NCBI RefSeq assembly: GCF_002270485.1
Contig: NZ_NQOG01000001.1
Coordinates: forward strand, 372,001-436,000
Length of the DNA stretch: 64,000 nt
Direction of reading: 5' to 3'
Source: Anaerostipes hominis (ex Lee et al. 2021)
Lineage (GTDB): Bacteria; Bacillota; Clostridia; Lachnospirales; Lachnospiraceae
Below the pieces are notes generated by a model, which made no database searches, had not been told where the DNA came from, and saw only the letters and a list, made by a program, of their open reading frames with translations. Numbering within the stretch: position 1 is the first letter of the stretch; every line of letters starts with the position of its first letter. The position numbers were made by a program, and so were the translations under genes. This document shows, piece after piece, positions 1-64,000 of the stretch.

Positions 1-1106
1 ATTACTGTTTCTAAATTAAAAGAAGTAAACGTATAAGGACGGTCACCCATAATCGACTTTACTTCATCATAAACTCTTTTCATATCCTCATCTTTCATAT
101 TTATTTTTTCGCCATTCTTTTGTTCCACCTTCAGCTCTATTAATGGAACCTTTTCACTCTTCTTACATATCTTTAAATATTCCTCAAGACTAGCTATCTG
201 AGTTGCATCCTTTATATTTTTATACTTAGAGATATTGTTACCTCCAGTTATCTTTAGAGTACGGATATCCTCATAATCCATATCCTCAGGTCTTTTATCC
301 ACTCCACACATTCTTTTTAATGTCGCATCATGAAGTAAAATAAATTTATTGTCTCTTGTCATTCTTACATCAGTCTCCATACCCCAATACCCTTCTTTTG
401 CTGCCAACTCAAAAGCATAACGGGTGTTTTCCGGAGCCTGGGCACTTAATCCTCTATGAGCAATAAATCGAGTGCTGTCACTTTTTATTTTTCCAATTAC
501 TCTTACTTTGTAACTGCCCTTTTTCTTAGAACCGTCTTTGGCAGTTGCCGTAATTGTAGCGTATCCTATCCCTTTGGCAGTTATCTTTCCTGAACTTGAT
601 ACAGTTGCAATTTTCGTATTAGATGATTTGTATGTAACACCTCTGTTATATGCATAAGACGGTGAAACACTCGGTTTCCTTGTATATGTCTGTCCTACCT
701 CAAGACATTTTTGAGAAGAACTAAATTTTACACTAGATACTTTTTTAGTCTTAACCGTGATTTTACATCTTACTTTTTTTGACTTTTGTGTCTTAACTCT
801 GGCCGTTACATAAGCAGTTCCATTTCCAACAGCCTTGACCAAACCTTTTGAGCTCACTCTTACAACTTTCTTATTACTGGAATACCATTGAAGTTTTTTC
901 TTTTTTGCCTTTGATGGGGTAATTTTCACCTTAAAATATTTTGAGGTTCCCTTATACATAGTCCTCTTTGATTTTACATTTGACCATTTAATCTTCTTCA
1001 CATAGTAGCTTTTTGCAGATACAAAGTTGCTATTCGACACAAGAAGAATTGTTGCTAACATAAATACTACACAGGTTTTACTAATTCTTTTCATTATCAA
1101 TACCAT
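1..1106 (-). CDS. Secreted glycerophosphodiester phosphodiesterase with N-terminal Ig-like repeats (3' end outside window)
   Basis: The frame is open from an ATG at 1106 to the window edge, so the C-terminus is missing. GAGGAGA lies 8 bases upstream of this ATG; a second in-frame ATG is at 1094. The first ~35 residues form a signal peptide ending near VSAKS. Two Lys-rich bacterial Ig-like (BIG2-type) repeats follow (about residues 35-200). A GDPD domain then starts with FIAHRGLSAQAPENT, followed by ETDVRMTRDN and LLHDATLKR, which carry the catalytic His pair and metal-binding Glu/Asp of the family. Such enzymes release glycerol 3-phosphate from glycerophosphodiesters. An extracellular form could act on deacylated phospholipids or teichoic-acid fragments (inference). 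It lies downstream of the polysaccharide operon with an 80-base gap and no clear terminator. Confidence 0.85.
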   Translation of the reverse strand, partial: MVLIMKRISKTCVVFMLATILLVSNSNFVSAKSYYVKKIKWSNVKSKRTMYKGTSKYFKVKITPSKAKKKKLQWYSSNKKVVRVSSKGLVKAVGNGTAYVTARVKTQKSKKVRCKITVKTKKVSSVKFSSSQKCLEVGQTYTRKPSVSPSYAYNRGVTYKSSNTKIATVSSSGKITAKGIGYATITATAKDGSKKKGSYKVRVIGKIKSDSTRFIAHRGLSAQAPENTRYAFELAAKEGYWGMETDVRMTRDNKFILLHDATLKRMCGVDKRPEDMDYEDIRTLKITGGNNISKYKNIKDATQIASLEEYLKICKKSEKVPLIELKVEQKNGEKINMKDEDMKRVYDEVKSIMGDRPYTFTSFNLETV

Positions 1107-1185
1107 TATATTTATCTCCTCTCTTGAAATGAGTGTTTAGATCATATGTTATTAGTCAATGAAGTTTCTGCTTTTCAGTATCCTT

Positions 1186-3033
1186 TTACTCCTTCCTGTA
1201 ATGATATGTATCTACCAAATCATGAACCAGTTCTTTCATATTCTCAGTTTCGGCATATGCAGCTTCATACAATTTTTTTAATGAATTCGATAATTTTTTT
1301 TCATCTATAACGATTGGTTTCCCTATTTTTATGAGCTTGTTAGGAGTCGTCTTTAGTCCTTCTTCTTCCATTAATAGCTCTTCAAATAATTTCTCTCCTG
1401 GACGCAGACCTGTAAATTCTATTTTAATGTCCACATTAGGAGTGTATCCAGAAAACTTAATTAGATTTGTTGCCAAATCCAAAATTTTAACTGGTTCTCC
1501 CATATCTAACACAAAAATCTCTCCTCCCTTTGCATAAGCTCCGGCCTGCAACACAAGTGAAACTGCTTCAGGAATTGTCATAAAATATCTTATAATATCT
1601 GGATGAGTGACAGTAACAGGGCCTCCCTCTTCTATCTGTTTTTTAAACAATGGAATTACTGAACCATTTGATCCAAGTACATTTCCAAAACGTACTGCCA
1701 CAAATTCTGTCTTTGATTTACATCCAAAAGCCTGTACAATCATTTCACAGATCCTTTTGGTTGCACCCATAATATTTGTAGGATTTACTGCCTTATCTGT
1801 AGAAATAAGAATAAATTTCTTTGCTTCATATTTATCTGCAGCCTTCGCAACATGAAAAGTTCCAAATACATTATTTTTTACAGCCTCATTGGGAGAGTCC
1901 TCCATTAAAGGAACGTGTTTATGTGCCGCTGCATGATATATGATATCAGGGTGATACTCTTTGAATATCTTGTCAATTTTCTTAGAATTTCTTACCGATG
2001 CAATCAGTACCTTTATATTTATTGTTGGATATTTACGAATTAATTCCTGTTGAATATCATATGCATTATTTTCATAAAAATCAATCAAAATTAGCTGTTT
2101 AGGGCCATGCTTTGCAATTTGACGGCATAATTCACTACCTATCGATCCTCCGCCTCCAGTCACCATAACAACTTTGTTATTTACATAGTCCATGATTTCT
2201 TCAGTGTTAATTTCAATTTGGTCTCTTCCCAAAAGATCCTCTATCTCAATATTCCTCAAGGCACTGACACTGACTTCATCATTCAATATTTTATACATAC
2301 CAGGCAGTACTTTAATTTTACACTTAGTTTTACTGCAAATATCAATGATTTTTTTTCTCTCCAAACCAGTTGCACTCGGAATAGCAATATAAATTTCATC
2401 AATTTCATATTTTTCAGAAGCTTCTAATATCTTCTCACGTTTTCCTACAACTTTTTTGCCTTGAAGATATCTTCCCTGCTTTGTTTCCATATCGTCAATA
2501 AAACAAACTACCGTCTTATTAAGTTTGTCCGATCCTGTAATTTCTTTTGCAATCTGATTTCCGGCTTCTCCAGCTCCTATGATCATAATGCGACTTGCAT
2601 CTTTACGAGATCTTCCAAATAGACCACGTTCCTGCAGATACAGGCGAATAAAACGGTAAAAAAAACGAATCCCCCCTGTTAAGGCAGTTAAAATTAAAGC
2701 AAAAATAAAATACCAGGACCTAAACATACGTTCCTCAAACAAAACAAACATAATCATATTGGAGGCAGACGAAATTATATTTGCCATAATAATGTTACGG
2801 AATTCATAAATACTAGCATAAAGCCAGAGACTTGTATAGAATTTCAGTAATATAAAAATAAACATTGTCAAAGACAAAATAATATAAATATATTTATTTA
2901 TTAAAGACAAATAATACGGTTCAATTTGCCCATTAAAACGTACCCACAAAGCTCCGTATGCTGCCAATATTACGGCAATTATATCAAATATAAATAACCC
3001 CATTCTGCGTATACTAATTGTTTTAAATATCAT
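1186..3033 (-). CDS. pglF: PglF/CapD-type UDP-GlcNAc 4,6-dehydratase (membrane-anchored)
   Basis: The family converts UDP-GlcNAc to the UDP-4-keto-6-deoxy sugar used for bacillosamine- or QuiNAc-type residues. Four N-terminal membrane segments (about residues 10-125) precede a first Rossmann region with GAGEAG (about 153-158). The catalytic SDR domain has TGGGGSIG (about 292-299), HAAAHKHVPLMED, and STDKAVNPTNIMGATKR (about 411-427). The Thr-Asp-Lys triplet and the Met replacing the usual Tyr are typical of large PglF/CapD dehydratases. I chose the ATG at 3033 because GGAGA lies 10 bases before it; the frame extends to a TTG at 3066. It is the last gene of the polysaccharide operon. With the PglE- and PglC-like genes at 17.7-19.5 kb it supplies the first step of a UDP-bacillosamine-type pathway. 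Confidence 0.88.
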   Translation of the reverse strand: MIFKTISIRRMGLFIFDIIAVILAAYGALWVRFNGQIEPYYLSLINKYIYIILSLTMFIFILLKFYTSLWLYASIYEFRNIIMANIISSASNMIMFVLFEERMFRSWYFIFALILTALTGGIRFFYRFIRLYLQERGLFGRSRKDASRIMIIGAGEAGNQIAKEITGSDKLNKTVVCFIDDMETKQGRYLQGKKVVGKREKILEASEKYEIDEIYIAIPSATGLERKKIIDICSKTKCKIKVLPGMYKILNDEVSVSALRNIEIEDLLGRDQIEINTEEIMDYVNNKVVMVTGGGGSIGSELCRQIAKHGPKQLILIDFYENNAYDIQQELIRKYPTINIKVLIASVRNSKKIDKIFKEYHPDIIYHAAAHKHVPLMEDSPNEAVKNNVFGTFHVAKAADKYEAKKFILISTDKAVNPTNIMGATKRICEMIVQAFGCKSKTEFVAVRFGNVLGSNGSVIPLFKKQIEEGGPVTVTHPDIIRYFMTIPEAVSLVLQAGAYAKGGEIFVLDMGEPVKILDLATNLIKFSGYTPNVDIKIEFTGLRPGEKLFEELLMEEEGLKTTPNKLIKIGKPIVIDEKKLSNSLKKLYEAAYAETENMKELVHDLVDTYHYRKE

Positions 3034-3084
3034 AAGTTTTCGTCTCCATTTTAACGTAACAGACAATTCATTATTCTAAAAATT

Positions 3085-4425
3085 TTACATACCTTTATTT
3101 ATCTTTGATATAATCACACTTCCTACATTAATGCCAATAACTAACCAACTATATCCATAATTCAGGAAACCGCTAGGCCCAAATACTGCAAATATATACG
3201 ATATATCGACCAAAATTAAAGTTAATATTATTTTATCGTGTTCCTTAGCATATATTTTAAGTAAAGAAATAAATATATACATTAAAAACATTACATAAAC
3301 AAGAAATATTATTATACCATATTGAGTGAGTATTTCAGACCACAAACAATGCGGATTAGATAGCAACAGGCCTTTTTCCCCTTCTTGCAAATGTTTCGCA
3401 TATCCGCCCGGCCCATATCCCAAACCAAAAGTGTCCTTAAAAGTATCTACAAAGCTATCAATATATGAATTGATTCTTATACTGCCAGACGTTCCCGTTC
3501 TATCAATCAACTGAGCTTTGATTGTAGACTGTAGATCTGCAATTTCAACATCATGCTCACCACCAAAGCCCGTTAGTATTGATCTGAGAAAACTAAAAAT
3601 AGCGTTCAATACCTTATGCGACCAGAAATAGGTACTTAAAATGATCACACGATATATTAACTGTAGCACTGATTTCTTTTTTTCCAGTAAGTAATTGAAA
3701 AAGAAAACTATACATGATACTCCAACAGCAAAAATGGCGGTCCATGAATCAAACATTCTTAAGAATCCAATACTTACAGCGATAATTATAGTATTAAAAA
3801 TCATTTCTTTCTTAGTATTAAATACAAAAAAAACAGGGACAAATATCGCTATAAAGGCAGCATAATCATTCTCATTATAAAAGATTGTAGTTGCTATCTT
3901 TTTTGATGAATCTATAGTAGAAAATATATTATCACTTAGTTCATTTGCTAGCCTTGATGTATATAGATGATACCTAGTTATTATCTCAAGACATGCTAAG
4001 CCTAATAATAGAACATAAATAAATTTTATAGTATTTATAAATATACTGCAATTCGCCTCATTAATTATGCAATATATAACAATAAATACCATCGCGAAGC
4101 CTAATGCCAATCCGAATAACTCTTTAATTCCTTCTTTCAAATTAAGATTATCTATTATCAAAAGTTGAAGGCTGCCATAAAGAAGCCAAACTATAAATAT
4201 AGAAGCTACTATTTTTATTATATGTTGGTGGTTTAATCCATGATTATTATATCTCCACGTAAAAGTAAAACATAAAACAAATAATATTGGTATGAAAATC
4301 CTATAGGGAGTTACAACCATCCCAAAGATTCGTATTTGGTGTATACCAAACATCCCAAAGACTGCTAACACACTAACTATCACAGCTAAAGCATTATTAT
4401 ATTTTCTAACTAAATCACTCATCAT
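3085..4425 (-). CDS. O-antigen ligase/polymerase-like membrane protein (Wzy candidate 2)
   Basis: This is a polytopic protein of about 446 residues with roughly ten hydrophobic segments. A long extracytoplasmic loop (about residues 275-360) contains RTGTSGSIRINSYIDSF and LGYGPGGYAKH, then SNPHCLWSEILTQYG. A loop with Arg and an N-P-H-x-x-W-x-E motif is characteristic of the Wzy/WaaL (O-antigen ligase) superfamily. Its likely job is to polymerise lipid-linked repeat units on the outer face, or to ligate polysaccharide to an acceptor. The start is uncertain: the frame opens at a TTG at 4473, just after the flippase stop, but the tandem ATGs at 4425 and 4422 give a more normal N-terminus. This is the second such protein in the operon; the other is at 19540-20847. 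Confidence 0.8.
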   Translation of the reverse strand: MMSDLVRKYNNALAVIVSVLAVFGMFGIHQIRIFGMVVTPYRIFIPILFVLCFTFTWRYNNHGLNHQHIIKIVASIFIVWLLYGSLQLLIIDNLNLKEGIKELFGLALGFAMVFIVIYCIINEANCSIFINTIKFIYVLLLGLACLEIITRYHLYTSRLANELSDNIFSTIDSSKKIATTIFYNENDYAAFIAIFVPVFFVFNTKKEMIFNTIIIAVSIGFLRMFDSWTAIFAVGVSCIVFFFNYLLEKKKSVLQLIYRVIILSTYFWSHKVLNAIFSFLRSILTGFGGEHDVEIADLQSTIKAQLIDRTGTSGSIRINSYIDSFVDTFKDTFGLGYGPGGYAKHLQEGEKGLLLSNPHCLWSEILTQYGIIIFLVYVMFLMYIFISLLKIYAKEHDKIILTLILVDISYIFAVFGPSGFLNYGYSWLVIGINVGSVIISKINKGM

Positions 4426-4476
4426 CTTTTTCCATAAATCCTTTTCATTTGTATAGGTCGGTACAGAAAACAATAT

Positions 4477-5931
4477 CTAAAAGTACTTTACTCTCCCAAG
4501 AGCTTTGACTATAATTTTTATAATTTCTTTTATATTGTCTCTATAGCAAAAACTTAATAAACAAATTGATACACAAAACACAAAAACTTTCCAAGGTAAT
4601 GTCAAGTAAATCACACTTAACATGGACAATAATAATAAAATGATAGAAGAAGCAATTAATTTTTTCATCTGATACGGACACTTATATAATTTTTGAGAAA
4701 AGTAAGTAATGAATATGAGCATTAGCAAATATCCGATCCATGTTGTTAAACCTGCTGCAAAAATACCAAACTTTTTAATTAGCAAAAAGTTTAATATAAT
4801 GTTTGTCAGCGCTGCTACTATTGTAGACAGGAGCATGTACTCAGAACGTTTTTTAAATGCTATACCGTATCCAACAATTGTTACTGCTGCATATAATACT
4901 TGAGCGAATAATAATGTAGGCATAACTCTATATGCTTCAAAATATTTTACATCAACCATTATATGTAATATTTCTTTAGAAAACATCGATACTGTAAAAA
5001 CTATACTTGTAAGAATTAAGTATAATATATTTAATATTTTTGAATATATATATTTACTATTTTCATCGTCCTTTATACTATAAACAAATGTAGTATAGGC
5101 TGTATATATGCTATTAGTAAAAACATTTATAATACCTACAAATCTTGCTGCAACACCGTATAATCCGACTTCTGATTCGCCAGTCAAATGTAGTAAAATT
5201 ATTCGATCAGAAGCAGTTAATATCCATGTTGAAATCACCATAGGAACAAGTGGAAGAGAATATCTTAACAACTTAACATTTAACTTTCTGTTAACATATT
5301 TTTTATGGGGTAATTGATCTGTTGTTACTAAATACATTATAAACATTATAACATTTGTCACTAACGTACTTACTATTAAAGCTGAAGCACCAATTCGTAA
5401 TTTATATACAGTCATAATATTTGATATTATCATTATGCTAGATGCAACTGTATTTAATACACCAAATGTGGTCATGCGATTTTCTACCCGCAAATAAAGT
5501 GAAAAGGGTAAATACCACAATTGGCAGATTAATGTTGCTAATGCAATTATAATTATGTAACTATATTCTTGACTTCCTAAGACAAATCTAGAAATTGTTT
5601 TAGAAAAAAACATTAGCCCTAAAGGAACCATACTAGTAAATATTAATATAAATGAAATATTAGAAAATACACTTTTTTTATATTCTTTGCTCTCTTCATC
5701 AAAATAAAAAGCACTAAATGCGCCATCCAACCCTAATACAAGTATTGGAAATATTAAACTAATTAGTGTAGTAATTGAATCAGAAATTCCTAGTTGTTCC
5801 GGAGTTAAATATTTAGTGTATAAAGGGAGTAAAAAAAAGTTAATTGCTTTTGTACATATATTAGAAATCGTTAATATCATACTTCCTTTCAGAAATAATA
5901 TTAATTTTTCTTTTAAATTCACTGTTATCAC
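4477..5931 (-). CDS. Wzx-type polysaccharide flippase (MOP superfamily)
   Basis: The product has 484 residues with 12-14 hydrophobic segments spread along its length and no large soluble domain. The start KGSMILTISNICTKAINFFLLPLYTKYLTPEQ is typical of polysaccharide exporters of the MOP/MATE superfamily. The family moves undecaprenyl-linked repeat units from the inner to the outer leaflet of the membrane. The GTG at 5931 overlaps the stop of the upstream aminotransferase as GTGA, which suggests translational coupling. A second GTG at 5922 has AAGGTGAT 4 bases before it and is a credible alternative. It lies between the WbpE-like aminotransferase and a polymerase-like gene, as expected for a Wzx/Wzy locus. 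Confidence 0.9.
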   Translation of the reverse strand: MITVNLKEKLILFLKGSMILTISNICTKAINFFLLPLYTKYLTPEQLGISDSITTLISLIFPILVLGLDGAFSAFYFDEESKEYKKSVFSNISFILIFTSMVPLGLMFFSKTISRFVLGSQEYSYIIIIALATLICQLWYLPFSLYLRVENRMTTFGVLNTVASSIMIISNIMTVYKLRIGASALIVSTLVTNVIMFIMYLVTTDQLPHKKYVNRKLNVKLLRYSLPLVPMVISTWILTASDRIILLHLTGESEVGLYGVAARFVGIINVFTNSIYTAYTTFVYSIKDDENSKYIYSKILNILYLILTSIVFTVSMFSKEILHIMVDVKYFEAYRVMPTLLFAQVLYAAVTIVGYGIAFKKRSEYMLLSTIVAALTNIILNFLLIKKFGIFAAGLTTWIGYLLMLIFITYFSQKLYKCPYQMKKLIASSIILLLLSMLSVIYLTLPWKVFVFCVSICLLSFCYRDNIKEIIKIIVKALGRVKYF

Positions 5932-7046
5932 CTTATACTATCTTTTAGTGCTAAGCAAATCTTTTCAATTTCTTCATCTTCCAAATAAGGATGCATAGGT
6001 AAACTAAATACAACTTCAGATAAATGTTCGGTTTTATCCATATTCCATGATTGAATCATTCTAAAGGCCTTTGATTTATGTATAGGAACAGGATAATAAA
6101 TCATAACCGGAATTCCATGTTCTTTCATTTTTAAGACAATTCTATTCCGTTCTTCTTTTGATTTTGCTTTTACTGTATATTGAGCCCAGGATGAAAAATA
6201 ATTTTGCGGTATTTGAGGTATTTCTAATATACTATTTAACATATCAGTATATTTTTGAGCCACAATATTTCTTTTTTTTAATTCCTCATCAAATATATTT
6301 AATTTTTCTATTAGGATCGCCGCCTGGATTGTATCTAATCTACTGTTTAATCCAATTGTGTTATTTTCATACTTATCTTTTCCCTGACCATGAACATGAA
6401 TTGACTTCATTTTTTCATACATGGATTTACTATTTGTAAATATGGCTCCTCCATCACCATAGCATCCTAATGGTTTTGCTGGAAAAAATGATGTTCCTGA
6501 TACATCTCCAAAACTACATGCTTTTTTTTCTCCTATCCTTCCACCAAATCCTTGTGCTGCATCTTCTAAGAGAAACAAATTATATTTCTCTGCAATAGCT
6601 TTTATTTTGTAATAATTAGCTGACAAACCAAATAGATCAACCGCCACAATACCTTTCGGATTTAGTTTTCCTTCCTCTAAAACTACTTTTATTTTCTCCT
6701 CTAAATCTACTGAATCAATGTTAAATGTTTTTTCATCTGAATCTACAAATACAGGTGTAGCTCCAGCTAGTGATATACTCTCAGCTGAAGCAAAGAAGGA
6801 GAATGACGGAACAAAAATCGCATCCTCTTTCTTTACATTATAAGCCATTAATGGTATTGTTAAAGCATCCGTTCCACTTGCACAGGTAAGCACATACTGT
6901 ACTCCAGTATATTCCTTTAATTTTTCTTCAAATTCTGTTACTTCTGGACCTTCTATAAAACCTTTATGATCTAGTACACTAGCAATTCTGCTATTTACCT
7001 GTCTTTCTATCTTTTCATACTGTCTGTGTAAATCTATAAACTGCAT
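5928..7046 (-). CDS. WbpE-like UDP-3-keto-uronate aminotransferase (DegT/DnrJ/EryC1 family)
   Basis: This is a PLP-dependent sugar aminotransferase of 372 residues. CASGTD (55-60), EDAAQGFGG (161-169) and TSFFPAKPLGCYGDGG (185-200, PLP Lys at about 191) are all visible. The match to Pseudomonas WbpE through this segment and the C-terminal VVFSLPMHPYL is close from memory. WbpE aminates the 3-keto group of UDP-GlcNAc(3-keto)A using glutamate. The ATG at 7046 lies one base after the stop of the upstream oxidoreductase, with GGAG 7 bases before it; the frame upstream of it lacks family similarity. WbpA- and WbpB-like genes occur in the same operon, so a 2-acetamido-3-amino-uronic acid is the likely product. 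Confidence 0.88.
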   Translation of the reverse strand: MQFIDLHRQYEKIERQVNSRIASVLDHKGFIEGPEVTEFEEKLKEYTGVQYVLTCASGTDALTIPLMAYNVKKEDAIFVPSFSFFASAESISLAGATPVFVDSDEKTFNIDSVDLEEKIKVVLEEGKLNPKGIVAVDLFGLSANYYKIKAIAEKYNLFLLEDAAQGFGGRIGEKKACSFGDVSGTSFFPAKPLGCYGDGGAIFTNSKSMYEKMKSIHVHGQGKDKYENNTIGLNSRLDTIQAAILIEKLNIFDEELKKRNIVAQKYTDMLNSILEIPQIPQNYFSSWAQYTVKAKSKEERNRIVLKMKEHGIPVMIYYPVPIHKSKAFRMIQSWNMDKTEHLSEVVFSLPMHPYLEDEEIEKICLALKDSIR

Positions 7047-7047
7047 T

Positions 7048-8031
7048 TCACTTCTCCATTCTTTGATCAGCTTCTTCAAGAATTTTAATAACACGAATTG
7101 CTGCATCTGCATCTGTATCTGATCTTGTTCCCATACATATACATTTTCTAAAATGCTCTAGACTATTATATAACGCATCAGATTGCTCTAATTTTGGAAT
7201 AATTCCTTCTCCACTACGCGTTTTTATTACATAATCTGAATATTCCATATCTTCAATTTTATCAAATCCTTTATCATATACAATCAGCTTATTTAAAACA
7301 TCCACATCATCATAAACTAGCATCTTCTTTGTCCCAGCTATAATAATTCTTCTTTCTTTTATCGGTGATACCCAGCTAGAAGTTACGTTAGCAATAAAAT
7401 TTTCGAATTCAATCGATAAAAAAGTAACTGAGGGTTTTTCAGAGTATGCTTTCTTACCAATCGACTTAATATTCTTAGGTATCGGCCCATTTGATAGATA
7501 ATCTATAATCGATAAATCATGCACACTTAAATCCCACATCGAACTAACATCATTCTTCAATTGACCCAAGTTTATCCTGGAACAATCATAGTAAATAATC
7601 TCTCCTAGTTCTCCAGAATCAATAATCTCTTTAATCTTTTTTATAACAGGATGATAAACCATGATATGATCAACATGAATTAAACAGTCTTTTTCATTGG
7701 CTATTTGCTTTAATTCTATTGCTTGTTTAACATTATCTGTAAATGGTTTTTCAACATACACATGTTTTCCGGCTAATAACACTCGTTTCGCTAATTCATA
7801 ATGGGCACTCGTCTCTACAGCCAAAGCAATCATATCTATTTCTTTATCATTAATTAATTCATCAAAATCTAATGAATATTCAACTGATTGCGCATATAGT
7901 TCCTTGGCCTTACTAAGTCTGCTTTCTCTCTTATCACATATAACCTTTAAATTATATTCAGAATTTATATTGAGATTTCTAGCAACATTAGGTCCCCAAT
8001 AACCGTATCCTACCAACCCAACAGTAATCAT
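7048..8031 (-). CDS. Gfo/Idh/MocA-family sugar oxidoreductase
   Basis: The product has 327 residues. The N-terminal Rossmann fold begins MITVGLVGYGYWGPNVARNL, and the family motif EKPF occurs in HVYVEKPFTDN (about residues 92-102). The catalytic region holds SSMWDLSVHDLSIIDYL, where the family usually has a general acid/base His or Lys. The family oxidises or reduces NAD(P)-linked sugars, including nucleotide sugars. It lies immediately upstream of the WbpE-like aminotransferase, so it could make the 3-keto substrate. The second oxidoreductase at 9098-10174 resembles WbpB/WlbA more, so the exact reaction of this one is open. It might act on another sugar of the repeat unit. Confidence 0.85.
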   Translation of the reverse strand: MITVGLVGYGYWGPNVARNLNINSEYNLKVICDKRESRLSKAKELYAQSVEYSLDFDELINDKEIDMIALAVETSAHYELAKRVLLAGKHVYVEKPFTDNVKQAIELKQIANEKDCLIHVDHIMVYHPVIKKIKEIIDSGELGEIIYYDCSRINLGQLKNDVSSMWDLSVHDLSIIDYLSNGPIPKNIKSIGKKAYSEKPSVTFLSIEFENFIANVTSSWVSPIKERRIIIAGTKKMLVYDDVDVLNKLIVYDKGFDKIEDMEYSDYVIKTRSGEGIIPKLEQSDALYNSLEHFRKCICMGTRSDTDADAAIRVIKILEEADQRMEK

Positions 8032-8050
8032 TTGATTCCTCCTTATCTCC

Positions 8051-9091
8051 TTAAAGCAAATTAAAAAGATTATTATCTTCTATAGTGCCTTCATAAATTT
8101 TCTTCAGATAGTAGGCTACCTTATCTGCATCATGATATCTTTCAACATATTTACGACCTGCTTTTCCTATGAGTGTACGTTTATTGCTATCTGCTAATAA
8201 ATCACTGACAATTTCATGTAAATCATCAAATTCTGCGCTGACAATCGGTAATTCATTAGGGAACGTCGATCGATATTCTTCTGCAATATATGTTATTACA
8301 GGTTTTCCTAAAGCCATTGCTTCTAGAGCTAATACCCCATATGTTCCGCCTGAAATTTGATCTATTATAATATCTGCTTTCTTATATATTTCAAATGCTT
8401 CTTGTTGAGTTTTTCCTTCAACTAAAATCAATTCATAGTCACATTTTACCTTTTTTAGAGCCTCTAAAATTCTGTCCGTTCCTTTAATCTTCCTCTTACT
8501 CGGAGCATGCACTATTATAGGTTTACTCCTATGTAAAGAATAAATTGGTTCAAATTTCTTAATATCTATCCTTAATGGAACAATATAAACCGGTTTAGAT
8601 ATATTGGGCAAATGTTCTATCAGTTCATAATCATGTAGAATAATCCCATCTGCGTTTATTATCAAGCGGTTTAATCGTTTTTGTCGCTTCTGTTTGTTTA
8701 CGGTAATAGTATAATTCTCCAGATATTTGTATTCTTTCTCTTTATATGCCCACCTTATATCCGAACCGTGGAACTCTGCAAAAACTTTCATCCCTAACAA
8801 TTTATCAACTTTCAAATCAAGTCCAAAAGGTAATAATGAATAGCCAAAATGTGAATGTAAAACATTATATTTTGTCCAAGCTTTTATACAAAAACAAAAC
8901 ATTTTAAATCCATAGAAAGGCATTTTTAAAATGTCTTTTTTTATCTTCAGATCGATATCAACTTCATATCCAGATGGATTTCTCCTCCAAACTACCATAT
9001 TAGAAGTAACATTATTATTTCTTAAGCCTGTAACCGAATTAATTCCTTGTCCTGCCACTTCTGACATACCATGTATAACTTTTAATTCCAT
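8051..9091 (-). CDS. GT-B glycosyltransferase (GT4-like)
   Basis: The product has 346 residues with a GT-B layout. The N-terminal acceptor domain contains HSHFGYSLLPFG and EFHGSDIRWAYK. The C-terminal donor domain contains IVHAPSKRKIKGTDRILEAL, KKADIIIDQISGGTYGVLALEAMALGKPVI and GRKYVERYHD. The G-x-x-x-LEAM-A-GKPVI segment corresponds to the nucleotide-sugar binding E-x7-E region of GT4 enzymes, although the first Glu is not obvious. It probably adds one sugar to the lipid-linked repeat unit on the cytoplasmic face. It lies between two Gfo/Idh/MocA oxidoreductase genes. The weak N-terminal conservation prevents a donor or acceptor call. Confidence 0.85.
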   Translation of the reverse strand: MELKVIHGMSEVAGQGINSVTGLRNNNVTSNMVVWRRNPSGYEVDIDLKIKKDILKMPFYGFKMFCFCIKAWTKYNVLHSHFGYSLLPFGLDLKVDKLLGMKVFAEFHGSDIRWAYKEKEYKYLENYTITVNKQKRQKRLNRLIINADGIILHDYELIEHLPNISKPVYIVPLRIDIKKFEPIYSLHRSKPIIVHAPSKRKIKGTDRILEALKKVKCDYELILVEGKTQQEAFEIYKKADIIIDQISGGTYGVLALEAMALGKPVITYIAEEYRSTFPNELPIVSAEFDDLHEIVSDLLADSNKRTLIGKAGRKYVERYHDADKVAYYLKKIYEGTIEDNNLFNLL

Positions 9092-9097
9092 ACTTAT

Positions 9098-10174
9098 TTA
9101 TTTAAATTCCCCTTTCATATCAATTGAAGAGAACTTTTCTAATGGAAATTTTACCGGCTGTCCGTATTTCTGACTTTTGTAAATTGCCAAAATTACTTCG
9201 ACAGCATTCCTTCCTGCTACTGCATCTACATAAGGCCTTCTATCATTTTCTATGGCATTAATTACATCTGCAAATAGACTTGTATGTCCGTTCCCATACA
9301 CATTACTGGTTTCTTCCTCTAATCCTTTATTTTTAGTATCCTCTTCTGTCTCATCTGAAAAGTTCCAAACATCTATATTATTTGTTGATGTACCGCCAAT
9401 CTTTACAGTACCTCTTTCCCCAAAAATATATAAGGTTTCTTCAAGATTTCTAGGATAAACATTGGTCGTTCCTTCTATGGTTCCAACCGCTCCATTTTTA
9501 AATTTAATTACAGCCATTCCTACATCTTCTGCTTCTAAATAATGATGAAACTGCTGTCTGGTGACCCCATAAACTTCTTCTATTTCATCTCCCATCATCC
9601 ATCTCAACAAATCGATGCCGTGAATACACTGATTCATCAGAGCACCACCATCTTCTTTCCATGTTCCCCTCCATTTTGCTTGATCATAGTAATCTTTGTT
9701 TCTATTCCATCTTACGTGGATAGATCCATGAGACAATTTCCCAAATCTACTTGTCTCTACAGCTTTTCTCAGTTCCTGAATTGCCACATTGAACCTATTC
9801 TGATGGCAAGCAGATACTTTAACACCTTTTTCTTCAGAAAGAGCAATAATTTTATCTGCATCTTCTATGCTCATAGCCATTGGCTTCTCTATAATGAGAT
9901 TTACGCCTTTATCTATCAAATTCAACGCAATTTCCGCATGGCTTCCACTTTCTGTAGCTATGCTGGCCAACTCAGGATTTATTTCTTCAACCATCTCTGT
10001 ATAGTCTGTATATCGCTTTATACTTCGATTATTTTCAAGCTCATGTTTGATAAGAAGCTCCTCCATCTTTTCTGGAAATATATCACAAACTGCTGCTATT
10101 TCAAGGTTATTATTAACTGCAGCCTTTATATGATTCGTTGCTATTCTTCCACATCCAATCAACACATATTTCAT
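9098..10174 (-). CDS. WbpB/WlbA-like UDP-N-acetylglucosaminuronate 3-dehydrogenase
   Basis: The product has 358 residues and belongs to the Gfo/Idh/MocA family. MKYVLIGCGRIATNHIKA is the dinucleotide-binding start. LIIEKPMAMS carries the EKP motif. CHQNRFN and GGALMNQCIHGIDLLRWMMG form the active-site region typical of the WlbA type. WbpB/WlbA oxidises C3 of UDP-GlcNAcA to give the substrate of WbpE. With the WbpA-like dehydrogenase at 13006-14319 and the WbpE-like gene at 5928-7046 it completes a plausible three-step route. The assignment over the paralogue at 7048-8031 rests on this motif similarity and is an inference. Confidence 0.83.
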   Translation of the reverse strand: MKYVLIGCGRIATNHIKAAVNNNLEIAAVCDIFPEKMEELLIKHELENNRSIKRYTDYTEMVEEINPELASIATESGSHAEIALNLIDKGVNLIIEKPMAMSIEDADKIIALSEEKGVKVSACHQNRFNVAIQELRKAVETSRFGKLSHGSIHVRWNRNKDYYDQAKWRGTWKEDGGALMNQCIHGIDLLRWMMGDEIEEVYGVTRQQFHHYLEAEDVGMAVIKFKNGAVGTIEGTTNVYPRNLEETLYIFGERGTVKIGGTSTNNIDVWNFSDETEEDTKNKGLEEETSNVYGNGHTSLFADVINAIENDRRPYVDAVAGRNAVEVILAIYKSQKYGQPVKFPLEKFSSIDMKGEFK

Positions 10175-10203
10175 AGTTTTCCTCCATCCTTCTACATCAA
10201 ATA

Positions 10204-11100
10204 TTAACGCATTGTCTTTAAATGTTTTATAAACTTATCATGATCTATAGCTAAATTCCCTGTCACGCTTGCCCCTTTTTCTACATTTTTGGAGACAACT
10301 GCTCCCATATTTATGCTCGCTCCTTCTCCAATTTCTAACAACTGTTTAATTGTAGAAGAAAAGCCAACCCAACAGTTATCCTTAATAACTACTCTACCTC
10401 CAATTCCCGTGTTTGCAACTATCATACAACATTTTCCTATCTTAGCTCCATGTCCAACATGAACTAAATTGTCTATTACTGTATGTTCTTCTATTACTGT
10501 ATCATCCCACGGGTATAAAGCTTTATCTATCGCTGTATTTTGTTGTATTTCTACATTCTTTCCTATCACCACTCCACCAACATGTTTGACTACAAAAGTC
10601 CTGTCAGACTCTCTCTTTACTTCAAATCCTTCACCACCAATTACTGATCCAGATCTTATAACTGCACCATCTTCTATAATTACGTTCTCTTTTATTGATA
10701 CAAAAGATTCAATTGTTACATTTTCCCCAATTATAACATTTACATCTGATATTTCCGAAAGTTTGCTTATATTACTTCCCACCCCTATTTTTGTTTTCTC
10801 TTTTCTCCTTTGGTAAGAATAATTATCTTTATTAGCAAGATAATTATGAATTTTGAAAAAAGTCAGTCTCGGTTCTTTTACTATGCATTTATTGTTAAAA
10901 TTAATCTTATCGCAAAGTTCGGCATTGGTCAAAATAAGTGATACATTCTTCGAATATTTCTCAATAAAACGTTCCTCATCTATAAATGTACAAAAATTTT
11001 TTATTCCTGTTTCTTTTGAAACCCCCAATGTATCAAATTCCATTTTTCCAATATATTTTGCCTGTATGTTCAACTCTTTTAAAATTGCCTTCAGATCCAC
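10204..11100 (-). CDS. LpxD-like hexapeptide-repeat acyltransferase
   Basis: The product has 298 residues. An N-terminal domain of about 95 residues (GKMEFDTLGVSKETG, LILTNAEL) is followed by left-handed beta-helix repeats: IGENVTIESFVSIKENVIIEDGAVIRSGSVIGGEGFEV, then IDNLVHVGHGAKIGKCCMIVANTGIGGRVVIKDN. This is the LpxD architecture, with the VHVGH catalytic-His region. LpxD itself acylates UDP-GlcN derivatives for lipid A, which a Gram-positive does not make. Here the enzyme more likely N-acylates the 3-amino group made by the WbpE-like enzyme (the WbpD role) or another amino sugar. The GTG start at 11100 directly follows the upstream TAA, with AAGGAG 6 bases before it. Confidence 0.85.
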   Translation of the reverse strand: MDLKAILKELNIQAKYIGKMEFDTLGVSKETGIKNFCTFIDEERFIEKYSKNVSLILTNAELCDKINFNNKCIVKEPRLTFFKIHNYLANKDNYSYQRRKEKTKIGVGSNISKLSEISDVNVIIGENVTIESFVSIKENVIIEDGAVIRSGSVIGGEGFEVKRESDRTFVVKHVGGVVIGKNVEIQQNTAIDKALYPWDDTVIEEHTVIDNLVHVGHGAKIGKCCMIVANTGIGGRVVIKDNCWVGFSSTIKQLLEIGEGASINMGAVVSKNVEKGASVTGNLAIDHDKFIKHLKTMR

Positions 11101-12222
11101 TTAAATCTCCTTCCCAAATTCCATCAATTCTGTAGCTACTTGTTCAGCCCTTGCTTCCCAGGTGTTTTTATTAATAGCATCTATTGCACATAATGTTTTC
11201 TCTTTTATTTCTTCAAAATGCTCAGATAAAAAAACCAATAACTTTTCTATATCTTTAACATTTGCATCTACTACCCATCCATAATTTTCTTTTTGTACTA
11301 CTTTTGACAATGATAAGTTGCTTGATATAATAATAGGAGTTCCATATCCCAACGTCTCTTTTGCCTTTATTGGGGAGGACATATCCATATATAAGTTTGA
11401 TTCCTGACACAATATTGAAACATCCGCTTCCTTATAATATGGAGCTAATTCTTGACTCTTTTTATGTATTATTTTTATTCTTTCACATAATAAATCTTTA
11501 TATCTTTCTTTATTCATTTCCCACTGTTCCTGAGTAGTACATATAGTTAAAGTTACATTTTTGCAATGATTAACTGCTTTTATAAAAGAATATGGATTAT
11601 AAATTCCTTTTACTCCTCCAACATAAAAAATATGGAGCTCCTTAGTCTTTCTATCTTTTCTTACTTTTTTTGCATTAACAATATCTACATTTTCTTTGCA
11701 ACCCGGTGGTAAAGATTTTATTAATATTTCTTTTGATAAGTAATCTTTAAACCCTTCCGCTGGAACATATAAGATCTTTAATAACTTTTTGTAATTAAAT
11801 AAATCCCATTTATAAAGAGGAATAGTAATACATCTTTTATACCAAGAAACTGCCTCTTTATATTCTGGAAACTTCCAATGCATGTCCCTGTAAAATAGCC
11901 CTATAGGTATATGATATTTCTTACATAGGTTAAAAAAATTAAAATCTAAAAAAGGATATCTAGGGAAATGATCTTCTTCTGCTAACAGCGTTGGTTGAGT
12001 TAGACTTTCCGAATAGAGAAAATCATAACGTACTCCCTTTTTTAAATTATCCTTTATTTTTAAAATTGCATTCTTTCTATCTTTTCCATAACCTATAACT
12101 TTATCAACAATATATCCATTTTGTTCAAATGCTTTTACCATTCTATATGGACGAACTTCAGATCCGGTACCTGGATTCTCATTAATAGGATGAGGATAAT
12201 GAAAAATACATTTTTTGATCAT
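11101..12222 (-). CDS. GT-B glycosyltransferase
   Basis: The product has 373 residues. The N-terminal half contains PGTGSEVRPYRMVKAFEQNGY, a start common in GT4-like enzymes. The C-terminal half has LHIFYVGGVKGIYNPYSFIKA, YYKEADVSILCQES and SPIKAKETLGYGTPIIISS, which correspond to the donor-binding domain (the K-x-x-E-x-L-G-x-G-x-P region). It probably transfers one sugar onto the growing undecaprenyl-linked oligosaccharide. The ATG at 12222 has GGAG 8 bases upstream. It ends one base before the GTG of the LpxD-like gene, so the two are likely translationally coupled. The sugar donor cannot be told from sequence. Confidence 0.82.
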   Translation of the reverse strand: MIKKCIFHYPHPINENPGTGSEVRPYRMVKAFEQNGYIVDKVIGYGKDRKNAILKIKDNLKKGVRYDFLYSESLTQPTLLAEEDHFPRYPFLDFNFFNLCKKYHIPIGLFYRDMHWKFPEYKEAVSWYKRCITIPLYKWDLFNYKKLLKILYVPAEGFKDYLSKEILIKSLPPGCKENVDIVNAKKVRKDRKTKELHIFYVGGVKGIYNPYSFIKAVNHCKNVTLTICTTQEQWEMNKERYKDLLCERIKIIHKKSQELAPYYKEADVSILCQESNLYMDMSSPIKAKETLGYGTPIIISSNLSLSKVVQKENYGWVVDANVKDIEKLLVFLSEHFEEIKEKTLCAIDAINKNTWEARAEQVATELMEFGKEI

Positions 12223-12295
12223 TTTAATACTCCATTTATCATTTTACAAAGCTTTTATTTACCATAGTTTAGAAAAGAATTTTGCCTAAATTGTT

Positions 12296-12988
12296 TTATA
12301 TTCGCCTTAAATATTGATCTAATTTTTTGTCTAGCATTAACTCTTTTTTATTATCCATAAGAGTATTATAATTATCCGCATCTTTTATTTCCTTAAGGCT
12401 AAATGTGCCATTTAAAACATTTTCTACATTTTCAATCAACATCCTTATTTCAAGTTCTTCCATTTTCTGACTAATATCATACCAGCTGTCATCTCTTTCA
12501 ATCTTAATTTTCTTTATATCTATGATCTTACCAACGTCTATCTTTTTATCTATAAAGTGTGCCGTGACTCCTAATTCTTGACCATTATAAACCGCCCATT
12601 TAATTGCATCTAATCCTCTTACATCAGGAATAATACCCGGGTGCAGATTTAAAATCCCTATTTTTACACTATCTATAATAAAATCACTTAAAATTCTCGC
12701 TCCTGCAACAATTCCTAATTCGATATTTTCGCGTAGAAGAATATTTTTACATGTTTCAGAGTTATGTGGGCATACAAAATAGTCTATTCCAAATCTATCA
12801 CATATTTCTTTGGTTTCTAAAAATGGCTGTTTTTTTACTTTAATTCTTTTAATAGACTTTGACATATTTAATTCTACTCTAGGGGCAGCAATAACACATT
12901 TGATCCGGTAACCCTTAAGAATTAAATTAGACAAAAACGTTTGACTTTTCATATGCAAAAAATCATAACTAAATATTGCAATATTCAT
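12296..12988 (-). CDS. Formyltransferase-fold enzyme, probable sugar N-formyltransferase
   Basis: The product has 230 residues. NLHPGIIPDVRGLDAIKW (about residues 118-135) supplies the Asn and His of the formyltransferase catalytic triad. GVTAHFIDKKIDVGKII (about 146-162) supplies the catalytic Asp, in the same order as in PurN and Fmt. The protein lacks the C-terminal tRNA-binding domain of Fmt, and its C-terminus is short and Lys-rich. Similar proteins in polysaccharide loci transfer formyl from N10-formyltetrahydrofolate to amino sugars such as Qui4N or Rha4N. The 4-amino sugar made by the PglE-like enzyme or the 3-amino uronate are candidate acceptors. A 73-base gap separates it from the next gene downstream. 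Confidence 0.78.
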   Translation of the reverse strand: MNIAIFSYDFLHMKSQTFLSNLILKGYRIKCVIAAPRVELNMSKSIKRIKVKKQPFLETKEICDRFGIDYFVCPHNSETCKNILLRENIELGIVAGARILSDFIIDSVKIGILNLHPGIIPDVRGLDAIKWAVYNGQELGVTAHFIDKKIDVGKIIDIKKIKIERDDSWYDISQKMEELEIRMLIENVENVLNGTFSLKEIKDADNYNTLMDNKKELMLDKKLDQYLRRI

Positions 12989-13005
12989 TGATTCTCCTTA
13001 ATTAT

Positions 13006-14319
13006 TTATAAAATTTCTATATTTTTACGATTTATAATATTTTTCATTGCATTCTTGGTATCAAAAACCCACTTAGCATTTTCCTGAACCATTTGATAAT
13101 CAATTGAACTATGAGAAGCAGTGATCATGACCAAATCATATGAAGAAATAATATTTTTATCAATCGAATTCAATCCACTGTGAAAGTCTCCTTTATCTTT
13201 GTACTCAGGAATAAATGGATCATAATAATCAACTAGCGCCCCTTGTTTTTTTAATATATTTATAATATCAATGGCTGGGCTTTCTCTATAATCATCAATA
13301 TCTTGTTTATATGCAACGCCCATAACCAATATCTTTGACCCATTTAGAGCCTTTTGATCTTTATTTAAGATCTTACTAGCTCTTTCAACACAGTATTCTG
13401 GCATTTTGTCATTAATCATCATTGATGCCTCAATCATTGATGTATGGAAACCAAATTCTCTGGCTTTCCAAGACAAATAGTACGGATCAAGAGGTATACA
13501 ATGCCCTCCTAAGCCTGGTCCAGGATAAAAGGCCTGAAATCCATAAGGTTTTGTCTTTGCCGCGTCAACAACCTCCCACAGACTAATCTGCATTTTATTA
13601 CACAAAATTGCGAGTTCATTTACTAAACCGATATTTATATTTCTATATGTATTTTCCAATATTTTTTCCATTTCTGCAACTGCAGGAGAAGATACTTCGT
13701 AAATATCACCATCAAGTACCACTCTATACATTGCAGAAATAACCTCTTTTGCATCTTCTCCCACTGCTCCAACAACTTTTGGAGTGTTTTTTGTTTTAAA
13801 TTGTTTATTCCCTGGATCTACGCGTTCTGGAGAAAATCCTAAATAGAACTCCTTTCCACAGCTTAATCCAGATCCATTTTCTAATAATGGTTTTATTAAT
13901 TCTTCTGTTGTACCTGGATAGGTTGTTGACTCAAGAACTACCATTGTTCCCTTTTTCATATATTTAGCTATCTCCACTGTTGAATTCTTTACATAGCTAA
14001 TATCTGGTTGCTGATGTTCATCTAATGGAGTAGGGACACAAATCGCAATGAAATCAACATCCTCTATAAAAGAAAAATCTGTAGTCGCTCTTAACTTTCC
14101 CTCTTTTACCAGTTTCTCTAAATCCTCATTTACTACATCTCCAATATAGTTTTCGCCCCTATTTACCATATCAACTTTTTCTGACTGAACATCAAACCCA
14201 ACCGTTTCAAATCCTGCCTTTGCCTTTTCAACAGCTAAAGGTAATCCAACGTACCCTAAACCAATAACACCAACTTTTATCTTTCTATCATTAATCTTTT
14301 GTAAAATTTTACTTTTCAA
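13006..14319 (-). CDS. wbpA: UDP-N-acetyl-D-glucosamine 6-dehydrogenase (WbpA-like)
   Basis: The product has 437 residues and belongs to the UDP-glucose/GDP-mannose dehydrogenase family. GVIGLGYVGLPLAV (17-30) binds NAD. CVPTPLD (94-100) and LESTTYPGTTEE follow. PGPGLGGHCIPLDPYYLSWKA contains the catalytic Cys at about 274. VMGVAYKQDIDDYRESPA marks the C-terminal domain. The extended N-terminal helix and GGHCIPLDPYYL are typical of the WbpA branch that oxidises UDP-GlcNAc to UDP-GlcNAcA in two NAD-dependent steps. The start overlaps the upstream glycosyltransferase stop by four bases (ATGA). It feeds the WbpB/WbpE-like enzymes of the operon. Confidence 0.9.
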   Translation of the reverse strand: MKSKILQKINDRKIKVGVIGLGYVGLPLAVEKAKAGFETVGFDVQSEKVDMVNRGENYIGDVVNEDLEKLVKEGKLRATTDFSFIEDVDFIAICVPTPLDEHQQPDISYVKNSTVEIAKYMKKGTMVVLESTTYPGTTEELIKPLLENGSGLSCGKEFYLGFSPERVDPGNKQFKTKNTPKVVGAVGEDAKEVISAMYRVVLDGDIYEVSSPAVAEMEKILENTYRNINIGLVNELAILCNKMQISLWEVVDAAKTKPYGFQAFYPGPGLGGHCIPLDPYYLSWKAREFGFHTSMIEASMMINDKMPEYCVERASKILNKDQKALNGSKILVMGVAYKQDIDDYRESPAIDIINILKKQGALVDYYDPFIPEYKDKGDFHSGLNSIDKNIISSYDLVMITASHSSIDYQMVQENAKWVFDTKNAMKNIINRKNIEIL

Positions 14320-15554
14320 TTTTCTATTGCCTCCTTCATAATTTTTCTCAATTTCTTAGTCAACTCATAAAATGAAAATTTTTCAGATGTCTTTATGCAA
14401 TTTTCACAATATTCTGTATAATCTAATTTACTCAAATTATAAACTGTCTTAACAGCCTGAAAAATATTTTCATTCACAAAAGCACAATTATCTCTTGTTA
14501 AATAATTATATCCAAAATCTGCATTTAACATAATGGGTTGGCCTGATGCTAAATATTCAAAAGATTTGTTTAAACTCATTCCATACTTATACAAATCAGA
14601 TTTAGCAATAAAAATTAAGTTTACAGTGCTTCTACTCAAGATATAAGGAATATATTCCTTCCCCACTTTACCTTTGAAAATTATATTATCCAGCTTTTTG
14701 TCCTTAGCAACTCTCTCTAATTCTTCTCTCTGTGACCCTTCTCCAAAAATCAAAAATAAAATATCTTGCATCCCTTCTTCTTTACACTGTTCAGCAACTT
14801 TAATTAACAAATGTAATTGATTTGCTTGTCCAATTGAACCTGTATAAACTATTTTAAATTTATTTGACTCCAGATCTCTATCAAAATAAATTTTATTTTC
14901 CTTATTATTTCTAAATACTTCTAGATCAACACCGTTGTTAATATATTCAACTTTATGAAGAGGAACATATTTTTCCCACTTCATATCTTTAATATATTGC
15001 TTCCCACCTTCCATGGTGAAAATCACTTTCTTTGCATTTTTGTATGTATATAATTCTAGTTTTAATAGAAAATTATGTAACAATCCATTTCTTTTTATTT
15101 TTCCAAACTCAACCAAGGTTAATGGCCATATATCACGAACTTCACATATGCATGGAATATTATATTTTTTGCCTAAATAAATGCCTGCGACTAATGTTAA
15201 AGGATGGACTGATGATGCTAAAATAATGTCAGGTTTTTTACCATTCTTTATCTTTTGCTTTCCTACTTTTTTTACATTTTTCCAATATAAAATCATATTT
15301 AATATTCTTGAGATACCGTTACCTTCATATGGTTTCGTTTTCACGAAGATATAAGGTATGTTATCAGCACCAACTTTTTCACAACTTATGCCCTTTTTTA
15401 TTTCTATATCTTCTCCTTTATTATGGCCATAATTTGAACAAAAAATATTTACCTCATCTCCATTCCTAATGAGATATTTTGCGAATCCATGATGTCTTCC
15501 TCCCCCGTCAAAATACATATCTGTAGCATAATGATTTAAAATCCATATTTTCAT
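14316..15554 (-). CDS. WbuB-like GT4 glycosyltransferase
   Basis: The product has 412 residues with a GT-B fold. MKIWILNHYATDMYFDGGGRHHGFAKYL is typical of the WbuB-like GT4 group, which often acts on amino-sugar acceptors. LTLVAGIYLGKKYNIPCICEVRDIWPLTL is the conserved acceptor-domain helix. IVYTGSIGQANQLHLLIKVA and NLIFIAKSDLYKYGMSLNKSFEYLASGQPIM lie in the donor domain. It probably adds the second sugar, onto the bacillosamine-type residue placed by the PglC-like enzyme (inference from order and family). The nearest GGAGG is 14-15 bases before the ATG, longer than usual. No alternative start looks better. Confidence 0.87.
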   Translation of the reverse strand: MKIWILNHYATDMYFDGGGRHHGFAKYLIRNGDEVNIFCSNYGHNKGEDIEIKKGISCEKVGADNIPYIFVKTKPYEGNGISRILNMILYWKNVKKVGKQKIKNGKKPDIILASSVHPLTLVAGIYLGKKYNIPCICEVRDIWPLTLVEFGKIKRNGLLHNFLLKLELYTYKNAKKVIFTMEGGKQYIKDMKWEKYVPLHKVEYINNGVDLEVFRNNKENKIYFDRDLESNKFKIVYTGSIGQANQLHLLIKVAEQCKEEGMQDILFLIFGEGSQREELERVAKDKKLDNIIFKGKVGKEYIPYILSRSTVNLIFIAKSDLYKYGMSLNKSFEYLASGQPIMLNADFGYNYLTRDNCAFVNENIFQAVKTVYNLSKLDYTEYCENCIKTSEKFSFYELTKKLRKIMKEAIEN

Positions 15555-15583
15555 AAACTTCTACGTAAGCCTCCCTAATATGT

Positions 15584-16543
15584 TCAATCTATAATTTTCA
15601 TATCCAAATACTTCATCATATATACAGATTCTTTATAGTTGCCTATCTCTATCTCATTCTCTTCTTCTAACAAATTATTAAGCATATATTTTGGGAAATT
15701 ACAACCACACAAATATGCATGTGGATATCCTCCTCCAAACCTTGGATTCACTTCGGATATATAATAATTTCCATTTCTCTCAAACACATCAATATCAATT
15801 TGACCAATGAATCCTGCAGTTTCAACGAATCTTTTTATCAGATTAAATAACTTTTTATCTTTAACCGATTTTGATTTATCTGTTTCTCCAGCTCTCATTA
15901 ATATCTTTTCTTTTATAAAAATGGAGATAACTTTTTTTGATAAGGTATCTATATAAACATCGCAGCCGAACTCTTTACCTTCCATAAATTCCTGAACAAT
16001 TAAATTGTGATGTTTATTTAAAACATACTTAAGATCACTTATGTTTTCTATTTTTTGAATATCAATGCTACAACTCCCCCTTCGTGGCTTCACAAAAACA
16101 GGAAACTGTAATTCACTTTCAGCAATTGCATTTTTCACATTTTCTATGCCACAAAAAGTTTTAACAGTAGGGAAGTGATTACTTTTACAGAATTTATAAA
16201 ATTTAAGTTTATCAAAACACATATCAACTTCTTCATAATTAGATAAGAACAATACAATATTACTTTTTTGAAATAGCTCTTTATTTTCAGCTAATAATGA
16301 AAGTTCAGGATCAATCAATGAAAATATTCCATCAATATTCTCTTGCTTACATATATCCAATATAACTTTTAAATATTCCGGATCGTCAATACGTGGAACA
16401 ATGTAATAACCATCTGCTTCATACAAAGATGGCGCTAATGGATCACAATCTGTGCATATAATTTTCCCTTCATCTCCCAATTCTTGCTTGAAAAATTGAA
16501 TTAACTTATTTCTAGTTCCCGTACTCAATGCTAAAATATTCAT
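15584..16543 (-). CDS. ATP-grasp ligase (CarB-like), polysaccharide-locus type
   Basis: The product has 319 residues. A pre-ATP-grasp domain of about 115 residues is followed by the ATP-grasp core. FPVFVKPRRGSCSIDI (147-162) has the ATP-binding Lys at about 152. IVQEFMEGKEFGCDVY follows, and ISEVNPRFGGGYP (262-274) carries the Mg-binding Glu and Asn. The family joins a carboxylate, activated as acyl phosphate, to an amine or other nucleophile. Its place directly after the PLP decarboxylase and PglC-like genes, in a locus with amino sugars but no PglD acetyltransferase, suggests that it links an amino acid or similar acid to a sugar amine. This is inference; no substrate is visible. GAGGAAATAAG precedes the ATG. 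Confidence 0.82.
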   Translation of the reverse strand: MNILALSTGTRNKLIQFFKQELGDEGKIICTDCDPLAPSLYEADGYYIVPRIDDPEYLKVILDICKQENIDGIFSLIDPELSLLAENKELFQKSNIVLFLSNYEEVDMCFDKLKFYKFCKSNHFPTVKTFCGIENVKNAIAESELQFPVFVKPRRGSCSIDIQKIENISDLKYVLNKHHNLIVQEFMEGKEFGCDVYIDTLSKKVISIFIKEKILMRAGETDKSKSVKDKKLFNLIKRFVETAGFIGQIDIDVFERNGNYYISEVNPRFGGGYPHAYLCGCNFPKYMLNNLLEEENEIEIGNYKESVYMMKYLDMKIID

Positions 16544-16552
16544 CTTATTTCC

Positions 16553-17731
16553 TCATTTACTACCTAAATATTCAGTAACATTCCACTTTTTTCTCACACA
16601 TTCAATATCACAATTAATTTTTTTTAAATATACTGCAGGAAAATATTTAATAAACAATGGGCTCAAACACATCGTATACGAACCAACTTTATAATATTTA
16701 ATTAAATCTCCTTCTTGCAGCAACTTATAATTTTTCAGATGAAAAATTCTATCATGTTCCATGCAAGTAAAACCTGAAATGATCTGATTATCAACCACCT
16801 CATTATGACTATTACTCTCAATATCATAAAAATACTTTGTTTTTGTCATAAGAGGATCTATATCATTTCTACTTCCATCTGTTGTTATAAAAATATTTCT
16901 ATTTGTTTTTTTGACATCGATCACTGATGTTACAAACGAGACAGGCGATGCAATTATAGACGCACCTGGTTCCACTATAAGAGTAATTCCATGAGAATTC
17001 ATAAAATCACCTAAAACACACTCCACTTGTTCTATATAATCTCTATACGAAGGTTTATCCGTCAGTCCGCCAAAAAAACCTCCACCAATATCAACATATT
17101 CCAAATCTAAATTATATCTTTCAATTACACTTCGAGCTGTTTTTGCAATAGCTTTATAAATATTTAGACTTCTAGTCTTACTACTAGTATGTAAATGTAT
17201 TCCTGTAATTTTTATATTCTTTTGGCAATTTAAAAGATCTATAGCTCTGTCCAATTCCTTATTATGTAAACAAAAACCAAACCGTCCTCCTTCATCTCCA
17301 CATGCGCTTTCTAAAGGACACATTTTCTCTATGTCAAAATTAATTCTAATCCCAATTTTATACTTCTTATTTTTATTTAGACAATCCAACCACCGGATTT
17401 CCCTTGTTGTTTCTATGTTAACAATAGCTCCCGATTCTATGGCATCTAGAAATGTTTTTTGGTCTTTCATGGGCCCATTATATATAATATTTTTTCTAAG
17501 ATAACCTAATGTAACTGCTAAATTATATTCATCGTAAGAAACAACTTCTGCAAAACAATTATGATCTCTCATATATTCACATAAATAAGGGAGAGAGTTT
17601 GTTTTAAAAGAATATCCAATTTTCCAGTTATCAAACTTCTGTGATAATGCTTTTTGCATATCCCGTATGTTATGATCTAGTTCCTTCTCATCAATCATAA
17701 AATATGGTGTCTCTAATATTCTCCTATCCAT
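16553..17731 (-). CDS. Fold-III PLP-dependent decarboxylase (LysA/ornithine decarboxylase family)
   Basis: The product has 392 residues. IGYSFKTNSL carries the PLP Lys at about 43, where LysA has Y-x-x-KAN. HLHTSSKT (179-186), VDIGGGFFGG (213-222) and VEPGASI (253-259, phosphate-binding EPG) are the other fold-III signatures. GFTCMEHDR places the family catalytic Cys at about 323, but the usual ES-G-D after it is replaced by MEHD, so the substrate may differ from diaminopimelate or ornithine. The start overlaps the PglC-like stop by 8 bases. The ATP-grasp gene follows after 9 bases. The pair may produce and then attach an amino-acid-derived group to the polysaccharide precursor (inference). 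Confidence 0.82.
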   Translation of the reverse strand: MDRRILETPYFMIDEKELDHNIRDMQKALSQKFDNWKIGYSFKTNSLPYLCEYMRDHNCFAEVVSYDEYNLAVTLGYLRKNIIYNGPMKDQKTFLDAIESGAIVNIETTREIRWLDCLNKNKKYKIGIRINFDIEKMCPLESACGDEGGRFGFCLHNKELDRAIDLLNCQKNIKITGIHLHTSSKTRSLNIYKAIAKTARSVIERYNLDLEYVDIGGGFFGGLTDKPSYRDYIEQVECVLGDFMNSHGITLIVEPGASIIASPVSFVTSVIDVKKTNRNIFITTDGSRNDIDPLMTKTKYFYDIESNSHNEVVDNQIISGFTCMEHDRIFHLKNYKLLQEGDLIKYYKVGSYTMCLSPLFIKYFPAVYLKKINCDIECVRKKWNVTEYLGSK

Positions 17732-18347
17732 TACCTTTAAAATCCTCCATTGTTTCCGATGAGTCTGAACTTATTCCTTCTTTTTTTAAGACTGCTTTTA
17801 CAGTATACAAAAGAATTTTACAGTCAAATAAAAAACTAATTTTGTGCACATATTGGATGTCCTTTTTAAATCTTTCATCCCAGCCCAAACAGTTTCTCCC
17901 ATTCACTTGCGCCCATCCCGTTAAGCCTGGTCTTACATTATGACGTTTCTTTTGCTCCTCATTATATAAGGTAATATATTCGACTAATAACGGCCGTGGC
18001 CCTACTAGACTCATTTCACCTTTTAGAATGTTAAATAATTCTGGTAATTCATCTAAACTGGTAGCTCTTAACTTCTTACCGAATTTTGTCAATCTGGCTT
18101 CATCAGATAACAATTCTCCTTTAGAGTCTTTTTTATTGGTCATTGTTCTAAATTTGTATAATTTAAATATTTTTTCATTCAATCCAGGCCTACTTTGCGT
18201 AAATATTACGGGCTTTCCAAGTTTCACTCTTACCAACACTGCAACCAGTAAAAAAACAGGAAATAGAACACAAATAGCAATTATTGATACTGTAAAATCA
18301 AAAAAGCGTTTTATATATTTTACATATACTTTTTGGCTACTCTTCAT
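17724..18347 (-). CDS. pglC: PglC-like phosphoglycosyltransferase (initiating sugar transferase)
   Basis: This is a small monotopic sugar transferase of 207 residues. A single N-terminal re-entrant hydrophobic segment (about residues 15-42) is followed by FTQSRPGL, KLYKFRTM and SLDELPELFNILKGEMSLVGPRP, with the catalytic Asp-Glu dyad at about 99-100. RPGLTGWAQVNGRN closes the domain. The lack of the large N-terminal domain of WbaP or WcaJ, and the pglE neighbour, point to the PglC type, which moves a phospho-bacillosamine-type sugar from UDP to undecaprenyl phosphate. The ATG at 18347 overlaps the aminotransferase stop as ATGA, with AAGGA upstream; an earlier in-frame ATG at 18359 has no good ribosome site. 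Confidence 0.9.
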   Translation of the reverse strand: MKSSQKVYVKYIKRFFDFTVSIIAICVLFPVFLLVAVLVRVKLGKPVIFTQSRPGLNEKIFKLYKFRTMTNKKDSKGELLSDEARLTKFGKKLRATSLDELPELFNILKGEMSLVGPRPLLVEYITLYNEEQKKRHNVRPGLTGWAQVNGRNCLGWDERFKKDIQYVHKISFLFDCKILLYTVKAVLKKEGISSDSSETMEDFKGNG

Positions 18348-19492
18348 TTTCCAAAACATCCTTTAACAATTTCACATACCTTATTTAAATCATCTATTGT
18401 CATTTTTGTATCGGACGGCAAACATATACCCCTTTCAAATATTGATTGTGCTGTTGCCTCATTATTTACGTAATCAAATTTCTCAAAATACGGTTGCATA
18501 TGCATTGGTTTCCATATTGGCCTAGCCTCTATATTCTCGTCTTCCAATGCAAGCTGAATATCCAAAGGGGTAATCAGACATGTTTTTGACATAATAAATG
18601 AAGATAGCCAACAATTACATTCTTGATATGCCCCATGTATTGGCATCATTGATATATCTGAAATGCCTCTAAACGATTCTTCATAATAATGAAAAATCTC
18701 CCTCTTCTTCTCTACCCTTTGCCCGAGAACCTTTAATTGTCCTCTTCCGATTCCTGCTACGATGTTACTCATCCGGTAATTATATCCTAATTCTTTATGT
18801 TGATAGTAACGCTCAAGTTCTCTAGCCTGTGTTGCCCAAAATCTTGCTTTTATAGCCATGTGTTCTGCATTTTCCGTATTACACAAAAGCATTCCTCCAC
18901 CAGAGGATGTAATAATCTTATTCCCATTAAAAGAAAGAATTCCATAATCTCCAAATGTCCCTGTCATTTTCCCTTTATATAATGACCCAAGACTTTCTGC
19001 TGCATCTTCCAAAATTGGAGCACCATACTTCCTACAGATCTCCCGAATTTCATCTATTTTAGCTGGAATTCCATACAAATGAACTACAATAACTGCCTTT
19101 GGTTTTAATCCTTTTGTCTCATAATGCTTAAATGCTCTCTCAAGAGCATCCGGACTCATATTCCAACTTTCTTTTTCACTATCAATAAACACCGGAATCG
19201 CATTTTGATAAATAATTGGATTAGCGCTTGCAGAAAAAGTCAAACTCTGGCAGAAAACAAGATCTCCTTGTTCCACACCTAAGGCTTTTAACCCTAAATG
19301 CAGGGCAGCCGTTCCTGAACTTAAAGCAACTGCATCATTTGCTCCAGTTACTTCACAAATTTCCTGCTCAAATTTATTTACATTCTCCCCAAGAGGAGCA
19401 ATCCAATTGGTATCAAACGCTTCTTTTATGTACTCCATTTCATATCCTTCATCGCTCATGTGTGGTGACGACAAAAAAATCCTTTTATTCAT
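18344..19492 (-). CDS. pglE: PglE-like UDP-4-amino-sugar aminotransferase
   Basis: The product has 382 residues and is in the DegT/DnrJ/EryC1 PLP family. FLSSPHMSDEG and DTNWIAPLGENVNKFEQE open the protein. SSGTAALHLGL (58-68), LEDAAESLGS (161-170) and FNGNKIITSSGGGML (188-202, PLP Lys at about 192) are present. The C-terminal ARPIWKPMHMQPYF matches Campylobacter PglE closely from memory. PglE aminates the 4-keto sugar made by PglF to give UDP-4-amino-4,6-dideoxy-GlcNAc. AAGGAG stands before the ATG. Transcription enters it from the Wzy-like gene and passes into pglC. No PglD-type acetyltransferase of about 200 residues is in the window. Confidence 0.9.
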   Translation of the reverse strand: MNKRIFLSSPHMSDEGYEMEYIKEAFDTNWIAPLGENVNKFEQEICEVTGANDAVALSSGTAALHLGLKALGVEQGDLVFCQSLTFSASANPIIYQNAIPVFIDSEKESWNMSPDALERAFKHYETKGLKPKAVIVVHLYGIPAKIDEIREICRKYGAPILEDAAESLGSLYKGKMTGTFGDYGILSFNGNKIITSSGGGMLLCNTENAEHMAIKARFWATQARELERYYQHKELGYNYRMSNIVAGIGRGQLKVLGQRVEKKREIFHYYEESFRGISDISMMPIHGAYQECNCWLSSFIMSKTCLITPLDIQLALEDENIEARPIWKPMHMQPYFEKFDYVNNEATAQSIFERGICLPSDTKMTIDDLNKVCEIVKGCFGK

Positions 19493-19539
19493 TCAAATTC
19501 TCCTTATCACAAATTACAGTTATTATATATAATAAAGAA

Positions 19540-20847
19540 TTAAATATCGCTTACTTGATTCCCTATATTATAATTATTTTTCTGCTGATTAAGAACTAAC
19601 ATTAATATAATTGAATAAACATAAGTTTCAATTAAAAACTGACATTCAAATAGATTTACGACAAACATAAAACAAGCGCAGATCAACCAATAGTCCGTTT
19701 TTTCATGATCCATCTGAATCACCTTTTTTATCAATATTAATAAAAATAAAATAAAAGCAAATACTCCGCATACAGATATTGTGCCAAGGTATCCATTATG
19801 GAAATCAAATGCCATCATTTGCCTTCTCTGTTGCTCTGCCCTTACAGGATCTTTGTAAATTTTCATAAAAATATCTTTTCTTTTATTTTGGCTATTTATA
19901 ACGCTTCCTGATCCCCAAAAATCCGTGAGTTTATTTGTGTTAATATCATACTTCCAGATCAAATATCTTCCGGTACTTCTTTGGTTTAGTTCTTGCTCTA
20001 TTGGATTCATAACTTCAACTTTACTAATATCAGTACTGTTTTTGTAAACTACACCATATAGTCCTGCTGTCATGCACACACATGCCACAAAAACTAATGT
20101 CACAAAAATTTTAATTATATACTTTTTCTTTGATAGCTGCATTAATACATATCCTATGCCACATACCATGAGAGCCACTTGTGCACTTCTAGCATGAACT
20201 AAATACATAAAATATATGGAAAAAGTACAGTACAGCCAAAAAAATATTTTTCTCTTTTTAAACACTGCCGCTGCCAAGACAACGGCCATACCTGTTAAAA
20301 TTCCAGCTCCATTTGAATTTGTATATAGTGAAGCGTAAGGGAAGCTTGCATAGCTGCTATATTTTGTAAGCCAAAGCACCACTCCCCCTTCCGGCGCAAA
20401 CACTCCTTTGGGAACAGCGTAAAAAATAAATATATTTAAAATATTTATAATTAAATTCAAAAAAATATACACTTTAAAAACACTATTTAAATTATCTATA
20501 TACTTTAAACTATAATAGCCTATAATTATGAGACCAAAGATCTCATAATATATTGTTTCTAGAGCATTTTGATCCACAGAAAAATCTCCAAAAAACAAAC
20601 TTCCACACCGAACAGTAAAATATAAAATAATCATCCAATTATTCTTTAATATATATTTCACTTCACCTTTTGTAGTATATAACAAGTTCCACAAAAAAGG
20701 AATCCAAAGAAGAAATGTTATATAAAATAACATTTCTAATCTTAGATTCCATTCTAGCATTCTAGCAAAAACTGTAGTTTGAAGAAAATATATACAAATT
20801 ATTATTCCTATAATCCATTTGGTAATATGACTATTTACCTTCTTCAT
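19540..20847 (-). CDS. O-antigen polymerase/ligase-like membrane protein (Wzy candidate 1)
   Basis: The product has 435 residues and is strongly hydrophobic, with about ten or eleven membrane segments. A large outside loop (about residues 275-350) holds NQRSTGRYLIWKYDINTNKLTDFWGSGSVI and MAFDFHNGYLGTISVCG, which match the Wzy/WaaL superfamily pattern of an Arg-rich loop and an H-N-x-Y-L segment. It probably polymerises repeat units. It is the first large gene after the operon promoter at 20905-20932, with GGAGAG before the ATG. It is not closely similar to the other polymerase-like protein at 3085-4425, so one of the two may be a ligase. Confidence 0.8.
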   Translation of the reverse strand: MKKVNSHITKWIIGIIICIYFLQTTVFARMLEWNLRLEMLFYITFLLWIPFLWNLLYTTKGEVKYILKNNWMIILYFTVRCGSLFFGDFSVDQNALETIYYEIFGLIIIGYYSLKYIDNLNSVFKVYIFLNLIINILNIFIFYAVPKGVFAPEGGVVLWLTKYSSYASFPYASLYTNSNGAGILTGMAVVLAAAVFKKRKIFFWLYCTFSIYFMYLVHARSAQVALMVCGIGYVLMQLSKKKYIIKIFVTLVFVACVCMTAGLYGVVYKNSTDISKVEVMNPIEQELNQRSTGRYLIWKYDINTNKLTDFWGSGSVINSQNKRKDIFMKIYKDPVRAEQQRRQMMAFDFHNGYLGTISVCGVFAFILFLLILIKKVIQMDHEKTDYWLICACFMFVVNLFECQFLIETYVYSIILMLVLNQQKNNYNIGNQVSDI

Positions 20848-20904
20848 CTCTCATCTCTCCAAAATGCCTAATCTTCTTGTAATTTTTTACTGTTATTAAC
20901 CTTT

Positions 20905-20932
20905 ATTATATCATATAATAATAAATTTACAA
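20905..20932 (-). promoter_or_regulatory. Probable promoter of the polysaccharide operon
   Basis: On the minus strand TTGTAA (20927-20932) is followed after 16 bases by a perfect TATAAT (20905-20910). The first ATG is about 58 bases downstream of the -10 box, at 20847. It is the only good sigma-A-like element upstream of the long run of closely packed minus-strand genes down to 1186. Confidence 0.65.
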
Positions 20933-20940
20933 ATAATTCT

Positions 20941-21096
20941 CTATTTTTTATATTTTTGTACTGATTTTTTTATATAAAAACTACCGAAAACAAAACACAG
21001 CATTATAAAAAATATTAACGTGTAAGTAATCCAATAGTTCCGCCTTTTATGTTTTTCTTTAGTCAGATAATTTTCTAAATAACGCATTATTTTCAT
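20941..21096 (-). CDS. Small one-helix protein, possible N-terminal remnant of a YfhO-family gene
   Basis: An ATG at 21096 with AGGAG 7 bases upstream opens a 51-residue frame. It has a basic start (MKIMRYLENYLTKEKHKRRN), one membrane helix (about residues 22-42) and a Lys-rich tail, ending in TAG at 20941. The helix segment WITYTLIFFIMLCFVFGSFYIKKS resembles the start of the YfhO proteins encoded at 23-28 kb (for example FILFIVMCFAAFYPF followed by GKSFIW). It may therefore be a truncated YfhO relative that lost its body, or a genuine small membrane protein. The good ribosome site supports translation. It lies between the subtilase gene and the operon promoter. Confidence 0.55.
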   Translation of the reverse strand: MKIMRYLENYLTKEKHKRRNYWITYTLIFFIMLCFVFGSFYIKKSVQKYKK

Positions 21097-21122
21097 AATG
21101 TATCTCCTCTTAAACTAAGATA

Positions 21123-23102
21123 TTAGAGTTTAATTTTTTTAACTTTCTCGTTTCCGCTTCGGTCTACCACATAAACCGTATAATACCTGCCCCTCTTCGC
21201 CTGAAAGCTGGCACTGCCTTTCTTATTCTTCAGCCTGCTTCCTTTTTTTCCTTGCTTAAAATAAGACGCAGATTTTTTCCCTTTTGCATATCTGAATTTT
21301 AATGTCTTTTTGCTCTCGTCTGAGGCTTTTATCCTAACTTTTGCTTTTGAACGGCTCTTTTTATATACTTTGACATTAAGCTTCGGCGGCTTCCCGGCAG
21401 TGATCTTTACGGTCTTCACTGTCTGGTTCCCTGCGCTGTCTCTGGCAAAAACCGTATAATACCCGGTCTTTTTTACTTTGAGTGTCCCGTTTTTTACGTT
21501 ATATCCCTTTTTCCCGTTGGAAAAGTAAGCGGAAGTCTTCTTTCCCGTTATGTATCTAACTGCAGCAACTGTTGTACTGCCTCTCTTTTTGGCACTGACC
21601 TTTGCCAGAGAATAATTCTTCTTCTGTGTTGTTTTAACTGTAATATATGGTGGATAGTAATTGGAATTCACAGTCTTTTCAGCATTCAAATATCCGCCGG
21701 ACGCCACTTTTCCATTTAAGCTGCTGATTCTGGTTGCTCCGCGCTTCAACGCATTTTTCGCCATAGCAGGGGTTATTCCCGGATACTTTGCGTAGATCAA
21801 AGCGGCCGTACCGGTAACCATAGGCGCTGCCATAGAGGTTCCGGTCTCAACGATCCCCCGTTCATTAACACCCAGGCTGAATATGTCCGTCCCCGGCGCT
21901 GCCAACAGAACACTTTTCTTTCCATAGTTTGAATAGGATTCTAAGTAACCTGTGTAATCAAGATTTGCAACCGATATCACGTTGCTGTAATTATAGCTGG
22001 CCGGATAAGCAGGATACCTGTCATTGTTGTTTCTCTCATTTCCCGCAGCGCAGATAAACAGCATATCTTTACTATCTTTTATCACATCCCTGAGCATCTT
22101 ATCGTTCTGGTAGGATCCAAAGCTAAAATTACATATCTTGGCCCCCATCTTTTTGGCATATTTTATGCCCTTGATGACACTCAAGGTTGTTCCTTCTCCT
22201 TTTCTCCCGCCCAGAACCTTGATGGTCATAAGCTTTACATTGGTGCCCGATGCAATCCCCGCTATTCCATAGCCATTGTTGCGCACAGCGGCGATAGTCC
22301 CCGCTCCGTGGGTCCCATGGTCATCCTCATAATTATTGTAGCTATAAGCCCTGTTTGAATAGACTTTGTTATTGTTATTATAAAAATTCCAGCCATAAAT
22401 ATCGTCTTTGTAGCCGTTTTTATCACTGTCTTTCCCGTTTTTCTTTTCTTTCGGATTCTTCCACATAACGGACTTAAGGTCAGTACTGGTGTAGTCAACT
22501 CCGGTATCAATATTGGCCACAATGACCTTACTCGTATTTTTTTTGTTCAGCTGTTTCCAGAGATTCTTTACATTAATATCCAATCCCTTTTTCTGTGGAA
22601 TCGTAACACCCTGTCCCCCACCCTGAGTGCGGACAAAGTCTGTAAGGTTTGTTCCATAGTTATAGAGCCCCCACTGTGCATAAAAGAAAGGATCGTTAAC
22701 ACCAGCCGTCTTCATGGCGCGCTCTCTCTCTGATACTCTGCCGTTCCCGTCTACCAGCCGATAGACATAGTTTGGCTGTATATATTCTACGTCATCATTT
22801 TTGTTCAGTTCTTTCACTGCGGCTGCCGTCTCTTTTTTCGTGTCTGCCTTTACCACCGCTACCGTCCCCGTTACCTGTTCGGCTTCTCCTGGTGTTTCCT
22901 CTATGATATTTTCCTTTTTTGTCTCGGATACACCGTCTTTGAATTTTACAATGACCTCTTTTGTCTTATATTCATTTGGGTCTGTCACTGATGCCGCGGT
23001 ACTCTCAGAATTATCGGCCCGGACTGGCTTTGTCCCTGGCTGAATGAAAATAAGGCCCCCTGCAAGACAGATTGCAGTCAATGTACTTATGGCTCTTCTC
23101 AT
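21123..23102 (-). CDS. Secreted subtilisin-like serine peptidase (S8) with two Ig-like C-terminal repeats
   Basis: The product has 659 residues. It has a signal peptide (about 1-29), then an I9-type propeptide (about 46-116, KEVIVKFKDG to YIQPNYVYRL). The catalytic domain shows Asp in VANIDTGVDYT (about 199), His in DDHGTHGAGT (about 262), Asn in CAAGNERN (about 355) and Ser in GTSMAAPMVTG (about 423). Two Lys-rich repeats of about 85 residues follow; each ends in a GYYTV/RYYTV, R-D/DRSGN-type motif. No sortase or S-layer signal is visible, so the basic repeats may hold it to anionic wall polymers (inference). The ATG at 23102 overlaps the YfhO stop as ATGA, with GAGGA upstream. Confidence 0.9.
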   Translation of the reverse strand: MRRAISTLTAICLAGGLIFIQPGTKPVRADNSESTAASVTDPNEYKTKEVIVKFKDGVSETKKENIIEETPGEAEQVTGTVAVVKADTKKETAAAVKELNKNDDVEYIQPNYVYRLVDGNGRVSERERAMKTAGVNDPFFYAQWGLYNYGTNLTDFVRTQGGGQGVTIPQKKGLDINVKNLWKQLNKKNTSKVIVANIDTGVDYTSTDLKSVMWKNPKEKKNGKDSDKNGYKDDIYGWNFYNNNNKVYSNRAYSYNNYEDDHGTHGAGTIAAVRNNGYGIAGIASGTNVKLMTIKVLGGRKGEGTTLSVIKGIKYAKKMGAKICNFSFGSYQNDKMLRDVIKDSKDMLFICAAGNERNNNDRYPAYPASYNYSNVISVANLDYTGYLESYSNYGKKSVLLAAPGTDIFSLGVNERGIVETGTSMAAPMVTGTAALIYAKYPGITPAMAKNALKRGATRISSLNGKVASGGYLNAEKTVNSNYYPPYITVKTTQKKNYSLAKVSAKKRGSTTVAAVRYITGKKTSAYFSNGKKGYNVKNGTLKVKKTGYYTVFARDSAGNQTVKTVKITAGKPPKLNVKVYKKSRSKAKVRIKASDESKKTLKFRYAKGKKSASYFKQGKKGSRLKNKKGSASFQAKRGRYYTVYVVDRSGNEKVKKIKL

Positions 23103-25765
23103 ACTCTTTTCCTCTTCTTTCTGGATACTACAATATAAATTATCAAGATGATCCCTGCAGCTGTACTGACAGCAACCCCCGGGATCAGCCACGGAGTTGT
23201 GTAATTTAACGTGATCTTGTGTTCACCCGGCGTAAGGACTAACCCCATATACATACCGTTGGTTTTTAATATTTTGGTCTTCCTGCCGTCTACTTTCGCT
23301 GACCATCCCTTAGAATATGCCACCGGAATACACAACAATTTTGTTTTCCTGGTCTTGATCTCCCCTGAAAATACATTGTCTTGATAGGTAATATTCTGAA
23401 GTGAATTCTGCTCTCTGTTTTTCAGCTCTTTCTGCATCTTTTCAGGATTTACAGAGATCAGAGAGATGGACTCTACACTGTATGTTCCGGAGCTTAAAAA
23501 ATTCACTTCAAAGTCCCCGTCACCGGTAATTCTCATTAGATAATCATGGCGTCCGAAATAGTAGGAACTCATCTTATCCTGAATATAAATATGCTGTTCC
23601 TTTGAGCCGTCCATGACATCGATCCCTTTGTTGCCTTTTTTCCCTTTTAAGGCAATATCTGAGATGTTGGATTTGTTTTTTGTCAAAGGGCTGTACCGGA
23701 GATTCTTAATATAGATGTAATTCTCCTTTTGGGAATTCAGTTTGACACGATACTTTTTGGTCTTTCCTCCCTTATTGACCGACAGGCTTTGTCTGCCGGA
23801 AAGTCGTTTCTCTCCAACATGTACAGAAGAACGTTCCTGCTTCTTAAGGCCTTCTACACCCTCATTCAGAACCGCCGACTTGATCATCGCCTGCTCACGT
23901 TCTGCCCCGTTCATGGAGTCGTACTCCTTTTGGCTCATCCATGAATCATACGTATACCCAAACGGAAGGGCATATGGGTTTTCATAGAGCCTGACCCCAT
24001 CTGTCTCATGGAGCAGACGGCAGCCCTTCAGGTTTTCATTTTCAGGCACCATAATATATTTGACCGAGGCAAGGCTTAACAGCCCCTGTCTCAGATCCAC
24101 ACCATGATACTTGTCAGCATACTGCATGCCCAACGTTTCATAGCTGCGCACTGTCTCCATTGTCTCCTTCGGGATAATGCTGTAGTAAGCGCTGACTGTA
24201 TTCAATTCGTCCAGAACACCATAATTGTGGAACCTCTGAGTTTCATTGTGGACTCTGACCATCTGACCTGCAGCCTGCTTTTTCAGCTGTTTATTTTCAT
24301 CAGAAGAAAGCAGTCTCAAGGCTTCTCCATGGTTTAAAAACTCACTGATATAATTTCTTCCGCCGTCACCGAAACGGTAAAATCCATGGACCCCGATGCT
24401 GATCACAATCAGCACTGAGATAACAATTTTGGTAGCTATATTCTTACTGTCCATGTTTTTCCACTGAAAAAACAGTAACACCAGGTAAAACAAAAAGAGA
24501 AAAATACCGGCTATATAGGCTCCATCATTTTTAAACACATCCGGCTTGCTCAGCTCAGCCACTCTGATGATCAGATTATAAATAGAGATGCCGATCAGGA
24601 TCCCCATGATCTGGCGCTTGGACATATGAAAAAGTCTCGGATACATCTCTGCCACAAGCAGTGCAATGATGAACGTAAAGACAAAACTCCAACGGTTTGT
24701 GACGTAGGAAAAACCGTTAAAGATAAATCCGAACACTGGAAGTGCCAGGAATATGATACAGCCCAAAAAGGCCAGTTTGTATTTTTTATGTTTCATCCGG
24801 CGGGAATACATCAAAAACAGAACAACGATGCCTGCAATGGGGATGAAACCTACATTGGTCGACTGTCCGCTGTTTCCGTATCCCACAAAATTCTCCAGGA
24901 ATAAAATATAATACTTGAACGGATAAGCGATCAGATTGTGGACCTGCCCGCCTCCGCGGCCGTTTCCTAAAAAGCCATAGACCGCAGGCAGAAGAATCAC
25001 TGCTGAAAGAGCCACTCCCAGAATATAATATCCTGCGAATCCTCTGAGCAGCACGAGAAAGTTTTTAAGCCTGTCCTCGGCATAGTATTGATAAAACCGG
25101 ATCAGTGCATAGATGACTGTAAAAATCGTCAACATGTATAAGAAATAAAAGTTACTCATCGATGCCACCGCAGTGACTGCGATAAACAGGTAAGGACGTT
25201 CTTTTTTATAGATCTTTTCAACGCCCAGGCACAGCAGTGGAAAATAAATCATCGGATTAATAAAAAATGGATGCCTGAGTCCTGAACGGAAAATAAAACC
25301 GCAGAACACATACACAAGAGCCCCCAGCACAGAAGCGAAATTATTTTTGTTCATCTTTCTGCAATATAACATAAAGGCTGTTCCCGCTAAAAACATCCGC
25401 AGAAGGATCATAAAATTATACATAACTTCCGTATGTTTCATCGGCACGAAGATATACAGAAGATTCAGCGGATCACCGATGGCATAATAATTTAACGTGG
25501 ATAAAATATCTCCTCCGTAGCCAAGATTCATATTCCACATAGGAAGTGACGGATGCCCTAAAAAAATGCTTTTCACTGCTTCCCGCAGATAATGACCCCA
25601 GTAAGCCAGCGACTCAAAATGCTGGGTCAATCCGTCTTCCACGCCTGCGGCCCAGATAAACGATTTTCCTTCTGCGATAAACGGATAAAAAGCCGCAAAA
25701 CACATTACAATAAATAATATGAAATATAGCAAATAATATTTCTTTGTACTCCTTTGTGATGTCAT
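23099..25765 (-). CDS. YfhO-family membrane glycosyltransferase-like protein (copy 1)
   Basis: The product has 888 residues with about a dozen membrane segments in the first 480 residues. A large extracytoplasmic domain (about 480-845) and one C-terminal helix before KKRKRV follow. The first outer loop carries GDGLTQHFESLAYWGHYLR-type residues (here VEDGLTQHFES), and LGYGGDILSTLNYYAIGDPLN follows; both are hallmarks of the YfhO (GT-C-like) family. In Bacillus and Listeria YfhO proteins transfer sugars from undecaprenyl phosphate onto lipoteichoic acid, with a CsbB-type GT2 and a GtcA flippase. Both partners occur nearby (29821-30747, 28624-29049). It is a paralogue of the gene at 25782-28427, 16 bases upstream. 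Confidence 0.85.
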   Translation of the reverse strand: MTSQRSTKKYYLLYFILFIVMCFAAFYPFIAEGKSFIWAAGVEDGLTQHFESLAYWGHYLREAVKSIFLGHPSLPMWNMNLGYGGDILSTLNYYAIGDPLNLLYIFVPMKHTEVMYNFMILLRMFLAGTAFMLYCRKMNKNNFASVLGALVYVFCGFIFRSGLRHPFFINPMIYFPLLCLGVEKIYKKERPYLFIAVTAVASMSNFYFLYMLTIFTVIYALIRFYQYYAEDRLKNFLVLLRGFAGYYILGVALSAVILLPAVYGFLGNGRGGGQVHNLIAYPFKYYILFLENFVGYGNSGQSTNVGFIPIAGIVVLFLMYSRRMKHKKYKLAFLGCIIFLALPVFGFIFNGFSYVTNRWSFVFTFIIALLVAEMYPRLFHMSKRQIMGILIGISIYNLIIRVAELSKPDVFKNDGAYIAGIFLFLFYLVLLFFQWKNMDSKNIATKIVISVLIVISIGVHGFYRFGDGGRNYISEFLNHGEALRLLSSDENKQLKKQAAGQMVRVHNETQRFHNYGVLDELNTVSAYYSIIPKETMETVRSYETLGMQYADKYHGVDLRQGLLSLASVKYIMVPENENLKGCRLLHETDGVRLYENPYALPFGYTYDSWMSQKEYDSMNGAEREQAMIKSAVLNEGVEGLKKQERSSVHVGEKRLSGRQSLSVNKGGKTKKYRVKLNSQKENYIYIKNLRYSPLTKNKSNISDIALKGKKGNKGIDVMDGSKEQHIYIQDKMSSYYFGRHDYLMRITGDGDFEVNFLSSGTYSVESISLISVNPEKMQKELKNREQNSLQNITYQDNVFSGEIKTRKTKLLCIPVAYSKGWSAKVDGRKTKILKTNGMYMGLVLTPGEHKITLNYTTPWLIPGVAVSTAAGIILIIYIVVSRKKRKRV

Positions 25766-25781
25766 ATCTTTGTCGCTCCTT

Positions 25782-28427
25782 TTAGAATCTTCTTCGTTTC
25801 CTCAAAACCAAAAGCAGGCCAAGGGTAAGTATACTGACAGCCGCACCGGGTACAAGTCCCGGCGTCCGGTAAGTCATCTGAATCTTATGTTCTCCCGGTG
25901 TCAAAAGCCAGCCCATATACATGCCATTTACTTTTTTGATCTTCATATCCCTTCCGTTATCCTGGGCTTTCCATCCGCTGGAATAGGGGATGGGGATGCA
26001 AAGTATCCTGTTTTCCTTCACAGAAATTTTTCCTGAGAAGTCATTATCCTTATATGAAATCTCCTTCATGACACTATTGTCTTTCAGACGAATCAGCTGA
26101 TGCAGAGTTTTGTCCTGGCTGACAGCCAAAATCTTCAAGTTATCTACTTTATATTTCCCGCGTTTATTAAAAATAATACTGAGAGTCTTGTCCTTCAGCC
26201 TTCCAAGATGCAGTATATAGTCTTTTCTTCCAAAAGAATAACTGCTTCCTTTCTGCTGGATCCTGAGTTTCTGTCTCCAGCCCTGGCCTGACAATGTTAT
26301 AAAATATGTATTTTTTCCTTTTCTGTTGTTCTCATATTCCAATCCCTTTATATAGAGATAATTATCCTTTCCCGGTACCATTTGAATTGGTAGCTGGTAC
26401 ATCTGACGCCTTTTTTTTATCTTTATCGATTTTTTCTTTAATGGGACATTTCGCTCTGTGATTGAAAACTGTGGATCTCCTCTGCGGATGCCCTGCTCTT
26501 TTTCGTCCAGCACAGCGCTCTGAAGCATTGCCTGCTCTCTCTCAATCCCGTTCAGCTTCTTGTATTCTTCCGCTGTAATATAAGAGTCATAGGAATATCC
26601 GAATGGAAGAGCATACCTGTTTTTTAAGAGCAGCCTGCCGTTTTTTATAGAAATTGGATCAAAGCCTTTCTTCTTCCATGCTTTTGACGCATTTTTGCTA
26701 TACTTTACAGAAATATATTTGACTCCATTCAGACCATACAGTCCAGTCCTGTGGTCCAGTCCCTTGAACTTAAATAAATACGTCAGATTTAATGTCTGAA
26801 AGCTTTCTACTGTCTTCCCTACATTTCCGTTTGTAACGCTGTAGTAGTTATTTACTGTATTTAAATCAGCAGCCTGTCCGTAGTTGTGATTCAGGCTCTG
26901 ATTGGTGTTCACACGGAAAACGCCAGAATCTCCTGTACTTTTTAAACCCTTCGCTGAGTCATCCACCAGCGATTCATATCCCGTTCCGCTGTCTAAGAAG
27001 TCTTTGGTGTACTTTCCTTTCTTAGGCCCGAACCGATAATAAGAATGTATTCCCAAGCTGCCGATGATCAACAAAGCTATCATCACAGAACTGATCACGC
27101 TTTGATATGCCGCTCCTGTCTTCTGGATCAGGCAGATACATAAAAAACTGCCTGCCAATGCTATGATAGCACTGTTAGAACCATATGTATAGAACCCGCC
27201 TCCAACAAATTTTTGAGCAAACACACTATAAACAGCCAACAGGCCAATCACAGCGGCAACCAGCCATTTTTCTCTGTTCGTCATTGAAAACAGCTTCGGA
27301 TACATTTCTACAAAAATCAATGCGACAATAAATCCTATGACAAATGTCCAGCGGTTTGTCACATATGCAAACCCATTCAAACCATAACCAAACACTTTGA
27401 CACAGAGAAAGATCAGTGCCAGTCCAAATGCAGCTTTGAATGGTGTATATTTTCTGTCTTCATTCTTTGCCGCAAACAGGAGAAGAACGGCTAATCCTGC
27501 CACAGGAACAAAACTTAAAGAAACCGAATTTCCTGAATTTCCAAAACCAACGAAATTCAGCATTACACGGCTGTAATACCGCAGTGGGTAGAATAATCCC
27601 ACCGATATATTCTCGCTGCTCCGTCCGTTTCCAAGAAATCCTATGACTGCCGGCAACAAAATAACTGCGGAGAGTCCCAGTCCCAAAAAATAATAGCCGG
27701 AGAATCTTCCCACTGTCCGTATAAAAGTCATAACATAATTTTCCCGGACATAGGAAAAAAAGCGGATCAATGCATATAAAAATGTAAATACAGTGAGCAT
27801 ATAAAGAAAATAATAGTTGCTCATAGCCGAAATACATACAGAGAATATAAACACATACGGTTTCTCTTTTTGAAATATCTTTTCAGCGCCAATCAAAAGA
27901 AGCGGTAAATAGATCAGCGGGTTCAGGAAAAATGGATGCCTTATGCCTGCCCACAGTGTAAATCCTGTAAACACATAGATCAGAGAACCAAATACAGTTG
28001 CCCTGTGCCCCTTCTTCATATATAAACAATAGGACATAAAGGAAAGACCTGCCAGGTACATTCTGAAAATGATCATAAAATTATACAAATACTCTGTATT
28101 CTCTTTAGAAACAAGTGCATATACAAGATTCAGCGGGTCCCCTATAGCATAATAGTTTAATGTAGATAATATATCTGCGCCATATCCAAGACTCATATCC
28201 CACATAGGGAGCGAGGGATGTCCTGCAAAAAGATTCGAAAAAAAGCTCCGCAGATACTCGCCCCAGTAAGCCAGTGAATTTAAATGCTGGCTTAATCCGT
28301 CACCTGCCATTGAAACCCATATCAGAGACTTCCCGCTCTGATACATAGGGTAGAACACAATGCAGGATATGACCGCAAACAATGCCGTATAGATCAATCC
28401 ACTTTTTAATTTTTTATTCTCTCTCAT
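25782..28427 (-). CDS. YfhO-family membrane glycosyltransferase-like protein (copy 2)
   Basis: The product has 881 residues, with the same layout as its downstream paralogue: N-terminal polytopic GT-C-like region, large outside domain, one C-terminal helix. MAGDGLSQHLNSLAYWGEYLR, LGYGADILSTLNYYAIGDPLN and AGIRHPFFLNPLIYLPLLL are shared almost position by position with copy 1. So is the C-terminal VNGMYMGWLLTPGEHKIQMTY. The two copies differ clearly in the outer domain (about residues 470-830), so they may use different acceptors or donors. It is the first gene of an operon that continues into copy 1 and the subtilase, with a promoter in the divergent gap upstream. Confidence 0.85.
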   Translation of the reverse strand: MRENKKLKSGLIYTALFAVISCIVFYPMYQSGKSLIWVSMAGDGLSQHLNSLAYWGEYLRSFFSNLFAGHPSLPMWDMSLGYGADILSTLNYYAIGDPLNLVYALVSKENTEYLYNFMIIFRMYLAGLSFMSYCLYMKKGHRATVFGSLIYVFTGFTLWAGIRHPFFLNPLIYLPLLLIGAEKIFQKEKPYVFIFSVCISAMSNYYFLYMLTVFTFLYALIRFFSYVRENYVMTFIRTVGRFSGYYFLGLGLSAVILLPAVIGFLGNGRSSENISVGLFYPLRYYSRVMLNFVGFGNSGNSVSLSFVPVAGLAVLLLFAAKNEDRKYTPFKAAFGLALIFLCVKVFGYGLNGFAYVTNRWTFVIGFIVALIFVEMYPKLFSMTNREKWLVAAVIGLLAVYSVFAQKFVGGGFYTYGSNSAIIALAGSFLCICLIQKTGAAYQSVISSVMIALLIIGSLGIHSYYRFGPKKGKYTKDFLDSGTGYESLVDDSAKGLKSTGDSGVFRVNTNQSLNHNYGQAADLNTVNNYYSVTNGNVGKTVESFQTLNLTYLFKFKGLDHRTGLYGLNGVKYISVKYSKNASKAWKKKGFDPISIKNGRLLLKNRYALPFGYSYDSYITAEEYKKLNGIEREQAMLQSAVLDEKEQGIRRGDPQFSITERNVPLKKKSIKIKKRRQMYQLPIQMVPGKDNYLYIKGLEYENNRKGKNTYFITLSGQGWRQKLRIQQKGSSYSFGRKDYILHLGRLKDKTLSIIFNKRGKYKVDNLKILAVSQDKTLHQLIRLKDNSVMKEISYKDNDFSGKISVKENRILCIPIPYSSGWKAQDNGRDMKIKKVNGMYMGWLLTPGEHKIQMTYRTPGLVPGAAVSILTLGLLLVLRKRRRF

Positions 28428-28476
28428 GATTCATACCACCTATCCAAAAAATTCCATAAAACTAAAGTATTCGTTT

Positions 28477-28485
28477 ATTATACCA
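28477..28485 (-). promoter_or_regulatory. Probable extended -10 promoter for the YfhO-subtilase operon
   Basis: The minus strand reads TGGTATAAT, an extended -10 element, about 50 bases upstream of the ATG at 28427. No convincing -35 box lies 16-18 bases further upstream. It sits in the 196-base divergent gap shared with the GtrA-type gene. Confidence 0.5.
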
Positions 28486-28550
28486 TAAGTCGGCAATAAT
28501 TTAAGCTCTTTCTAGTCACTTCTCTGGATTGTAAGAAAATCTTCACATTC

Positions 28551-28579
28551 TTGCAAACTTTTATCAGAGGTTTTATACT
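28551..28579 (+). promoter_or_regulatory. Probable promoter for the GtrA/PIG-L pair
   Basis: On the plus strand TTGCAA (28551-28556) is followed after 17 bases by TATACT (28574-28579). A TATAAT overlaps it at 28579-28584 but would have a 22-base spacer. The ATG at 28624 has AAAGGA 7 bases upstream. Confidence 0.55.
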
Positions 28580-28623
28580 ATAATAAATTTTAAACATATA
28601 ATATATAAGAAAAGGATACTATC

Positions 28624-29049
28624 ATGATGATTTTAATTAAAAAACTTTGGTATAATCAAGGGCTCCGCTATCTTTTTTTCGGCGGTTGCACTACCCTTGT
28701 AAACCTGGTGATATTTAATGTGCTTGTTTATACGTTCCATATCAATTATACCGTCAGCAATATTATTTCTGTCATTGCGGCAATACTCTTTGCCTATGTG
28801 GTCAATAAGCTTTTTGTCTTCTCTTCCAGCTGCAGTTCCTGGAAAGAAGTATTTTTAGAATTTTACAGGTTTGTGCTGGGCCGTTTATCTACTATGTTCA
28901 TTGAAGTCGGCGGCGTCTATGTCCTTGTACAGTTTATTGGACAGGCCAAATGGCTGGCCAAACTGGAAACACAGGTGATCGTAGTGATCGTAAACTACTT
29001 TATCAGTAAATTTTTAGTTTTTAAACATACACAGCCAGAAAGAGATTAA
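28624..29049 (+). CDS. GtrA/GtcA-family membrane protein (undecaprenyl-phosphate-sugar flippase candidate)
   Basis: The product has 141 residues and four hydrophobic segments. The start LIKKLWYNQGLRYLFFGGCTTLVNLVIFNVLVY and the last helix VIVVIVNYFISKFLVFK (N-Y-x-x-S-K-x-x-V-F) are the signature of the GtrA family. GtrA/GtcA proteins are thought to move undecaprenyl-phosphate-sugar across the membrane for O-antigen or teichoic-acid glycosylation. It lies divergent to two YfhO-type genes and near a GtrB/CsbB-type GT2 at 29821, which are the expected partners. The PIG-L gene follows after 4 bases. Confidence 0.88.
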   Translation: MMILIKKLWYNQGLRYLFFGGCTTLVNLVIFNVLVYTFHINYTVSNIISVIAAILFAYVVNKLFVFSSSCSSWKEVFLEFYRFVLGRLSTMFIEVGGVYVLVQFIGQAKWLAKLETQVIVVIVNYFISKFLVFKHTQPERD

Positions 29050-29053
29050 CATT

Positions 29054-29803
29054 ATGAAATTAGATAAAGCACAAAAGATAATGCTTGCACTGACTCTGGT
29101 CTTTGCCCTGTGTCTGGGAGTCATCGGCTCTTCATTTCCCGTCAAGGAAGATGCCACACCCCAGTACCTTGACACCTTAGATCTTAGAGGTATCGACAAC
29201 ATTATGATCGTGGCACATCCTGACGATGAGTCTCTATGGGGAGGAGCGCATCTGGCAAAGGACCGGTACCTTGTTGTATGTCTCACCAACGCCAATACAT
29301 ATCATCTCACCAGATACAAAGAATTTAAATACGCTATGAATGTAGCCGGTTCTCCCAGCATCATGCTGGATTATCCGGACTATGTAAACAGAAAACGGGT
29401 TTCCTGGGAACCATACAAAAACAGGATCGAAAAGAACATCCGCACCCTTTTAAGATACAAAAAATGGAAGGTCATCGCCACCCATAATCCGGAAGGTGAA
29501 TATGGCCACCCTCATCATATTGGCACTTCAAACATTGTCACATCCGCCGCGAAGAAAGAACATGATTTTGATCACTTATACTATTTCGGTAAGTATTACC
29601 GCCAGCTGCCTCCAGAGAGGCCCATCGGTCCCCCGGAAGACCCGAAATATATGAAGATCAAAAAAAAGATGTTCCCATTCTACAACCGGGAACGCCGTAC
29701 AATCTGGAAACACAGACAGATGCACTACTTTGAAAATTGGGTAAAGGCTTCAGACTGGAACGAAGGAACAAAAAGCAAAACAGCGGAAGGAAATCAGCCT
29801 TGA
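29054..29803 (+). CDS. PIG-L/LmbE-family deacetylase, membrane-anchored or secreted
   Basis: The product has 249 residues. One N-terminal hydrophobic segment (about 7-25) acts as an anchor or signal. The zinc-binding motif of the family, AHPDDE, occurs in IMIVAHPDDESLWGGA (about 52-67), and the second site is in GEYGHPHHIGTSN, with the metal-binding His. PIG-L enzymes remove N-acetyl groups from GlcNAc on lipids or small molecules. Its position between the flippase and GT2 genes suggests that it deacetylates a GlcNAc moved by the YfhO-type system (inference). The stop codon lies inside the following terminator hairpin. Confidence 0.85.
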   Translation: MKLDKAQKIMLALTLVFALCLGVIGSSFPVKEDATPQYLDTLDLRGIDNIMIVAHPDDESLWGGAHLAKDRYLVVCLTNANTYHLTRYKEFKYAMNVAGSPSIMLDYPDYVNRKRVSWEPYKNRIEKNIRTLLRYKKWKVIATHNPEGEYGHPHHIGTSNIVTSAAKKEHDFDHLYYFGKYYRQLPPERPIGPPEDPKYMKIKKKMFPFYNRERRTIWKHRQMHYFENWVKASDWNEGTKSKTAEGNQP

Positions 29804-29822
29804 TTTCTTTCCGCTGTTTTTT
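29781..29822. terminator. Bidirectional intrinsic terminator between PIG-L and GT2 genes
   Basis: A 16-base stem (29781-29796 with 29801-29816, one G-U pair) with a four-base loop is followed by TTTTTT on the plus strand. A-rich sequence before the stem gives a T-rich tract on the minus strand. It serves the two convergent genes and contains the PIG-L stop codon. Confidence 0.9.
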
Positions 29823-30747
29823 ATTTCTTCTGTTTTGTGATCTCCGAAATAATGTATCTCGGCCTCATTTTAACTTCCTCATATATTTTAGACAAATAAT
29901 ATCCGATCACTCCTAAACTGAACATCAAGATACTGCCAATGATCAACAAGAGCAGGATCACTGTGGTGAAGCCTGCCACTGCCTTTCCGCTGAAATATAG
30001 GTAGAGTGACTGTACCGCCAAAACAACTGCAAATAAAAAGAAGATGACGCCACAGAATGTAACAACCTGCATAGGTACTGCACTGAAAGACGTAATATTA
30101 TTGATCGCATATCTGAAAAGTGACTTCATAGACCATTTTGATTCTCCGGCTTCCCTCTCTTGTACGTGGAATTCTACATAAGTAGTCTTAAAGCCCACCC
30201 AGGAGGACAGTGCACGGAAAAATACATTCCGTTCCGGCAGCTTAAGAAATTCGTCCACAGCAGTCCGGTCCAGAAGTTTAAAGTCCGATGCTCTTGACAT
30301 ATCCACACCTGTGGCATTGCTGATAATCTTATAAAATGTCTTGGCAAAAAACTTGTGGATCATCCCTTCTTTTCCTCTGGATGCCTTTACTCCCTCGATC
30401 ACCTGATAACCCTGCTCCCAGAGCCTGTACATAGTCACCAGAGTCTCAGGAGGATGCTGGAGATCGCAGTCCATGACTGCCACACAATCTCCAGAAGCAT
30501 TGGCGATCCCTGCAAACACAGCTCCTTCTTTTCCAAAATTCCTGGAAAAGCAGACCCCTTTTATATTTGGATTCTCCTCAGATACTTTAACAATCTTTTC
30601 CCATGTCAGGTCCTTAGACCCGTCATTGACAAACACCAGTTCATAACTTATGTTTTCTTCTTCCATAAGCTCTGGTATGATCCTGGCCGTCTTTTCTATC
30701 ATTTGTTCTTCATTGTAAGCCGGAAGAACGATTGACATTGTCTTCAT
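29821..30747 (-). CDS. GT2 polyprenyl-phosphate glycosyltransferase (GtrB/CsbB-like)
   Basis: The product has 308 residues. The GT-A domain has VLPAYNEEQMI, VNDGSKDLTWEKI and the metal-binding MDCDLQHPPETL. SRASDFKLLDR and ESKWSMKSLFRYAINNI mark the DPM1/GtrB subgroup. Two C-terminal membrane helices (about 230-250 and 263-290) follow. The family makes undecaprenyl-phosphate-sugar from an NDP-sugar on the inner membrane face. This fits as the CsbB partner of the GtrA and YfhO proteins encoded next door. A paralogue lies at 38683-39609. It follows cdaR after 10 bases, so it may be co-transcribed with the cdaA operon. Confidence 0.9.
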   Translation of the reverse strand: MKTMSIVLPAYNEEQMIEKTARIIPELMEEENISYELVFVNDGSKDLTWEKIVKVSEENPNIKGVCFSRNFGKEGAVFAGIANASGDCVAVMDCDLQHPPETLVTMYRLWEQGYQVIEGVKASRGKEGMIHKFFAKTFYKIISNATGVDMSRASDFKLLDRTAVDEFLKLPERNVFFRALSSWVGFKTTYVEFHVQEREAGESKWSMKSLFRYAINNITSFSAVPMQVVTFCGVIFFLFAVVLAVQSLYLYFSGKAVAGFTTVILLLLIIGSILMFSLGVIGYYLSKIYEEVKMRPRYIISEITKQKK

Positions 30748-30757
30748 AAATAGGCTC

Positions 30758-31987
30758 CTATTCTGATACTATAATCTTCACCTGGACATTTCCAATAATA
30801 TCCATATTCTTTACTTCTTTGAGCTGTACCTGCACCGTGTGTGTTCCGGTCTCATAGACAGACACATCAATCTTTGGATTCAAATCCTTAGCTGTCAGTT
30901 CATCCACAACTGATTTTAATCCTGTAACCTTGATCGGCACTTCAGATTGGTCAAACTCTATATGATAGTTATTCTTATTGTTGATCAGCTGAATCTGGTC
31001 CGTAGAAAGAGTGATCATGCGCTTTTTATTCTTCTCAATATTTGCTTTGACTACAATATCCTCGATCTTGCTTGTATCCTTTACAAACGTAATTCCCTCC
31101 GGAAGCTTGATATCTTCTGCTTTGATGGTTTTTTCGATACTCTTGGTACTGCTGCTGATATCAATGGTGGACAAAGCGATCTCGTCCACTTCATCCAGAA
31201 CGTCCTTTTCTCCGGTGATCTCGATCTCTTCCGGAGAGTAGTCGATACTTCCCAGAGCATACCCTTTTGCAGGAGTTCCTTTTGTCTTTACTACGATCGG
31301 TACAGTCTTGGTCCTGCTGAACTTGATCCTTACTTTGACTTCATCGTCATCCAGCTTCAGCCTGGACTGGTCTACCTGCTCTCCTTCGCTGTCATAGCAG
31401 ACAACTTTATGAGTGATGGATACATCTCTCTTTAATCCAGACACATCTACGATCACTTTGATGGCTTTCACCTGCTTAACCACACTCTTAGGACCGGAAA
31501 TAGAAATCAGGTTCGGTGCCGCAGTCCTGCTGCCCACCGCATATCCCGATGCCGGTTTTCCTGTTGTCTCCACTGTCACCGGCACCTGTACTCTGCGCAG
31601 GTCTTCCAGTTTTACTTTGACACTCTGGTTATTTCCTGATACAATCTCCAGCTGGTCAGCAAACTTCAGCGGTACGATCTTGATCGGGATGGAATTTACC
31701 TTAGACATGGAGGACACATCTGCGGTTGCCCTGAAATCACTTTTTTTCAATTTGTCAAGAACTGTCTTTTTCCCTTTTACCGTAAAGCTCACGGTTGAGC
31801 CCTCTGTGATCTTATACGTCCGGTTCAGCTCATCCAGTACCTGCTCATTGAGCATATCCACAGGGATATTTGAAAAAGACTTGGTTATCACCGGATCTTC
31901 TGTGTTGATGACAAACAGCCAAAGCAGGATGGCAAGGACAAGAGAAAATATTTTTAAGACAAGATCATTTCCTAATTTTTCTTTCAT
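30758..31987 (-). CDS. cdaR: YbbR-domain protein CdaR, regulator of diadenylate cyclase
   Basis: The product has 409 residues. An N-terminal membrane helix (about 9-27, LVLKIFSLVLAILLWLFVINTEDP) is followed by four YbbR repeats of about 80 residues each (starting around 35, 130, 215 and 310). Repeats two and three share RVQVPVTVETTGKPASGYAVGS and KTVPIVVKTKGTPAKGYALGS. CdaR is anchored in the membrane, faces outside and modulates the cyclase CdaA. The start overlaps the 3' end of cdaA by 23 bases, so the two are coupled. In many Firmicutes glmM follows; here a GT2 gene follows instead. Confidence 0.93.
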   Translation of the reverse strand: MKEKLGNDLVLKIFSLVLAILLWLFVINTEDPVITKSFSNIPVDMLNEQVLDELNRTYKITEGSTVSFTVKGKKTVLDKLKKSDFRATADVSSMSKVNSIPIKIVPLKFADQLEIVSGNNQSVKVKLEDLRRVQVPVTVETTGKPASGYAVGSRTAAPNLISISGPKSVVKQVKAIKVIVDVSGLKRDVSITHKVVCYDSEGEQVDQSRLKLDDDEVKVRIKFSRTKTVPIVVKTKGTPAKGYALGSIDYSPEEIEITGEKDVLDEVDEIALSTIDISSSTKSIEKTIKAEDIKLPEGITFVKDTSKIEDIVVKANIEKNKKRMITLSTDQIQLINNKNNYHIEFDQSEVPIKVTGLKSVVDELTAKDLNPKIDVSVYETGTHTVQVQLKEVKNMDIIGNVQVKIIVSE

Positions 31988-32846
31988 TGCGGTTCAATCC
32001 TTTCCAAAGCCTGAATTTCCTTCCGTCGCTATAATCGTTCTTCACCACAGCCAGCCGGTCTCTCAGCTGCTGCGGAGTCAATCCTCTGTAAATCCTGCCG
32101 CCCTGTGCAATGGAAATACCTCCCGTTTCTTCTGAGACAACAATCGTCACACTATCAGAGACTTCACTGATCCCCACTGCCGCCCTGTGCCTGGTTCCCA
32201 GTTCCTTTTCAATCTCCAGGCTGTCGCTCAGAGGCAGATAGCAGGTAGCTGACACAATGCGGTTATTTCTCACGATCACTGCCCCATCGTGAAGCGGGGT
32301 ATTGTGTTCAAAAATATTGATCAGCAGCTGACTGCTCATCTTGGCGTCAACAGGAATTCCTGTCCGCTCAAATTCACCCAGAGGGACTTCACGTTCCATC
32401 ACGATCAGTGCACCGGTCTTGACCTTCGACATCTCAATGGTAGCCCTAACGATCTCCTGAAGAGTCCGGTCTGTATATCCCACCTTCTCATCCCGGCTTT
32501 CGTCGGATGAAAACAGATTTACAATAGGATTCTTCCTGCCCAGCTGCTCCAGGGCATTCCTGAGTTCCGGCTGAAACACAATGATCGCCGCAGTGACACC
32601 CACACCCATGGTATTATTGATCAGCCAGGATATTGTGTGCAGCTGACATACATAAGCTGCCATAGCTACAAAAACAAGCAGCATAATGCCTTTCAGAAGG
32701 GTCCAGGCTCTGGTATTCTTGATCCATTTGGCGATTTCATAGATCAACACGCTGACGATCAGGATATCCAGGATATCCGTGATTGACATCTGGGGAATGG
32801 ATAACCAATATAAATATTTTTCGATGACTGATAAAAACTGCTCCAA
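31965..32846 (-). CDS. cdaA: Diadenylate cyclase CdaA
   Basis: The product has 293 residues. Three N-terminal membrane helices (about residues 20-95) are followed by the DAC domain. The catalytic motif DGA occurs in PLHDGAVIV (about 187-189), and GTRHRAAVG (about 217-225) carries the RHR motif. The family condenses two ATP molecules to cyclic di-AMP, an essential signal that controls potassium transport and wall homeostasis. The length and layout match CdaA/DacA of other Firmicutes. The KtrA/KtrB proteins at 48.9-51 kb belong to known c-di-AMP target families. It overlaps cdaR and lies 2 bases downstream of a conserved membrane-protein gene. Confidence 0.96.
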   Translation of the reverse strand: MEQFLSVIEKYLYWLSIPQMSITDILDILIVSVLIYEIAKWIKNTRAWTLLKGIMLLVFVAMAAYVCQLHTISWLINNTMGVGVTAAIIVFQPELRNALEQLGRKNPIVNLFSSDESRDEKVGYTDRTLQEIVRATIEMSKVKTGALIVMEREVPLGEFERTGIPVDAKMSSQLLINIFEHNTPLHDGAVIVRNNRIVSATCYLPLSDSLEIEKELGTRHRAAVGISEVSDSVTIVVSEETGGISIAQGGRIYRGLTPQQLRDRLAVVKNDYSDGRKFRLWKGLNRNERKIRK

Positions 32847-32848
32847 AT

Positions 32849-33805
32849 CTACTCTCCCTTATGTTTTTTAAATCCAAATTTCTTCCCGGCAGGATTGATC
32901 TTCGTGATATTGATCTCTTCCTCATTGACCCTGCTCTTGGGAATCGCCTTGACATAATAGTAATAATCCTCATCCTCAAACTCCAAGGTCTCTTGTCTGG
33001 AGTAGTCAATGACGATCTTGAAAAACTGCATGATCATCACAACCAGAATGCTTACCGCCGCAATGATCAGCTCTCCGCCGATATCTACGCGGTTTCCAGT
33101 AAAAAATCCGCCAACCAGCACGATGGTCACATAGGCAATACCTCCGATAAAGATTGAAAAATACCATCCGTAATCCACCTGCATCCTGCGAATCCCCACA
33201 ATCAGGGCTGCCACAAAAATAAAACACAGAATATAGATAATTAACTGCTTATTCTCTATCGTTCCCTGAAGTACAAAATTATACAACTGGCTGCCAAATG
33301 AACCGTTATTTACCTGTACTACTCCGCTCTGGACTGTCTGTGCAAAGATGTACAGAAATGTTCCCATAACAATCGCCGGGATTCCCGTGATCCCAATGAA
33401 GCTGCCCACAAACAGTGGGATGACGGCAGTCAAATGGAAAAAGAAAAATACCGGGGTCATAAAAAATAAATATCTCATTTCAGGAAACATCCGCTGATAC
33501 AGCAGATAGTAAATACCCATGATAATAAAATACAATATTGCGATCTCCATCGATACCACAGATAAATGAATGATAATGATCAGATTGCACAGCAAATATG
33601 TCATCGAAAATGGCAGGAATACGCAGATACCCGCCAGAATCAATGTGCTGAACGGCTGGCTTAGTATTTTAGAATATCCAAACAGTGAATTGATCACATA
33701 AAATATGAACACCCCTCCTATGAACTTTCCCAGAGGTCCGCAGACCTGCCAATGGGATGACAGGAATTTTAATAGCTTTTCTCTATAAATCAATAATTTT
33801 TCCAT
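32849..33805 (-). CDS. Conserved polytopic membrane protein upstream of cdaA, function unknown
   Basis: The product has 318 residues with about eight hydrophobic segments (roughly 25-270). A cytoplasmic acidic and Tyr-rich tail has EDEDYYYYVKAIPKSRVNEEEINITKINPAGKKFG. I do not recognise a family with a known activity. The gene ends 2 bases before cdaA and starts inside the 3' end of a small membrane-protein gene (23-base overlap), so all are one transcript. The tail, with four Tyr in a row after an acidic stretch, is unusual and may contact cytoplasmic partners. A role around CdaA or the cell envelope is plausible only from context. Confidence 0.8.
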   Translation of the reverse strand: MEKLLIYREKLLKFLSSHWQVCGPLGKFIGGVFIFYVINSLFGYSKILSQPFSTLILAGICVFLPFSMTYLLCNLIIIIHLSVVSMEIAILYFIIMGIYYLLYQRMFPEMRYLFFMTPVFFFFHLTAVIPLFVGSFIGITGIPAIVMGTFLYIFAQTVQSGVVQVNNGSFGSQLYNFVLQGTIENKQLIIYILCFIFVAALIVGIRRMQVDYGWYFSIFIGGIAYVTIVLVGGFFTGNRVDIGGELIIAAVSILVVMIMQFFKIVIDYSRQETLEFEDEDYYYYVKAIPKSRVNEEEINITKINPAGKKFGFKKHKGE

Positions 33806-34238
33806 CTGCCAACTCCTCTGTATCTATCTTCGGGCTTTTATCTTCGTTCTCTTCTTCCTCATAAACTTCCAGAAGCTTCTCCAACTGTCTTTCATATGCA
33901 TTGATGCGCACCATAGCCTCATTATAGCGATGCTCCGCTCTGGACCGGGTGGTCTTTACATAGCAAAAGAAAAGGATTCCAAAACAGAATAAAATCAATA
34001 TTGCCGGTACAGCGATGGTCCCTTTCCGCATCATAGAAATTACGTTTTCTATCTGAAATATGATTATGATCCCGCTGAGAAGCAAGAGCGCCACCACTAG
34101 AGCAACTCCTACTTTCATTGTTTCCATTCTTACATAATCACTGCAGCTATAACGGTTGATCCTTAAATCCTTGACGCCCTCTTTTTTTTCGTACTGGGCG
34201 AGCGAAGTCATAATCTTTATTTTTTTTTCTGAAATCAT
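33783..34238 (-). CDS. Small membrane protein with C-terminal coiled coil, function unknown
   Basis: The product has 151 residues. A cytoplasmic N-terminus of about 40 residues is followed by two membrane helices (about 45-65 and 75-95). A charged, probably coiled-coil tail (RSRAEHRYNEAMVRINAYERQLEKLLEVYEEEENE) and an acidic end follow. The ATG at 34238 has AGGAGG 10 bases upstream; the GTG at 34247 is too close to that site. It is the first gene of the cdaA operon and overlaps the next gene by 23 bases. No known domain is recognised. Confidence 0.72.
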   Translation of the reverse strand: MISEKKIKIMTSLAQYEKKEGVKDLRINRYSCSDYVRMETMKVGVALVVALLLLSGIIIIFQIENVISMMRKGTIAVPAILILFCFGILFFCYVKTTRSRAEHRYNEAMVRINAYERQLEKLLEVYEEEENEDKSPKIDTEELADGKIIDL

Positions 34239-34282
34239 AGGATTCACCCCTCCTTTTTAGCTGCACCGCCGGACATGGTGAC

Positions 34283-34311
34283 ATTATATCACAAAATGAG
34301 GTACAGACCAA
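34283..34311 (-). promoter_or_regulatory. Promoter of the cdaA operon, overlapping a terminator stem
   Basis: On the minus strand TTGGTC (34306-34311) is followed after 17 bases by a perfect TATAAT (34283-34288). The -35 box lies in the loop and stem of the hairpin at 34297-34326. The first ATG (34238) lies about 45 bases downstream of the -10 box. Confidence 0.6.
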
Positions 34312-34326
34312 GGCGTCTGTACCTCA
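34297..34326 (-). terminator. Intrinsic terminator after the metallophosphoesterase gene
   Basis: GAGGTACAGAC (34298-34308) pairs with GTCTGTACCTC (34315-34325) around a six-base loop. A T-rich run (TTTTGT) follows on the minus strand. It ends the DUF4474-like/phosphoesterase transcript. Confidence 0.75.
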
Positions 34327-34330
34327 TTGT

Positions 34331-35251
34331 TTACTCTTTTATTTTCTTTCTCATCCGTGTGTACTCTGTGAGAGATGCCGGCCCCTCCAGCACTTCCCGC
34401 TCCACTCTTAAGATTCTGTCTCCTCCGGAACGGACAGACCATTTCACCAGAGAGATCTCATTATCTTCAATCTCAATACATGTGATACACCGCGGATGCA
34501 CACAGCTCCCGGAATTAAAATAGAATCCTTCCTCCGGTGTGGAGAATGCGGGCCGGTGTGTATGCCCGGCGATCAAGATCTGCTGCCTGTTGCAGCTGTA
34601 GTCAGCCAGCCTTTTCTCAACTCGTTCTTTGGCTTTTCTAGGGCGTCCGGCACCGGTTGGATCCAAAAATCCTATCAGCTCCATATGACGCCACACATAC
34701 CGCACTAAAAACCGGGCCAGCGGCCATAGTGTATCATTCAGGAAATCTCCCTGGAAACCGTGTACCATAAATATTTCATTTCCATCTTTCCTGTTTTGGA
34801 AGACCAAACCTTCTTCCACAGTAATTCCGGGAAGAAGAGGCTGTTCAGTATGGGCGGAATTACAATAATAATTGTGGCAGTGGCGGTTCATATACCCCTT
34901 ATTCCGTTTGACTATGTCATGGTTTCCATACACCATATAAAGCCGTTTTTGTTCGTAAAATCTGGACAAGATCCAGAAGATGTCATCGTGAACCTCCGCA
35001 ATGGTCTTCAGTCTCCTATTTTCCCACAGTTCATCACCGTCTCCAAGTTCAATATACGTAAATCCTTCATGGAAATAATATTCCAGAGCGCCAAGACACA
35101 CATCCTGATTGGCCAGAAAATTATCTCCTGCGTTCCCCTGTCCTCGGTGACAGTCGCTCATGATCACCAGTTTTGAATCAGAATCAAACGTTACAACCGG
35201 TGCATGTTTATAAACCTGATCCAGTTTTCTCTTTACGGTCCTATAACTCAT
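34331..35251 (-). CDS. Calcineurin-like metallophosphoesterase
   Basis: The product has 306 residues. The metal-binding motifs appear in order: VIMSDCHRGQGN (D-x-H), ELGDGDELW (GD), MVYGNHDIVKR (GNHD), FMVHGFQGDF and LIAGHTHRPAF (GHTH). This is the standard set for two-metal phosphoesterases. FLDPTGAGRPRKAKERVEKRLADY is a helical insert near residues 200-225. The protein is soluble and cytoplasmic by appearance. The substrate is unknown. The ATG at 35251 overlaps the upstream stop as ATGA; the frame opens earlier at a TTG (35272) that adds seven doubtful residues. Confidence 0.88.
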   Translation of the reverse strand: MSYRTVKRKLDQVYKHAPVVTFDSDSKLVIMSDCHRGQGNAGDNFLANQDVCLGALEYYFHEGFTYIELGDGDELWENRRLKTIAEVHDDIFWILSRFYEQKRLYMVYGNHDIVKRNKGYMNRHCHNYYCNSAHTEQPLLPGITVEEGLVFQNRKDGNEIFMVHGFQGDFLNDTLWPLARFLVRYVWRHMELIGFLDPTGAGRPRKAKERVEKRLADYSCNRQQILIAGHTHRPAFSTPEEGFYFNSGSCVHPRCITCIEIEDNEISLVKWSVRSGGDRILRVEREVLEGPASLTEYTRMRKKIKE

Positions 35252-36369
35252 TCTTCTTTCTGCCCTTTGCAATCATCACAGGAGTCTGTATTCTGGCAAC
35301 GGCAGTCATGCGGCTTGCATTCCCGTTTCGGAGGAGAAGGGTAACAGAGATGACATACGGGCCCCTGCGGACATGAAGGGTCTTGAGAACACGGCGGCTC
35401 TGGCGGACGCGGTGGCTTCGGCGGTCTTGGATCCGGTCTCTTACCTATCAGCCAGTCTTTGATCCATTCAAATGCCCCATAGAGACCTTTTGTATATAGG
35501 GAGTCCACAAATATCGCGTAGAGCTCCGGCATGATGGCTTTTATATATTCCACCTTATCAAGTGTGTCACTATACTTTTCAGTAGAGAATTCATATAATC
35601 TACAGTTATTTCTGTTTGTTTTCTGAACAACAGCTTCCTGCAGTCCATCCCTTGCTTCCGGCTGCACTGAATGAGGTGTCGTATAATGGATACGCACCGT
35701 GTTCCTGCGTACAGAAAATTCCCTTTTTCTATATCCAAGATTCCTTAAACTGTCTATAAATACATCTCTCATTTCCCGGTTAGGAAATGTTATGGATGCA
35801 TCCATAACAAGTGAATCCGGTTCTGAAAATTCCCCCAGCTTGAAGCCAGTCAGCCACCAGTGGACATCCTTACGGCGCAGAATAACTTTTCCATTTCTCT
35901 TTAGAACATATGACATTGGCAGTCTTTCATCATCCCGTATATTTTCATAAAAAGTTCCTTGAAACTTTTCATGATCGATGTCTTCCCTCTCCGTATTATA
36001 TATACCAATCTCCCCTCCGGTAGTGATTCCGTACTGACCTTTCCACAGTTCTATCAGCCATCTTTTTCCCCCATAAGAGAAAGTGATAGGCTCACAATCC
36101 ATAATCATATTAAACAAGGGCGCACCCTCATCATAAAGACGACAATATCCAACTTCCCGCTGCCAACAGTCCATCAGAGAATAGAAGTAATCACCATTTA
36201 TTTCATATGCAAACCCGGCTTCTTTGAGGTCGGCATTTAATTCCATTTGTTGTTGCCGTTTATTCGCATTCGGACGAAACCTGCGGCTTCTGATCCGCCA
36301 TACGATGACAACAGCCAGCACAGCTATTATGACAACAGCTGCAATAATTATAATAGGCGTCGCTAACAC
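35248..36369 (-). CDS. DUF4474-type membrane-anchored protein with Pro- and Cys-rich tail
   Basis: The product has 373 residues. One N-terminal membrane helix (about 4-24) is followed by a basic stretch. A globular domain (about 45-290) has LKEAGFAYEINGDYFYSLMDCWQREVGYCRLYDE and YGGKRWLIELWKGQYGITTGGEIGIY, which I associate with the DUF4474 family. The last 55 residues are unusual: repeated PRPPKPPRPPEPP, then nine Cys with His among them. This could bind zinc or form disulfides, depending on its side of the membrane. The GTG start at 36369 has AAGGAAGGA 5 bases upstream. It is coupled to the phosphoesterase gene by ATGA. The function is unknown. Confidence 0.8.
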   Translation of the reverse strand: MLATPIIIIAAVVIIAVLAVVIVWRIRSRRFRPNANKRQQQMELNADLKEAGFAYEINGDYFYSLMDCWQREVGYCRLYDEGAPLFNMIMDCEPITFSYGGKRWLIELWKGQYGITTGGEIGIYNTEREDIDHEKFQGTFYENIRDDERLPMSYVLKRNGKVILRRKDVHWWLTGFKLGEFSEPDSLVMDASITFPNREMRDVFIDSLRNLGYRKREFSVRRNTVRIHYTTPHSVQPEARDGLQEAVVQKTNRNNCRLYEFSTEKYSDTLDKVEYIKAIMPELYAIFVDSLYTKGLYGAFEWIKDWLIGKRPDPRPPKPPRPPEPPCSQDPSCPQGPVCHLCYPSPPKRECKPHDCRCQNTDSCDDCKGQKEE

Positions 36370-36504
36370 AATAATCCTTCCTTTATTTATCTTAGTAATA
36401 CATTTTATTCCACGCCTCCTTCTTTCGTTACATTTGGCACGTGTATGATACTCTTTTTTGGACTTACTATTTCATCCACGCAAATGTCACTATAAACAAC
36501 AAAA

Positions 36505-36528
36505 GAAGACCACTTCTCAGTAGTCTCC
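36505..36528 (-). terminator. Intrinsic terminator after lysS
   Basis: On the minus strand AGACTACT (36519-36526) pairs with AGTGGTCT (36507-36514) around GAGA, then CTTTTGTTG follows. It lies about 70 bases after the lysS stop. The rest of the 36370-36596 gap shows no gene; the promoter of the DUF4474-like gene must lie here but I cannot place it. Confidence 0.7.
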
Positions 36529-36596
36529 CTTTCTTTTCATTATCTCTTATATTTATTGTATAAACAATCGTCTAGTTCTGTTGATTACAGCTGCCT

Positions 36597-38075
36597 CTAT
36601 TTATCCAGGCTCTTCATCGTCGGGAATAACAATACATCCCTGATCGCAGATGAGTCTGTCAGCAGCATGACCATTCGGTCTATTCCAAAACCAATGCCTC
36701 CTGTCGGCGGCATACCAATCTCTAATGCATTCAGGAAATCTTCGTCTGTGGAATTTGCTTCTTCGTCACCCTGGGCGAGCAGTTCTTCCTGTGCCTTAAA
36801 CCGTTCTCTCTGATCGATGGGATCATTAAGCTCGGAGTAGGCATTTGCCATCTCCCATCCGTTCATGAAAAACTCAAACCGTTCCACATAGTCCGGATTT
36901 TCCGGCTTCTTCTTCGTAAGAGGAGAAATCTCAACCGGATGATCCAATACAAATGTAGGCTGTACCAGATTGTCCTCCACGAACTCCTCGAAGAACAGAT
37001 TAAGGATATCGCCTTTTTTATGGCGTTCTTCATATTCTACGTGATGTTCATCCGCAGCTTTTCTTGCCTCTTCAACCGTATGGATCTCGTCAAAGTCAAC
37101 ACCCGCATATTTCTTTACAGCCTCAACCATTGTGATCTTTTCAAACGGTTTGCCCAAATCCATCTCAATGCCATTGTATGTGATCGTGGTGCTTCCCACG
37201 ACTTCCTGTGCCAGATAGCGGTACAGATTCTCTGTCAGTTCCATCATTCCATTGTAATCTGTATACGCCTGGTATAATTCCATCAGAGTAAATTCCGGAT
37301 TATGTCTTGTATCTACACCCTCATTTCGGAATACACGGCCAATCTCATACACCTTTTCCAGGCCGCCGACGATCAGTCTCTTTAAATAAAGTTCCAGGGA
37401 GATGCGGAGTTTTACATCTTCATCCAATGCATTATAGTGGGTCTCAAACGGTCTGGCCGCCGCTCCTCCGGCATTCGGCACCAGCATCGGTGTTTCTACT
37501 TCCATAAATCCCTGTCCGTCTAAGAAGGAACGGATCTTGCTGATGATCTTAGAGCGTTTAATAAACGTGTCTTTGGATTCCTCATTCATGATCAGATCCA
37601 CATACCTCTGACGGTATCTGGCGTCGGTATCCTTTAAGCCATGGAATTTCTCCGGAAGGGGCTTCAGGCTTTTTGATAAGAGTACAACCTCTTTTGCGTG
37701 GATGGACTTTTCGCCGGTTTTGGTCGCAAATACAGTACCTTTGATTCCGATGATATCTCCAATATCCATCTTTTTAAAGTCCTTGTATTCCTCCACACCG
37801 ATTTCGTCTCTGGCCACATATGCCTGAATCCGTCCCTCAAGATCCTGTATATTACAGAAAGAAGCCTTTCCCATGACCCTCTTGAACATCATCCGGCCTG
37901 CAACAGACACTTCTTTTCCTTCCAGTTCTTCAAAATGGTCTTTGATCTCCATAGAGTGATGCGTTGTATCATACTTCATGATCTCAAACGGATTTTTTCC
38001 TGCACTCTGTAATTCTTCCAGTTTATTTCTGCGTACCTTGACAAGTTCGCCCGCATCTTTGTTCTGTTCTGCCAC
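36597..38075 (-). CDS. lysS: Lysyl-tRNA synthetase, class II
   Basis: The product has 492 residues. An N-terminal OB-fold anticodon-binding domain (about 55-165, [21 protein letters not shown]) precedes the class II core. The core shows motif 1 around [17 protein letters not shown], motif 2 in [26 protein letters not shown], and motif 3 in [15 protein letters not shown] near the C-terminus. The length fits bacterial LysRS. It charges tRNA-Lys. The gene follows greA by 12 bases, an arrangement found in many Firmicutes, and is transcribed from the strong promoter upstream of greA. Confidence 0.97.
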
Positions 38076-38087
38076 TTTCCAATCCTC

Positions 38088-38567
38088 TTACTTTCTCTTA
38101 ACGTCTAAAACTTTATATTTATTCACCTGGCCTACGCCTTCCACTTCTACCACATCTCCGATCTTCGCTCCGAGCAGTGCCTTGCCAATCGGTGCTTCAT
38201 TGGAAATCTTGTTATTCAGAATATCAGCCTCTGTGGAACCGACGATATGATAAGTAACTTCTTCATCAAATGTGATGTCTTCTAATTTTACAAGGCAGCC
38301 AAGGCTGATGACACCGTGCTGAAATTCCTCATCGATCACCTCTGCATTTTTCAGGATCTGTTCTAATTCTTCGATCCTTGCCTCAATGTCCCTCTGCTCA
38401 TCTTTCGCAGCATCGTACTCGGCATTCTCTGATAAGTCTCCCTGCTCCCTCGCTTCTTTGATCTTCTGGGCTACTTCTTTTCTTTTGACAACTTTTAAAT
38501 CCTGTAATTCATCCTCTAATGTCTTTAAGCCCTCCTGAGTCAGAATATTCTTTTTTGCTTCTGCCAT
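38088..38567 (-). CDS. greA: Transcription elongation factor GreA
   Basis: The product has 159 residues, the normal length. An N-terminal coiled coil (about 10-75) carries the acidic tip [18 protein letters not shown], which enters the RNA polymerase secondary channel. The C-terminal FKBP-like domain contains [30 protein letters not shown]. GreA stimulates cleavage of backtracked transcripts. It is the first gene of a greA-lysS operon with its own strong promoter. Confidence 0.97.
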
Positions 38568-38633
38568 ATTTTCGCTTCCTTTCCTTCTATATCAATGCTT
38601 TTGTCCGTCTGGTTCGTACACGCTCATCCGTAA

Positions 38634-38663
38634 ATTATATCTCAGCGGTAATTTGTTTGTCAA
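38634..38663 (-). promoter_or_regulatory. Strong promoter of greA-lysS
   Basis: The minus strand carries a perfect TTGACA (38658-38663) and a perfect TATAAT (38634-38639), separated by 18 bases. The greA ATG is about 67 bases downstream of the -10 box. The upstream GT2 gene ends only 20 bases before it, and no terminator separates them. Confidence 0.8.
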
Positions 38664-38682
38664 CTAAGGATGTTCTCTTTCT

Positions 38683-39609
38683 TTAGTTTTTCTCTTTTAC
38701 AATGAAGATCGGCCTGTTTTTTGTCTCCAGGTATGCTTTTGATAAGTACAATCCTACAATACCAGTACATAGAAGCTGTACTCCACCCAAAGATGTTATA
38801 ATACACACCAGAGAGGGCCAGCCCGCTACTGGATCACCAACCAATAATGCCCTAATAATAATCACGAGCAAAAGGATAAACGACAAAAAGCAAATTACCA
38901 TTCCAATGACGGATACAATTGACAGAGGTGTCGTTGAAAAAGCAATAATTCCTTCCAAAGCATAACGAAATAGTTTCCAGAATGACCATTTGGTTTCTCC
39001 GACTACCCGTTCAACATTTTCATACTCAAGCCATTTTGTTTTAAATCCGACCCATCCAAAAATACCTTTTGAAAACCGGTTGTATTCCTTCATTGATAGA
39101 ATAGCATCCACCATAGACCGCTTCATAAATCGGAAATCTCTGGCACCATCAACAATATCCGCATCTGACATCTTATTAATAATCTGATAAAACTTCCTCG
39201 CAAAAAATGACCGGATCTTAGGCTCCCCTTTTCTTGTTACCCGCCTGGTAGCAACGCTGTCGTACTCGCCTTGCTGAATCACCTTATACATTTCCGGAAT
39301 CAATGACGGAGGATCCTGTAGATCCACATCCATCGTCACTGCATAATCTCCGCCTGCATTCTGAAGCCCTGCGTAAAGTGCTGCTTCCTTTCCAAAGTTT
39401 CTTGAAAAAGAAATATACCTGACTCCAGAATCCTTTTGAGCAAGTTCTTTCAATACCTTAAGTGTCCCGTCACAGCTTCCGTCATCCACAAACAGCAATT
39501 CAAAATCCAGTTCAGGGACTTTCTGCATGACCTTCTGCATTTCTTCATAATAATAGGGTATAGCCTCTTCTTCATTAAAACACGGCACTATACATGTACA
39601 TACTTCCAT
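38683..39609 (-). CDS. GT2 polyprenyl-phosphate glycosyltransferase (second GtrB/CsbB-like copy)
   Basis: The product has 308 residues, the same length as its paralogue at 29821-30747. It has IVPCFNEEEAIPYY, FVDDGSCDGTL, the metal-binding MDVDLQDPPSLI, DGARDFRFMKRSMVDAIL and ETKWSFWKLFRYALEGI, then two membrane helices (about 228-255 and 268-290). It should charge undecaprenyl phosphate with a sugar. It follows dusB by 11 bases in an otherwise housekeeping operon, so its partner proteins are unclear; the YfhO-type proteins at 23-28 kb are candidates. With two CsbB-like and two YfhO-like proteins, a one-to-one pairing is possible (inference). Confidence 0.88.
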   Translation of the reverse strand: MEVCTCIVPCFNEEEAIPYYYEEMQKVMQKVPELDFELLFVDDGSCDGTLKVLKELAQKDSGVRYISFSRNFGKEAALYAGLQNAGGDYAVTMDVDLQDPPSLIPEMYKVIQQGEYDSVATRRVTRKGEPKIRSFFARKFYQIINKMSDADIVDGARDFRFMKRSMVDAILSMKEYNRFSKGIFGWVGFKTKWLEYENVERVVGETKWSFWKLFRYALEGIIAFSTTPLSIVSVIGMVICFLSFILLLVIIIRALLVGDPVAGWPSLVCIITSLGGVQLLCTGIVGLYLSKAYLETKNRPIFIVKEKN

Positions 39610-39620
39610 ACCAAGCTCTC

Positions 39621-40610
39621 CTATCCTTCGTTTTTGTATCCGCTCAGAAGCTCAGCCAGCTTTCCGATACTTTCCGCATGATTTACCTGATCTCTCAGCT
39701 TTGCTGCTCCGGCAAGTCCATGCGTATACCACGACACATGCTTTCTCATCTCCCGAATCCCAATGTATTCTCCCTTACAGTCGATCATCATCCTGGCATG
39801 CCTAAGAACCATCTGGATGATCTCCTCCATGTCCGGCCTGTCAAGGAGTTCCCCTGTCTCAAAATAATGACTGAGTTCCTTAAAAATCCAGGGGTTTCCT
39901 TTGGCGCCTCTGGCAATCATCAGGCCGTCACATCCAGTTTCATCCAGCATCCTCTCCGCATCCAGCGGTGAATTGATATCCCCGTTTCCTATGACTGGAA
40001 TAGAAACTGCCTCTTTGACCTGCCTTATAATGTCCCAATCCGCTTTCCCGGAATAATACTGCTCCCTTGTCCTGCCGTGCACAGCCACCGCTGCCGCTCC
40101 GCTTTGCTCTGCGATCTTTGCCATTTCCACCGCATTGATGTGCTGGTCATCAAAACCTTTCCGGATCTTTACGGTAACCGGAACGTGAAGCTTATCTGAC
40201 ATGGCCCGGATAATCCGTCCGGCAAGCTCAGGATTTTTCATTAAAGCTGACCCGTCTCCATTGTTGACGATCTTTGGGACCGGACAGCCCATGTTGATGT
40301 CAATGATGTCAAAACCCATATCCTCGATCCTGACAGCCATGTCTGCCATCAGTTCGGGATCGGAACCAAAAATCTGGGCTGCAATGGGCCTTTCTTTTTC
40401 CTCTTTTGCAAGAAGAGGACCTGTGTTGGGGCTGTTGTAGTACATTCCCTTGGCACTGACCATCTCTGTACAGAGAAGCCCAGCCCCCATCTCCTTACAT
40501 AAGAGCCGGTAAGGAAGATCCGTGACCCCTGCCATAGGTGCCAGCACAAAGGGATGTTCTATTTTAATATCCCCAATGGCCAATGGCTTTAATCTACTGC
40601 TGCTTTTCAT
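39621..40610 (-). CDS. dusB: tRNA-dihydrouridine synthase (DusB type)
   Basis: The product has 329 residues. A TIM-barrel flavoenzyme domain opens with [43 protein letters not shown] has the catalytic Cys at about 109. [19 protein letters not shown] and VIGNGDI bind FMN and tRNA. A C-terminal helical tRNA-binding domain (about 245-325) follows. The enzyme reduces specific uridines in the tRNA D-loop with NAD(P)H. The gene overlaps the 3' end of coaX by 17 bases and precedes a GT2 gene and greA. Confidence 0.95.
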
Positions 40611-41361
40611 AAATAATCCGCAATCCCTTCAATGTCAGTGTATCATCAAAACAGTTGATCTCCGGAACCTCTCTGGAAATCATCTTGCCCAATCCTCCTG
40701 TTGCCACGACTTTCATGTCCTCAAACCCAGTTTCTTTCTTCATCTGCTCAATGATATATTTTGTCTCTCCGATGACCCCGTACATAAGTCCTGCCTGCAT
40801 GCTCGTGATCGTATTGGTGGCAAGTATACTCTCCGGCGTCTTTATCTCGATCTCCGGAAGCCTTGCCGCTCCCTTCCACAAGGCATTGGCAGAGGTCCGG
40901 ATGCCCGGCGCGGTGACTCCGGCCAGAAATACTCCGTCTTCCGTAACCACGTCATAGGTGGTCGCAGTCCCGTAATCAATCACCAGAGTAGGCCCTCCGT
41001 AAATTTCATAGGCAGCTACAAGATCCACGATCCGGTCTGCTCCTACTTCCCTGGGATTCAGCCTTCCCAAGTTAATCCCGGTCTTGATGCCGGGTCCGAC
41101 GATCACCGGAGTCACATCAAAATATTTGATGATTCCGTTGGTGAGAGAATACATGATATTCGGCACTACCGATCCGATGATCGCAGCGCTGATCTCCTTT
41201 GTATCCAAACCCTTGGCGGCGATCATATCCCGGATCAGAATTCCGAACTCATCTGAAGTTCTCGGAAGTTTCGTTGTGATGCGAAACAGTTCCACCAGAT
41301 CCTTCTCCACAAAAATACCGGCTGTAATATTGGTATTTCCCACATCCATTGTCAATAACAT
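40594..41361 (-). CDS. coaX: Type III pantothenate kinase
   Basis: The product has 255 residues, the usual CoaX length. [17 protein letters not shown] is the phosphate-1 loop. [43 protein letters not shown] holds the pantothenate-binding GADR and the catalytic Asp (in GADRIVD). [17 protein letters not shown] and [10 protein letters not shown] close the ASKHA fold. It phosphorylates pantothenate as the first step of CoA synthesis. It lies in a birA-(small gene)-coaX-dusB run, with 3 bases to the small gene. Confidence 0.96.
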
Positions 41362-41364
41362 TGC

Positions 41365-41694
41365 TTATACCTCTTCTCCCAGAAAGAACACCCGAAAAAA
41401 CAGTTCCAGCGATTGCCAGAGGTCCGCTCTGTCCCGCTGCATTTCTTTTATCTTCAGTGCACTTCCGATTTCATCATAAAAATAATCATTTTCCCCGGCT
41501 GTCGTTTTAAATGACAGCTTCCCGTCCTCATCAAACTCAAGCGTTAAAATGCCCCCGATCTCTTCTGTGTACAGCACACAGGCAATCTTTAATTCATCCT
41601 TGATCTGCTGTGGAAGGGATTCAAAATCTTCATTTAAATAATACTTCTTTTCATATCCATTGGAACCGCATAGAGTTATGGTCTCCTGATACAT
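41365..41694 (-). CDS. Conserved hypothetical protein of 109 residues (DUF6145-like)
   Basis: The product is small, acidic and soluble, beginning MYQETITLCGSNGYEKKYYLNEDFESLP and continuing with KIACVLYTEEIGGILTLEFDEDGKLSF and DEIGSALKIKEM. It has no membrane segment and no recognised catalytic motif. Similar proteins sit between birA and coaX in other Lachnospiraceae, and I recall the name DUF6145, though with limited certainty. It lies 3 bases from coaX and 12 bases from birA, so it is translated from the same operon. The function is unknown. Confidence 0.8.
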   Translation of the reverse strand: MYQETITLCGSNGYEKKYYLNEDFESLPQQIKDELKIACVLYTEEIGGILTLEFDEDGKLSFKTTAGENDYFYDEIGSALKIKEMQRDRADLWQSLELFFRVFFLGEEV

Positions 41695-41706
41695 ACTTCC
41701 TCCTGT

Positions 41707-42690
41707 TTATACACTGTAACCGTGGATTCCCCGTATCGATACTTCTCCGGAAAAAATCTCTCTGGTCCGTCCGAGAGAATCTTCCACGATCAATTCTCCG
41801 CGCCGGTTGATCCCCCCGGACTTACAGATATATTCATCATTTCCCCTTACAACTTTGATCTCCTGTCCGCGATGTGCAAGAAAACTGTTATATTCTTCCA
41901 TCAGAATGGAAAAATCCTGAGTTTTTTTAAAGATTTCATAATCACACTCAAAATATTCCAGCACCCTGCAGAGAAGTTTGATCCGGTCGGCAGATTTTCC
42001 CGTCTCTAAAAGCAGAGATGTAGCTTTGTCCCTGACTTCTTCCGGAAATTGTCCAATATTGGCATTGATCCCGATTCCTACAACAATATAATTCAGTTCA
42101 TCCATCTGAGCGCTCAGTTCCGTGAGGATTCCGCATACTTTTTTTCCGTTGATCAGGACATCATTGGGCCACTTGATCTTTCCGTCAATGCCTGCTTCAT
42201 CTTTGATTCCTTTTTCTACGGCCAGAGCCGCCACAAGAGTCAGCATGGAGCTGTTTTCCAGCTCGACATCCGGTCTCAGTACAAAACTCATCCAGACACC
42301 CTGTCCCGGCATTGAAACCCAGGAACGGCCTCTTCTGCCCTTCCCTGAGGTCTGTTCTTCCGCTGTCACAAGTGTCCCGTGGGAAGCTCCCGCCTCCGCG
42401 AGTCTCCTCGCCTCCAGATTGGTGGAATCCACTGTTTTCATCACCTTGACCGTTTTACCAAGCCAGGAAGTTGAAAGACTGCTCTTTATATCTTCTGCCA
42501 GGAGAATATCCGGACATTTCACCAGTTTATATCCCTTATTACTCACAGAGTCAATAACATAGCCTTCTTCTTTCAGAGCCTTTATGTGTTTCCAGACTGC
42601 GGTTCTCGACACCCCGAATGTTTCGCACAATTCCTGCCCGGATACATAGCCTCCGCATTGTTTTAATTGTCTGAGGATCTTTTCTTTCAT
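41707..42690 (-). CDS. birA: Biotin-protein ligase and biotin repressor BirA
   Basis: The product has 327 residues. An N-terminal winged helix (about 1-62, QLKQCGGYVSGQELCETFGVSRTAVWKHIKALKEEGY) binds DNA. The ligase domain has the biotin/ATP loop in TSGKGRRGRSWVS, then WPNDVLINGKKVCGIL, and VVGIGINANI. The C-terminal SH3-like domain begins near RGQEIKV. It attaches biotin to carboxylases and represses biotin genes in the bifunctional type. The presence of the N-terminal helix-turn-helix points to that type. It follows argF by 3 bases. Confidence 0.95.
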   Translation of the reverse strand: MKEKILRQLKQCGGYVSGQELCETFGVSRTAVWKHIKALKEEGYVIDSVSNKGYKLVKCPDILLAEDIKSSLSTSWLGKTVKVMKTVDSTNLEARRLAEAGASHGTLVTAEEQTSGKGRRGRSWVSMPGQGVWMSFVLRPDVELENSSMLTLVAALAVEKGIKDEAGIDGKIKWPNDVLINGKKVCGILTELSAQMDELNYIVVGIGINANIGQFPEEVRDKATSLLLETGKSADRIKLLCRVLEYFECDYEIFKKTQDFSILMEEYNSFLAHRGQEIKVVRGNDEYICKSGGINRRGELIVEDSLGRTREIFSGEVSIRGIHGYSV

Positions 42691-42693
42691 TGT

Positions 42694-43632
42694 TTATTTT
42701 TCCCCAAGAGTTGCGACCATAACCGCCTTAATCGTATGCATGCGGTTCTCCGCCTCATCAAAAATCACTTCCGCATGCTTTTCAAATACATCTTCCGTGA
42801 CTTCATTTCCTTTTACCGCCGGCAGACAGTGCATGACAACGGTTGTGTCTTTCTCTGTTTTCTTCATCAGTTCATCGTTGACCTGGAATGGCTTTAGCAG
42901 AGCCACCCTCTCTGCGGCTTTGTCTTCTTCACCCATAGAGCACCAAACGTCGGTGTAAATACAGTCGGCTCCCTTTACAGCATCGGTGTCTTCAGTAAAG
43001 GTAAGCTTGGCTCCGGACTCCTGGGCATACTTTCTGCACTGCTCTATCAATTCTTCTTTCGGCCAAAGGCTTTTAGGGGCCAGACAGGTGAAGTTGATCC
43101 CCATCTTTGCACATCCTATCATGAGAGAATTGCCCATGTTATTGCGTCCGTCCCCTGCGAAGACGAAGTTTAAGCCCTTTAATTCTCCGAACTGTTCTCT
43201 CAGCGTCAGAAAGTCTGCCAAAATCTGTGTCGGATGATAATCGTCGGTGAGGCCGTTCCATACCGGAACACCGCTGTATTTCGCCAGCTTTTCCACATTT
43301 TCATGTAAAAATCCCCTGAATTCGATGCCGTCGAACATTCTTCCGAGGACTCTGGCCGTATCCTCCACGCTTTCTTTATATCCAAGCTGAATATCGTCCT
43401 TTCCCAAATACTCAGGATGTCCGCCTTCATCAATACATCCGATGGTAAATGCGCATCTCGTCCTCGTGCTCGGTTTTTCAAAAATAAGGGCGATATTTTT
43501 ACCCTTCAAACTGTCTCCTGTTTTGCCTTTTTTCTTATCTTCTTTTAACTGTGCCGCAAGGTCCAGCAGATAACCGATCTCTTCCGGGGTAAAATCCTTC
43601 AGTGTTAAAAAATTTCTTCCTTTTAAATTCAT
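42694..43632 (-). CDS. argF: Ornithine carbamoyltransferase
   Basis: The product has 312 residues, the family length. [12 protein letters not shown] carries the carbamoyl-phosphate-binding [18 protein letters not shown] has HPTQ, and [16 protein letters not shown] follows. The ornithine-binding DVWCSMGEE and the catalytic Cys in [13 protein letters not shown] are present. The enzyme makes citrulline from ornithine and carbamoyl phosphate in arginine synthesis; no arginine deiminase genes are nearby, so an anabolic role is more likely. GGAGGAAG precedes the ATG. A promoter overlaps the 3' end of the upstream SGNH hydrolase gene. Confidence 0.96.
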
Positions 43633-43669
43633 CTTTCTTCCTCCGTTTTATGGCCTTTGCATAACAATC

Positions 43670-43698
43670 ATTATATAGCACCCAATATGTTTTCACAA
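43670..43698 (-). promoter_or_regulatory. Promoter of argF, inside the 3' end of the SGNH hydrolase gene
   Basis: On the minus strand TTGTGA (43693-43698) and TATAAT (43670-43675) are separated by 17 bases; the ATG is about 37 bases downstream of the -10 box. TGATTGTTATGCA just after the -10 box loosely resembles an ArgR half-site pair, but the match is weak. Confidence 0.6.
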
Positions 43699-44324
43699 GC
43701 CTTACTGATGGCTTCTCCCAGCTTTCTGTGTCCCTTTGCACTCAAATGGCATGCATCTTTTTCGGACGGTTCTGCAAACTGTGCGGCATCCATAAAATGA
43801 ATACCGTAACGGTCTGCCCACTCTTTATAAACAGGCGCCAGACGCCTGGAATATTCACACGCCCGCTCAAAGCCCATTGTCTCTCCATCTGCCACTTCTC
43901 TTATATTCTCCCCGATCAGGATCGGCGACACCAGGAGAATTTCGGCCGGTTTCCCATCCTCTCTCTTCTGAGGCGTGATCTCCAATATCTTTTTGATCAG
44001 CCGTTCAATGGCTTTCCCAATATCCACCGGTGTCAGCTGAAACCGGATCTTCAGATCGTTGGTACCCAGCATGAGTACCACGAGGTCCAAAGGCCCATGC
44101 GAATGGAGACAGGGCTCCAGGTAGGCAAAACCGTTTCTTCCAGGACGGATCTCATCTTCAAAGCAGGTGGTCCTTCCGTTGAGGCCTTCCGGGATCACCC
44201 TGGCCCGTCCCTCCATATTTTTCTCTAATATACTCGTCCATCTCAAGTCATATGGATACCGGAAACCGTTTTCCGGGTTATAGCCGTATGTATTTGAATC
44301 TCCGTAACACAGAATTGTCTTCAT
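43671..44324 (-). CDS. SGNH-family esterase/hydrolase
   Basis: The product has 217 residues. Block I is LCYGDSNTYGYNP with the catalytic Ser at residue 10. ERLNGRTT-like sequence (here GLNGRTT) gives the Gly block. VLMLGTNDLK gives the Asn block. DACHLSAKGHRKLG holds the Asp-x-x-His block. It has no signal peptide, so it acts in the cytoplasm. The substrate is probably a small ester or acylated sugar. The ATG at 44324 has AAGGAGG 6 bases upstream; the longer frame adds a doubtful 15 residues that overlap the terminator region. Confidence 0.88.
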   Translation of the reverse strand: MKTILCYGDSNTYGYNPENGFRYPYDLRWTSILEKNMEGRARVIPEGLNGRTTCFEDEIRPGRNGFAYLEPCLHSHGPLDLVVLMLGTNDLKIRFQLTPVDIGKAIERLIKKILEITPQKREDGKPAEILLVSPILIGENIREVADGETMGFERACEYSRRLAPVYKEWADRYGIHFMDAAQFAEPSEKDACHLSAKGHRKLGEAISKACENILGAI

Positions 44325-44346
44325 GAGAAACCTCCTTATAGAATAA

Positions 44347-44385
44347 AAACAGCCGCTTCTTATTTTCATATCATAAGAAGCGGTT
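44347..44385 (-). terminator. Intrinsic terminator after the amino-acid ABC transporter operon
   Basis: AGCCGCTTCTTA (44351-44362) pairs with TAAGAAGCGGTT (44374-44385, one G-U pair), and on the minus strand a run of T follows. It lies about 16 bases after the stop of the ATPase gene. Confidence 0.88.
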
Positions 44386-44400
44386 GCTCTGTATCGTTTA

Positions 44401-45150
44401 TTATAATACCTGATTTAAGAAATTAATGGTTCTTGGTTCCTTTGGATTGGCCAGCAGCTCATGCGGTTCTCCCTGTTCGACGATATATCCACCGTCCATG
44501 AAGATGATACGGTCCGCAACTTCTCTCGCAAAGCCCATCTCATGTGTCACAACAACCATGGTCATTCCGTTTTTGGCCAGCTGTTTCATAACATTTAGAA
44601 CTTCACCGACCATCTCCGGGTCCAGCGCGCTGGTCGGCTCGTCAAACAGCATGATGTCAGGATGCATGGCAAGCGCTCTCGCAATCGCCACACGCTGTTT
44701 CTGTCCTCCGGAAAGCTGTGCCGGATAGACATCGGCCTTTTCTTCGAGTCCCACATCTTTCAGTAAGTTTCTTCCGACAGTCTTGGCTTCGTCCAATGTC
44801 ATTTTCTTTAACTGTACCGGGGCCATTGTGATGTTTTCCAGTACGGTCTTGTGCGGGAACAGATTGAAGTGCTGGAATACCATGCCGATATTCTCTCTCA
44901 CTTTGTTAATATCTGTACCCTTGTCCGTGATGTCGAATCCGTCGACAACAACTTCTCCGCCAGTGATAGTTTCAAGGCGATTAAGGCACCTTAAAAATGT
45001 ACTCTTTCCGGAACCGGAAGGTCCGATCAGACATACGACCTCTCCGTCTGCGACTTCCAGATCCATTCCTTTTAATACCTCTAACTCACCGAAACTCTTG
45101 ACCAGCCCTTTTACTTGAACCTTCACTTTTTTATTATCTTTATTTTCCAT
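44401..45150 (-). CDS. glnQ: Polar amino-acid ABC transporter ATP-binding protein
   Basis: The product has 249 residues. Walker A is GPSGSGKST (about 39-47), the Q-loop lies in [12 protein letters not shown], the signature is [15 protein letters not shown], Walker B is [15 protein letters not shown], and the switch His is in VVTHEMGFA. The protein is a close match to the GlnQ/HisP group that energises uptake of polar amino acids. The ATG at 45150 has AAGGAAG 7 bases upstream and overlaps the permease gene by 11 bases. It is the last gene of a three-gene operon. Confidence 0.95.
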
Positions 45151-45823
45151 AAGACAACTTCCTTTCCACAATATTTGCCACCTTAGAAAGGATGGTGCAG
45201 ATCACCAGGTAATAGATAGCTGCCATCACATAAATGCTCATGACAGAGGTCGGCTCGTTCGCCGTAATGATCTGGCTGTTCATCGTAAGTTCCCGGATAC
45301 CGATGGCATACACCAGAGAGGTATCCTTAATGGAAATAATGAACTGGTTAATGATAGAAGGAAGCATTGTCCTGATCGCCTGCGGAAGAATGACCTTTGA
45401 CATGGCCTTTCCGTAAGGCAGTCCGAGGCTTCTTGCCGCCTCCATCTGGCCCTTGTCCACAGACTCGATCCCCCCGCGGACGATCTCAGCCATATATGCG
45501 CCGGCATTTAAACTGAGGGCTACTACGGCAGCCATAAAAGGACCTCCGAAATCATCCCAGTTTAAATCCATAGGCTGCAGAAAGGCTCCCGCCACTCCGT
45601 AGTACATGATAAATACCTGTACGACAAGAGGAGTTCCCCGGATAATATCTACGTAAATCTTGCAGATAATATTCAGTATCTTGTTTTTTGATACGCTGAA
45701 CATACCAAAGATAATACCGATGATGCTGGCACAGATCAGAGAAGCCAGGGCAAGCTGCAGTGTCAGTCCCAGCGCCGTCGAGAATGACGGAAAATACTGT
45801 TGAAATAGTTCTATAAAGTTCAT
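45140..45823 (-). CDS. Polar amino-acid ABC transporter permease
   Basis: The product has 227 residues with about five membrane helices. The start [27 protein letters not shown] is typical of the HisM/GlnP family. The EAA loop is present as [31 protein letters not shown] (about 130-160), which contacts the ATPase. It forms the transmembrane channel with the neighbouring ATPase, probably as a homodimer because no second permease gene is in the operon. The substrate-binding protein gene lies 11 bases upstream. Confidence 0.94.
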
Positions 45824-45834
45824 AATCTGTCCGC

Positions 45835-46641
45835 CTACTTAGTCTTTGTATATTTATCTACAATTTCCTGATATTTTCCGTTGTCTTTAATCTTCTTTAA
45901 TCCGCTGTTAAACTTCTCTACGAGTTCAGAGTTTTTGCCCTTCTTTACAGCAAATCCATACTGGCTTCCGCTCTCGGATGTGAAAGCTACCTGTAATTTC
46001 AGATTCTTCTGCCCAATCTGATAAGAGATGACCGGGAAATCTTCAAAGCATGCGGCTGCATTTCCTGTCAGCACTGCCTGGTACATTGTCGGTGAATCCT
46101 TGAACTGTCTTACTTTATAGCCATACTTTTCAGCATTTTCATTGGCATATGTGGCACCTACCGTACCTACTTTTGCTGCCACTGTCTTTCCTTTCAGGCT
46201 GGAAAGTGCTTCTTTTTCTGCTTTTTTCTTGTCTTTAATATTATCAAATGTCTTTCCGCCTTTTTTTACAGCGAAAGCGACTTTGGAATCATAGTAAGCT
46301 TCAGAAAAATCGTATTTCTGCTTTCTTTCCTTGGTTATAGACATACCGGCGATCATTGCGTCGCTCTGTCCGGACTCTACAGAAGCCATGGCAGCATCGA
46401 AACCAACCGCTGTCACTTTGTACTTGAATCCTTCTTCTTTTGCAATCGCATCTAATAAATCAAGGTCGATCCCTACACGGTTACCATCCTTATCCTCAAA
46501 TTCAAATGGTGTAAATGTTGTGTCAGATGCAATCTTATATGTCTTTTCCTTGGAGTCTTTCTTATTTCCGCCGCCGCATGCAACCAGGCTGATCCCCATG
46601 ACAGCTGCGAGACCTACTGCTAAAACTTTTTTCAATCTCAT
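45835..46641 (-). CDS. Polar amino-acid ABC transporter substrate-binding lipoprotein
   Basis: The product has 268 residues. A lipoprotein signal has the lipobox LVAC with Cys at about 22, followed by a Gly-rich linker. The periplasmic-type type 2 binding fold shows FTPFEFEDKDGNRVGIDLDLLDAIAKEEGF and GQSDAMIAGMSITKERKQKYDFSEAYYDS, hallmarks of the family 3 (GlnH/ArtJ-like) receptors. The C-terminal KIKDNGKYQEIVDKY is typical. It captures a polar amino acid outside the membrane; the exact ligand cannot be told. AGGAGGAAAAAGG precedes the ATG. Confidence 0.95.
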   Translation of the reverse strand: MRLKKVLAVGLAAVMGISLVACGGGNKKDSKEKTYKIASDTTFTPFEFEDKDGNRVGIDLDLLDAIAKEEGFKYKVTAVGFDAAMASVESGQSDAMIAGMSITKERKQKYDFSEAYYDSKVAFAVKKGGKTFDNIKDKKKAEKEALSSLKGKTVAAKVGTVGATYANENAEKYGYKVRQFKDSPTMYQAVLTGNAAACFEDFPVISYQIGQKNLKLQVAFTSESGSQYGFAVKKGKNSELVEKFNSGLKKIKDNGKYQEIVDKYTKTK

Positions 46642-46706
46642 TCCTTTTTCCTCCTAAATGATAATATTCGTGCCTTTTCGTTTTGAAAAAGTACACACTA
46701 ATGGAT

Positions 46707-46735
46707 ATTATATCTTATTTTGAAGAATTGGTCAA
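46707..46735 (-). promoter_or_regulatory. Promoter of the amino-acid ABC operon, overlapping the end of the SPFH gene
   Basis: The minus strand has TTGACC (46730-46735) and TATAAT (46707-46712) with 17 bases between them. The -35 box codes for the last residues of the SPFH protein and its stop codon lies in the spacer. The ATG of the receptor gene is about 65 bases downstream of the -10 box. Confidence 0.72.
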
Positions 46736-47686
46736 ACTCTCTTCAATTTCGTCCCTTAGAGAAGGTTTTTCGTCCGCGGCCACTTCCGTGATGGATTTCA
46801 CCAGTCCTGCGATTCCCTGGATCTCAGATGGGACAATGATCTTCGTAGCTTTTCCGTCTGCCGCCTTTGCAAATGCTTCCAGGCTCTTTAACTGGAGTAC
46901 CGCATTATCTGGGGAGGCTTTCTTTAAGAATTCAATACCGTCTGCGTTAGCCTTCTGGATCTGTTTGATCGCTTCCGCCTGTCCCTCAGACTCCCTGATG
47001 GTCGCTTCTTTATTCGCCTCTGCACGGAGGATCGCAGATTCTTTGTCACCCTCTGCTTCCAGGATCACTGATTCCTTATGGCCTTCTGCGCGGAGGATGG
47101 CGGATTTCTTTTCACCTTCCGCACGGAGGATCGCTTCTCTTCGCTCCCTCTCCGCCTTCATCTGTTTTTCCATGGCATCCTGGATCGCTGACGGCGGAAT
47201 GATGTTCTTTAATTCCACCCGGTTGACTTTGATTCCCCATGGGTCTGTCGCTTCATCTAAAGTAGCACGCATCTTCGTATTAATAGTTTCTCTGGATGTC
47301 AATGTCTGGTCAAGCTCCAGGTCACCGATGATATTTCTCAATGTTGTAGCTGTCAGATTTTCGATGGCCATGATCGGATTCTCAACTCCATATGAATAAA
47401 GCTTTGGATCTGTGATCTGAAAATAGACGACTGTATCAATCTGCATGGTGACATTGTCTTTTGTGATAACCGGCTGAGGTGGAAAATCCACAACCTGTTC
47501 CTTCAGGTTTACTCTTCTTGCCACTCGGTCAATGAACGGGACCTTGATATGAAGCCCTACAGACCACGTTTCCTTGAATGCTCCCAGACGTTCCACCACA
47601 TAGGCATTTGCCTGCGGAACGATCCGGATGCTGGAAAGCATCGCCATGATGATAATGAAAAATAAGATCAATAATAAAATAAACAT
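46715..47686 (-). CDS. SPFH/band-7 membrane protein (QmcA-like)
   Basis: The product has 323 residues. One N-terminal membrane helix (about 1-18) is followed by the band-7 domain (RIVPQANAYVVERLGAFKETWSVGLHIKVPFIDRV to VNRVELKNIIPP, about 20-170). A long helical region has five perfect-length repeats of 11 residues (185-239), of the type AILRAEGxKES. SPFH proteins form ring-like oligomers that organise membrane microdomains and assist membrane proteases. An NfeD-type gene lies 10 bases upstream, the usual partner of SPFH genes. Confidence 0.93.
   Translation of the reverse strand: MFILLLILFFIIIMAMLSSIRIVPQANAYVVERLGAFKETWSVGLHIKVPFIDRVARRVNLKEQVVDFPPQPVITKDNVTMQIDTVVYFQITDPKLYSYGVENPIMAIENLTATTLRNIIGDLELDQTLTSRETINTKMRATLDEATDPWGIKVNRVELKNIIPPSAIQDAMEKQMKAERERREAILRAEGEKKSAILRAEGHKESVILEAEGDKESAILRAEANKEATIRESEGQAEAIKQIQKANADGIEFLKKASPDNAVLQLKSLEAFAKAADGKATKIIVPSEIQGIAGLVKSITEVAADEKPSLRDEIEESLTNSSK
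46970..47134 (-). repeat. Five tandem 33-base coding repeats in the SPFH gene
   Basis: Residues 185-239 of the SPFH protein consist of five consecutive 11-residue units (AILRAEGEKKS, AILRAEGHKES, VILEAEGDKES, AILRAEANKEA, TIRESEGQAEA). Eleven-residue periodicity fits a right-handed coiled coil. The matching DNA is visibly repetitive (AGGATCGC and AGGAT variants every 33 bases), so copy number may vary between strains. Confidence 0.85.
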
Positions 47687-47696
47687 TCTGCACCTC

Positions 47697-48122
47697 CTAC
47701 TTCTTGCTCACGATTAGTTTCACACCTTTAATTTCCTCTACGATTACCTCTGTCTCTTCCGGGATTTCCTCATCATCGGCAGAACGCGCCGTCCAATCCA
47801 TACCCTGGATGTAGACCATTCCCTGGCCTTTAATATTGATGATTCTTTTTTTAACAATACCTGTCTTCCCAATCAGGCTCTCTGCATTGGTCTTTTCTGT
47901 CTTGCTGTTCAGATATTTTTTGGCCCACGGCCTTGCAAATACAAAAACGACACAGGAAACTGCCGCGGCCAGGATCAACTGCCCGAAAAATGGCAGGCCC
48001 AGTCCCGCGCCGATGGCTGCTGCCAAAGACCCGACCGCAAACCAGATGCTCGTAAGTCCCAGGGTCAATATCTCCAACAAGAGGAAAACAGCGACCGCTA
48101 TCAACCAGTATACCATATACAT
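47697..48122 (-). CDS. NfeD-family membrane protein (short form)
   Basis: The product has 141 residues. Three closely spaced membrane helices (about 3-60) carry LTSIWFAVGSLAAAIGAGLGLPFFGQ. A C-terminal OB-fold (about 85-140, ESLIGKTGIVKKRIINIKGQGMVYIQGMDWTARS) follows. The N-terminal protease domain of long NfeD proteins is absent. Short NfeD proteins work with a neighbouring SPFH protein, and here the SPFH gene follows after 10 bases. GGAGG from the end of the methyltransferase gene serves as ribosome site. Confidence 0.92.
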   Translation of the reverse strand: MYMVYWLIAVAVFLLLEILTLGLTSIWFAVGSLAAAIGAGLGLPFFGQLILAAAVSCVVFVFARPWAKKYLNSKTEKTNAESLIGKTGIVKKRIINIKGQGMVYIQGMDWTARSADDEEIPEETEVIVEEIKGVKLIVSKK

Positions 48123-48124
48123 AA

Positions 48125-48898
48125 TCAGCTACCTCCTTTTCTCTGCCTCCTGGCCTCATACATGAGAAGTCCTCCGGCCATAGCTGCATTTAATGATTCG
48201 ACCTGGCCTTCCATCGGGATCCTGATCCTCTTATCTGCCAAAGCCGCAATTCGGTCTGTCAGCCCATTCCCTTCGTTGCCTATGAGAAATGCACTGATTT
48301 TATCATAGCATTCATCCGTGTAATCTGAACCGTCCAGATGCGCCGCGTAAACATGAATGGAACGCTGCTTTAACAGTTCCACTATCTCAGCCAGATCCTC
48401 CACATAACAAAACGGCACCCGGAAGATGGAACCCATAGTAGAGCGTATGACTTTTGGGTTGTAGATATCCACCGTATCTTTACTCATGATGACACAGCAG
48501 ACTCCTGCTCCTTCTCCGGTCCTGATCAATGTCCCCAGATTTCCCGGATCCTGTAGGTTCTCCAGCAAAAGAATGCTGTTGCCGTCCCTTTTGAATATTT
48601 CAGAAATCGGGGTCTGCTCCATTCTCACCAGGGAAAGAATCCCCTGGGGTGTCTCTGTATCAGAGATCTCACGGAAAACTTGGGGAGATACCTCCTCAAA
48701 AGAAATTCCCCGGAGTATTTCTCTATGCTCCTTTATAAAATCACTGGAGACAAATACTTTTTCTCTCCGGTCCTCCGGTATCTCCCGAAACATGCGGAGT
48801 CCCTCAATAACAAACAGTCCGGTCTTTTTTCTCTCTCTGGAACTTTTCAGTAATTTTACCACCTGTTTGATCTGTTTATTCTGTGATGTTGTAATCAT
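48125..48898 (-). CDS. SpoU/TrmH-family RNA 2'-O-methyltransferase
   Basis: The product has 257 residues. An N-terminal substrate-binding domain (about 1-95; KQVVKLLKSSRERKKTGLFVIEGLRMFRE) is followed by the SPOUT knot. Motif 1 is LLENLQDPGNLGTLIRTGEGAG, motif 2 lies in AFLIGNEGNGLTD, and motif 3 is VESLNAAMAGGLLMYEARRQ. It methylates a ribose in rRNA or tRNA using S-adenosylmethionine; the layout is like RlmB/TsnR, but the target base is not evident. It lies 2 bases upstream of the NfeD gene. Confidence 0.92.
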   Translation of the reverse strand: MITTSQNKQIKQVVKLLKSSRERKKTGLFVIEGLRMFREIPEDRREKVFVSSDFIKEHREILRGISFEEVSPQVFREISDTETPQGILSLVRMEQTPISEIFKRDGNSILLLENLQDPGNLGTLIRTGEGAGVCCVIMSKDTVDIYNPKVIRSTMGSIFRVPFCYVEDLAEIVELLKQRSIHVYAAHLDGSDYTDECYDKISAFLIGNEGNGLTDRIAALADKRIRIPMEGQVESLNAAMAGGLLMYEARRQRKGGS

Positions 48899-48959
48899 AA
48901 GTTTTTCTCCACTATCTAAAGCCGGTACAGGAAAACCCCAGTCCGGACATCACTTCCAT

Positions 48960-49604
48960 TTATCTAAGCTTGATCAAATCTTCTTTATTTCCAATCACAA
49001 TCAGGCTGTCGCGCTCATTTAATATCTGGTCTGGATCCGGCGCCCCGTTAAAATCTTCTCCACTATGGATGGCCACAACATTGATGTTATATTTCCCACG
49101 GATATCCAGCTGGCGCAGATTTTTCCCAACCCAGCCTTTTTTCAGATGGATTTCCACGATACTGGTCTTGGATGACAGGTCAAACAGGTCCATCACTTTT
49201 CCACTCACAAGATTGTAGGCAGTCCTGGCACCCATTTCCTCCTCAGGATACACCACCTCATCGGCTCCGATCCGCTTCAGGATCTCTCCTTTCAGTCTGC
49301 CGTCAGCCTTGGCGAGGATATACGGAACACCGATCTCCTTTGCGATCATCAGTGCCATAACACTGGCTTCCAGACTTTCCGCAGTGGCAATGACCACCCC
49401 GTCCATCTCCTCCAAACCGATGCTGTTCATCACTTCCATATCGGTGACATCCGCGCAGACTGCACAGGTAACATAATCCACAATATCCCTGACCAATTCT
49501 TCCTTCTGGTCTACTGCCAGCACTTCCGCCCCATCTTTCATCAGATTTAAGGCCACACTCTTGCCAAATTTACCAAGCCCAAGCACTGCATATGATTTTC
49601 CCAT
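48960..49604 (-). CDS. ktrA: Potassium uptake regulatory subunit KtrA/TrkA
   Basis: The product has 214 residues. The RCK-N Rossmann domain begins YAVLGLGKFGKSVALNLMKDGAEVLAVDQ (nucleotide-binding GLGKFG), with VVIATAESLEASVMALMIAKEIG. The RCK-C domain (about 135-214) follows, a c-di-AMP-binding site in several Firmicutes homologues. It gates the KtrB channel encoded 23 bases upstream. The presence of cdaA in the same window makes c-di-AMP control plausible. No terminator is visible between it and the methyltransferase gene. Confidence 0.94.
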   Translation of the reverse strand: MGKSYAVLGLGKFGKSVALNLMKDGAEVLAVDQKEELVRDIVDYVTCAVCADVTDMEVMNSIGLEEMDGVVIATAESLEASVMALMIAKEIGVPYILAKADGRLKGEILKRIGADEVVYPEEEMGARTAYNLVSGKVMDLFDLSSKTSIVEIHLKKGWVGKNLRQLDIRGKYNINVVAIHSGEDFNGAPDPDQILNERDSLIVIGNKEDLIKLR

Positions 49605-49627
49605 TATCCTTACTCCTTTATATGCTT

Positions 49628-50986
49628 TTATCCTAAAATAATATCTTCTTCCGGATACGCTGCCAATACTTTCTTTTTACCCCGGACTGCAAATCCCACT
49701 GCCAAAGAGACAGGACCGACCCTTCCCAGATACATGGTGACGATGATCGCCAGCCTTCCGATCACACTCAAATCCGGTGTCAGTCCCTTGCTAAGACCCA
49801 CGGTTCCAAGTGCGGAGACACATTCATAACATGTATCCATAAAGGATGCGGTGTCAGATACCAGTACGATCAAAATAGAAGACAACAGTACAATCAGATT
49901 GACACAAATGATCGTCAGTGCCTTTGGTATAACATGCATTGGTATGGTTCTCTTAAATATATGGATCGCTCCCTCCTGCTTGACCGTTACGAGCACACAG
50001 TAAACCAAAACAACAAATGTGACCGTCTTAACTCCGCCTGCTGTTCCCACAGGAGAGCCTCCGATGAACATAAGAATCATAGAGATCAGAGAGGAGCCCT
50101 CGGTCAGCGCCGCCTGGGGAACAGTCTCAAATCCCGCCGTTCTTACTGTGACAGACTGAAACATCGATGCCATAAGCTTATTGCCAAGAGAAAGGTTTCC
50201 TATTGTTTTAGTATTTGCATATTCAAAGATAAAAATAAATACGGTACCGATAAAAATTAAAATCACTGTGGTGGACAATACGATCTTAGAGTGAAGTCTC
50301 AGTTTTCCGAAAGCTCTGCGAAGCGGGAATTCCCTATGGATCAGTTCCCTGAATACCCGTAGCAAGTCCCTCCAAACGATAAAACCGAGGCCTCCTAAAA
50401 TGATCAGCCCCATGACAGTAAAATTCACTACTGGGTTTGTAATGTAGCTTCTGAGACTATCCATCTGCACGATATCGATCCCTGCGTTGCAAAAAGCGGA
50501 AATAGAGTTAAAAACAGATGCCCATATGCCGTATTTTACACCGAATTCCGGAATAAACTGTGTTGCAAATAATGCCGCTCCGATCCCTTCTATAATAAAA
50601 GTCCCCTTTAAAATCTTGCGGACCAGTTCTATGAGACCGGACATTGTATTCAAGCTGAAGGACTCCTGAATCAGGATTCTGTTTTTCATTGTCAGCTTTT
50701 TCTTCAGAAACAAGAACATTCCTGTGGTGAATGTGATAACACCCAGACCTCCCAGCTGTATCAGCACCAGGATCACCAACTGTCCGAAAGTACTCCAGTA
50801 AGTCATCGTTGTCTCCACCACCAGCCCGGTGACACACACAGATGTTGTGGATGTAAACAATGCGTCAATATAAGGCGTGGCGTGGCCGTTCCTTGACGCG
50901 ATCGGCAATGTCAGCAGCACAGACCCAATCAGTATGACAAATAAGAATCCAAATAATATAATATGGACCGGCTTAATCTTCTTCAT
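49628..50986 (-). CDS. ktrB: Potassium uptake transmembrane subunit KtrB/TrkH
   Basis: The product has 452 residues with eight or more membrane helices in four M-P-M units. Selectivity-loop segments are TSTTSVCVTGLV (first unit), SISAFCNAGID (second), SVTVRTAGFETV (third) and CVSALGTVGLSKG (fourth), each with the family Gly. It translocates potassium, coupled to sodium or driven by potential, and is regulated by KtrA. AAGGAG lies 12 bases before the ATG and GGGA is adjacent. The leader between the pfkA terminator and the ATG is under 30 bases, too short for a riboswitch. Confidence 0.95.
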   Translation of the reverse strand: MKKIKPVHIILFGFLFVILIGSVLLTLPIASRNGHATPYIDALFTSTTSVCVTGLVVETTMTYWSTFGQLVILVLIQLGGLGVITFTTGMFLFLKKKLTMKNRILIQESFSLNTMSGLIELVRKILKGTFIIEGIGAALFATQFIPEFGVKYGIWASVFNSISAFCNAGIDIVQMDSLRSYITNPVVNFTVMGLIILGGLGFIVWRDLLRVFRELIHREFPLRRAFGKLRLHSKIVLSTTVILIFIGTVFIFIFEYANTKTIGNLSLGNKLMASMFQSVTVRTAGFETVPQAALTEGSSLISMILMFIGGSPVGTAGGVKTVTFVVLVYCVLVTVKQEGAIHIFKRTIPMHVIPKALTIICVNLIVLLSSILIVLVSDTASFMDTCYECVSALGTVGLSKGLTPDLSVIGRLAIIVTMYLGRVGPVSLAVGFAVRGKKKVLAAYPEEDIILG

Positions 50987-51012
50987 TCCCTTTCATTTCT
51001 CCTTATATACAG

Positions 51013-51041
51013 AAAAAGCCATCTTTAAAAGATCGCTTTTT
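51013..51041 (-). terminator. Intrinsic terminator after pfkA
   Basis: AAAAAGC (51013-51019) pairs with GCTTTTT (51035-51041), and inside it ATCTTT pairs with AAAGAT, with one mismatch between the two parts. The right arm supplies the T tract on the minus strand. It lies 14 bases after the pfkA stop and directly before the ktrB ribosome site. Confidence 0.7.
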
Positions 51042-51054
51042 CCATAAAATCTTT

Positions 51055-52044
51055 TTATTTTCCAAGTAAATGGGCAATCTGTAATTGATAGTCATCCACA
51101 TGCTTTTCCATTGCCAGACCCTCGTCCATATCGATGTCCATGAACTTTCCGTTCTGATATCCGACGATACGGTTGCTCTTTCCTGCACATAAAAGATCCA
51201 CTGCATAGGCTCCCATCATAGAAGCATACACCCTGTCTTTTGCTGTAGGGCTTCCGCCTCGCTGCATGTGACCTAAGATCGTAGCTCTTGTCTCAATTCC
51301 TGTAGCTGCCTCGATCCTCTTGGCCATGCCGTAGGAATGTCCAACACCTTCCGCATTAATGATCATATGATGAGTCTTTCCTAACGCTCTGTTCCTGAGC
51401 AGATGTTCGATGATCTGCTGCTCTAACTTCGGCATGTTGCCGTCAAAGCTTTCCGGGATCAGGATATCTTCCGCTCCGGTTGCCATTCCGCACCACAGTG
51501 CGATATATCCGGCGCCGCGTCCCATTACCTCAACGATACTGCAGCGCTCGTGGGATGTGGATGTGTCCCTGATCTTATCAATGGCTTCCATCGCCGTGTT
51601 GACTGCTGTATCAAATCCGATGGTATACTCGGTACATGCGATGTCAAGGTCGATGGTGCCGGGAATTCCGATGGTGTTGATCCCAAGTTCCGCAAGTCTC
51701 TGCGCTCCCTGGAAAGAACCGTCTCCACCGATGACAACAAGTCCGTCGATTCCCTGTTCGCGGCACACCTCTGCGCCTCTCTTCTGTCCTTCCGGTGTCT
51801 TAAACTCATCACAGCGGGCAGTAAATAAGATGGTTCCTCCCCGTGAAATACTATCTGCAGTGTGTCTTGAAGTCAGATCGATGATATCTTCATTCAATAA
51901 ACCATTATATCCTTTTCTGATACCCTTTACATTTAAACCGCGCTCTAAACCGACTCTAACGACTGCTCTTGTGGCAGCGTTCATTGCGGGTGCATCCCCT
52001 CCGCTGGTCAGTACTCCAATTGTTCTTACTTTCGGTGTTCCCAT
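51055..52044 (-). CDS. pfkA: 6-phosphofructokinase (ATP-type motif)
   Basis: The product has 329 residues. IGVLTSGGDAPAMNAATRAVV opens the protein, and GGDGSFQGA (106-114) with Gly rather than Asp after GGD marks ATP use. GIPGTIDLDIACTEYTIGFDTA follows; in E. coli PfkA the same place reads TIDND, so residue 133 is Leu where Asn is usual, while both Asp remain. VEVMGRGAGYIALW and GHMQRGGSPTAKDR complete the fold. It phosphorylates fructose 6-phosphate in glycolysis. The ATG at 52044 has GGAGG 8 bases upstream; the earlier start at 52059 overlaps that site. Confidence 0.95.
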   Translation of the reverse strand: MGTPKVRTIGVLTSGGDAPAMNAATRAVVRVGLERGLNVKGIRKGYNGLLNEDIIDLTSRHTADSISRGGTILFTARCDEFKTPEGQKRGAEVCREQGIDGLVVIGGDGSFQGAQRLAELGINTIGIPGTIDLDIACTEYTIGFDTAVNTAMEAIDKIRDTSTSHERCSIVEVMGRGAGYIALWCGMATGAEDILIPESFDGNMPKLEQQIIEHLLRNRALGKTHHMIINAEGVGHSYGMAKRIEAATGIETRATILGHMQRGGSPTAKDRVYASMMGAYAVDLLCAGKSNRIVGYQNGKFMDIDMDEGLAMEKHVDDYQLQIAHLLGK

Positions 52045-52091
52045 GTTAAAATCCTCCAAATAATAGCATAAAATTATATTTTGTTAGACTC

Positions 52092-52120
52092 ATTTTAATG
52101 CATTTGTTAAAGATTTTCAA
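52092..52120 (-). promoter_or_regulatory. Probable promoter of pfkA
   Basis: On the minus strand TTGAAA (52115-52120) and TAAAAT (52092-52097) are separated by 17 bases. The -35 box begins 6 bases after the dnaE stop, so pfkA can be expressed independently of dnaE. A second AT-rich -10-like box (TATAAT) lies further downstream without a good -35. Confidence 0.6.
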
Positions 52121-52125
52121 TATAA

Positions 52126-55100
52126 TTATTTTAACCCTGTTTTCTTGATCCTGATATTTTCTTTTCCATATCGTTCTCCAAGTACATATATGAGTTCATT
52201 CTCACTGTTCACCGCGAAAGCCCGGTCCAGTCTGTTCACGGCTCTCTCCTTCCTGCAATAGACGATCACCGGATTGCTGCCCCTGTAAGGCTTCAGCATC
52301 TCATAAAACCGTTCCTGCTCTGCAAAAAAACAGTCCTTGTCATCAAACTGTACCCAAATCTCCTGGGACAGGTCGTCAAACGTGCTGATCTGGCTGCAGA
52401 TCATCTTGCTCTCTTCCTCTGAGATAGAGGTGTTTCCTTTTACAAAGATCTTGGCATCCTCTTTGAGAAGATGCTGGAAGTTGTTAAATTCTCTCGGAAA
52501 TACGATGACTTCCACTGTTCCCATCAGATCTTCCACCGTCAGAAACGCCATATTCTGGTTGTTTCTGGTGAGTTTTATATTCATGTCACTGATAATGCCT
52601 CCGATGATACAGGTCTGCTTATCCTTTAATACCGGCTGCCCCGTCTCTTCTTCCGCAACAAAATCGGATGTACTGGCTGTTGTGAGTCTCTCCAGGATCT
52701 CAACATCGTCTTCCAGCGGATGTCCGCTTACATAGATGCCCAGCACCTCTTTTTCGATTGCCAGTCTCTGTTCTTTGTCATATTCCCCAACGTCCGGGTA
52801 CTTTATCTCAAAGCTCTCCTGCTGGTCCTCCGACATAAAGTCTAAAAGGCTCATCTGTCCGGAGATCTCCTGTTTGCGTTCCTTCTGGACACTCTCCAAG
52901 ATACTTGCGTAGACGAACATCTGCTGTTTCCTTGTCCGCCCAAGTCCGTCCAGTGCCCCGGATTTGATCAGGCTCTCCACGGTCCGTTTGTTCATTTCCT
53001 TACTGGACAGCCGTTCCACCAGATCTTTCAGGCTCCTGAAAGGCCCATGTTCGGTTCTCTCTTTTAGAATCTCTTCTATGACCGGCTTTCCAAGACTCTT
53101 GATGGCACTGAGCCCGTAGCGGATACATCCGTCATCCACGGAAAACGCTCCTTCACCCTTATTGATATCCGGCGGCAGTATCCTGATCCCCATCTTTCGG
53201 CAGGCATAGATATATTCTGATACTTTATTAGTGTTTCCCAAAACGGATGTAAGCAATGCAGCCATGAATTCTTTTTGATAGTAGCATTTCAGATAAGCAG
53301 TCTGGTAAGAGACCACGGCATAGGCTGCCGCATGGGATTTATTAAAGGCATACTTTGCAAAGTCCAGCATCTCATCCCAGATATGATTTGCCAGCTTTTC
53401 GTCGATGCCATTTTTGATACAGCCGGGGATTCCTTCCTCTTCATTGCCATATACAAAATTCTTCCGCTCCTTCACCATGACGTCGCCCTTTTTTTTGGAC
53501 ATGGCTCTGCGCACAAGGTCACTGCGGCCGAGTGTATATCCGGCCAGTTCCATTACGATCTGCATTACCTGTTCCTGATATACGATACATCCATATGTGG
53601 GCTTTAAGATCTTCTCCAGCTGCGGGCAGTCATAGCGGATGCTCTCTTTATCTACTTTTCCCTTAACGTATCTCGGGATAAAGTCCATCGGTCCCGGCCG
53701 GTAAAGAGAGATACCCGCGATGATCTCCTCCAGGCTCTCCGGCTTCAGTTCCTTCATGAAAGATTTCATGCCGCCGCTTTCCAGCTGGAACACACCCTCT
53801 GTCTTTCCCTGGCCGATCATCTCATAGACTTTTGCGTCTTCCGTATCGATATCATTAATGTTAAACGGCCTGCCCTCTTTCTTCTCAATCAGGTGCACCG
53901 CATCCTGGATGACAGTCAATGTCCGAAGTCCCAGGAAATCCATTTTGAGCAGTCCCAATTCTTCGATGGTGGTCATGGTAAACTGCGTCGTTATGGCATC
54001 GTCTGTACCTTTTGCCAAAGGCACAAACTCATCGATGGAATCCTTGCCGATCACTACGCCTGCGGCATGCATGGATGCGTGCCTCGGCAGTCCTTCCAGA
54101 CGCTTCGACATGTCGATAAGATATTTTGTTTCTTCATCTTCCGCATATGCCTTTTTCAGATCAGGACTTTTTTTCAACGCCCCCTCAATGGTGATATTCA
54201 GCTCATTGGGCACCATTTTTGCAATGCTGTCCACCTTGGCGTAAGGAATATCCAGAACTCTTCCCACGTCCCGGATGACCGCCCTGGCCGCCATGGTCCC
54301 GAACGTTATGATCTGGACTACTTTGTCTTTTCCGTACTTCTCGACCACATAGTCAATGACCTCCTGTCTGCGCTCATAACAGAAATCAATATCAATATCC
54401 GGCATGGATACACGCTCCGGATTCAGGAAACGCTCAAACAGAAGCTGGTATTTGGTGGGTTCAATATCTGTGATCTCCAGACAGTAGGATACAATGCTTC
54501 CCGCCGCAGATCCCCGCCCGGGTCCCACAGCGATACCATGGTCTTTGGCATAGCGGATAAAATCCCATACGATCAGGAAATAGTCCACATATCCCATATT
54601 TTCAATCGTGTCCAGCTCAAATTCCAGGCGCTCTCTGAGTTCCCCGGACACCTCTTTGTAACGGCGGCTGATGCCCTCATCACAAAGCTTTTTTAAATAA
54701 GAAGTAGATGTATAACCCTCAGGCACGTCAAACTTCGGCACCTTCTGCTCTCCGAAGATAATCTCCACATTGCACCGCTTTGCTATCTTCCCTGTATTGT
54801 CTATGGCTTCTCTGGCATACGGAAAAAGCCGTTCCATCTCCTCAGGTGATTTGAGATAATATTGTCCGCCTTCATACCGCATCCTGTCCTCATCCGCCAC
54901 TTTTTTTCCGGTCTGGATGCACAGCAGGATATCATGGGGCTCCACGTCCTCCGCAAAGGTATAGTGGAGATCATTGGTGGCCACCAGCTCGATCCCTGTC
55001 TCCTTGGACATCTTTAGCAGGGCCGAGTTGACTGTTGTCTGCTCACTGATCCCATGATCCTGGAGCTCCAGAAAGAAATTGCCCTTGCCGAAGATCTTCT

Positions 55101-55587
55101 CCAGCCTCAGGGCAGCTTCTTTTGCCTTCTCATAGTCTCCTTCTCTGATATAAGTAGGGATCTCTCCTCCCAGACAGGCACTCAGCGCAATGATGCCTTC
55201 ACTGTAAGTCTCCAGCACTTCATAATCTACTCTCGGCTTATAGTAAAACCCTTCTGTAAATCCTCTGGATACAATCTTCATCAGGTTGTGATACCCTTGG
55301 TCATTTTCAGCCAAAAGGACCAGATGGAAATAATTGTTGCTGCCCTGTCTGCCGTCCTTTTCAAATCTGGATCCAGCCGTCACATAGATCTCACATCCAA
55401 TGATTGGCTTGATGCCTTCAGCTTTGGCTGCCTTATAGAAATCAATGACTCCGTACATGGCGCCATGGTCTGTGATGGCAATGCTGTCCATCCCCAGTTC
55501 TTTGGTCTGATGCACAAGCTCCTTGATCTTACTGGATCCATCCAGCAGACTGTATTCTGTATGAACATGTAAGTGTGTAAAACTCAT
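52126..55587 (-). CDS. dnaE: DNA polymerase III alpha subunit (DnaE)
   Basis: The product has 1153 residues. An N-terminal PHP domain starts FTHLHVHTEYSLLDGSSKI and includes ITDHGAMYG. The polymerase core holds VGPGRGSAAGSIVSYCL and the catalytic PDIDIDF (about 425-431), then GVFQLESGGM and YQEQVMQIV. A helix-hairpin-helix region and an OB domain (about 1000-1080, CIIGGIISDMNIKLTRNNQNMAFLTVEDLMG) follow. This is the DnaE type, not PolC. It takes part in chromosome replication, in low-GC Gram-positives mainly lagging-strand priming extension beside PolC. It lies between pfkA and a GerMN lipoprotein gene. Confidence 0.97.
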   Translation of the reverse strand: MSFTHLHVHTEYSLLDGSSKIKELVHQTKELGMDSIAITDHGAMYGVIDFYKAAKAEGIKPIIGCEIYVTAGSRFEKDGRQGSNNYFHLVLLAENDQGYHNLMKIVSRGFTEGFYYKPRVDYEVLETYSEGIIALSACLGGEIPTYIREGDYEKAKEAALRLEKIFGKGNFFLELQDHGISEQTTVNSALLKMSKETGIELVATNDLHYTFAEDVEPHDILLCIQTGKKVADEDRMRYEGGQYYLKSPEEMERLFPYAREAIDNTGKIAKRCNVEIIFGEQKVPKFDVPEGYTSTSYLKKLCDEGISRRYKEVSGELRERLEFELDTIENMGYVDYFLIVWDFIRYAKDHGIAVGPGRGSAAGSIVSYCLEITDIEPTKYQLLFERFLNPERVSMPDIDIDFCYERRQEVIDYVVEKYGKDKVVQIITFGTMAARAVIRDVGRVLDIPYAKVDSIAKMVPNELNITIEGALKKSPDLKKAYAEDEETKYLIDMSKRLEGLPRHASMHAAGVVIGKDSIDEFVPLAKGTDDAITTQFTMTTIEELGLLKMDFLGLRTLTVIQDAVHLIEKKEGRPFNINDIDTEDAKVYEMIGQGKTEGVFQLESGGMKSFMKELKPESLEEIIAGISLYRPGPMDFIPRYVKGKVDKESIRYDCPQLEKILKPTYGCIVYQEQVMQIVMELAGYTLGRSDLVRRAMSKKKGDVMVKERKNFVYGNEEEGIPGCIKNGIDEKLANHIWDEMLDFAKYAFNKSHAAAYAVVSYQTAYLKCYYQKEFMAALLTSVLGNTNKVSEYIYACRKMGIRILPPDINKGEGAFSVDDGCIRYGLSAIKSLGKPVIEEILKERTEHGPFRSLKDLVERLSSKEMNKRTVESLIKSGALDGLGRTRKQQMFVYASILESVQKERKQEISGQMSLLDFMSEDQQESFEIKYPDVGEYDKEQRLAIEKEVLGIYVSGHPLEDDVEILERLTTASTSDFVAEEETGQPVLKDKQTCIIGGIISDMNIKLTRNNQNMAFLTVEDLMGTVEVIVFPREFNNFQHLLKEDAKIFVKGNTSISEEESKMICSQISTFDDLSQEIWVQFDDKDCFFAEQERFYEMLKPYRGSNPVIVYCRKERAVNRLDRAFAVNSENELIYVLGERYGKENIRIKKTGLK

Positions 55588-55605
55588 GGACTTTCTCTCC
55601 TGTAC

Positions 55606-56175
55606 TTATTCTTCACCCGGTCTCTGAGGCTCATCGTAAATATTATGTCCAGTCTCCAGGACCTTCCCCTCCACCGTAAACTTCATTGACTTTGTGCCAA
55701 GATTCTCACAGATGGTCTTTGTCACTGCCTGAACTGTCAGCACTTCACCGGAGCTGCCCATCCTGCGCAGGGTCTTTTCAAATGTATTATTAAAGTCGAC
55801 GTAGGCTGTCTGCTTCTTGATCTGGAAAGAGTTGATCTTCGTCCCCTCTTCCAGGGTTCCCATCTTGATCATCTCTTTCAGCAGCTTCTGCGCCGTCACA
55901 TCCTGGATCTTTACCTTTCCCTGGATCAATGTCTCCACATTGTCATCCGGCGCATAGATGGTACACTCTTTTACAACCGGCTTCTTTGATTCTGCCGTTG
56001 TGGCTGCGGCTTTTTTCCCTGTTGTCTTTTTCTTTGCCGTGGTCTTTTCTGCCTCAGTGGAAGCTTTTGTGGCCTTTTCTGTTGCCTTCTTTGTATTATC
56101 ATTACTGCATCCGGCTAATCCCGCTGCAGCAGCCACAGCCAGCAGTCCGGCAAATATCAGTTTTTTCTTTCTCAT
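55606..56175 (-). CDS. GerMN-domain lipoprotein
   Basis: The product has 189 residues. A lipoprotein signal has the lipobox LAGC with Cys at about 23. A linker rich in Thr, Ala and Lys (about 25-70, repeated TEKATKASTEAEKTTAKKK-like sequence) is followed by a GerMN domain (about 75-180) with TIYAPDDNVETL, TKINSFQIKKQTAYVDFNNTF and ILTVQAVTKTI-like sequence. GerMN domains occur in spore germination and wall proteins, on the outer membrane face. The ATG at 56175 has AAGGAGG 6 bases upstream; earlier starts in the frame lack one. Divergent to murF. Confidence 0.88.
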   Translation of the reverse strand: MRKKKLIFAGLLAVAAAAGLAGCSNDNTKKATEKATKASTEAEKTTAKKKTTGKKAAATTAESKKPVVKECTIYAPDDNVETLIQGKVKIQDVTAQKLLKEMIKMGTLEEGTKINSFQIKKQTAYVDFNNTFEKTLRRMGSSGEVLTVQAVTKTICENLGTKSMKFTVEGKVLETGHNIYDEPQRPGEE

Positions 56176-56249
56176 AACGTGTCCTCCTTCGGTTGATCGA
56201 ACAACAATTCTATACAGATATATAGATTTTACCACAAAACCATTTCCTG

Positions 56250-56258
56250 TGCTATAAT
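56250..56258 (+). promoter_or_regulatory. Probable extended -10 promoter of murF
   Basis: TGCTATAAT on the plus strand is a full extended -10 box, 36 bases upstream of the murF ATG. No good -35 is seen. On the opposite strand TGGTAAAAT (56226-56234) may serve the GerMN gene, so the two promoters would be back to back. Confidence 0.55.
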
Positions 56259-56294
56259 GCTAAGGAAAAGATAAGAAGATAAAGGAGTAAGATT

Positions 56295-57650
56295 ATGGAA
56301 CATATGACCATTCAGGATATTTTAGCTGCAACCGGCGGCACCCTTCTGTGCGGCGATTCTTCTATGCCGATCAAACGCATAAGCACAGACTCCAGAACAG
56401 TGGGGCCGGATACCTTGTTTGTACCCATCATCGGTGAACGGGTAAACGCACATAAATTTATCGACAGCGCCCTGAAAGACGGCGGAGCTGCTCTGACTCA
56501 GGAACATGACCACGCAGAAGGTCCGCATCCATTTATCAGGGTGCCGGATACCTTAAAGGCCATGCAGCAGATCGCATCTTATTATAGAAATAAAATGTCC
56601 CTTCCGATCATCGGAATTACAGGAAGTGTTGGAAAAACCACGACCCGCGAGATGATCGCCCATGTGCTGAAGGGCAAATACCGTGTGTTTGAGACCATTG
56701 GAAACCAGAACAGCCAGGTCGGTGTGCCCTTGACCCTGGACCGCCTCACATCAAAGGATGAGATCGGAGTGCTGGAGATGGGTATGAGTGAACCGGGACA
56801 GATTACGATTCTCGGAGAGATCATTCGCCCAAATGCTGCGGTAGTCACAAATGTAGGTGTCTCCCATATTGAACAGATGGGAAGCCGGGACAATATCTGC
56901 CGTGAAAAACTGGATATCCAGAACGGTCTGGCCAAAAACGGCGTACTGTACTTAAACGGCGACAATGATATGATCCGAAAACATATCGGTTATGTGACAC
57001 ATTCATATAAATTTTTTGGATTTTCAGAAGACTGCTCCTATCGTGCTGAGGAAGTAGAAGAGATCAATGGTCAGACCCATTTTACTTTCGTCCATGAAGA
57101 TATGAGGGAACCAATCATTTTAAATGTTCTTGGGGATCACAATGTCTCCAACGCCCTTGCCGCAATCGCCCTGGGCCTTGCCTATGATGTTCCGATGGAA
57201 ACGATCAAACGGCAGCTTGCCACATTTTCCGGACAGCGCCAGAACATTCTCAAAATGCATGGATACACGGTCATTGATGACGCCTACAATGCCAGTCCCG
57301 ATTCTATGAAAGCAGGTCTTAAAATTTTATCAGATTATCAGGACAGTGGAAGAAAAGTCGCGGTTCTGTCCGATATGCTGGAGCTGGGACCAGATTCTCC
57401 GGATTACCACAGGGAAGTCGGCGAATTCCTGGGCACGGCAGATATTACGGATCTATACATCACGGGAACCCTTTCCAAAGAATATGCAAAAGCTGCACAA
57501 AAAAAGAATCCCTCACTAAAAACGAAATGGTTCGCTTCCAATCATGATCTGATATCTTATTTAAAGAATTATCTATCAGAACATGATGTAGTACTGATCA
57601 AAGCATCCAATGGGATGAAGCTGTATGAAGTGGCAAAAGCCCTTGACTAA
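56295..57650 (+). CDS. murF: UDP-N-acetylmuramoyl-tripeptide--D-alanyl-D-alanine ligase
   Basis: The product has 451 residues. The N-terminal uridine-binding domain (about 1-100; ISTDSRTVGPDTLFVPIIGERVNAHKFI) is followed by the ATP loop GITGSVGKTTTREM (107-120). NQNSQVGVPLTL and EMGMSEPGQI follow, then NVGVSHIEQMGS. The C-terminal domain has VIDDAYNASPDSMKAGL and VLSDMLELG. It adds D-Ala-D-Ala to the UDP-MurNAc tripeptide in the cytoplasm, the last soluble step of peptidoglycan precursor synthesis. AAAGGAG lies 7 bases before the ATG. It stands alone rather than in a dcw cluster. Confidence 0.96.
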   Translation: MEHMTIQDILAATGGTLLCGDSSMPIKRISTDSRTVGPDTLFVPIIGERVNAHKFIDSALKDGGAALTQEHDHAEGPHPFIRVPDTLKAMQQIASYYRNKMSLPIIGITGSVGKTTTREMIAHVLKGKYRVFETIGNQNSQVGVPLTLDRLTSKDEIGVLEMGMSEPGQITILGEIIRPNAAVVTNVGVSHIEQMGSRDNICREKLDIQNGLAKNGVLYLNGDNDMIRKHIGYVTHSYKFFGFSEDCSYRAEEVEEINGQTHFTFVHEDMREPIILNVLGDHNVSNALAAIALGLAYDVPMETIKRQLATFSGQRQNILKMHGYTVIDDAYNASPDSMKAGLKILSDYQDSGRKVAVLSDMLELGPDSPDYHREVGEFLGTADITDLYITGTLSKEYAKAAQKKNPSLKTKWFASNHDLISYLKNYLSEHDVVLIKASNGMKLYEVAKALD

Positions 57651-57668
57651 GAAAAATTTTGACGGATG

Positions 57669-57779
57669 CAAAAATGAAAGGCCTTCCACCTGGCGATGGA
57701 AGGCCTTTCATTATACCAAAATACACTTAATGTGTGAGAGAGGGTTATCTCTAATTCAAGGGAGGGAACCTTGAATTTA
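57669..57779 (-). ncRNA. Candidate small RNA with C-rich loops, antisense-side of the murF downstream gap
   Basis: On the minus strand a perfect TATAAT (57785-57790) is followed within about 8 bases by three small stem-loops: AATTCAAGG/CCTTGAATT with loop TTCCCTC, AGAGA/TCTCT with loop TAACCC, and ACAC/GTGT. The 13-base terminator hairpin at 57676-57709 comes next, followed by ATTTTTG. The region has no ORF. A stem-loop with an exposed UUCCC-type loop is typical of Firmicutes regulatory RNAs that pair with ribosome sites. The -35 box is poor (TTGACG lies 22 bases upstream of TATAAT, or 15 from an alternative TATGAT). No known family is recognised; inference only. Confidence 0.4.
57676..57709. 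terminator. Strong hairpin terminator downstream of murF
   Basis: GAAAGGCCTTCCA pairs perfectly with TGGAAGGCCTTTC (13 base pairs, 8-base loop). The T tract is better on the minus strand (CATTTTTGC) than on the plus strand (CATTATACC). It may therefore end murF and a minus-strand transcript. Confidence 0.8.
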
Positions 57780-57943
57780 GATTTATTATACATCATATTT
57801 CAGATTTTTGTGCGTCAATGTAATAAGTGGCTGTTTTATTGTCATGAAAACTTTTACTGACCCTTATTTTTCCTTTTTTATTACCGTTTATCTTATATTT
57901 TCCCCGTTTATTTTTTATGGATTCTTCTGTGATGCGTCTTTTT

Positions 57944-57972
57944 TTGACATTCTTCGTCTGCTGTGCTACTTT
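57944..57972 (+). promoter_or_regulatory. Probable promoter of the nucleobase permease
   Basis: A perfect TTGACA (57944-57949) and TACTTT (57967-57972) are separated by 17 bases. The start codon is 88 bases downstream, leaving a leader with room for secondary structure. The stretch from 57790 to 57943 is AT-rich and shows no gene. Confidence 0.5.
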
Positions 57973-57980
57973 AAATAGGC

Positions 57981-58028
57981 AAACCGGAGAAGATTCCCTC
58001 AGGGAAGAGAAAATTGTCCTCCGGTTTT
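57981..58028 (+). promoter_or_regulatory. Structured leader, possible attenuator, before the nucleobase permease
   Basis: AAACCGGAG (57981-57989) pairs with CTCCGGTTT (58019-58027), enclosing a smaller hairpin TTCCCT/AGGGAA (57994-58006). The outer right arm is followed by TCTTC, so it resembles an imperfect terminator. It lies between promoter and start codon. It does not match a purine riboswitch or PyrR site as I remember them. Confidence 0.4.
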
Positions 58029-58060
58029 CTTCATTATCTAATATTAAAAAGGAGATTTAT

Positions 58061-59449
58061 ATGAAAAACCAATCATTTTCGTCCGCTCATGATCTGGAAG
58101 GAAGAATTCCCTTTCCCCAGGCTGTCCTTTTAGGACTGCAGCATGTCCTGGCAATGTTTGCAGGAAATCTGACTCCGATCATCCTGATCGCCGGCGCCTG
58201 CGGCATCGGTGCAGGCAGCCCTCTTCAGGTATCTATCTTACAAAATGCCATGCTGGTAGCCGGCCTCGTAACCTTTGTACAGCTGTTCACCATTGGACCA
58301 GTGGGTGCCCGCCTTCCGGTCGTCATGGGTACCAGCTCCGGGTTTATCGGAGTGTGTTCCGGGGTGGCAGCCTCTATGGGCGGCGGAGTGGCAGCATACG
58401 GAGCCATTCTGGGAGCGAGCATCATCGGCGGCCTGTTTGAAGGGGTTCTGGGATTTTTCTTAAAGCCCCTGCGAAAGTTTTTTCCGTCTGTGGTCACCGG
58501 TACAGTGGTCATGGCCATCGGTCTGTCTCTGATCTCTGTGGGGATCAATTCTTTCGGAGGCGGCTCCGGAGCTGGGGATTTCGGTTCCCTCCCGAACCTT
58601 TTTGTGGGAGCTGTGGTACTGATTGTGATCGTTGTCTTAAAGCATTTCACAAAAGGTGTAACCAGCAGTTCCTCTATTCTGATCGGTGTTATTGTGGGCT
58701 ACATTCTCTGCGCTGTCATGAGCCTGTTTCTGCCCACTACCTATACAAATGCAGAGGGTGCCGTGCAGACAGCTTCCTGGGTTTTAAATTGGGATAAAGT
58801 GGCCGATGCCGGCTGGTTCTCTCTTCCTAAGCTCATGCCCGTCAAGATCGTATTTGACCTGAAGGCTATCATACCGATCGCCATTATGTTTATCGTGACT
58901 TCTGTTGAGACGATAGGCGATATTTCCGGCATCACAGAGGGAGGATTGTCCAGAGAAGCCACCGATAAAGAACTCTCCGGCGGCGTGATCTGTGACGGTT
59001 TGGGATCTTCCTTCGCTTCTGTTTTCGGAGTGCTCCCAAATACATCCTTTAGTCAGAACGTAGGTCTTGTGGGAATGACAAAGGTTGTCAACTTATATTC
59101 TATTTCCATGGGCGCAGGCTTCCTTGTAATCTGCGGACTGTTTCCCAAACTGGCGGCATTGGTCTCCATCATGCCCCAGTCCGTGCTCGGCGGAGCTGCG
59201 GTTATGATGTTCGCTTCCATCGTAGTCAGCGGAATCCAGCTGATCACCAAGGATGGAGTAAGCAACCGGATTGTAACCATCGTATCTGTGGCATTAGGAC
59301 TCGGCTATGGGCTCGGCGCCAACTCCCAGGCTCTGGCAAATCTCCCTCAGGCGGTTCAGCTGATCTTCGGCGGCTCCGGGATCGTTCCCGCGGCTCTGGT
59401 TGCTATCGTCTTAAATGTAGCGATACCAAAAGAAAAATCAGACAATTAA
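58061..59449 (+). CDS. NCS2-family xanthine/uracil permease
   Basis: The product has 462 residues with about 12-14 membrane segments. FPQAVLLGLQHVLAMFAGNLTPIILIAGA is the family start. The NAT signature is FSQNVGLVGMTKVVNLYSI (Q-N-x-G-x4-T-K), a form typical of xanthine or urate transporters. TSVETIGDISGITEGGLSREATDKELSGGVICDGLGS supplies the substrate-site Glu. Proton-coupled import of a purine base, probably xanthine, is the likely role. The ATG at 58061 has AGGAG 6 bases upstream; the open frame extends to 57917 but that part overlaps the promoter and leader. Confidence 0.92.
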   Translation: MKNQSFSSAHDLEGRIPFPQAVLLGLQHVLAMFAGNLTPIILIAGACGIGAGSPLQVSILQNAMLVAGLVTFVQLFTIGPVGARLPVVMGTSSGFIGVCSGVAASMGGGVAAYGAILGASIIGGLFEGVLGFFLKPLRKFFPSVVTGTVVMAIGLSLISVGINSFGGGSGAGDFGSLPNLFVGAVVLIVIVVLKHFTKGVTSSSSILIGVIVGYILCAVMSLFLPTTYTNAEGAVQTASWVLNWDKVADAGWFSLPKLMPVKIVFDLKAIIPIAIMFIVTSVETIGDISGITEGGLSREATDKELSGGVICDGLGSSFASVFGVLPNTSFSQNVGLVGMTKVVNLYSISMGAGFLVICGLFPKLAALVSIMPQSVLGGAAVMMFASIVVSGIQLITKDGVSNRIVTIVSVALGLGYGLGANSQALANLPQAVQLIFGGSGIVPAALVAIVLNVAIPKEKSDN

Positions 59450-59473
59450 CCACCATTTCAGGAGGAAGATCAC

Positions 59474-60316
59474 ATGAAAGTCACGACTCTCATTGAAAAT
59501 CAGGCTCCGGACTCTCTGTGCAGAGAACACGGGCTGGCAATACATATTGAGTATAAAGGGAAAAACTATCTTCTGGATACCGGTGCCTCCGGACAATTTG
59601 CAGAAAATGCGCACCGGCTGGGCATCTGTCTTTCCGATGTGGATGCGGCGTTTCTCTCCCACGCTCATTACGATCACTCCGGCGGGTACCGGGAATTCTT
59701 CTCCGAGAATTCAAAAGCGGTGCTTTATCTTCAAAAGGCTGTCAGAGAAAATTGTTATTCTAAATTCCTGCTGTACAGACAATACATCGGTGTACCGAAG
59801 GGTGTTCTTAAGAACTATCGAAACCGTCTCAGGTTTATGTCCGGCACAGTGGAAACAGAGCCAGGCGTCTGGACGGTCTCACACAGCATTCCCAGACTTT
59901 CGGAGAGAGGCCGCCGCGGGCACATGTATATTAAGGCAAAAAACAGTTTCAGGCCTGATGATTTCAGCCACGAACAGAGTCTCGTCTTTGAACGTGAACA
60001 TGATCTTATGCTGTTCAACAGCTGCTGCCATGCGGGTGTTGTTTCTATCGTTGATGAAGTCAATCATGCCCTGAAGGCAACGGGTAAGAAAGTCTCTTAT
60101 GTATTCGGCGGTTTTCACACCATGGGACTCCGGGGTCCGGGCAGTATGAGCGGTCGGCCGGAAGACATCCAAGCGCTGGGAAGACATCTTCTCAATCGGG
60201 GTATCTCCTGTGTGTATACCGGCCACTGCACGGGTATTCCCGCTTTCCGCATATTGAAAAAAACAATGAAAGAAAAAGTGCGCTATATGAAAACAGGCAG
60301 CGTCATCAGATTATAG
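59474..60316 (+). CDS. MBL-fold metallohydrolase (dihydropterin-synthase-like group)
   Basis: The product has 280 residues. LAIHIEYKGKNYLLDTGASGQFAENA and the zinc motif SHAHYDHSGGYREF (H-x-H-x-D-H) mark the fold. LMLFNSCCHAGVVSIVDEV and YVFGGFHTMG carry further His ligands. CVYTGHCTGIPAFRILKKTM closes the domain. The layout is that of the small single-domain group annotated as 7,8-dihydropterin-6-yl-methyl-4-(beta-D-ribofuranosyl)aminobenzene-5'-phosphate synthase-like; the true substrate is unknown. GGAGGAAGATCAC precedes the ATG. It follows the permease by 24 bases and is probably co-transcribed. Confidence 0.88.
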   Translation: MKVTTLIENQAPDSLCREHGLAIHIEYKGKNYLLDTGASGQFAENAHRLGICLSDVDAAFLSHAHYDHSGGYREFFSENSKAVLYLQKAVRENCYSKFLLYRQYIGVPKGVLKNYRNRLRFMSGTVETEPGVWTVSHSIPRLSERGRRGHMYIKAKNSFRPDDFSHEQSLVFEREHDLMLFNSCCHAGVVSIVDEVNHALKATGKKVSYVFGGFHTMGLRGPGSMSGRPEDIQALGRHLLNRGISCVYTGHCTGIPAFRILKKTMKEKVRYMKTGSVIRL

Positions 60317-60328
60317 GTAAACATTTGA

Positions 60329-60364
60329 GAAAAGGAAGATGCATTCTTGCGCATCTTCCTTTTC
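60329..60364. terminator. Bidirectional terminator between the MBL gene and rhaD
   Basis: GAAAAGGAAGATGC (60329-60342) pairs with GCATCTTCCTTTTC (60351-60364): a 14-base perfect stem with an 8-base loop. T-rich arms occur in both directions. It ends two convergent transcripts. Confidence 0.9.
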
Positions 60365-60365
60365 T

Positions 60366-61154
60366 TTACCAGAGCTGAAATGCTTCAGCCAGCTTTCTGA
60401 CTTGTTCTTCCGAGATTCCTCTTTGTATCTTTCCCCCGTTCAGCAGATAAACCTGAGCGTTTTTTTCCACCGTCTCTATCAGACCTATTGTATCTTCAAA
60501 AGACTTTCCTGCCGCAAAAATTCCATGATATGGCCAGAGCACCACCCGGTACTGCTCCATTTTCTTTGCCGTGGCTGGTCCGATTTCTCCTTCTCCGCAC
60601 ACCATCCACGGGAGCATGCCGAGCCCTTCCGGAAACACAAGCACACACTCAGAGTTCAGACTCCACATGGTTTTCGTAAATGCCTGCTCTTCTGTCTCAT
60701 GGGCAAAGGTCATCGCGATAGTGTGGGTCGGGTGACAGTGCATGATCAGTTTATTGTTTGCATCGGACTGTAATCTTGCCCGGTGGCACAGCATATGAGC
60801 CGGAAATTCACTGGTCGGCCGGTTTCTTCCCTCGTCGAACCCCCAGAGCACGCTAAGTTTTCCGTCATCAATCCTTATAATTCCCAGGTCTTTCCTAGGA
60901 TGTTTATGAATTGTTCTGAAAAAGGCTCCTGCCCTGGTCACAAGAAAATATTTTCCGCTCAGCCCGCCGGTGTCAAATTTTATCGGTATGCTGTTCAAAA
61001 TGTTACTCTGGGACAGCCATGTATTCACCTCATCCTCTGAGAGCAGGTACGAAAGATTTCCAGCATGGTTTTCTCCCCATCCTGCCTCCCAGAAATATCG
61101 GCATGACTCCACTGCCTCTTCCATAAACGGTGCCTTCATCACTCTGTCCGTCAT
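60366..61154 (-). CDS. rhaD: Rhamnulose-1-phosphate aldolase (RhaD, class II)
   Basis: The product has 262 residues. NHAGNLSYLL near the N-terminus binds the phosphate. TSEFPAH has the catalytic Glu at about 116. IMHCHPTHTIAM (zinc His at 139 and 141) and WPYHGIFAAG (zinc His at 210) give the metal site. TRAGAFFR, LGIIRID and VVFPEGLGMLPWMV all align well with E. coli RhaD from memory. The enzyme splits L-rhamnulose 1-phosphate (and some other ketose 1-phosphates) into dihydroxyacetone phosphate and L-lactaldehyde. It is the last gene of an operon with dhaL and dhaK, not with rhaA or rhaB. Its ATG overlaps the dhaL stop (ATGA). Confidence 0.9.
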   Translation of the reverse strand: MTDRVMKAPFMEEAVESCRYFWEAGWGENHAGNLSYLLSEDEVNTWLSQSNILNSIPIKFDTGGLSGKYFLVTRAGAFFRTIHKHPRKDLGIIRIDDGKLSVLWGFDEGRNRPTSEFPAHMLCHRARLQSDANNKLIMHCHPTHTIAMTFAHETEEQAFTKTMWSLNSECVLVFPEGLGMLPWMVCGEGEIGPATAKKMEQYRVVLWPYHGIFAAGKSFEDTIGLIETVEKNAQVYLLNGGKIQRGISEEQVRKLAEAFQLW

Positions 61155-61795
61155 TGTTTACCTCCCTGTAAAGACCTTGTATATTCATACATACTCTGAA
61201 ATATGATAGAAACAGAAACCGCTCCCGCATCCTCATAGCCCAGAGACCGCTCTCCCAAAAACTTCGCTCTCCCAAATTTGGCAGTATAGTTTTTTGTATT
61301 TTCTGCTCCCTCGGCAGCTACTTTCCATGCAGTCTTTAACAGCTCCTCAATTTCTCTTTCTTCAGATTCCTCCATGGCCCTTACTGCGGGAGCAAGGGCA
61401 TCAATCATCGTCTTATCGCCTTCATCGGCTCCTCCGGCAGACTTAATTCTTTTAAGACCGCTTTCACACATTCCCCTCAGCAGTTCAGCATCCAGCTTTT
61501 CCTGCTCTGGCTGCTTTAAAATACCTAGAAAAATGGCCGAGAAAATAACTCCCGAAGCGCCTCCCATGGAATTCATCATCGCCATGCCGAGACCTCCGAA
61601 GATCTCACGGATTGTCTGCGGCTGCTCTTCGGCCAGGAACTTCTTCACCGCCGTAAATCCCCGCTCGATCCCCATACCGTGATCCCCGTCTCCGGTTTTT
61701 CCGTCGATCTCACACAGCAGATCTTTTTTCCCTATCATTTGATCCGCCACATAGTTCATCATTTCCGATACATTGGCGGCGTTCATCTCCTTCAT
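61151..61795 (-). CDS. dhaL: Dihydroxyacetone kinase ADP/ATP-binding subunit DhaL-like
   Basis: The product has 214 residues. EIDGKTGDGDHGMGIERGFTAVKKFL carries the three nucleotide/Mg-binding Asp (about 31, 36 and 38). LGMAMMNSMGGASGVIFSAIFLG is the nucleotide-binding cap, and AGGADEGDKTMIDALAPA follows. FGRAKFLGERSLGYEDAGAVSVSIIF is the conserved end. It donates the phosphate to a substrate held by DhaK. No DhaM phosphodonor gene is in the window. The ATG at 61795 lies 4 bases after the dhaK stop; the frame upstream of it overlaps dhaK and is not credible. Confidence 0.92.
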   Translation of the reverse strand: MKEMNAANVSEMMNYVADQMIGKKDLLCEIDGKTGDGDHGMGIERGFTAVKKFLAEEQPQTIREIFGGLGMAMMNSMGGASGVIFSAIFLGILKQPEQEKLDAELLRGMCESGLKRIKSAGGADEGDKTMIDALAPAVRAMEESEEREIEELLKTAWKVAAEGAENTKNYTAKFGRAKFLGERSLGYEDAGAVSVSIIFQSMYEYTRSLQGGKQ

Positions 61796-61799
61796 CTTC

Positions 61800-62804
61800 T
61801 TACCCGTCCTTTCCATACTTTTGGGTATAACACCGTGTACAGGCCGGCTGATCATACAGCCGTTTCAGCTCCTCATCCAATATAAATAAGGAGACAGACG
61901 CACCGGCCATTTCCAGTGAAGTACAGTACTTTCCGACAATGTTGTCATATAAGATGACTCCTGCTTCTTTTAACAGCTCACATGCCTTTTTGTTAATGAT
62001 GTAAAGTTCCAGATCAGTTGTGGCTGCCATTCCATTTACAAGAAGCACTGCCTCCCTGCCTTTCAGATCTCCAAATTCTTCTTTAAGATCGCCAATCATT
62101 TTTTCTGTCAGTTCATCCGCAGATACGAGTGACTCTCTGGAAATCCCCGGTTCGCCATGAATCCCCATGCCGTACTCATATTCCTCTTCTCCCAGTTCAA
62201 AATTCGGTGGATTTCCGGGAATAGAACACGGAGTTATTGCGATTCCGATGGTTCGCACATGCTCATTGGCTCTCTCTGCTGCTTCTTTCACCTCTTCAAG
62301 AGAATATCCGAGTTCTGCCGCGGCCCCTGCTGCCTTGGCAACAAACAGAATGCCTGCCACTCCCCGCCTTCCCTTCTTATCCTCCTTTGGGGCAGAGGCA
62401 ATATCATCATTGACAATGACATGGGAGACTTTCACTCCCTCCATCGATGCCAGGTCCTCCGCCACATCAAAGTTCATGGTATCTCCGGCATAATTCCAGA
62501 TCAGACATAAAACGCCCTTCCCCTGATCTGCCGCCTTGATCGTTTCCTTGATCGTGTATGGATCAGGAGAAGCAAAAACATTCCCCACTGCCGCTCCGGT
62601 AAGCATTCCTTTTCCGACCAGTCCGGAGAGCATTGGTTCATGACCGCTGCCTCCACCAGATACAATGGCTGTTTTCCCATTCCTCTCTTTTGAAATAATT
62701 CCGCACGCATCCGGCACTTTTTCATATAAATCTCCATTGGCGTATAACAGTCCCTGTAAACTTTCCTCCACCACTTTCAGAGGATCGTTGATGATTTTCT
62801 TCAT
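61800..62804 (-). CDS. dhaK: Dihydroxyacetone kinase substrate-binding subunit DhaK-like
   Basis: The product has 334 residues. IVSGGGSGHEPMLSG has the catalytic His at about 55. NYAGDTMNFDVA has the catalytic Asp at about 108. YGMGIHGEPGIS has the His at about 216 that binds the ketone substrate covalently. All three equal the E. coli DhaK residues in order. Dihydroxyacetone is the classical substrate, but relatives phosphorylate other short ketoses such as erythrulose. With rhaD in the operon, a ketose that becomes a 1-phosphate is plausible. The ATG overlaps the stop of the small membrane protein gene (ATGA). Confidence 0.93.
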   Translation of the reverse strand: MKKIINDPLKVVEESLQGLLYANGDLYEKVPDACGIISKERNGKTAIVSGGGSGHEPMLSGLVGKGMLTGAAVGNVFASPDPYTIKETIKAADQGKGVLCLIWNYAGDTMNFDVAEDLASMEGVKVSHVIVNDDIASAPKEDKKGRRGVAGILFVAKAAGAAAELGYSLEEVKEAAERANEHVRTIGIAITPCSIPGNPPNFELGEEEYEYGMGIHGEPGISRESLVSADELTEKMIGDLKEEFGDLKGREAVLLVNGMAATTDLELYIINKKACELLKEAGVILYDNIVGKYCTSLEMAGASVSLFILDEELKRLYDQPACTRCYTQKYGKDG

Positions 62805-63010
62805 TTTCTCATCCTCCGTTCTTTTCTCATTTTCTTACCCTCATAAAATTCTCCGAAACCGGCATCTTCATAAAAATAAGTCAACAGGATAGCCAGCACA
62901 AAACAGCAGCCGCTCAAAAACAGATCCCACGCAAATACGCTTACCACAAGAAACAAAGTATCCACCAGGGCCAGGACCGCAAACAATATTTTCTTGCTCC
63001 TCTTACTCAT
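62801..63010 (-). CDS. Small membrane protein in the PTS-dha operon, function unknown
   Basis: The product has 69 residues. Two membrane helices in close succession (about 8-27 and 30-47, KILFAVLALVDTLFLVVSVFAWDLFLSGCCFVLAILLTYFY) are followed by a basic tail ending KKMRKERRMRK. The ATG at 63010 has AGGAG 10 bases upstream; an earlier start at 63037 touches the upstream stop. It is tightly placed between the IIC gene and dhaK, with a four-base overlap to dhaK. No family is recognised. It might stabilise the transporter. Confidence 0.7.
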   Translation of the reverse strand: MSKRSKKILFAVLALVDTLFLVVSVFAWDLFLSGCCFVLAILLTYFYEDAGFGEFYEGKKMRKERRMRK

Positions 63011-63036
63011 AAAAACAAATCTCCTTTTTCTCCGCA

Positions 63037-64000
63037 CTATGCCTCGGTCTTAATGCCGAGTTCTTTGGCAAATTCCATATCTTCTCTCTTAATGGATTTA
63101 AAATAGTAAACTGCCAGCGGAATGGTGACGACAAGTATGACAATGGCAATGATGTTTTTTTCAGATGCCGCCGCAAAAACCCAGCGAAGTTCTGATATAT
63201 CGATGCCGAACCATGCAAGCATCTGTCCCTTCGGCACGGATGCCCCGCCGGTGATCTGTGCAAGCTTTGTAAAATGCGGCGCAAAATAAGAAGCCACATA
63301 CAGATGAAGCGGAAGGCCGATCAACGTACCGATCGCCATTTTCAGCATATTTCCCATAGTAAGATAAAACAGCGGAACGATCAGACAGATATCCATCAGT
63401 CCTCCGAATGGGAGCACGATATTTCCCGGCAGAAAGATTGCATAGATGAAGATTACCGGGATCGCAAGGATCATCATCAGCCAGTGTTCGGAACGGCCTG
63501 CCATAACCGGCCAGTCCATTCCGATGGAAATATCTCTTCCATGGAACTTCTTCTTCATAAATTCTGTCGCCCCATTGCTCACCGGTGTCAGAGCGGTCAT
63601 GAAAAGTTTCGCCACCATAGGGAACAGCGTCAGCGCTGTACCTGCCTGTACGCCAAGAGTCAGCACTTCTTTATAGTCATAGCCTCCGAAAATCCCAATA
63701 AAACATCCTACAATGAATCCCATGATGTGATTCTCACCAAAGATTCCGATCTTGTCCCGGATCTTCTGGGCATCGATGTTCATGCTGTCCGGAATAATTT
63801 TGTCCAGAAAATGAGTGAGCGGATAGTAATAAATGCCTGCCAGGAACATCGGATGCGGCATGGAGATCCCCGGTATTCCGGTGAGTTTCTGAAGCCGGTA
63901 TTTTGTGCAGTCTGCATTTTTCAGTTCAAATACACACTGTATAATGGCACAGGCAAACCCGATTGCCGGATTTCCGCTTACATAAGCCACAAGAAACGCT
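63037..64000 (-). CDS. gatC: PTS galactitol-type IIC component (5' end outside window)
   Basis: The frame is open to the window edge (AFLV before AYVSGNP), so the N-terminal third is missing; 320 residues are visible, against about 450 in GatC. DKIGIFGENHIMGFIVGCFIGIFGGYD, LFMTALTPVSNGATEFMKKKFHGRDISIGMDWPVM and FLPGNIVLPFGGLMD match the GatC family. The protein forms the membrane channel of a phosphotransferase system that phosphorylates a polyol or sugar during uptake. IIA and IIB genes are expected just outside the window. It is the first visible gene of the operon leading to dhaK, dhaL and rhaD. Confidence 0.9.
   Translation of the reverse strand, partial: AFLVAYVSGNPAIGFACAIIQCVFELKNADCTKYRLQKLTGIPGISMPHPMFLAGIYYYPLTHFLDKIIPDSMNIDAQKIRDKIGIFGENHIMGFIVGCFIGIFGGYDYKEVLTLGVQAGTALTLFPMVAKLFMTALTPVSNGATEFMKKKFHGRDISIGMDWPVMAGRSEHWLMMILAIPVIFIYAIFLPGNIVLPFGGLMDICLIVPLFYLTMGNMLKMAIGTLIGLPLHLYVASYFAPHFTKLAQITGGASVPKGQMLAWFGIDISELRWVFAAASEKNIIAIVILVVTIPLAVYYFKSIKREDMEFAKELGIKTEA

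What the first reader, a model, noticed from the sequence alone, without database searches (positions are those of the whole stretch)
15584..19492. Bacillosamine-type initiation module without PglD, with a PLP decarboxylase and ATP-grasp ligase in its place
The sequence shows PglE-like, PglC-like, fold-III decarboxylase and ATP-grasp genes coupled in that order (overlaps of 4 and 8 bases, then a 9-base gap), and PglF at 1186-3033. Canonical N,N'-diacetylbacillosamine needs the PglD acetyltransferase, of which I see none. An ATP-grasp ligase can form an amide to the free 4-amino group. The decarboxylase lacks the usual residues after its catalytic Cys, so it may supply an unusual amine or acid. 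The proposal is that the first sugar carries an amino-acid-derived acyl group.
Basis: partly seen in the sequence, partly recalled or inferred. Interest (0 to 1): 0.7.

Follow-up and report, generated by a model that had tools for sequence, protein, structure and literature searches.

The report
Sugar starter with swapped acyl-tailoring enzymes
Where bacteria normally acetylate the first sugar of a surface polysaccharide, this gene set, found again in several bacterial phyla, has a ligase and a decarboxylase that probably attach a small amino-acid-derived group instead.

Summary
In detail: PglE-like, PglC-like, fold-III decarboxylase (DC) and ATP-grasp genes are coupled at 15584-19492, with PglF at 1186-3066. 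The own genome has no PglD over the family cut-off.

The unit is widespread. Of 80 DC loci (best of 271), 32 have PglC and this ATP-grasp type within 1.5 kb, in Bacillota, Bacteroidota and Pseudomonadota; no PglD was seen in the 80. In 150 same-family genomes all 9 with DC have the ATP-grasp, against 3 of 141 without. DC is fused to PglC in one locus and to PseF in seven. It also occurs with PseC- or WecE-type aminotransferases.

Most likely the ATP-grasp amidates the sugar's new 4-amine and DC makes or trims the acyl group. DC's nearest solved relative, N-citrylornithine decarboxylase, acts on a ligated amino acid. The acyl group is unknown; an omega-amino acyl is my guess.

Replacing the acetyltransferase by an ATP-grasp is known (Neisseria PglB2); the dedicated decarboxylase is the new part. 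Against: no genome-level anti-correlation with PglD, and pseudaminic-type loci often keep a PseH-like gene.

The parts
1186..3066 (-). PglF-like membrane-anchored UDP-GlcNAc 4,6-dehydratase
   Evidence: Pfam Polysacc_synt_2 410 bits plus CoA_binding_3
18344..19492 (-). PglE/LegC-like DegT aminotransferase, proposed to make UDP-2-acetamido-4-amino-2,4,6-trideoxyglucose
   Evidence: DegT_DnrJ_EryC1 310.8 bits; LegC-family model 371 bits, under its 420 cut-off; nearest solved chains 1o61 and 4ztc, E about 1e-94
17724..18359 (-). PglC-like monotopic phosphoglycosyl transferase
   Evidence: Bac_transf 215.9 bits; nearest solved relative diNAcBac-1-phosphate transferase 8g1n
16553..17731 (-). fold-III PLP decarboxylase (DC), proposed to make or trim the acyl group
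   Evidence: Orn_Arg_deC_N 101.9 bits; nearest solved sequence and fold 7kh2, N-citrylornithine decarboxylase; PLP Lys43, His181, Cys323, Glu325, Asp327 in 44 of 44
15584..16543 (-). ATP-grasp carboxylate-amine ligase (type A), proposed to amidate the sugar's 4-amine in place of PglD
   Evidence: PylC-like_N and ATP-grasp_3; Lys112, Lys152, Glu264, Asn266, Arg268 invariant in 39 of 39; model pLDDT 94.5, best fold match 2pn1, then among others PylC and L-amino acid ligases

Best explanation
The genes form an initiation cassette that puts a non-acetyl acyl group on the 4-amine of a bacillosamine-type first sugar. PglF and PglE make UDP-2-acetamido-4-amino-2,4,6-trideoxyglucose from UDP-GlcNAc. 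The ATP-grasp enzyme activates a small carboxylic acid and couples it to the free 4-amine, the step that PglD would do with acetyl-CoA. The decarboxylase makes or trims that acid. Because an amide to the sugar needs a carboxyl group left over, its substrate should be an amino-dicarboxylic acid (aspartate or glutamate type), free or already attached through its side chain, which would leave an omega-amino acyl group such as beta-alanyl or 4-aminobutyryl. PglC then loads the sugar on undecaprenyl phosphate. Shown: gene content, order, conservation, co-occurrence, no PglD seen at these loci, conserved catalytic residues. Inferred: acceptor position, acyl donor, order of ligation and decarboxylation.
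For: Order PglE-PglC-DC-ATP-grasp recurs: of 80 DC loci, 42 have type-A ATP-grasp and 34 PglC within 1.5 kb (32 both), 0 have PglD over 100 bits. Genome co-occurrence of DC and ATP-grasp 9 of 9 against 3 of 141. One PglC-DC fusion, 694 aa (L145) and seven PseF-DC fusions tie DC to sugar-handling enzymes. DC and an ATP-grasp also lie beside PseC (L073: PseC 453 bits over its 423.5 cut-off, then DC and type-A ATP-grasp) and WecE (L048: WecE 629 bits over 434.85, then a different ATP-grasp and DC). In 10 loci a PLP fold-II enzyme akin to D-cysteate sulfo-lyase / D-cysteine desulfhydrase stands next to the ATP-grasp, in 9 of them between it and PglC, the place of DC, as expected for an exchangeable acid-supplying position. 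Precedents (passages read): Neisseria PglB2, an ATP-grasp/phosphoglycosyl transferase that makes a glyceramido sugar and excludes PglB (PMC11130364); FigC/FslC decarboxylates a ligated amino acid, and BtrK Glu-S-carrier (PMC7857480).
Against: No biochemistry and no polymer structure. Genome-level anti-correlation with PglD is not seen (6 of 44; 27 of 150). In group B loci (DC in pseudaminic-type loci) a PseH-like GNAT is often kept: over its cut-off in 8 of 36 genomes, many more just under, and 10-15 kb from DC in 7 of 11 stretches fetched to look and in L078. So DC plus ATP-grasp is there an addition, or the GNAT serves another amino sugar of the locus; not resolved. Two PglC loci have both PglD and a weaker type-A ATP-grasp (L129, L137). 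The window operon also has a LpxD-like acyltransferase (10204-11100) and a formyltransferase (12296-12988) that could act on an amino sugar. In 18 of 30 further ATP-grasp loci neither DC nor the fold-II enzyme lies within about 1.5 kb, so DC is not always next to the ligase.
Confidence: 0.6

Rival explanations
1. The decarboxylase makes a free amine and the ATP-grasp couples it to the carboxyl of a uronic acid made by the UDP-sugar dehydrogenase of the same operon (13006-14319).
For: The dehydrogenase is two genes from the ATP-grasp and of the UDP-GlcNAc/ManNAc type; ATP-grasp plus amine would give a uronamide.
Against: Only 11 of 45 PglC/ATP-grasp-type DC loci show a dehydrogenase over 100 bits (many loci are cut by contig ends), whereas a 4-aminotransferase or PglC partner recurs; L048 and L073 have DC and ATP-grasp directly at an aminotransferase.
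Confidence: 0.12
2. The first sugar is ordinary diNAcBac, acetylated by the LpxD-like hexapeptide protein at 10204-11100 or an unrecognised acetyltransferase, and DC plus ATP-grasp decorate another sugar.
For: The LpxD-like protein is in the operon and matches the C-terminal half of the PglD model (68.3 bits).
Against: It matches LpxD best (146 bits; 4e75) and lies with a Gfo/Idh, a DegT and a UDP-sugar dehydrogenase, which suggests a 3-amino sugar; a relative of it is seen in only 2 of the 80 DC loci.
Confidence: 0.13
3. The ATP-grasp attaches a plain hydroxy acid such as glycerate, as proposed for Neisseria PglB2, and the decarboxylase does something unrelated.
For: PglB2 precedent; type-A ATP-grasp occurs without DC at some PglC loci.
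Against: DC and type-A ATP-grasp co-occur in 9 of 9 DC genomes and are within 1.5 kb in 42 of 80 DC loci; DC is fused to PglC in one locus and to PseF in seven.
Confidence: 0.12

Closest known systems
Neisseria PglB2 (phosphoglycosyl transferase fused to ATP-grasp, makes glyceramido-acetamido trideoxyhexose)
   Same: ATP-grasp takes the place of the acetyltransferase at the phosphoglycosyl transferase; mutually exclusive alternatives (PMC11130364, passages read)
   Different: No decarboxylase is described there in the passages read; in the window ATP-grasp and PglC are separate genes. A PglC-ATP-grasp-HAD fusion does occur in the family (L142)
N-citrylornithine decarboxylase FigC/FslC
   Same: Nearest solved sequence and fold; fold III; C-M-x-H-D after the catalytic Cys
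   Different: 27% identity in the fold alignment; siderophore pathway; the Arg after E-P/L-G is lost here and an invariant Arg187 is present
BtrK of butirosin synthesis
   Same: Fold-III decarboxylase acting on an attached amino acid (as told in PMC7857480); solved relative. Its pairing with an ATP-grasp ligase, BtrJ, is recalled, from no call
   Different: Acts on a carrier-protein thioester in an antibiotic pathway; I noticed no carrier protein among the ORFs read (not searched by profile)
Campylobacter-type diNAcBac pathway (PglF, PglE, PglD, PglC)
   Same: PglF, PglE and PglC types present
   Different: No PglD over cut-off; DC and ATP-grasp instead
Clostridioides difficile type B flagellin peptidylamido-glycan
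   Same: Mutants of an ATP-grasp gene lack the amino-acid-type cap on an aminodeoxyhexose (PMC5207246, PMC5207245, passages read)
   Different: Cap is made of Ala, Gly and taurine on Fuc3N at the chain end; the word decarboxylase does not occur in PMC5207246

Membership tests
Bacillosamine-type initiation module | PglF-type dehydratase, PglE-type aminotransferase and PglC-type transferase in one locus | tested here: met
   substrate specificity itself not tested
Canonical diNAcBac pathway | PglD-type acetyltransferase (TIGR03570 over cut-off) | tested here: not met
PglB2-type ATP-grasp swap | ATP-grasp enzyme at the PglC-type transferase where PglD would be | tested here: met
   Window order; 28 of 30 further type-A loci have PglC within about 1.5 kb; exclusivity with PglD 0 of 10 against 8 of 20. 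Sequence orthology to PglB2 itself was not tested
ATP-grasp carboxylate-amine ligases | Conserved nucleotide- and metal-binding residues and fold | tested here: met
   Lys112, Lys152, Glu264, Asn266, Arg268 invariant (their roles are recalled); fold matches 2pn1, PylC, L-amino acid ligases and carboxylases
Diaminopimelate decarboxylase (LysA) | TIGR01048 over cut-off and substrate-end residues (Arg of R-P, Glu after Cys) | tested here: not met
   142 bits against 297.9; Asp/Asn at the Arg position in 44 of 44, Met/Leu/Val/Ile after Cys; a better LysA candidate, 273 bits and itself under the cut-off, lies elsewhere. That these residues bind the substrate end is recalled
Fold-III decarboxylases of attached amino acids (FigC, SbnH, BtrK) | Catalytic Lys and Cys, and activity on an attached amino acid | tested here: inconclusive
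   Lys43 and Cys323 in 44 of 44; nearest solved relative 7kh2; activity not testable here

The most novel reading that the evidence does not exclude
A mobile, phylum-crossing cassette ligates a dicarboxylic amino acid to the 4-amine of a nucleotide sugar and then decarboxylates it in place, giving an omega-amino acyl sugar with a free positive charge at the first sugar of the polymer; the same decarboxylase family serves bacillosamine, pseudaminic and Fuc4N-type sugars through different ATP-grasp ligases.
Probability: 0.22. Interest if true: 0.8.

Novelty: new variant of a known kind. Interest (0 to 1): 0.6.

Why it matters
It turns an apparent gap in a bacillosamine pathway into a recognisable, exchangeable acyl-tailoring slot next to PglC, with a decarboxylase that I did not find described in this role. 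If true, many bacteria start surface polysaccharides with an amino-acid-derived, possibly positively charged sugar, which bears on antigenicity and on how phosphoglycosyl transferases tolerate their substrates. It also gives a direct assay: two soluble enzymes and one UDP-sugar.

Tried and rejected
That DC plus ATP-grasp simply replaces the acetyltransferase in pseudaminic loci too: weakened, since PseH-like GNATs lie 10-15 kb from DC in 7 of 11 stretches fetched and in L078; they stand near a second aminotransferase gene, which is WecE-type where I tested it (L078), so it is open which sugar they serve. That DC is the organism's LysA: unlikely. That genome-level absence of PglD tracks the cassette: not seen (the other 36 DC genomes were not searched for PglD). 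A first ORF filter hid DC in L039, L040 and L046, so the tree labels these three rows noDC wrongly; counts were redone without the filter. That tree shows the DC label clustered, 4 changes against 13.5 in shuffles, with those three errors in it. An early test, 0 of 35 against 9 of 42 PglD, p 0.003 (counts typed), compares loci of different taxonomic breadth and I do not lean on it. That one DC serves the PglC-linked ATP-grasp in trans: plausible for 18 of 30 loci with neither DC nor fold-II enzyme within about 1.5 kb, not shown.

Literature: searches for ATP-grasp with bacillosamine gave 0 papers, with pseudaminic acid 3 (passages of two read), diaminopimelate decarboxylase with bacillosamine 1 (listing only), phosphoglycosyl transferase fusions 10 (listing only), omega-amino acyl terms nothing apt in the 12 of 65 listed, five-term search nothing apt in the 12 of 24 listed. 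PMC13317340 (pseudaminic acid in Clostridium; term search and passages) has no 'decarboxylase' or 'grasp'. The library lacks most subscription papers.

Full report
What is there. The transferase's nearest solved relative is the diNAcBac-1-phosphate transferase 8g1n; the aminotransferase's nearest are 1o61 and 4ztc (that these are Campylobacter PglE is recalled). The own genome holds seven partial NeuD/PglD matches, none over the cut-off. The family of the window's genome is probably Lachnospiraceae: contigs of three same-family genomes have exactly the lengths of named Lachnospiraceae contigs (48288, 29221 and 115435 bases).

The unit is conserved. A profile of nine decarboxylases found 271 relatives in one genome per species; the best 80 were kept. 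By HMM scan of six-frame fragments, 42 of 80 have the type-A ATP-grasp within 1.5 kb of DC, 34 a PglC, 32 both, 0 a PglD over 100 bits anywhere in the locus. The loci reach up to 10 kb each side, but only 48 of 80 have full flanks, and the shortest is 3.5 kb. I sorted them as 45 PglC/ATP-grasp type (A), 29 with pseudaminic synthase (B), 6 others (C; one, L085, looks like a B locus cut by the contig end). The 32 with both neighbours include Bacillota, Bacteroidota and Pseudomonadota (Psychrobacter); Fibrobacter locus L055 has the ATP-grasp at DC and a PglC match of 223 bits in the looser scan.

Co-occurrence. In 150 same-family genomes, 9 have DC (E at most 1e-40) and 12 the ATP-grasp (E at most 1e-50); all 9 are among the 12 (Fisher p 2.7e-12; relatedness not corrected). 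Of the 36 DC genomes outside the PglC type (as sorted by eye before the recount; L073 was later counted as A) 28 have the type-A ATP-grasp, in 30 places: within about 1.5 kb, 28 have PglC, 3 DC, 0 PglD. In 9 of these 30, and in L138, a PLP fold-II enzyme lies beside the ATP-grasp, in all but L201 between it and PglC; the L138 copy best fits D-cysteate sulfo-lyase at 176 bits, under the 450 cut-off. So the slot is exchangeable.

Relation to PglD. One search gave 45 PglC matches in the 150 genomes, the window's among them; I fetched regions around the other 44. Within 2.5 kb of PglC in these 44, 8 have PglD, 15 a type-A ATP-grasp over 150 bits (2 of them with PglD), 3 DC; one more, L124, has PglD at 3.9 kb. 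Among the 30 loci with PglC of at least 300 bits, window included (its PglC scores 328, its ATP-grasp 479), a strong ATP-grasp (at least 430 bits) and PglD do not coincide: 0 of 10 against 8 of 20, p 0.029 (0.033 without the window; thresholds chosen after seeing the scores). At whole-genome level no anti-correlation appears.

Other contexts. In group B, L078 has PseB and PseC over their cut-offs, then an ATP-grasp of another type, PseG, PseI, PseF and DC. Seven loci carry PseF fused to DC. A PseH-like GNAT stands 10-15 kb from DC in 7 of 11 fetched stretches and in L078, near a second aminotransferase; the one GNAT tested by NCBIfam scores 94.1 against a cut-off of 93.1 (L175), and the one such aminotransferase tested is WecE-type (L078, 652 bits). 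So group B does not prove replacement of PseH. L073 has PseC-DC-type-A ATP-grasp; L048 WecE-ATP-grasp-DC, with no match to my PseH profile among the ORFs of its 13 kb.

Enzymes. DC keeps the PLP lysine, His, Cys and Asp of fold III in 44 of 44, with Glu325 and Arg187 invariant, Asp/Asn where diaminopimelate decarboxylases have Arg, and no Arg after E-P-G in the 43 of 44 residues listed. Its model (pLDDT 92.7) is closest to N-citrylornithine decarboxylase, an enzyme shown to act after ligation and not as an ornithine decarboxylase (PMC7857480, passages and two sections read). The ATP-grasp model matches 2pn1, of no stated function beyond its automatic name, then a biotin carboxylase domain, PylC and an L-amino acid ligase.

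Mechanism. The missing PglD, the known PglB2 swap, and the recurring grouping of aminotransferase, ATP-grasp and DC make amidation of the 4-amine the best reading. Fusions to PglC and PseF and the kinship to FigC lean towards decarboxylation of a sugar-bound amino acid; loci with the ATP-grasp but no adjacent DC lean towards a free acid. I cannot decide between them.

Novelty. ATP-grasp in place of the acetyltransferase is known from Neisseria. I found no paper with the decarboxylase in this role, in an open-access library.

Noticed in passing
window 5928-7112, 7048-8031, 10204-11100, 13006-14319: A second amino-sugar set: UDP-sugar dehydrogenase, Gfo/Idh oxidoreductase, DegT aminotransferase and LpxD-like acyltransferase, suggestive of a 2,3-diamino uronic acid.
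   Followed up: partly
window 12296-12988: A formyltransferase-domain protein (Formyl_trans_N, 66.6 bits), possibly N-formylating an amino sugar.
   Followed up: no
L138 6241-7254; also L185, L186, L188, L190, L191, L193, L194, L201, L213: A D-cysteine desulfhydrase/D-cysteate sulfo-lyase-like PLP enzyme beside the ATP-grasp, mostly in the decarboxylase's slot; substrate unknown.
   Followed up: partly
L142 5525-7774; L123 3600-5216: PglC-ATP-grasp-HAD fusion (750 aa), and an ATP-grasp-HAD fusion (539 aa) after PglC; the HAD part might remove a phosphate from the acyl donor.
   Followed up: no
L139 6054-7019; L140 4525-5679; L162 4787-5620: Other small-acid enzymes directly after PglC: a D-2-hydroxyacid dehydrogenase, a class I aminotransferase, a HpcH/HpaI aldolase-like protein.
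   Followed up: no
L039 17063-18241: A second fold-III decarboxylase-like protein in a cassette locus; a protein that looks like an acyl-CoA/AMP ligase stands in sister locus L046 at 15384-16928 (by eye, no family search).
   Followed up: no
window 23099-25765 and 25782-28427: Two similar large membrane proteins in tandem upstream of the operon, next to a subtilisin-like protease at 21123-23192 (by eye, no family search).
   Followed up: no
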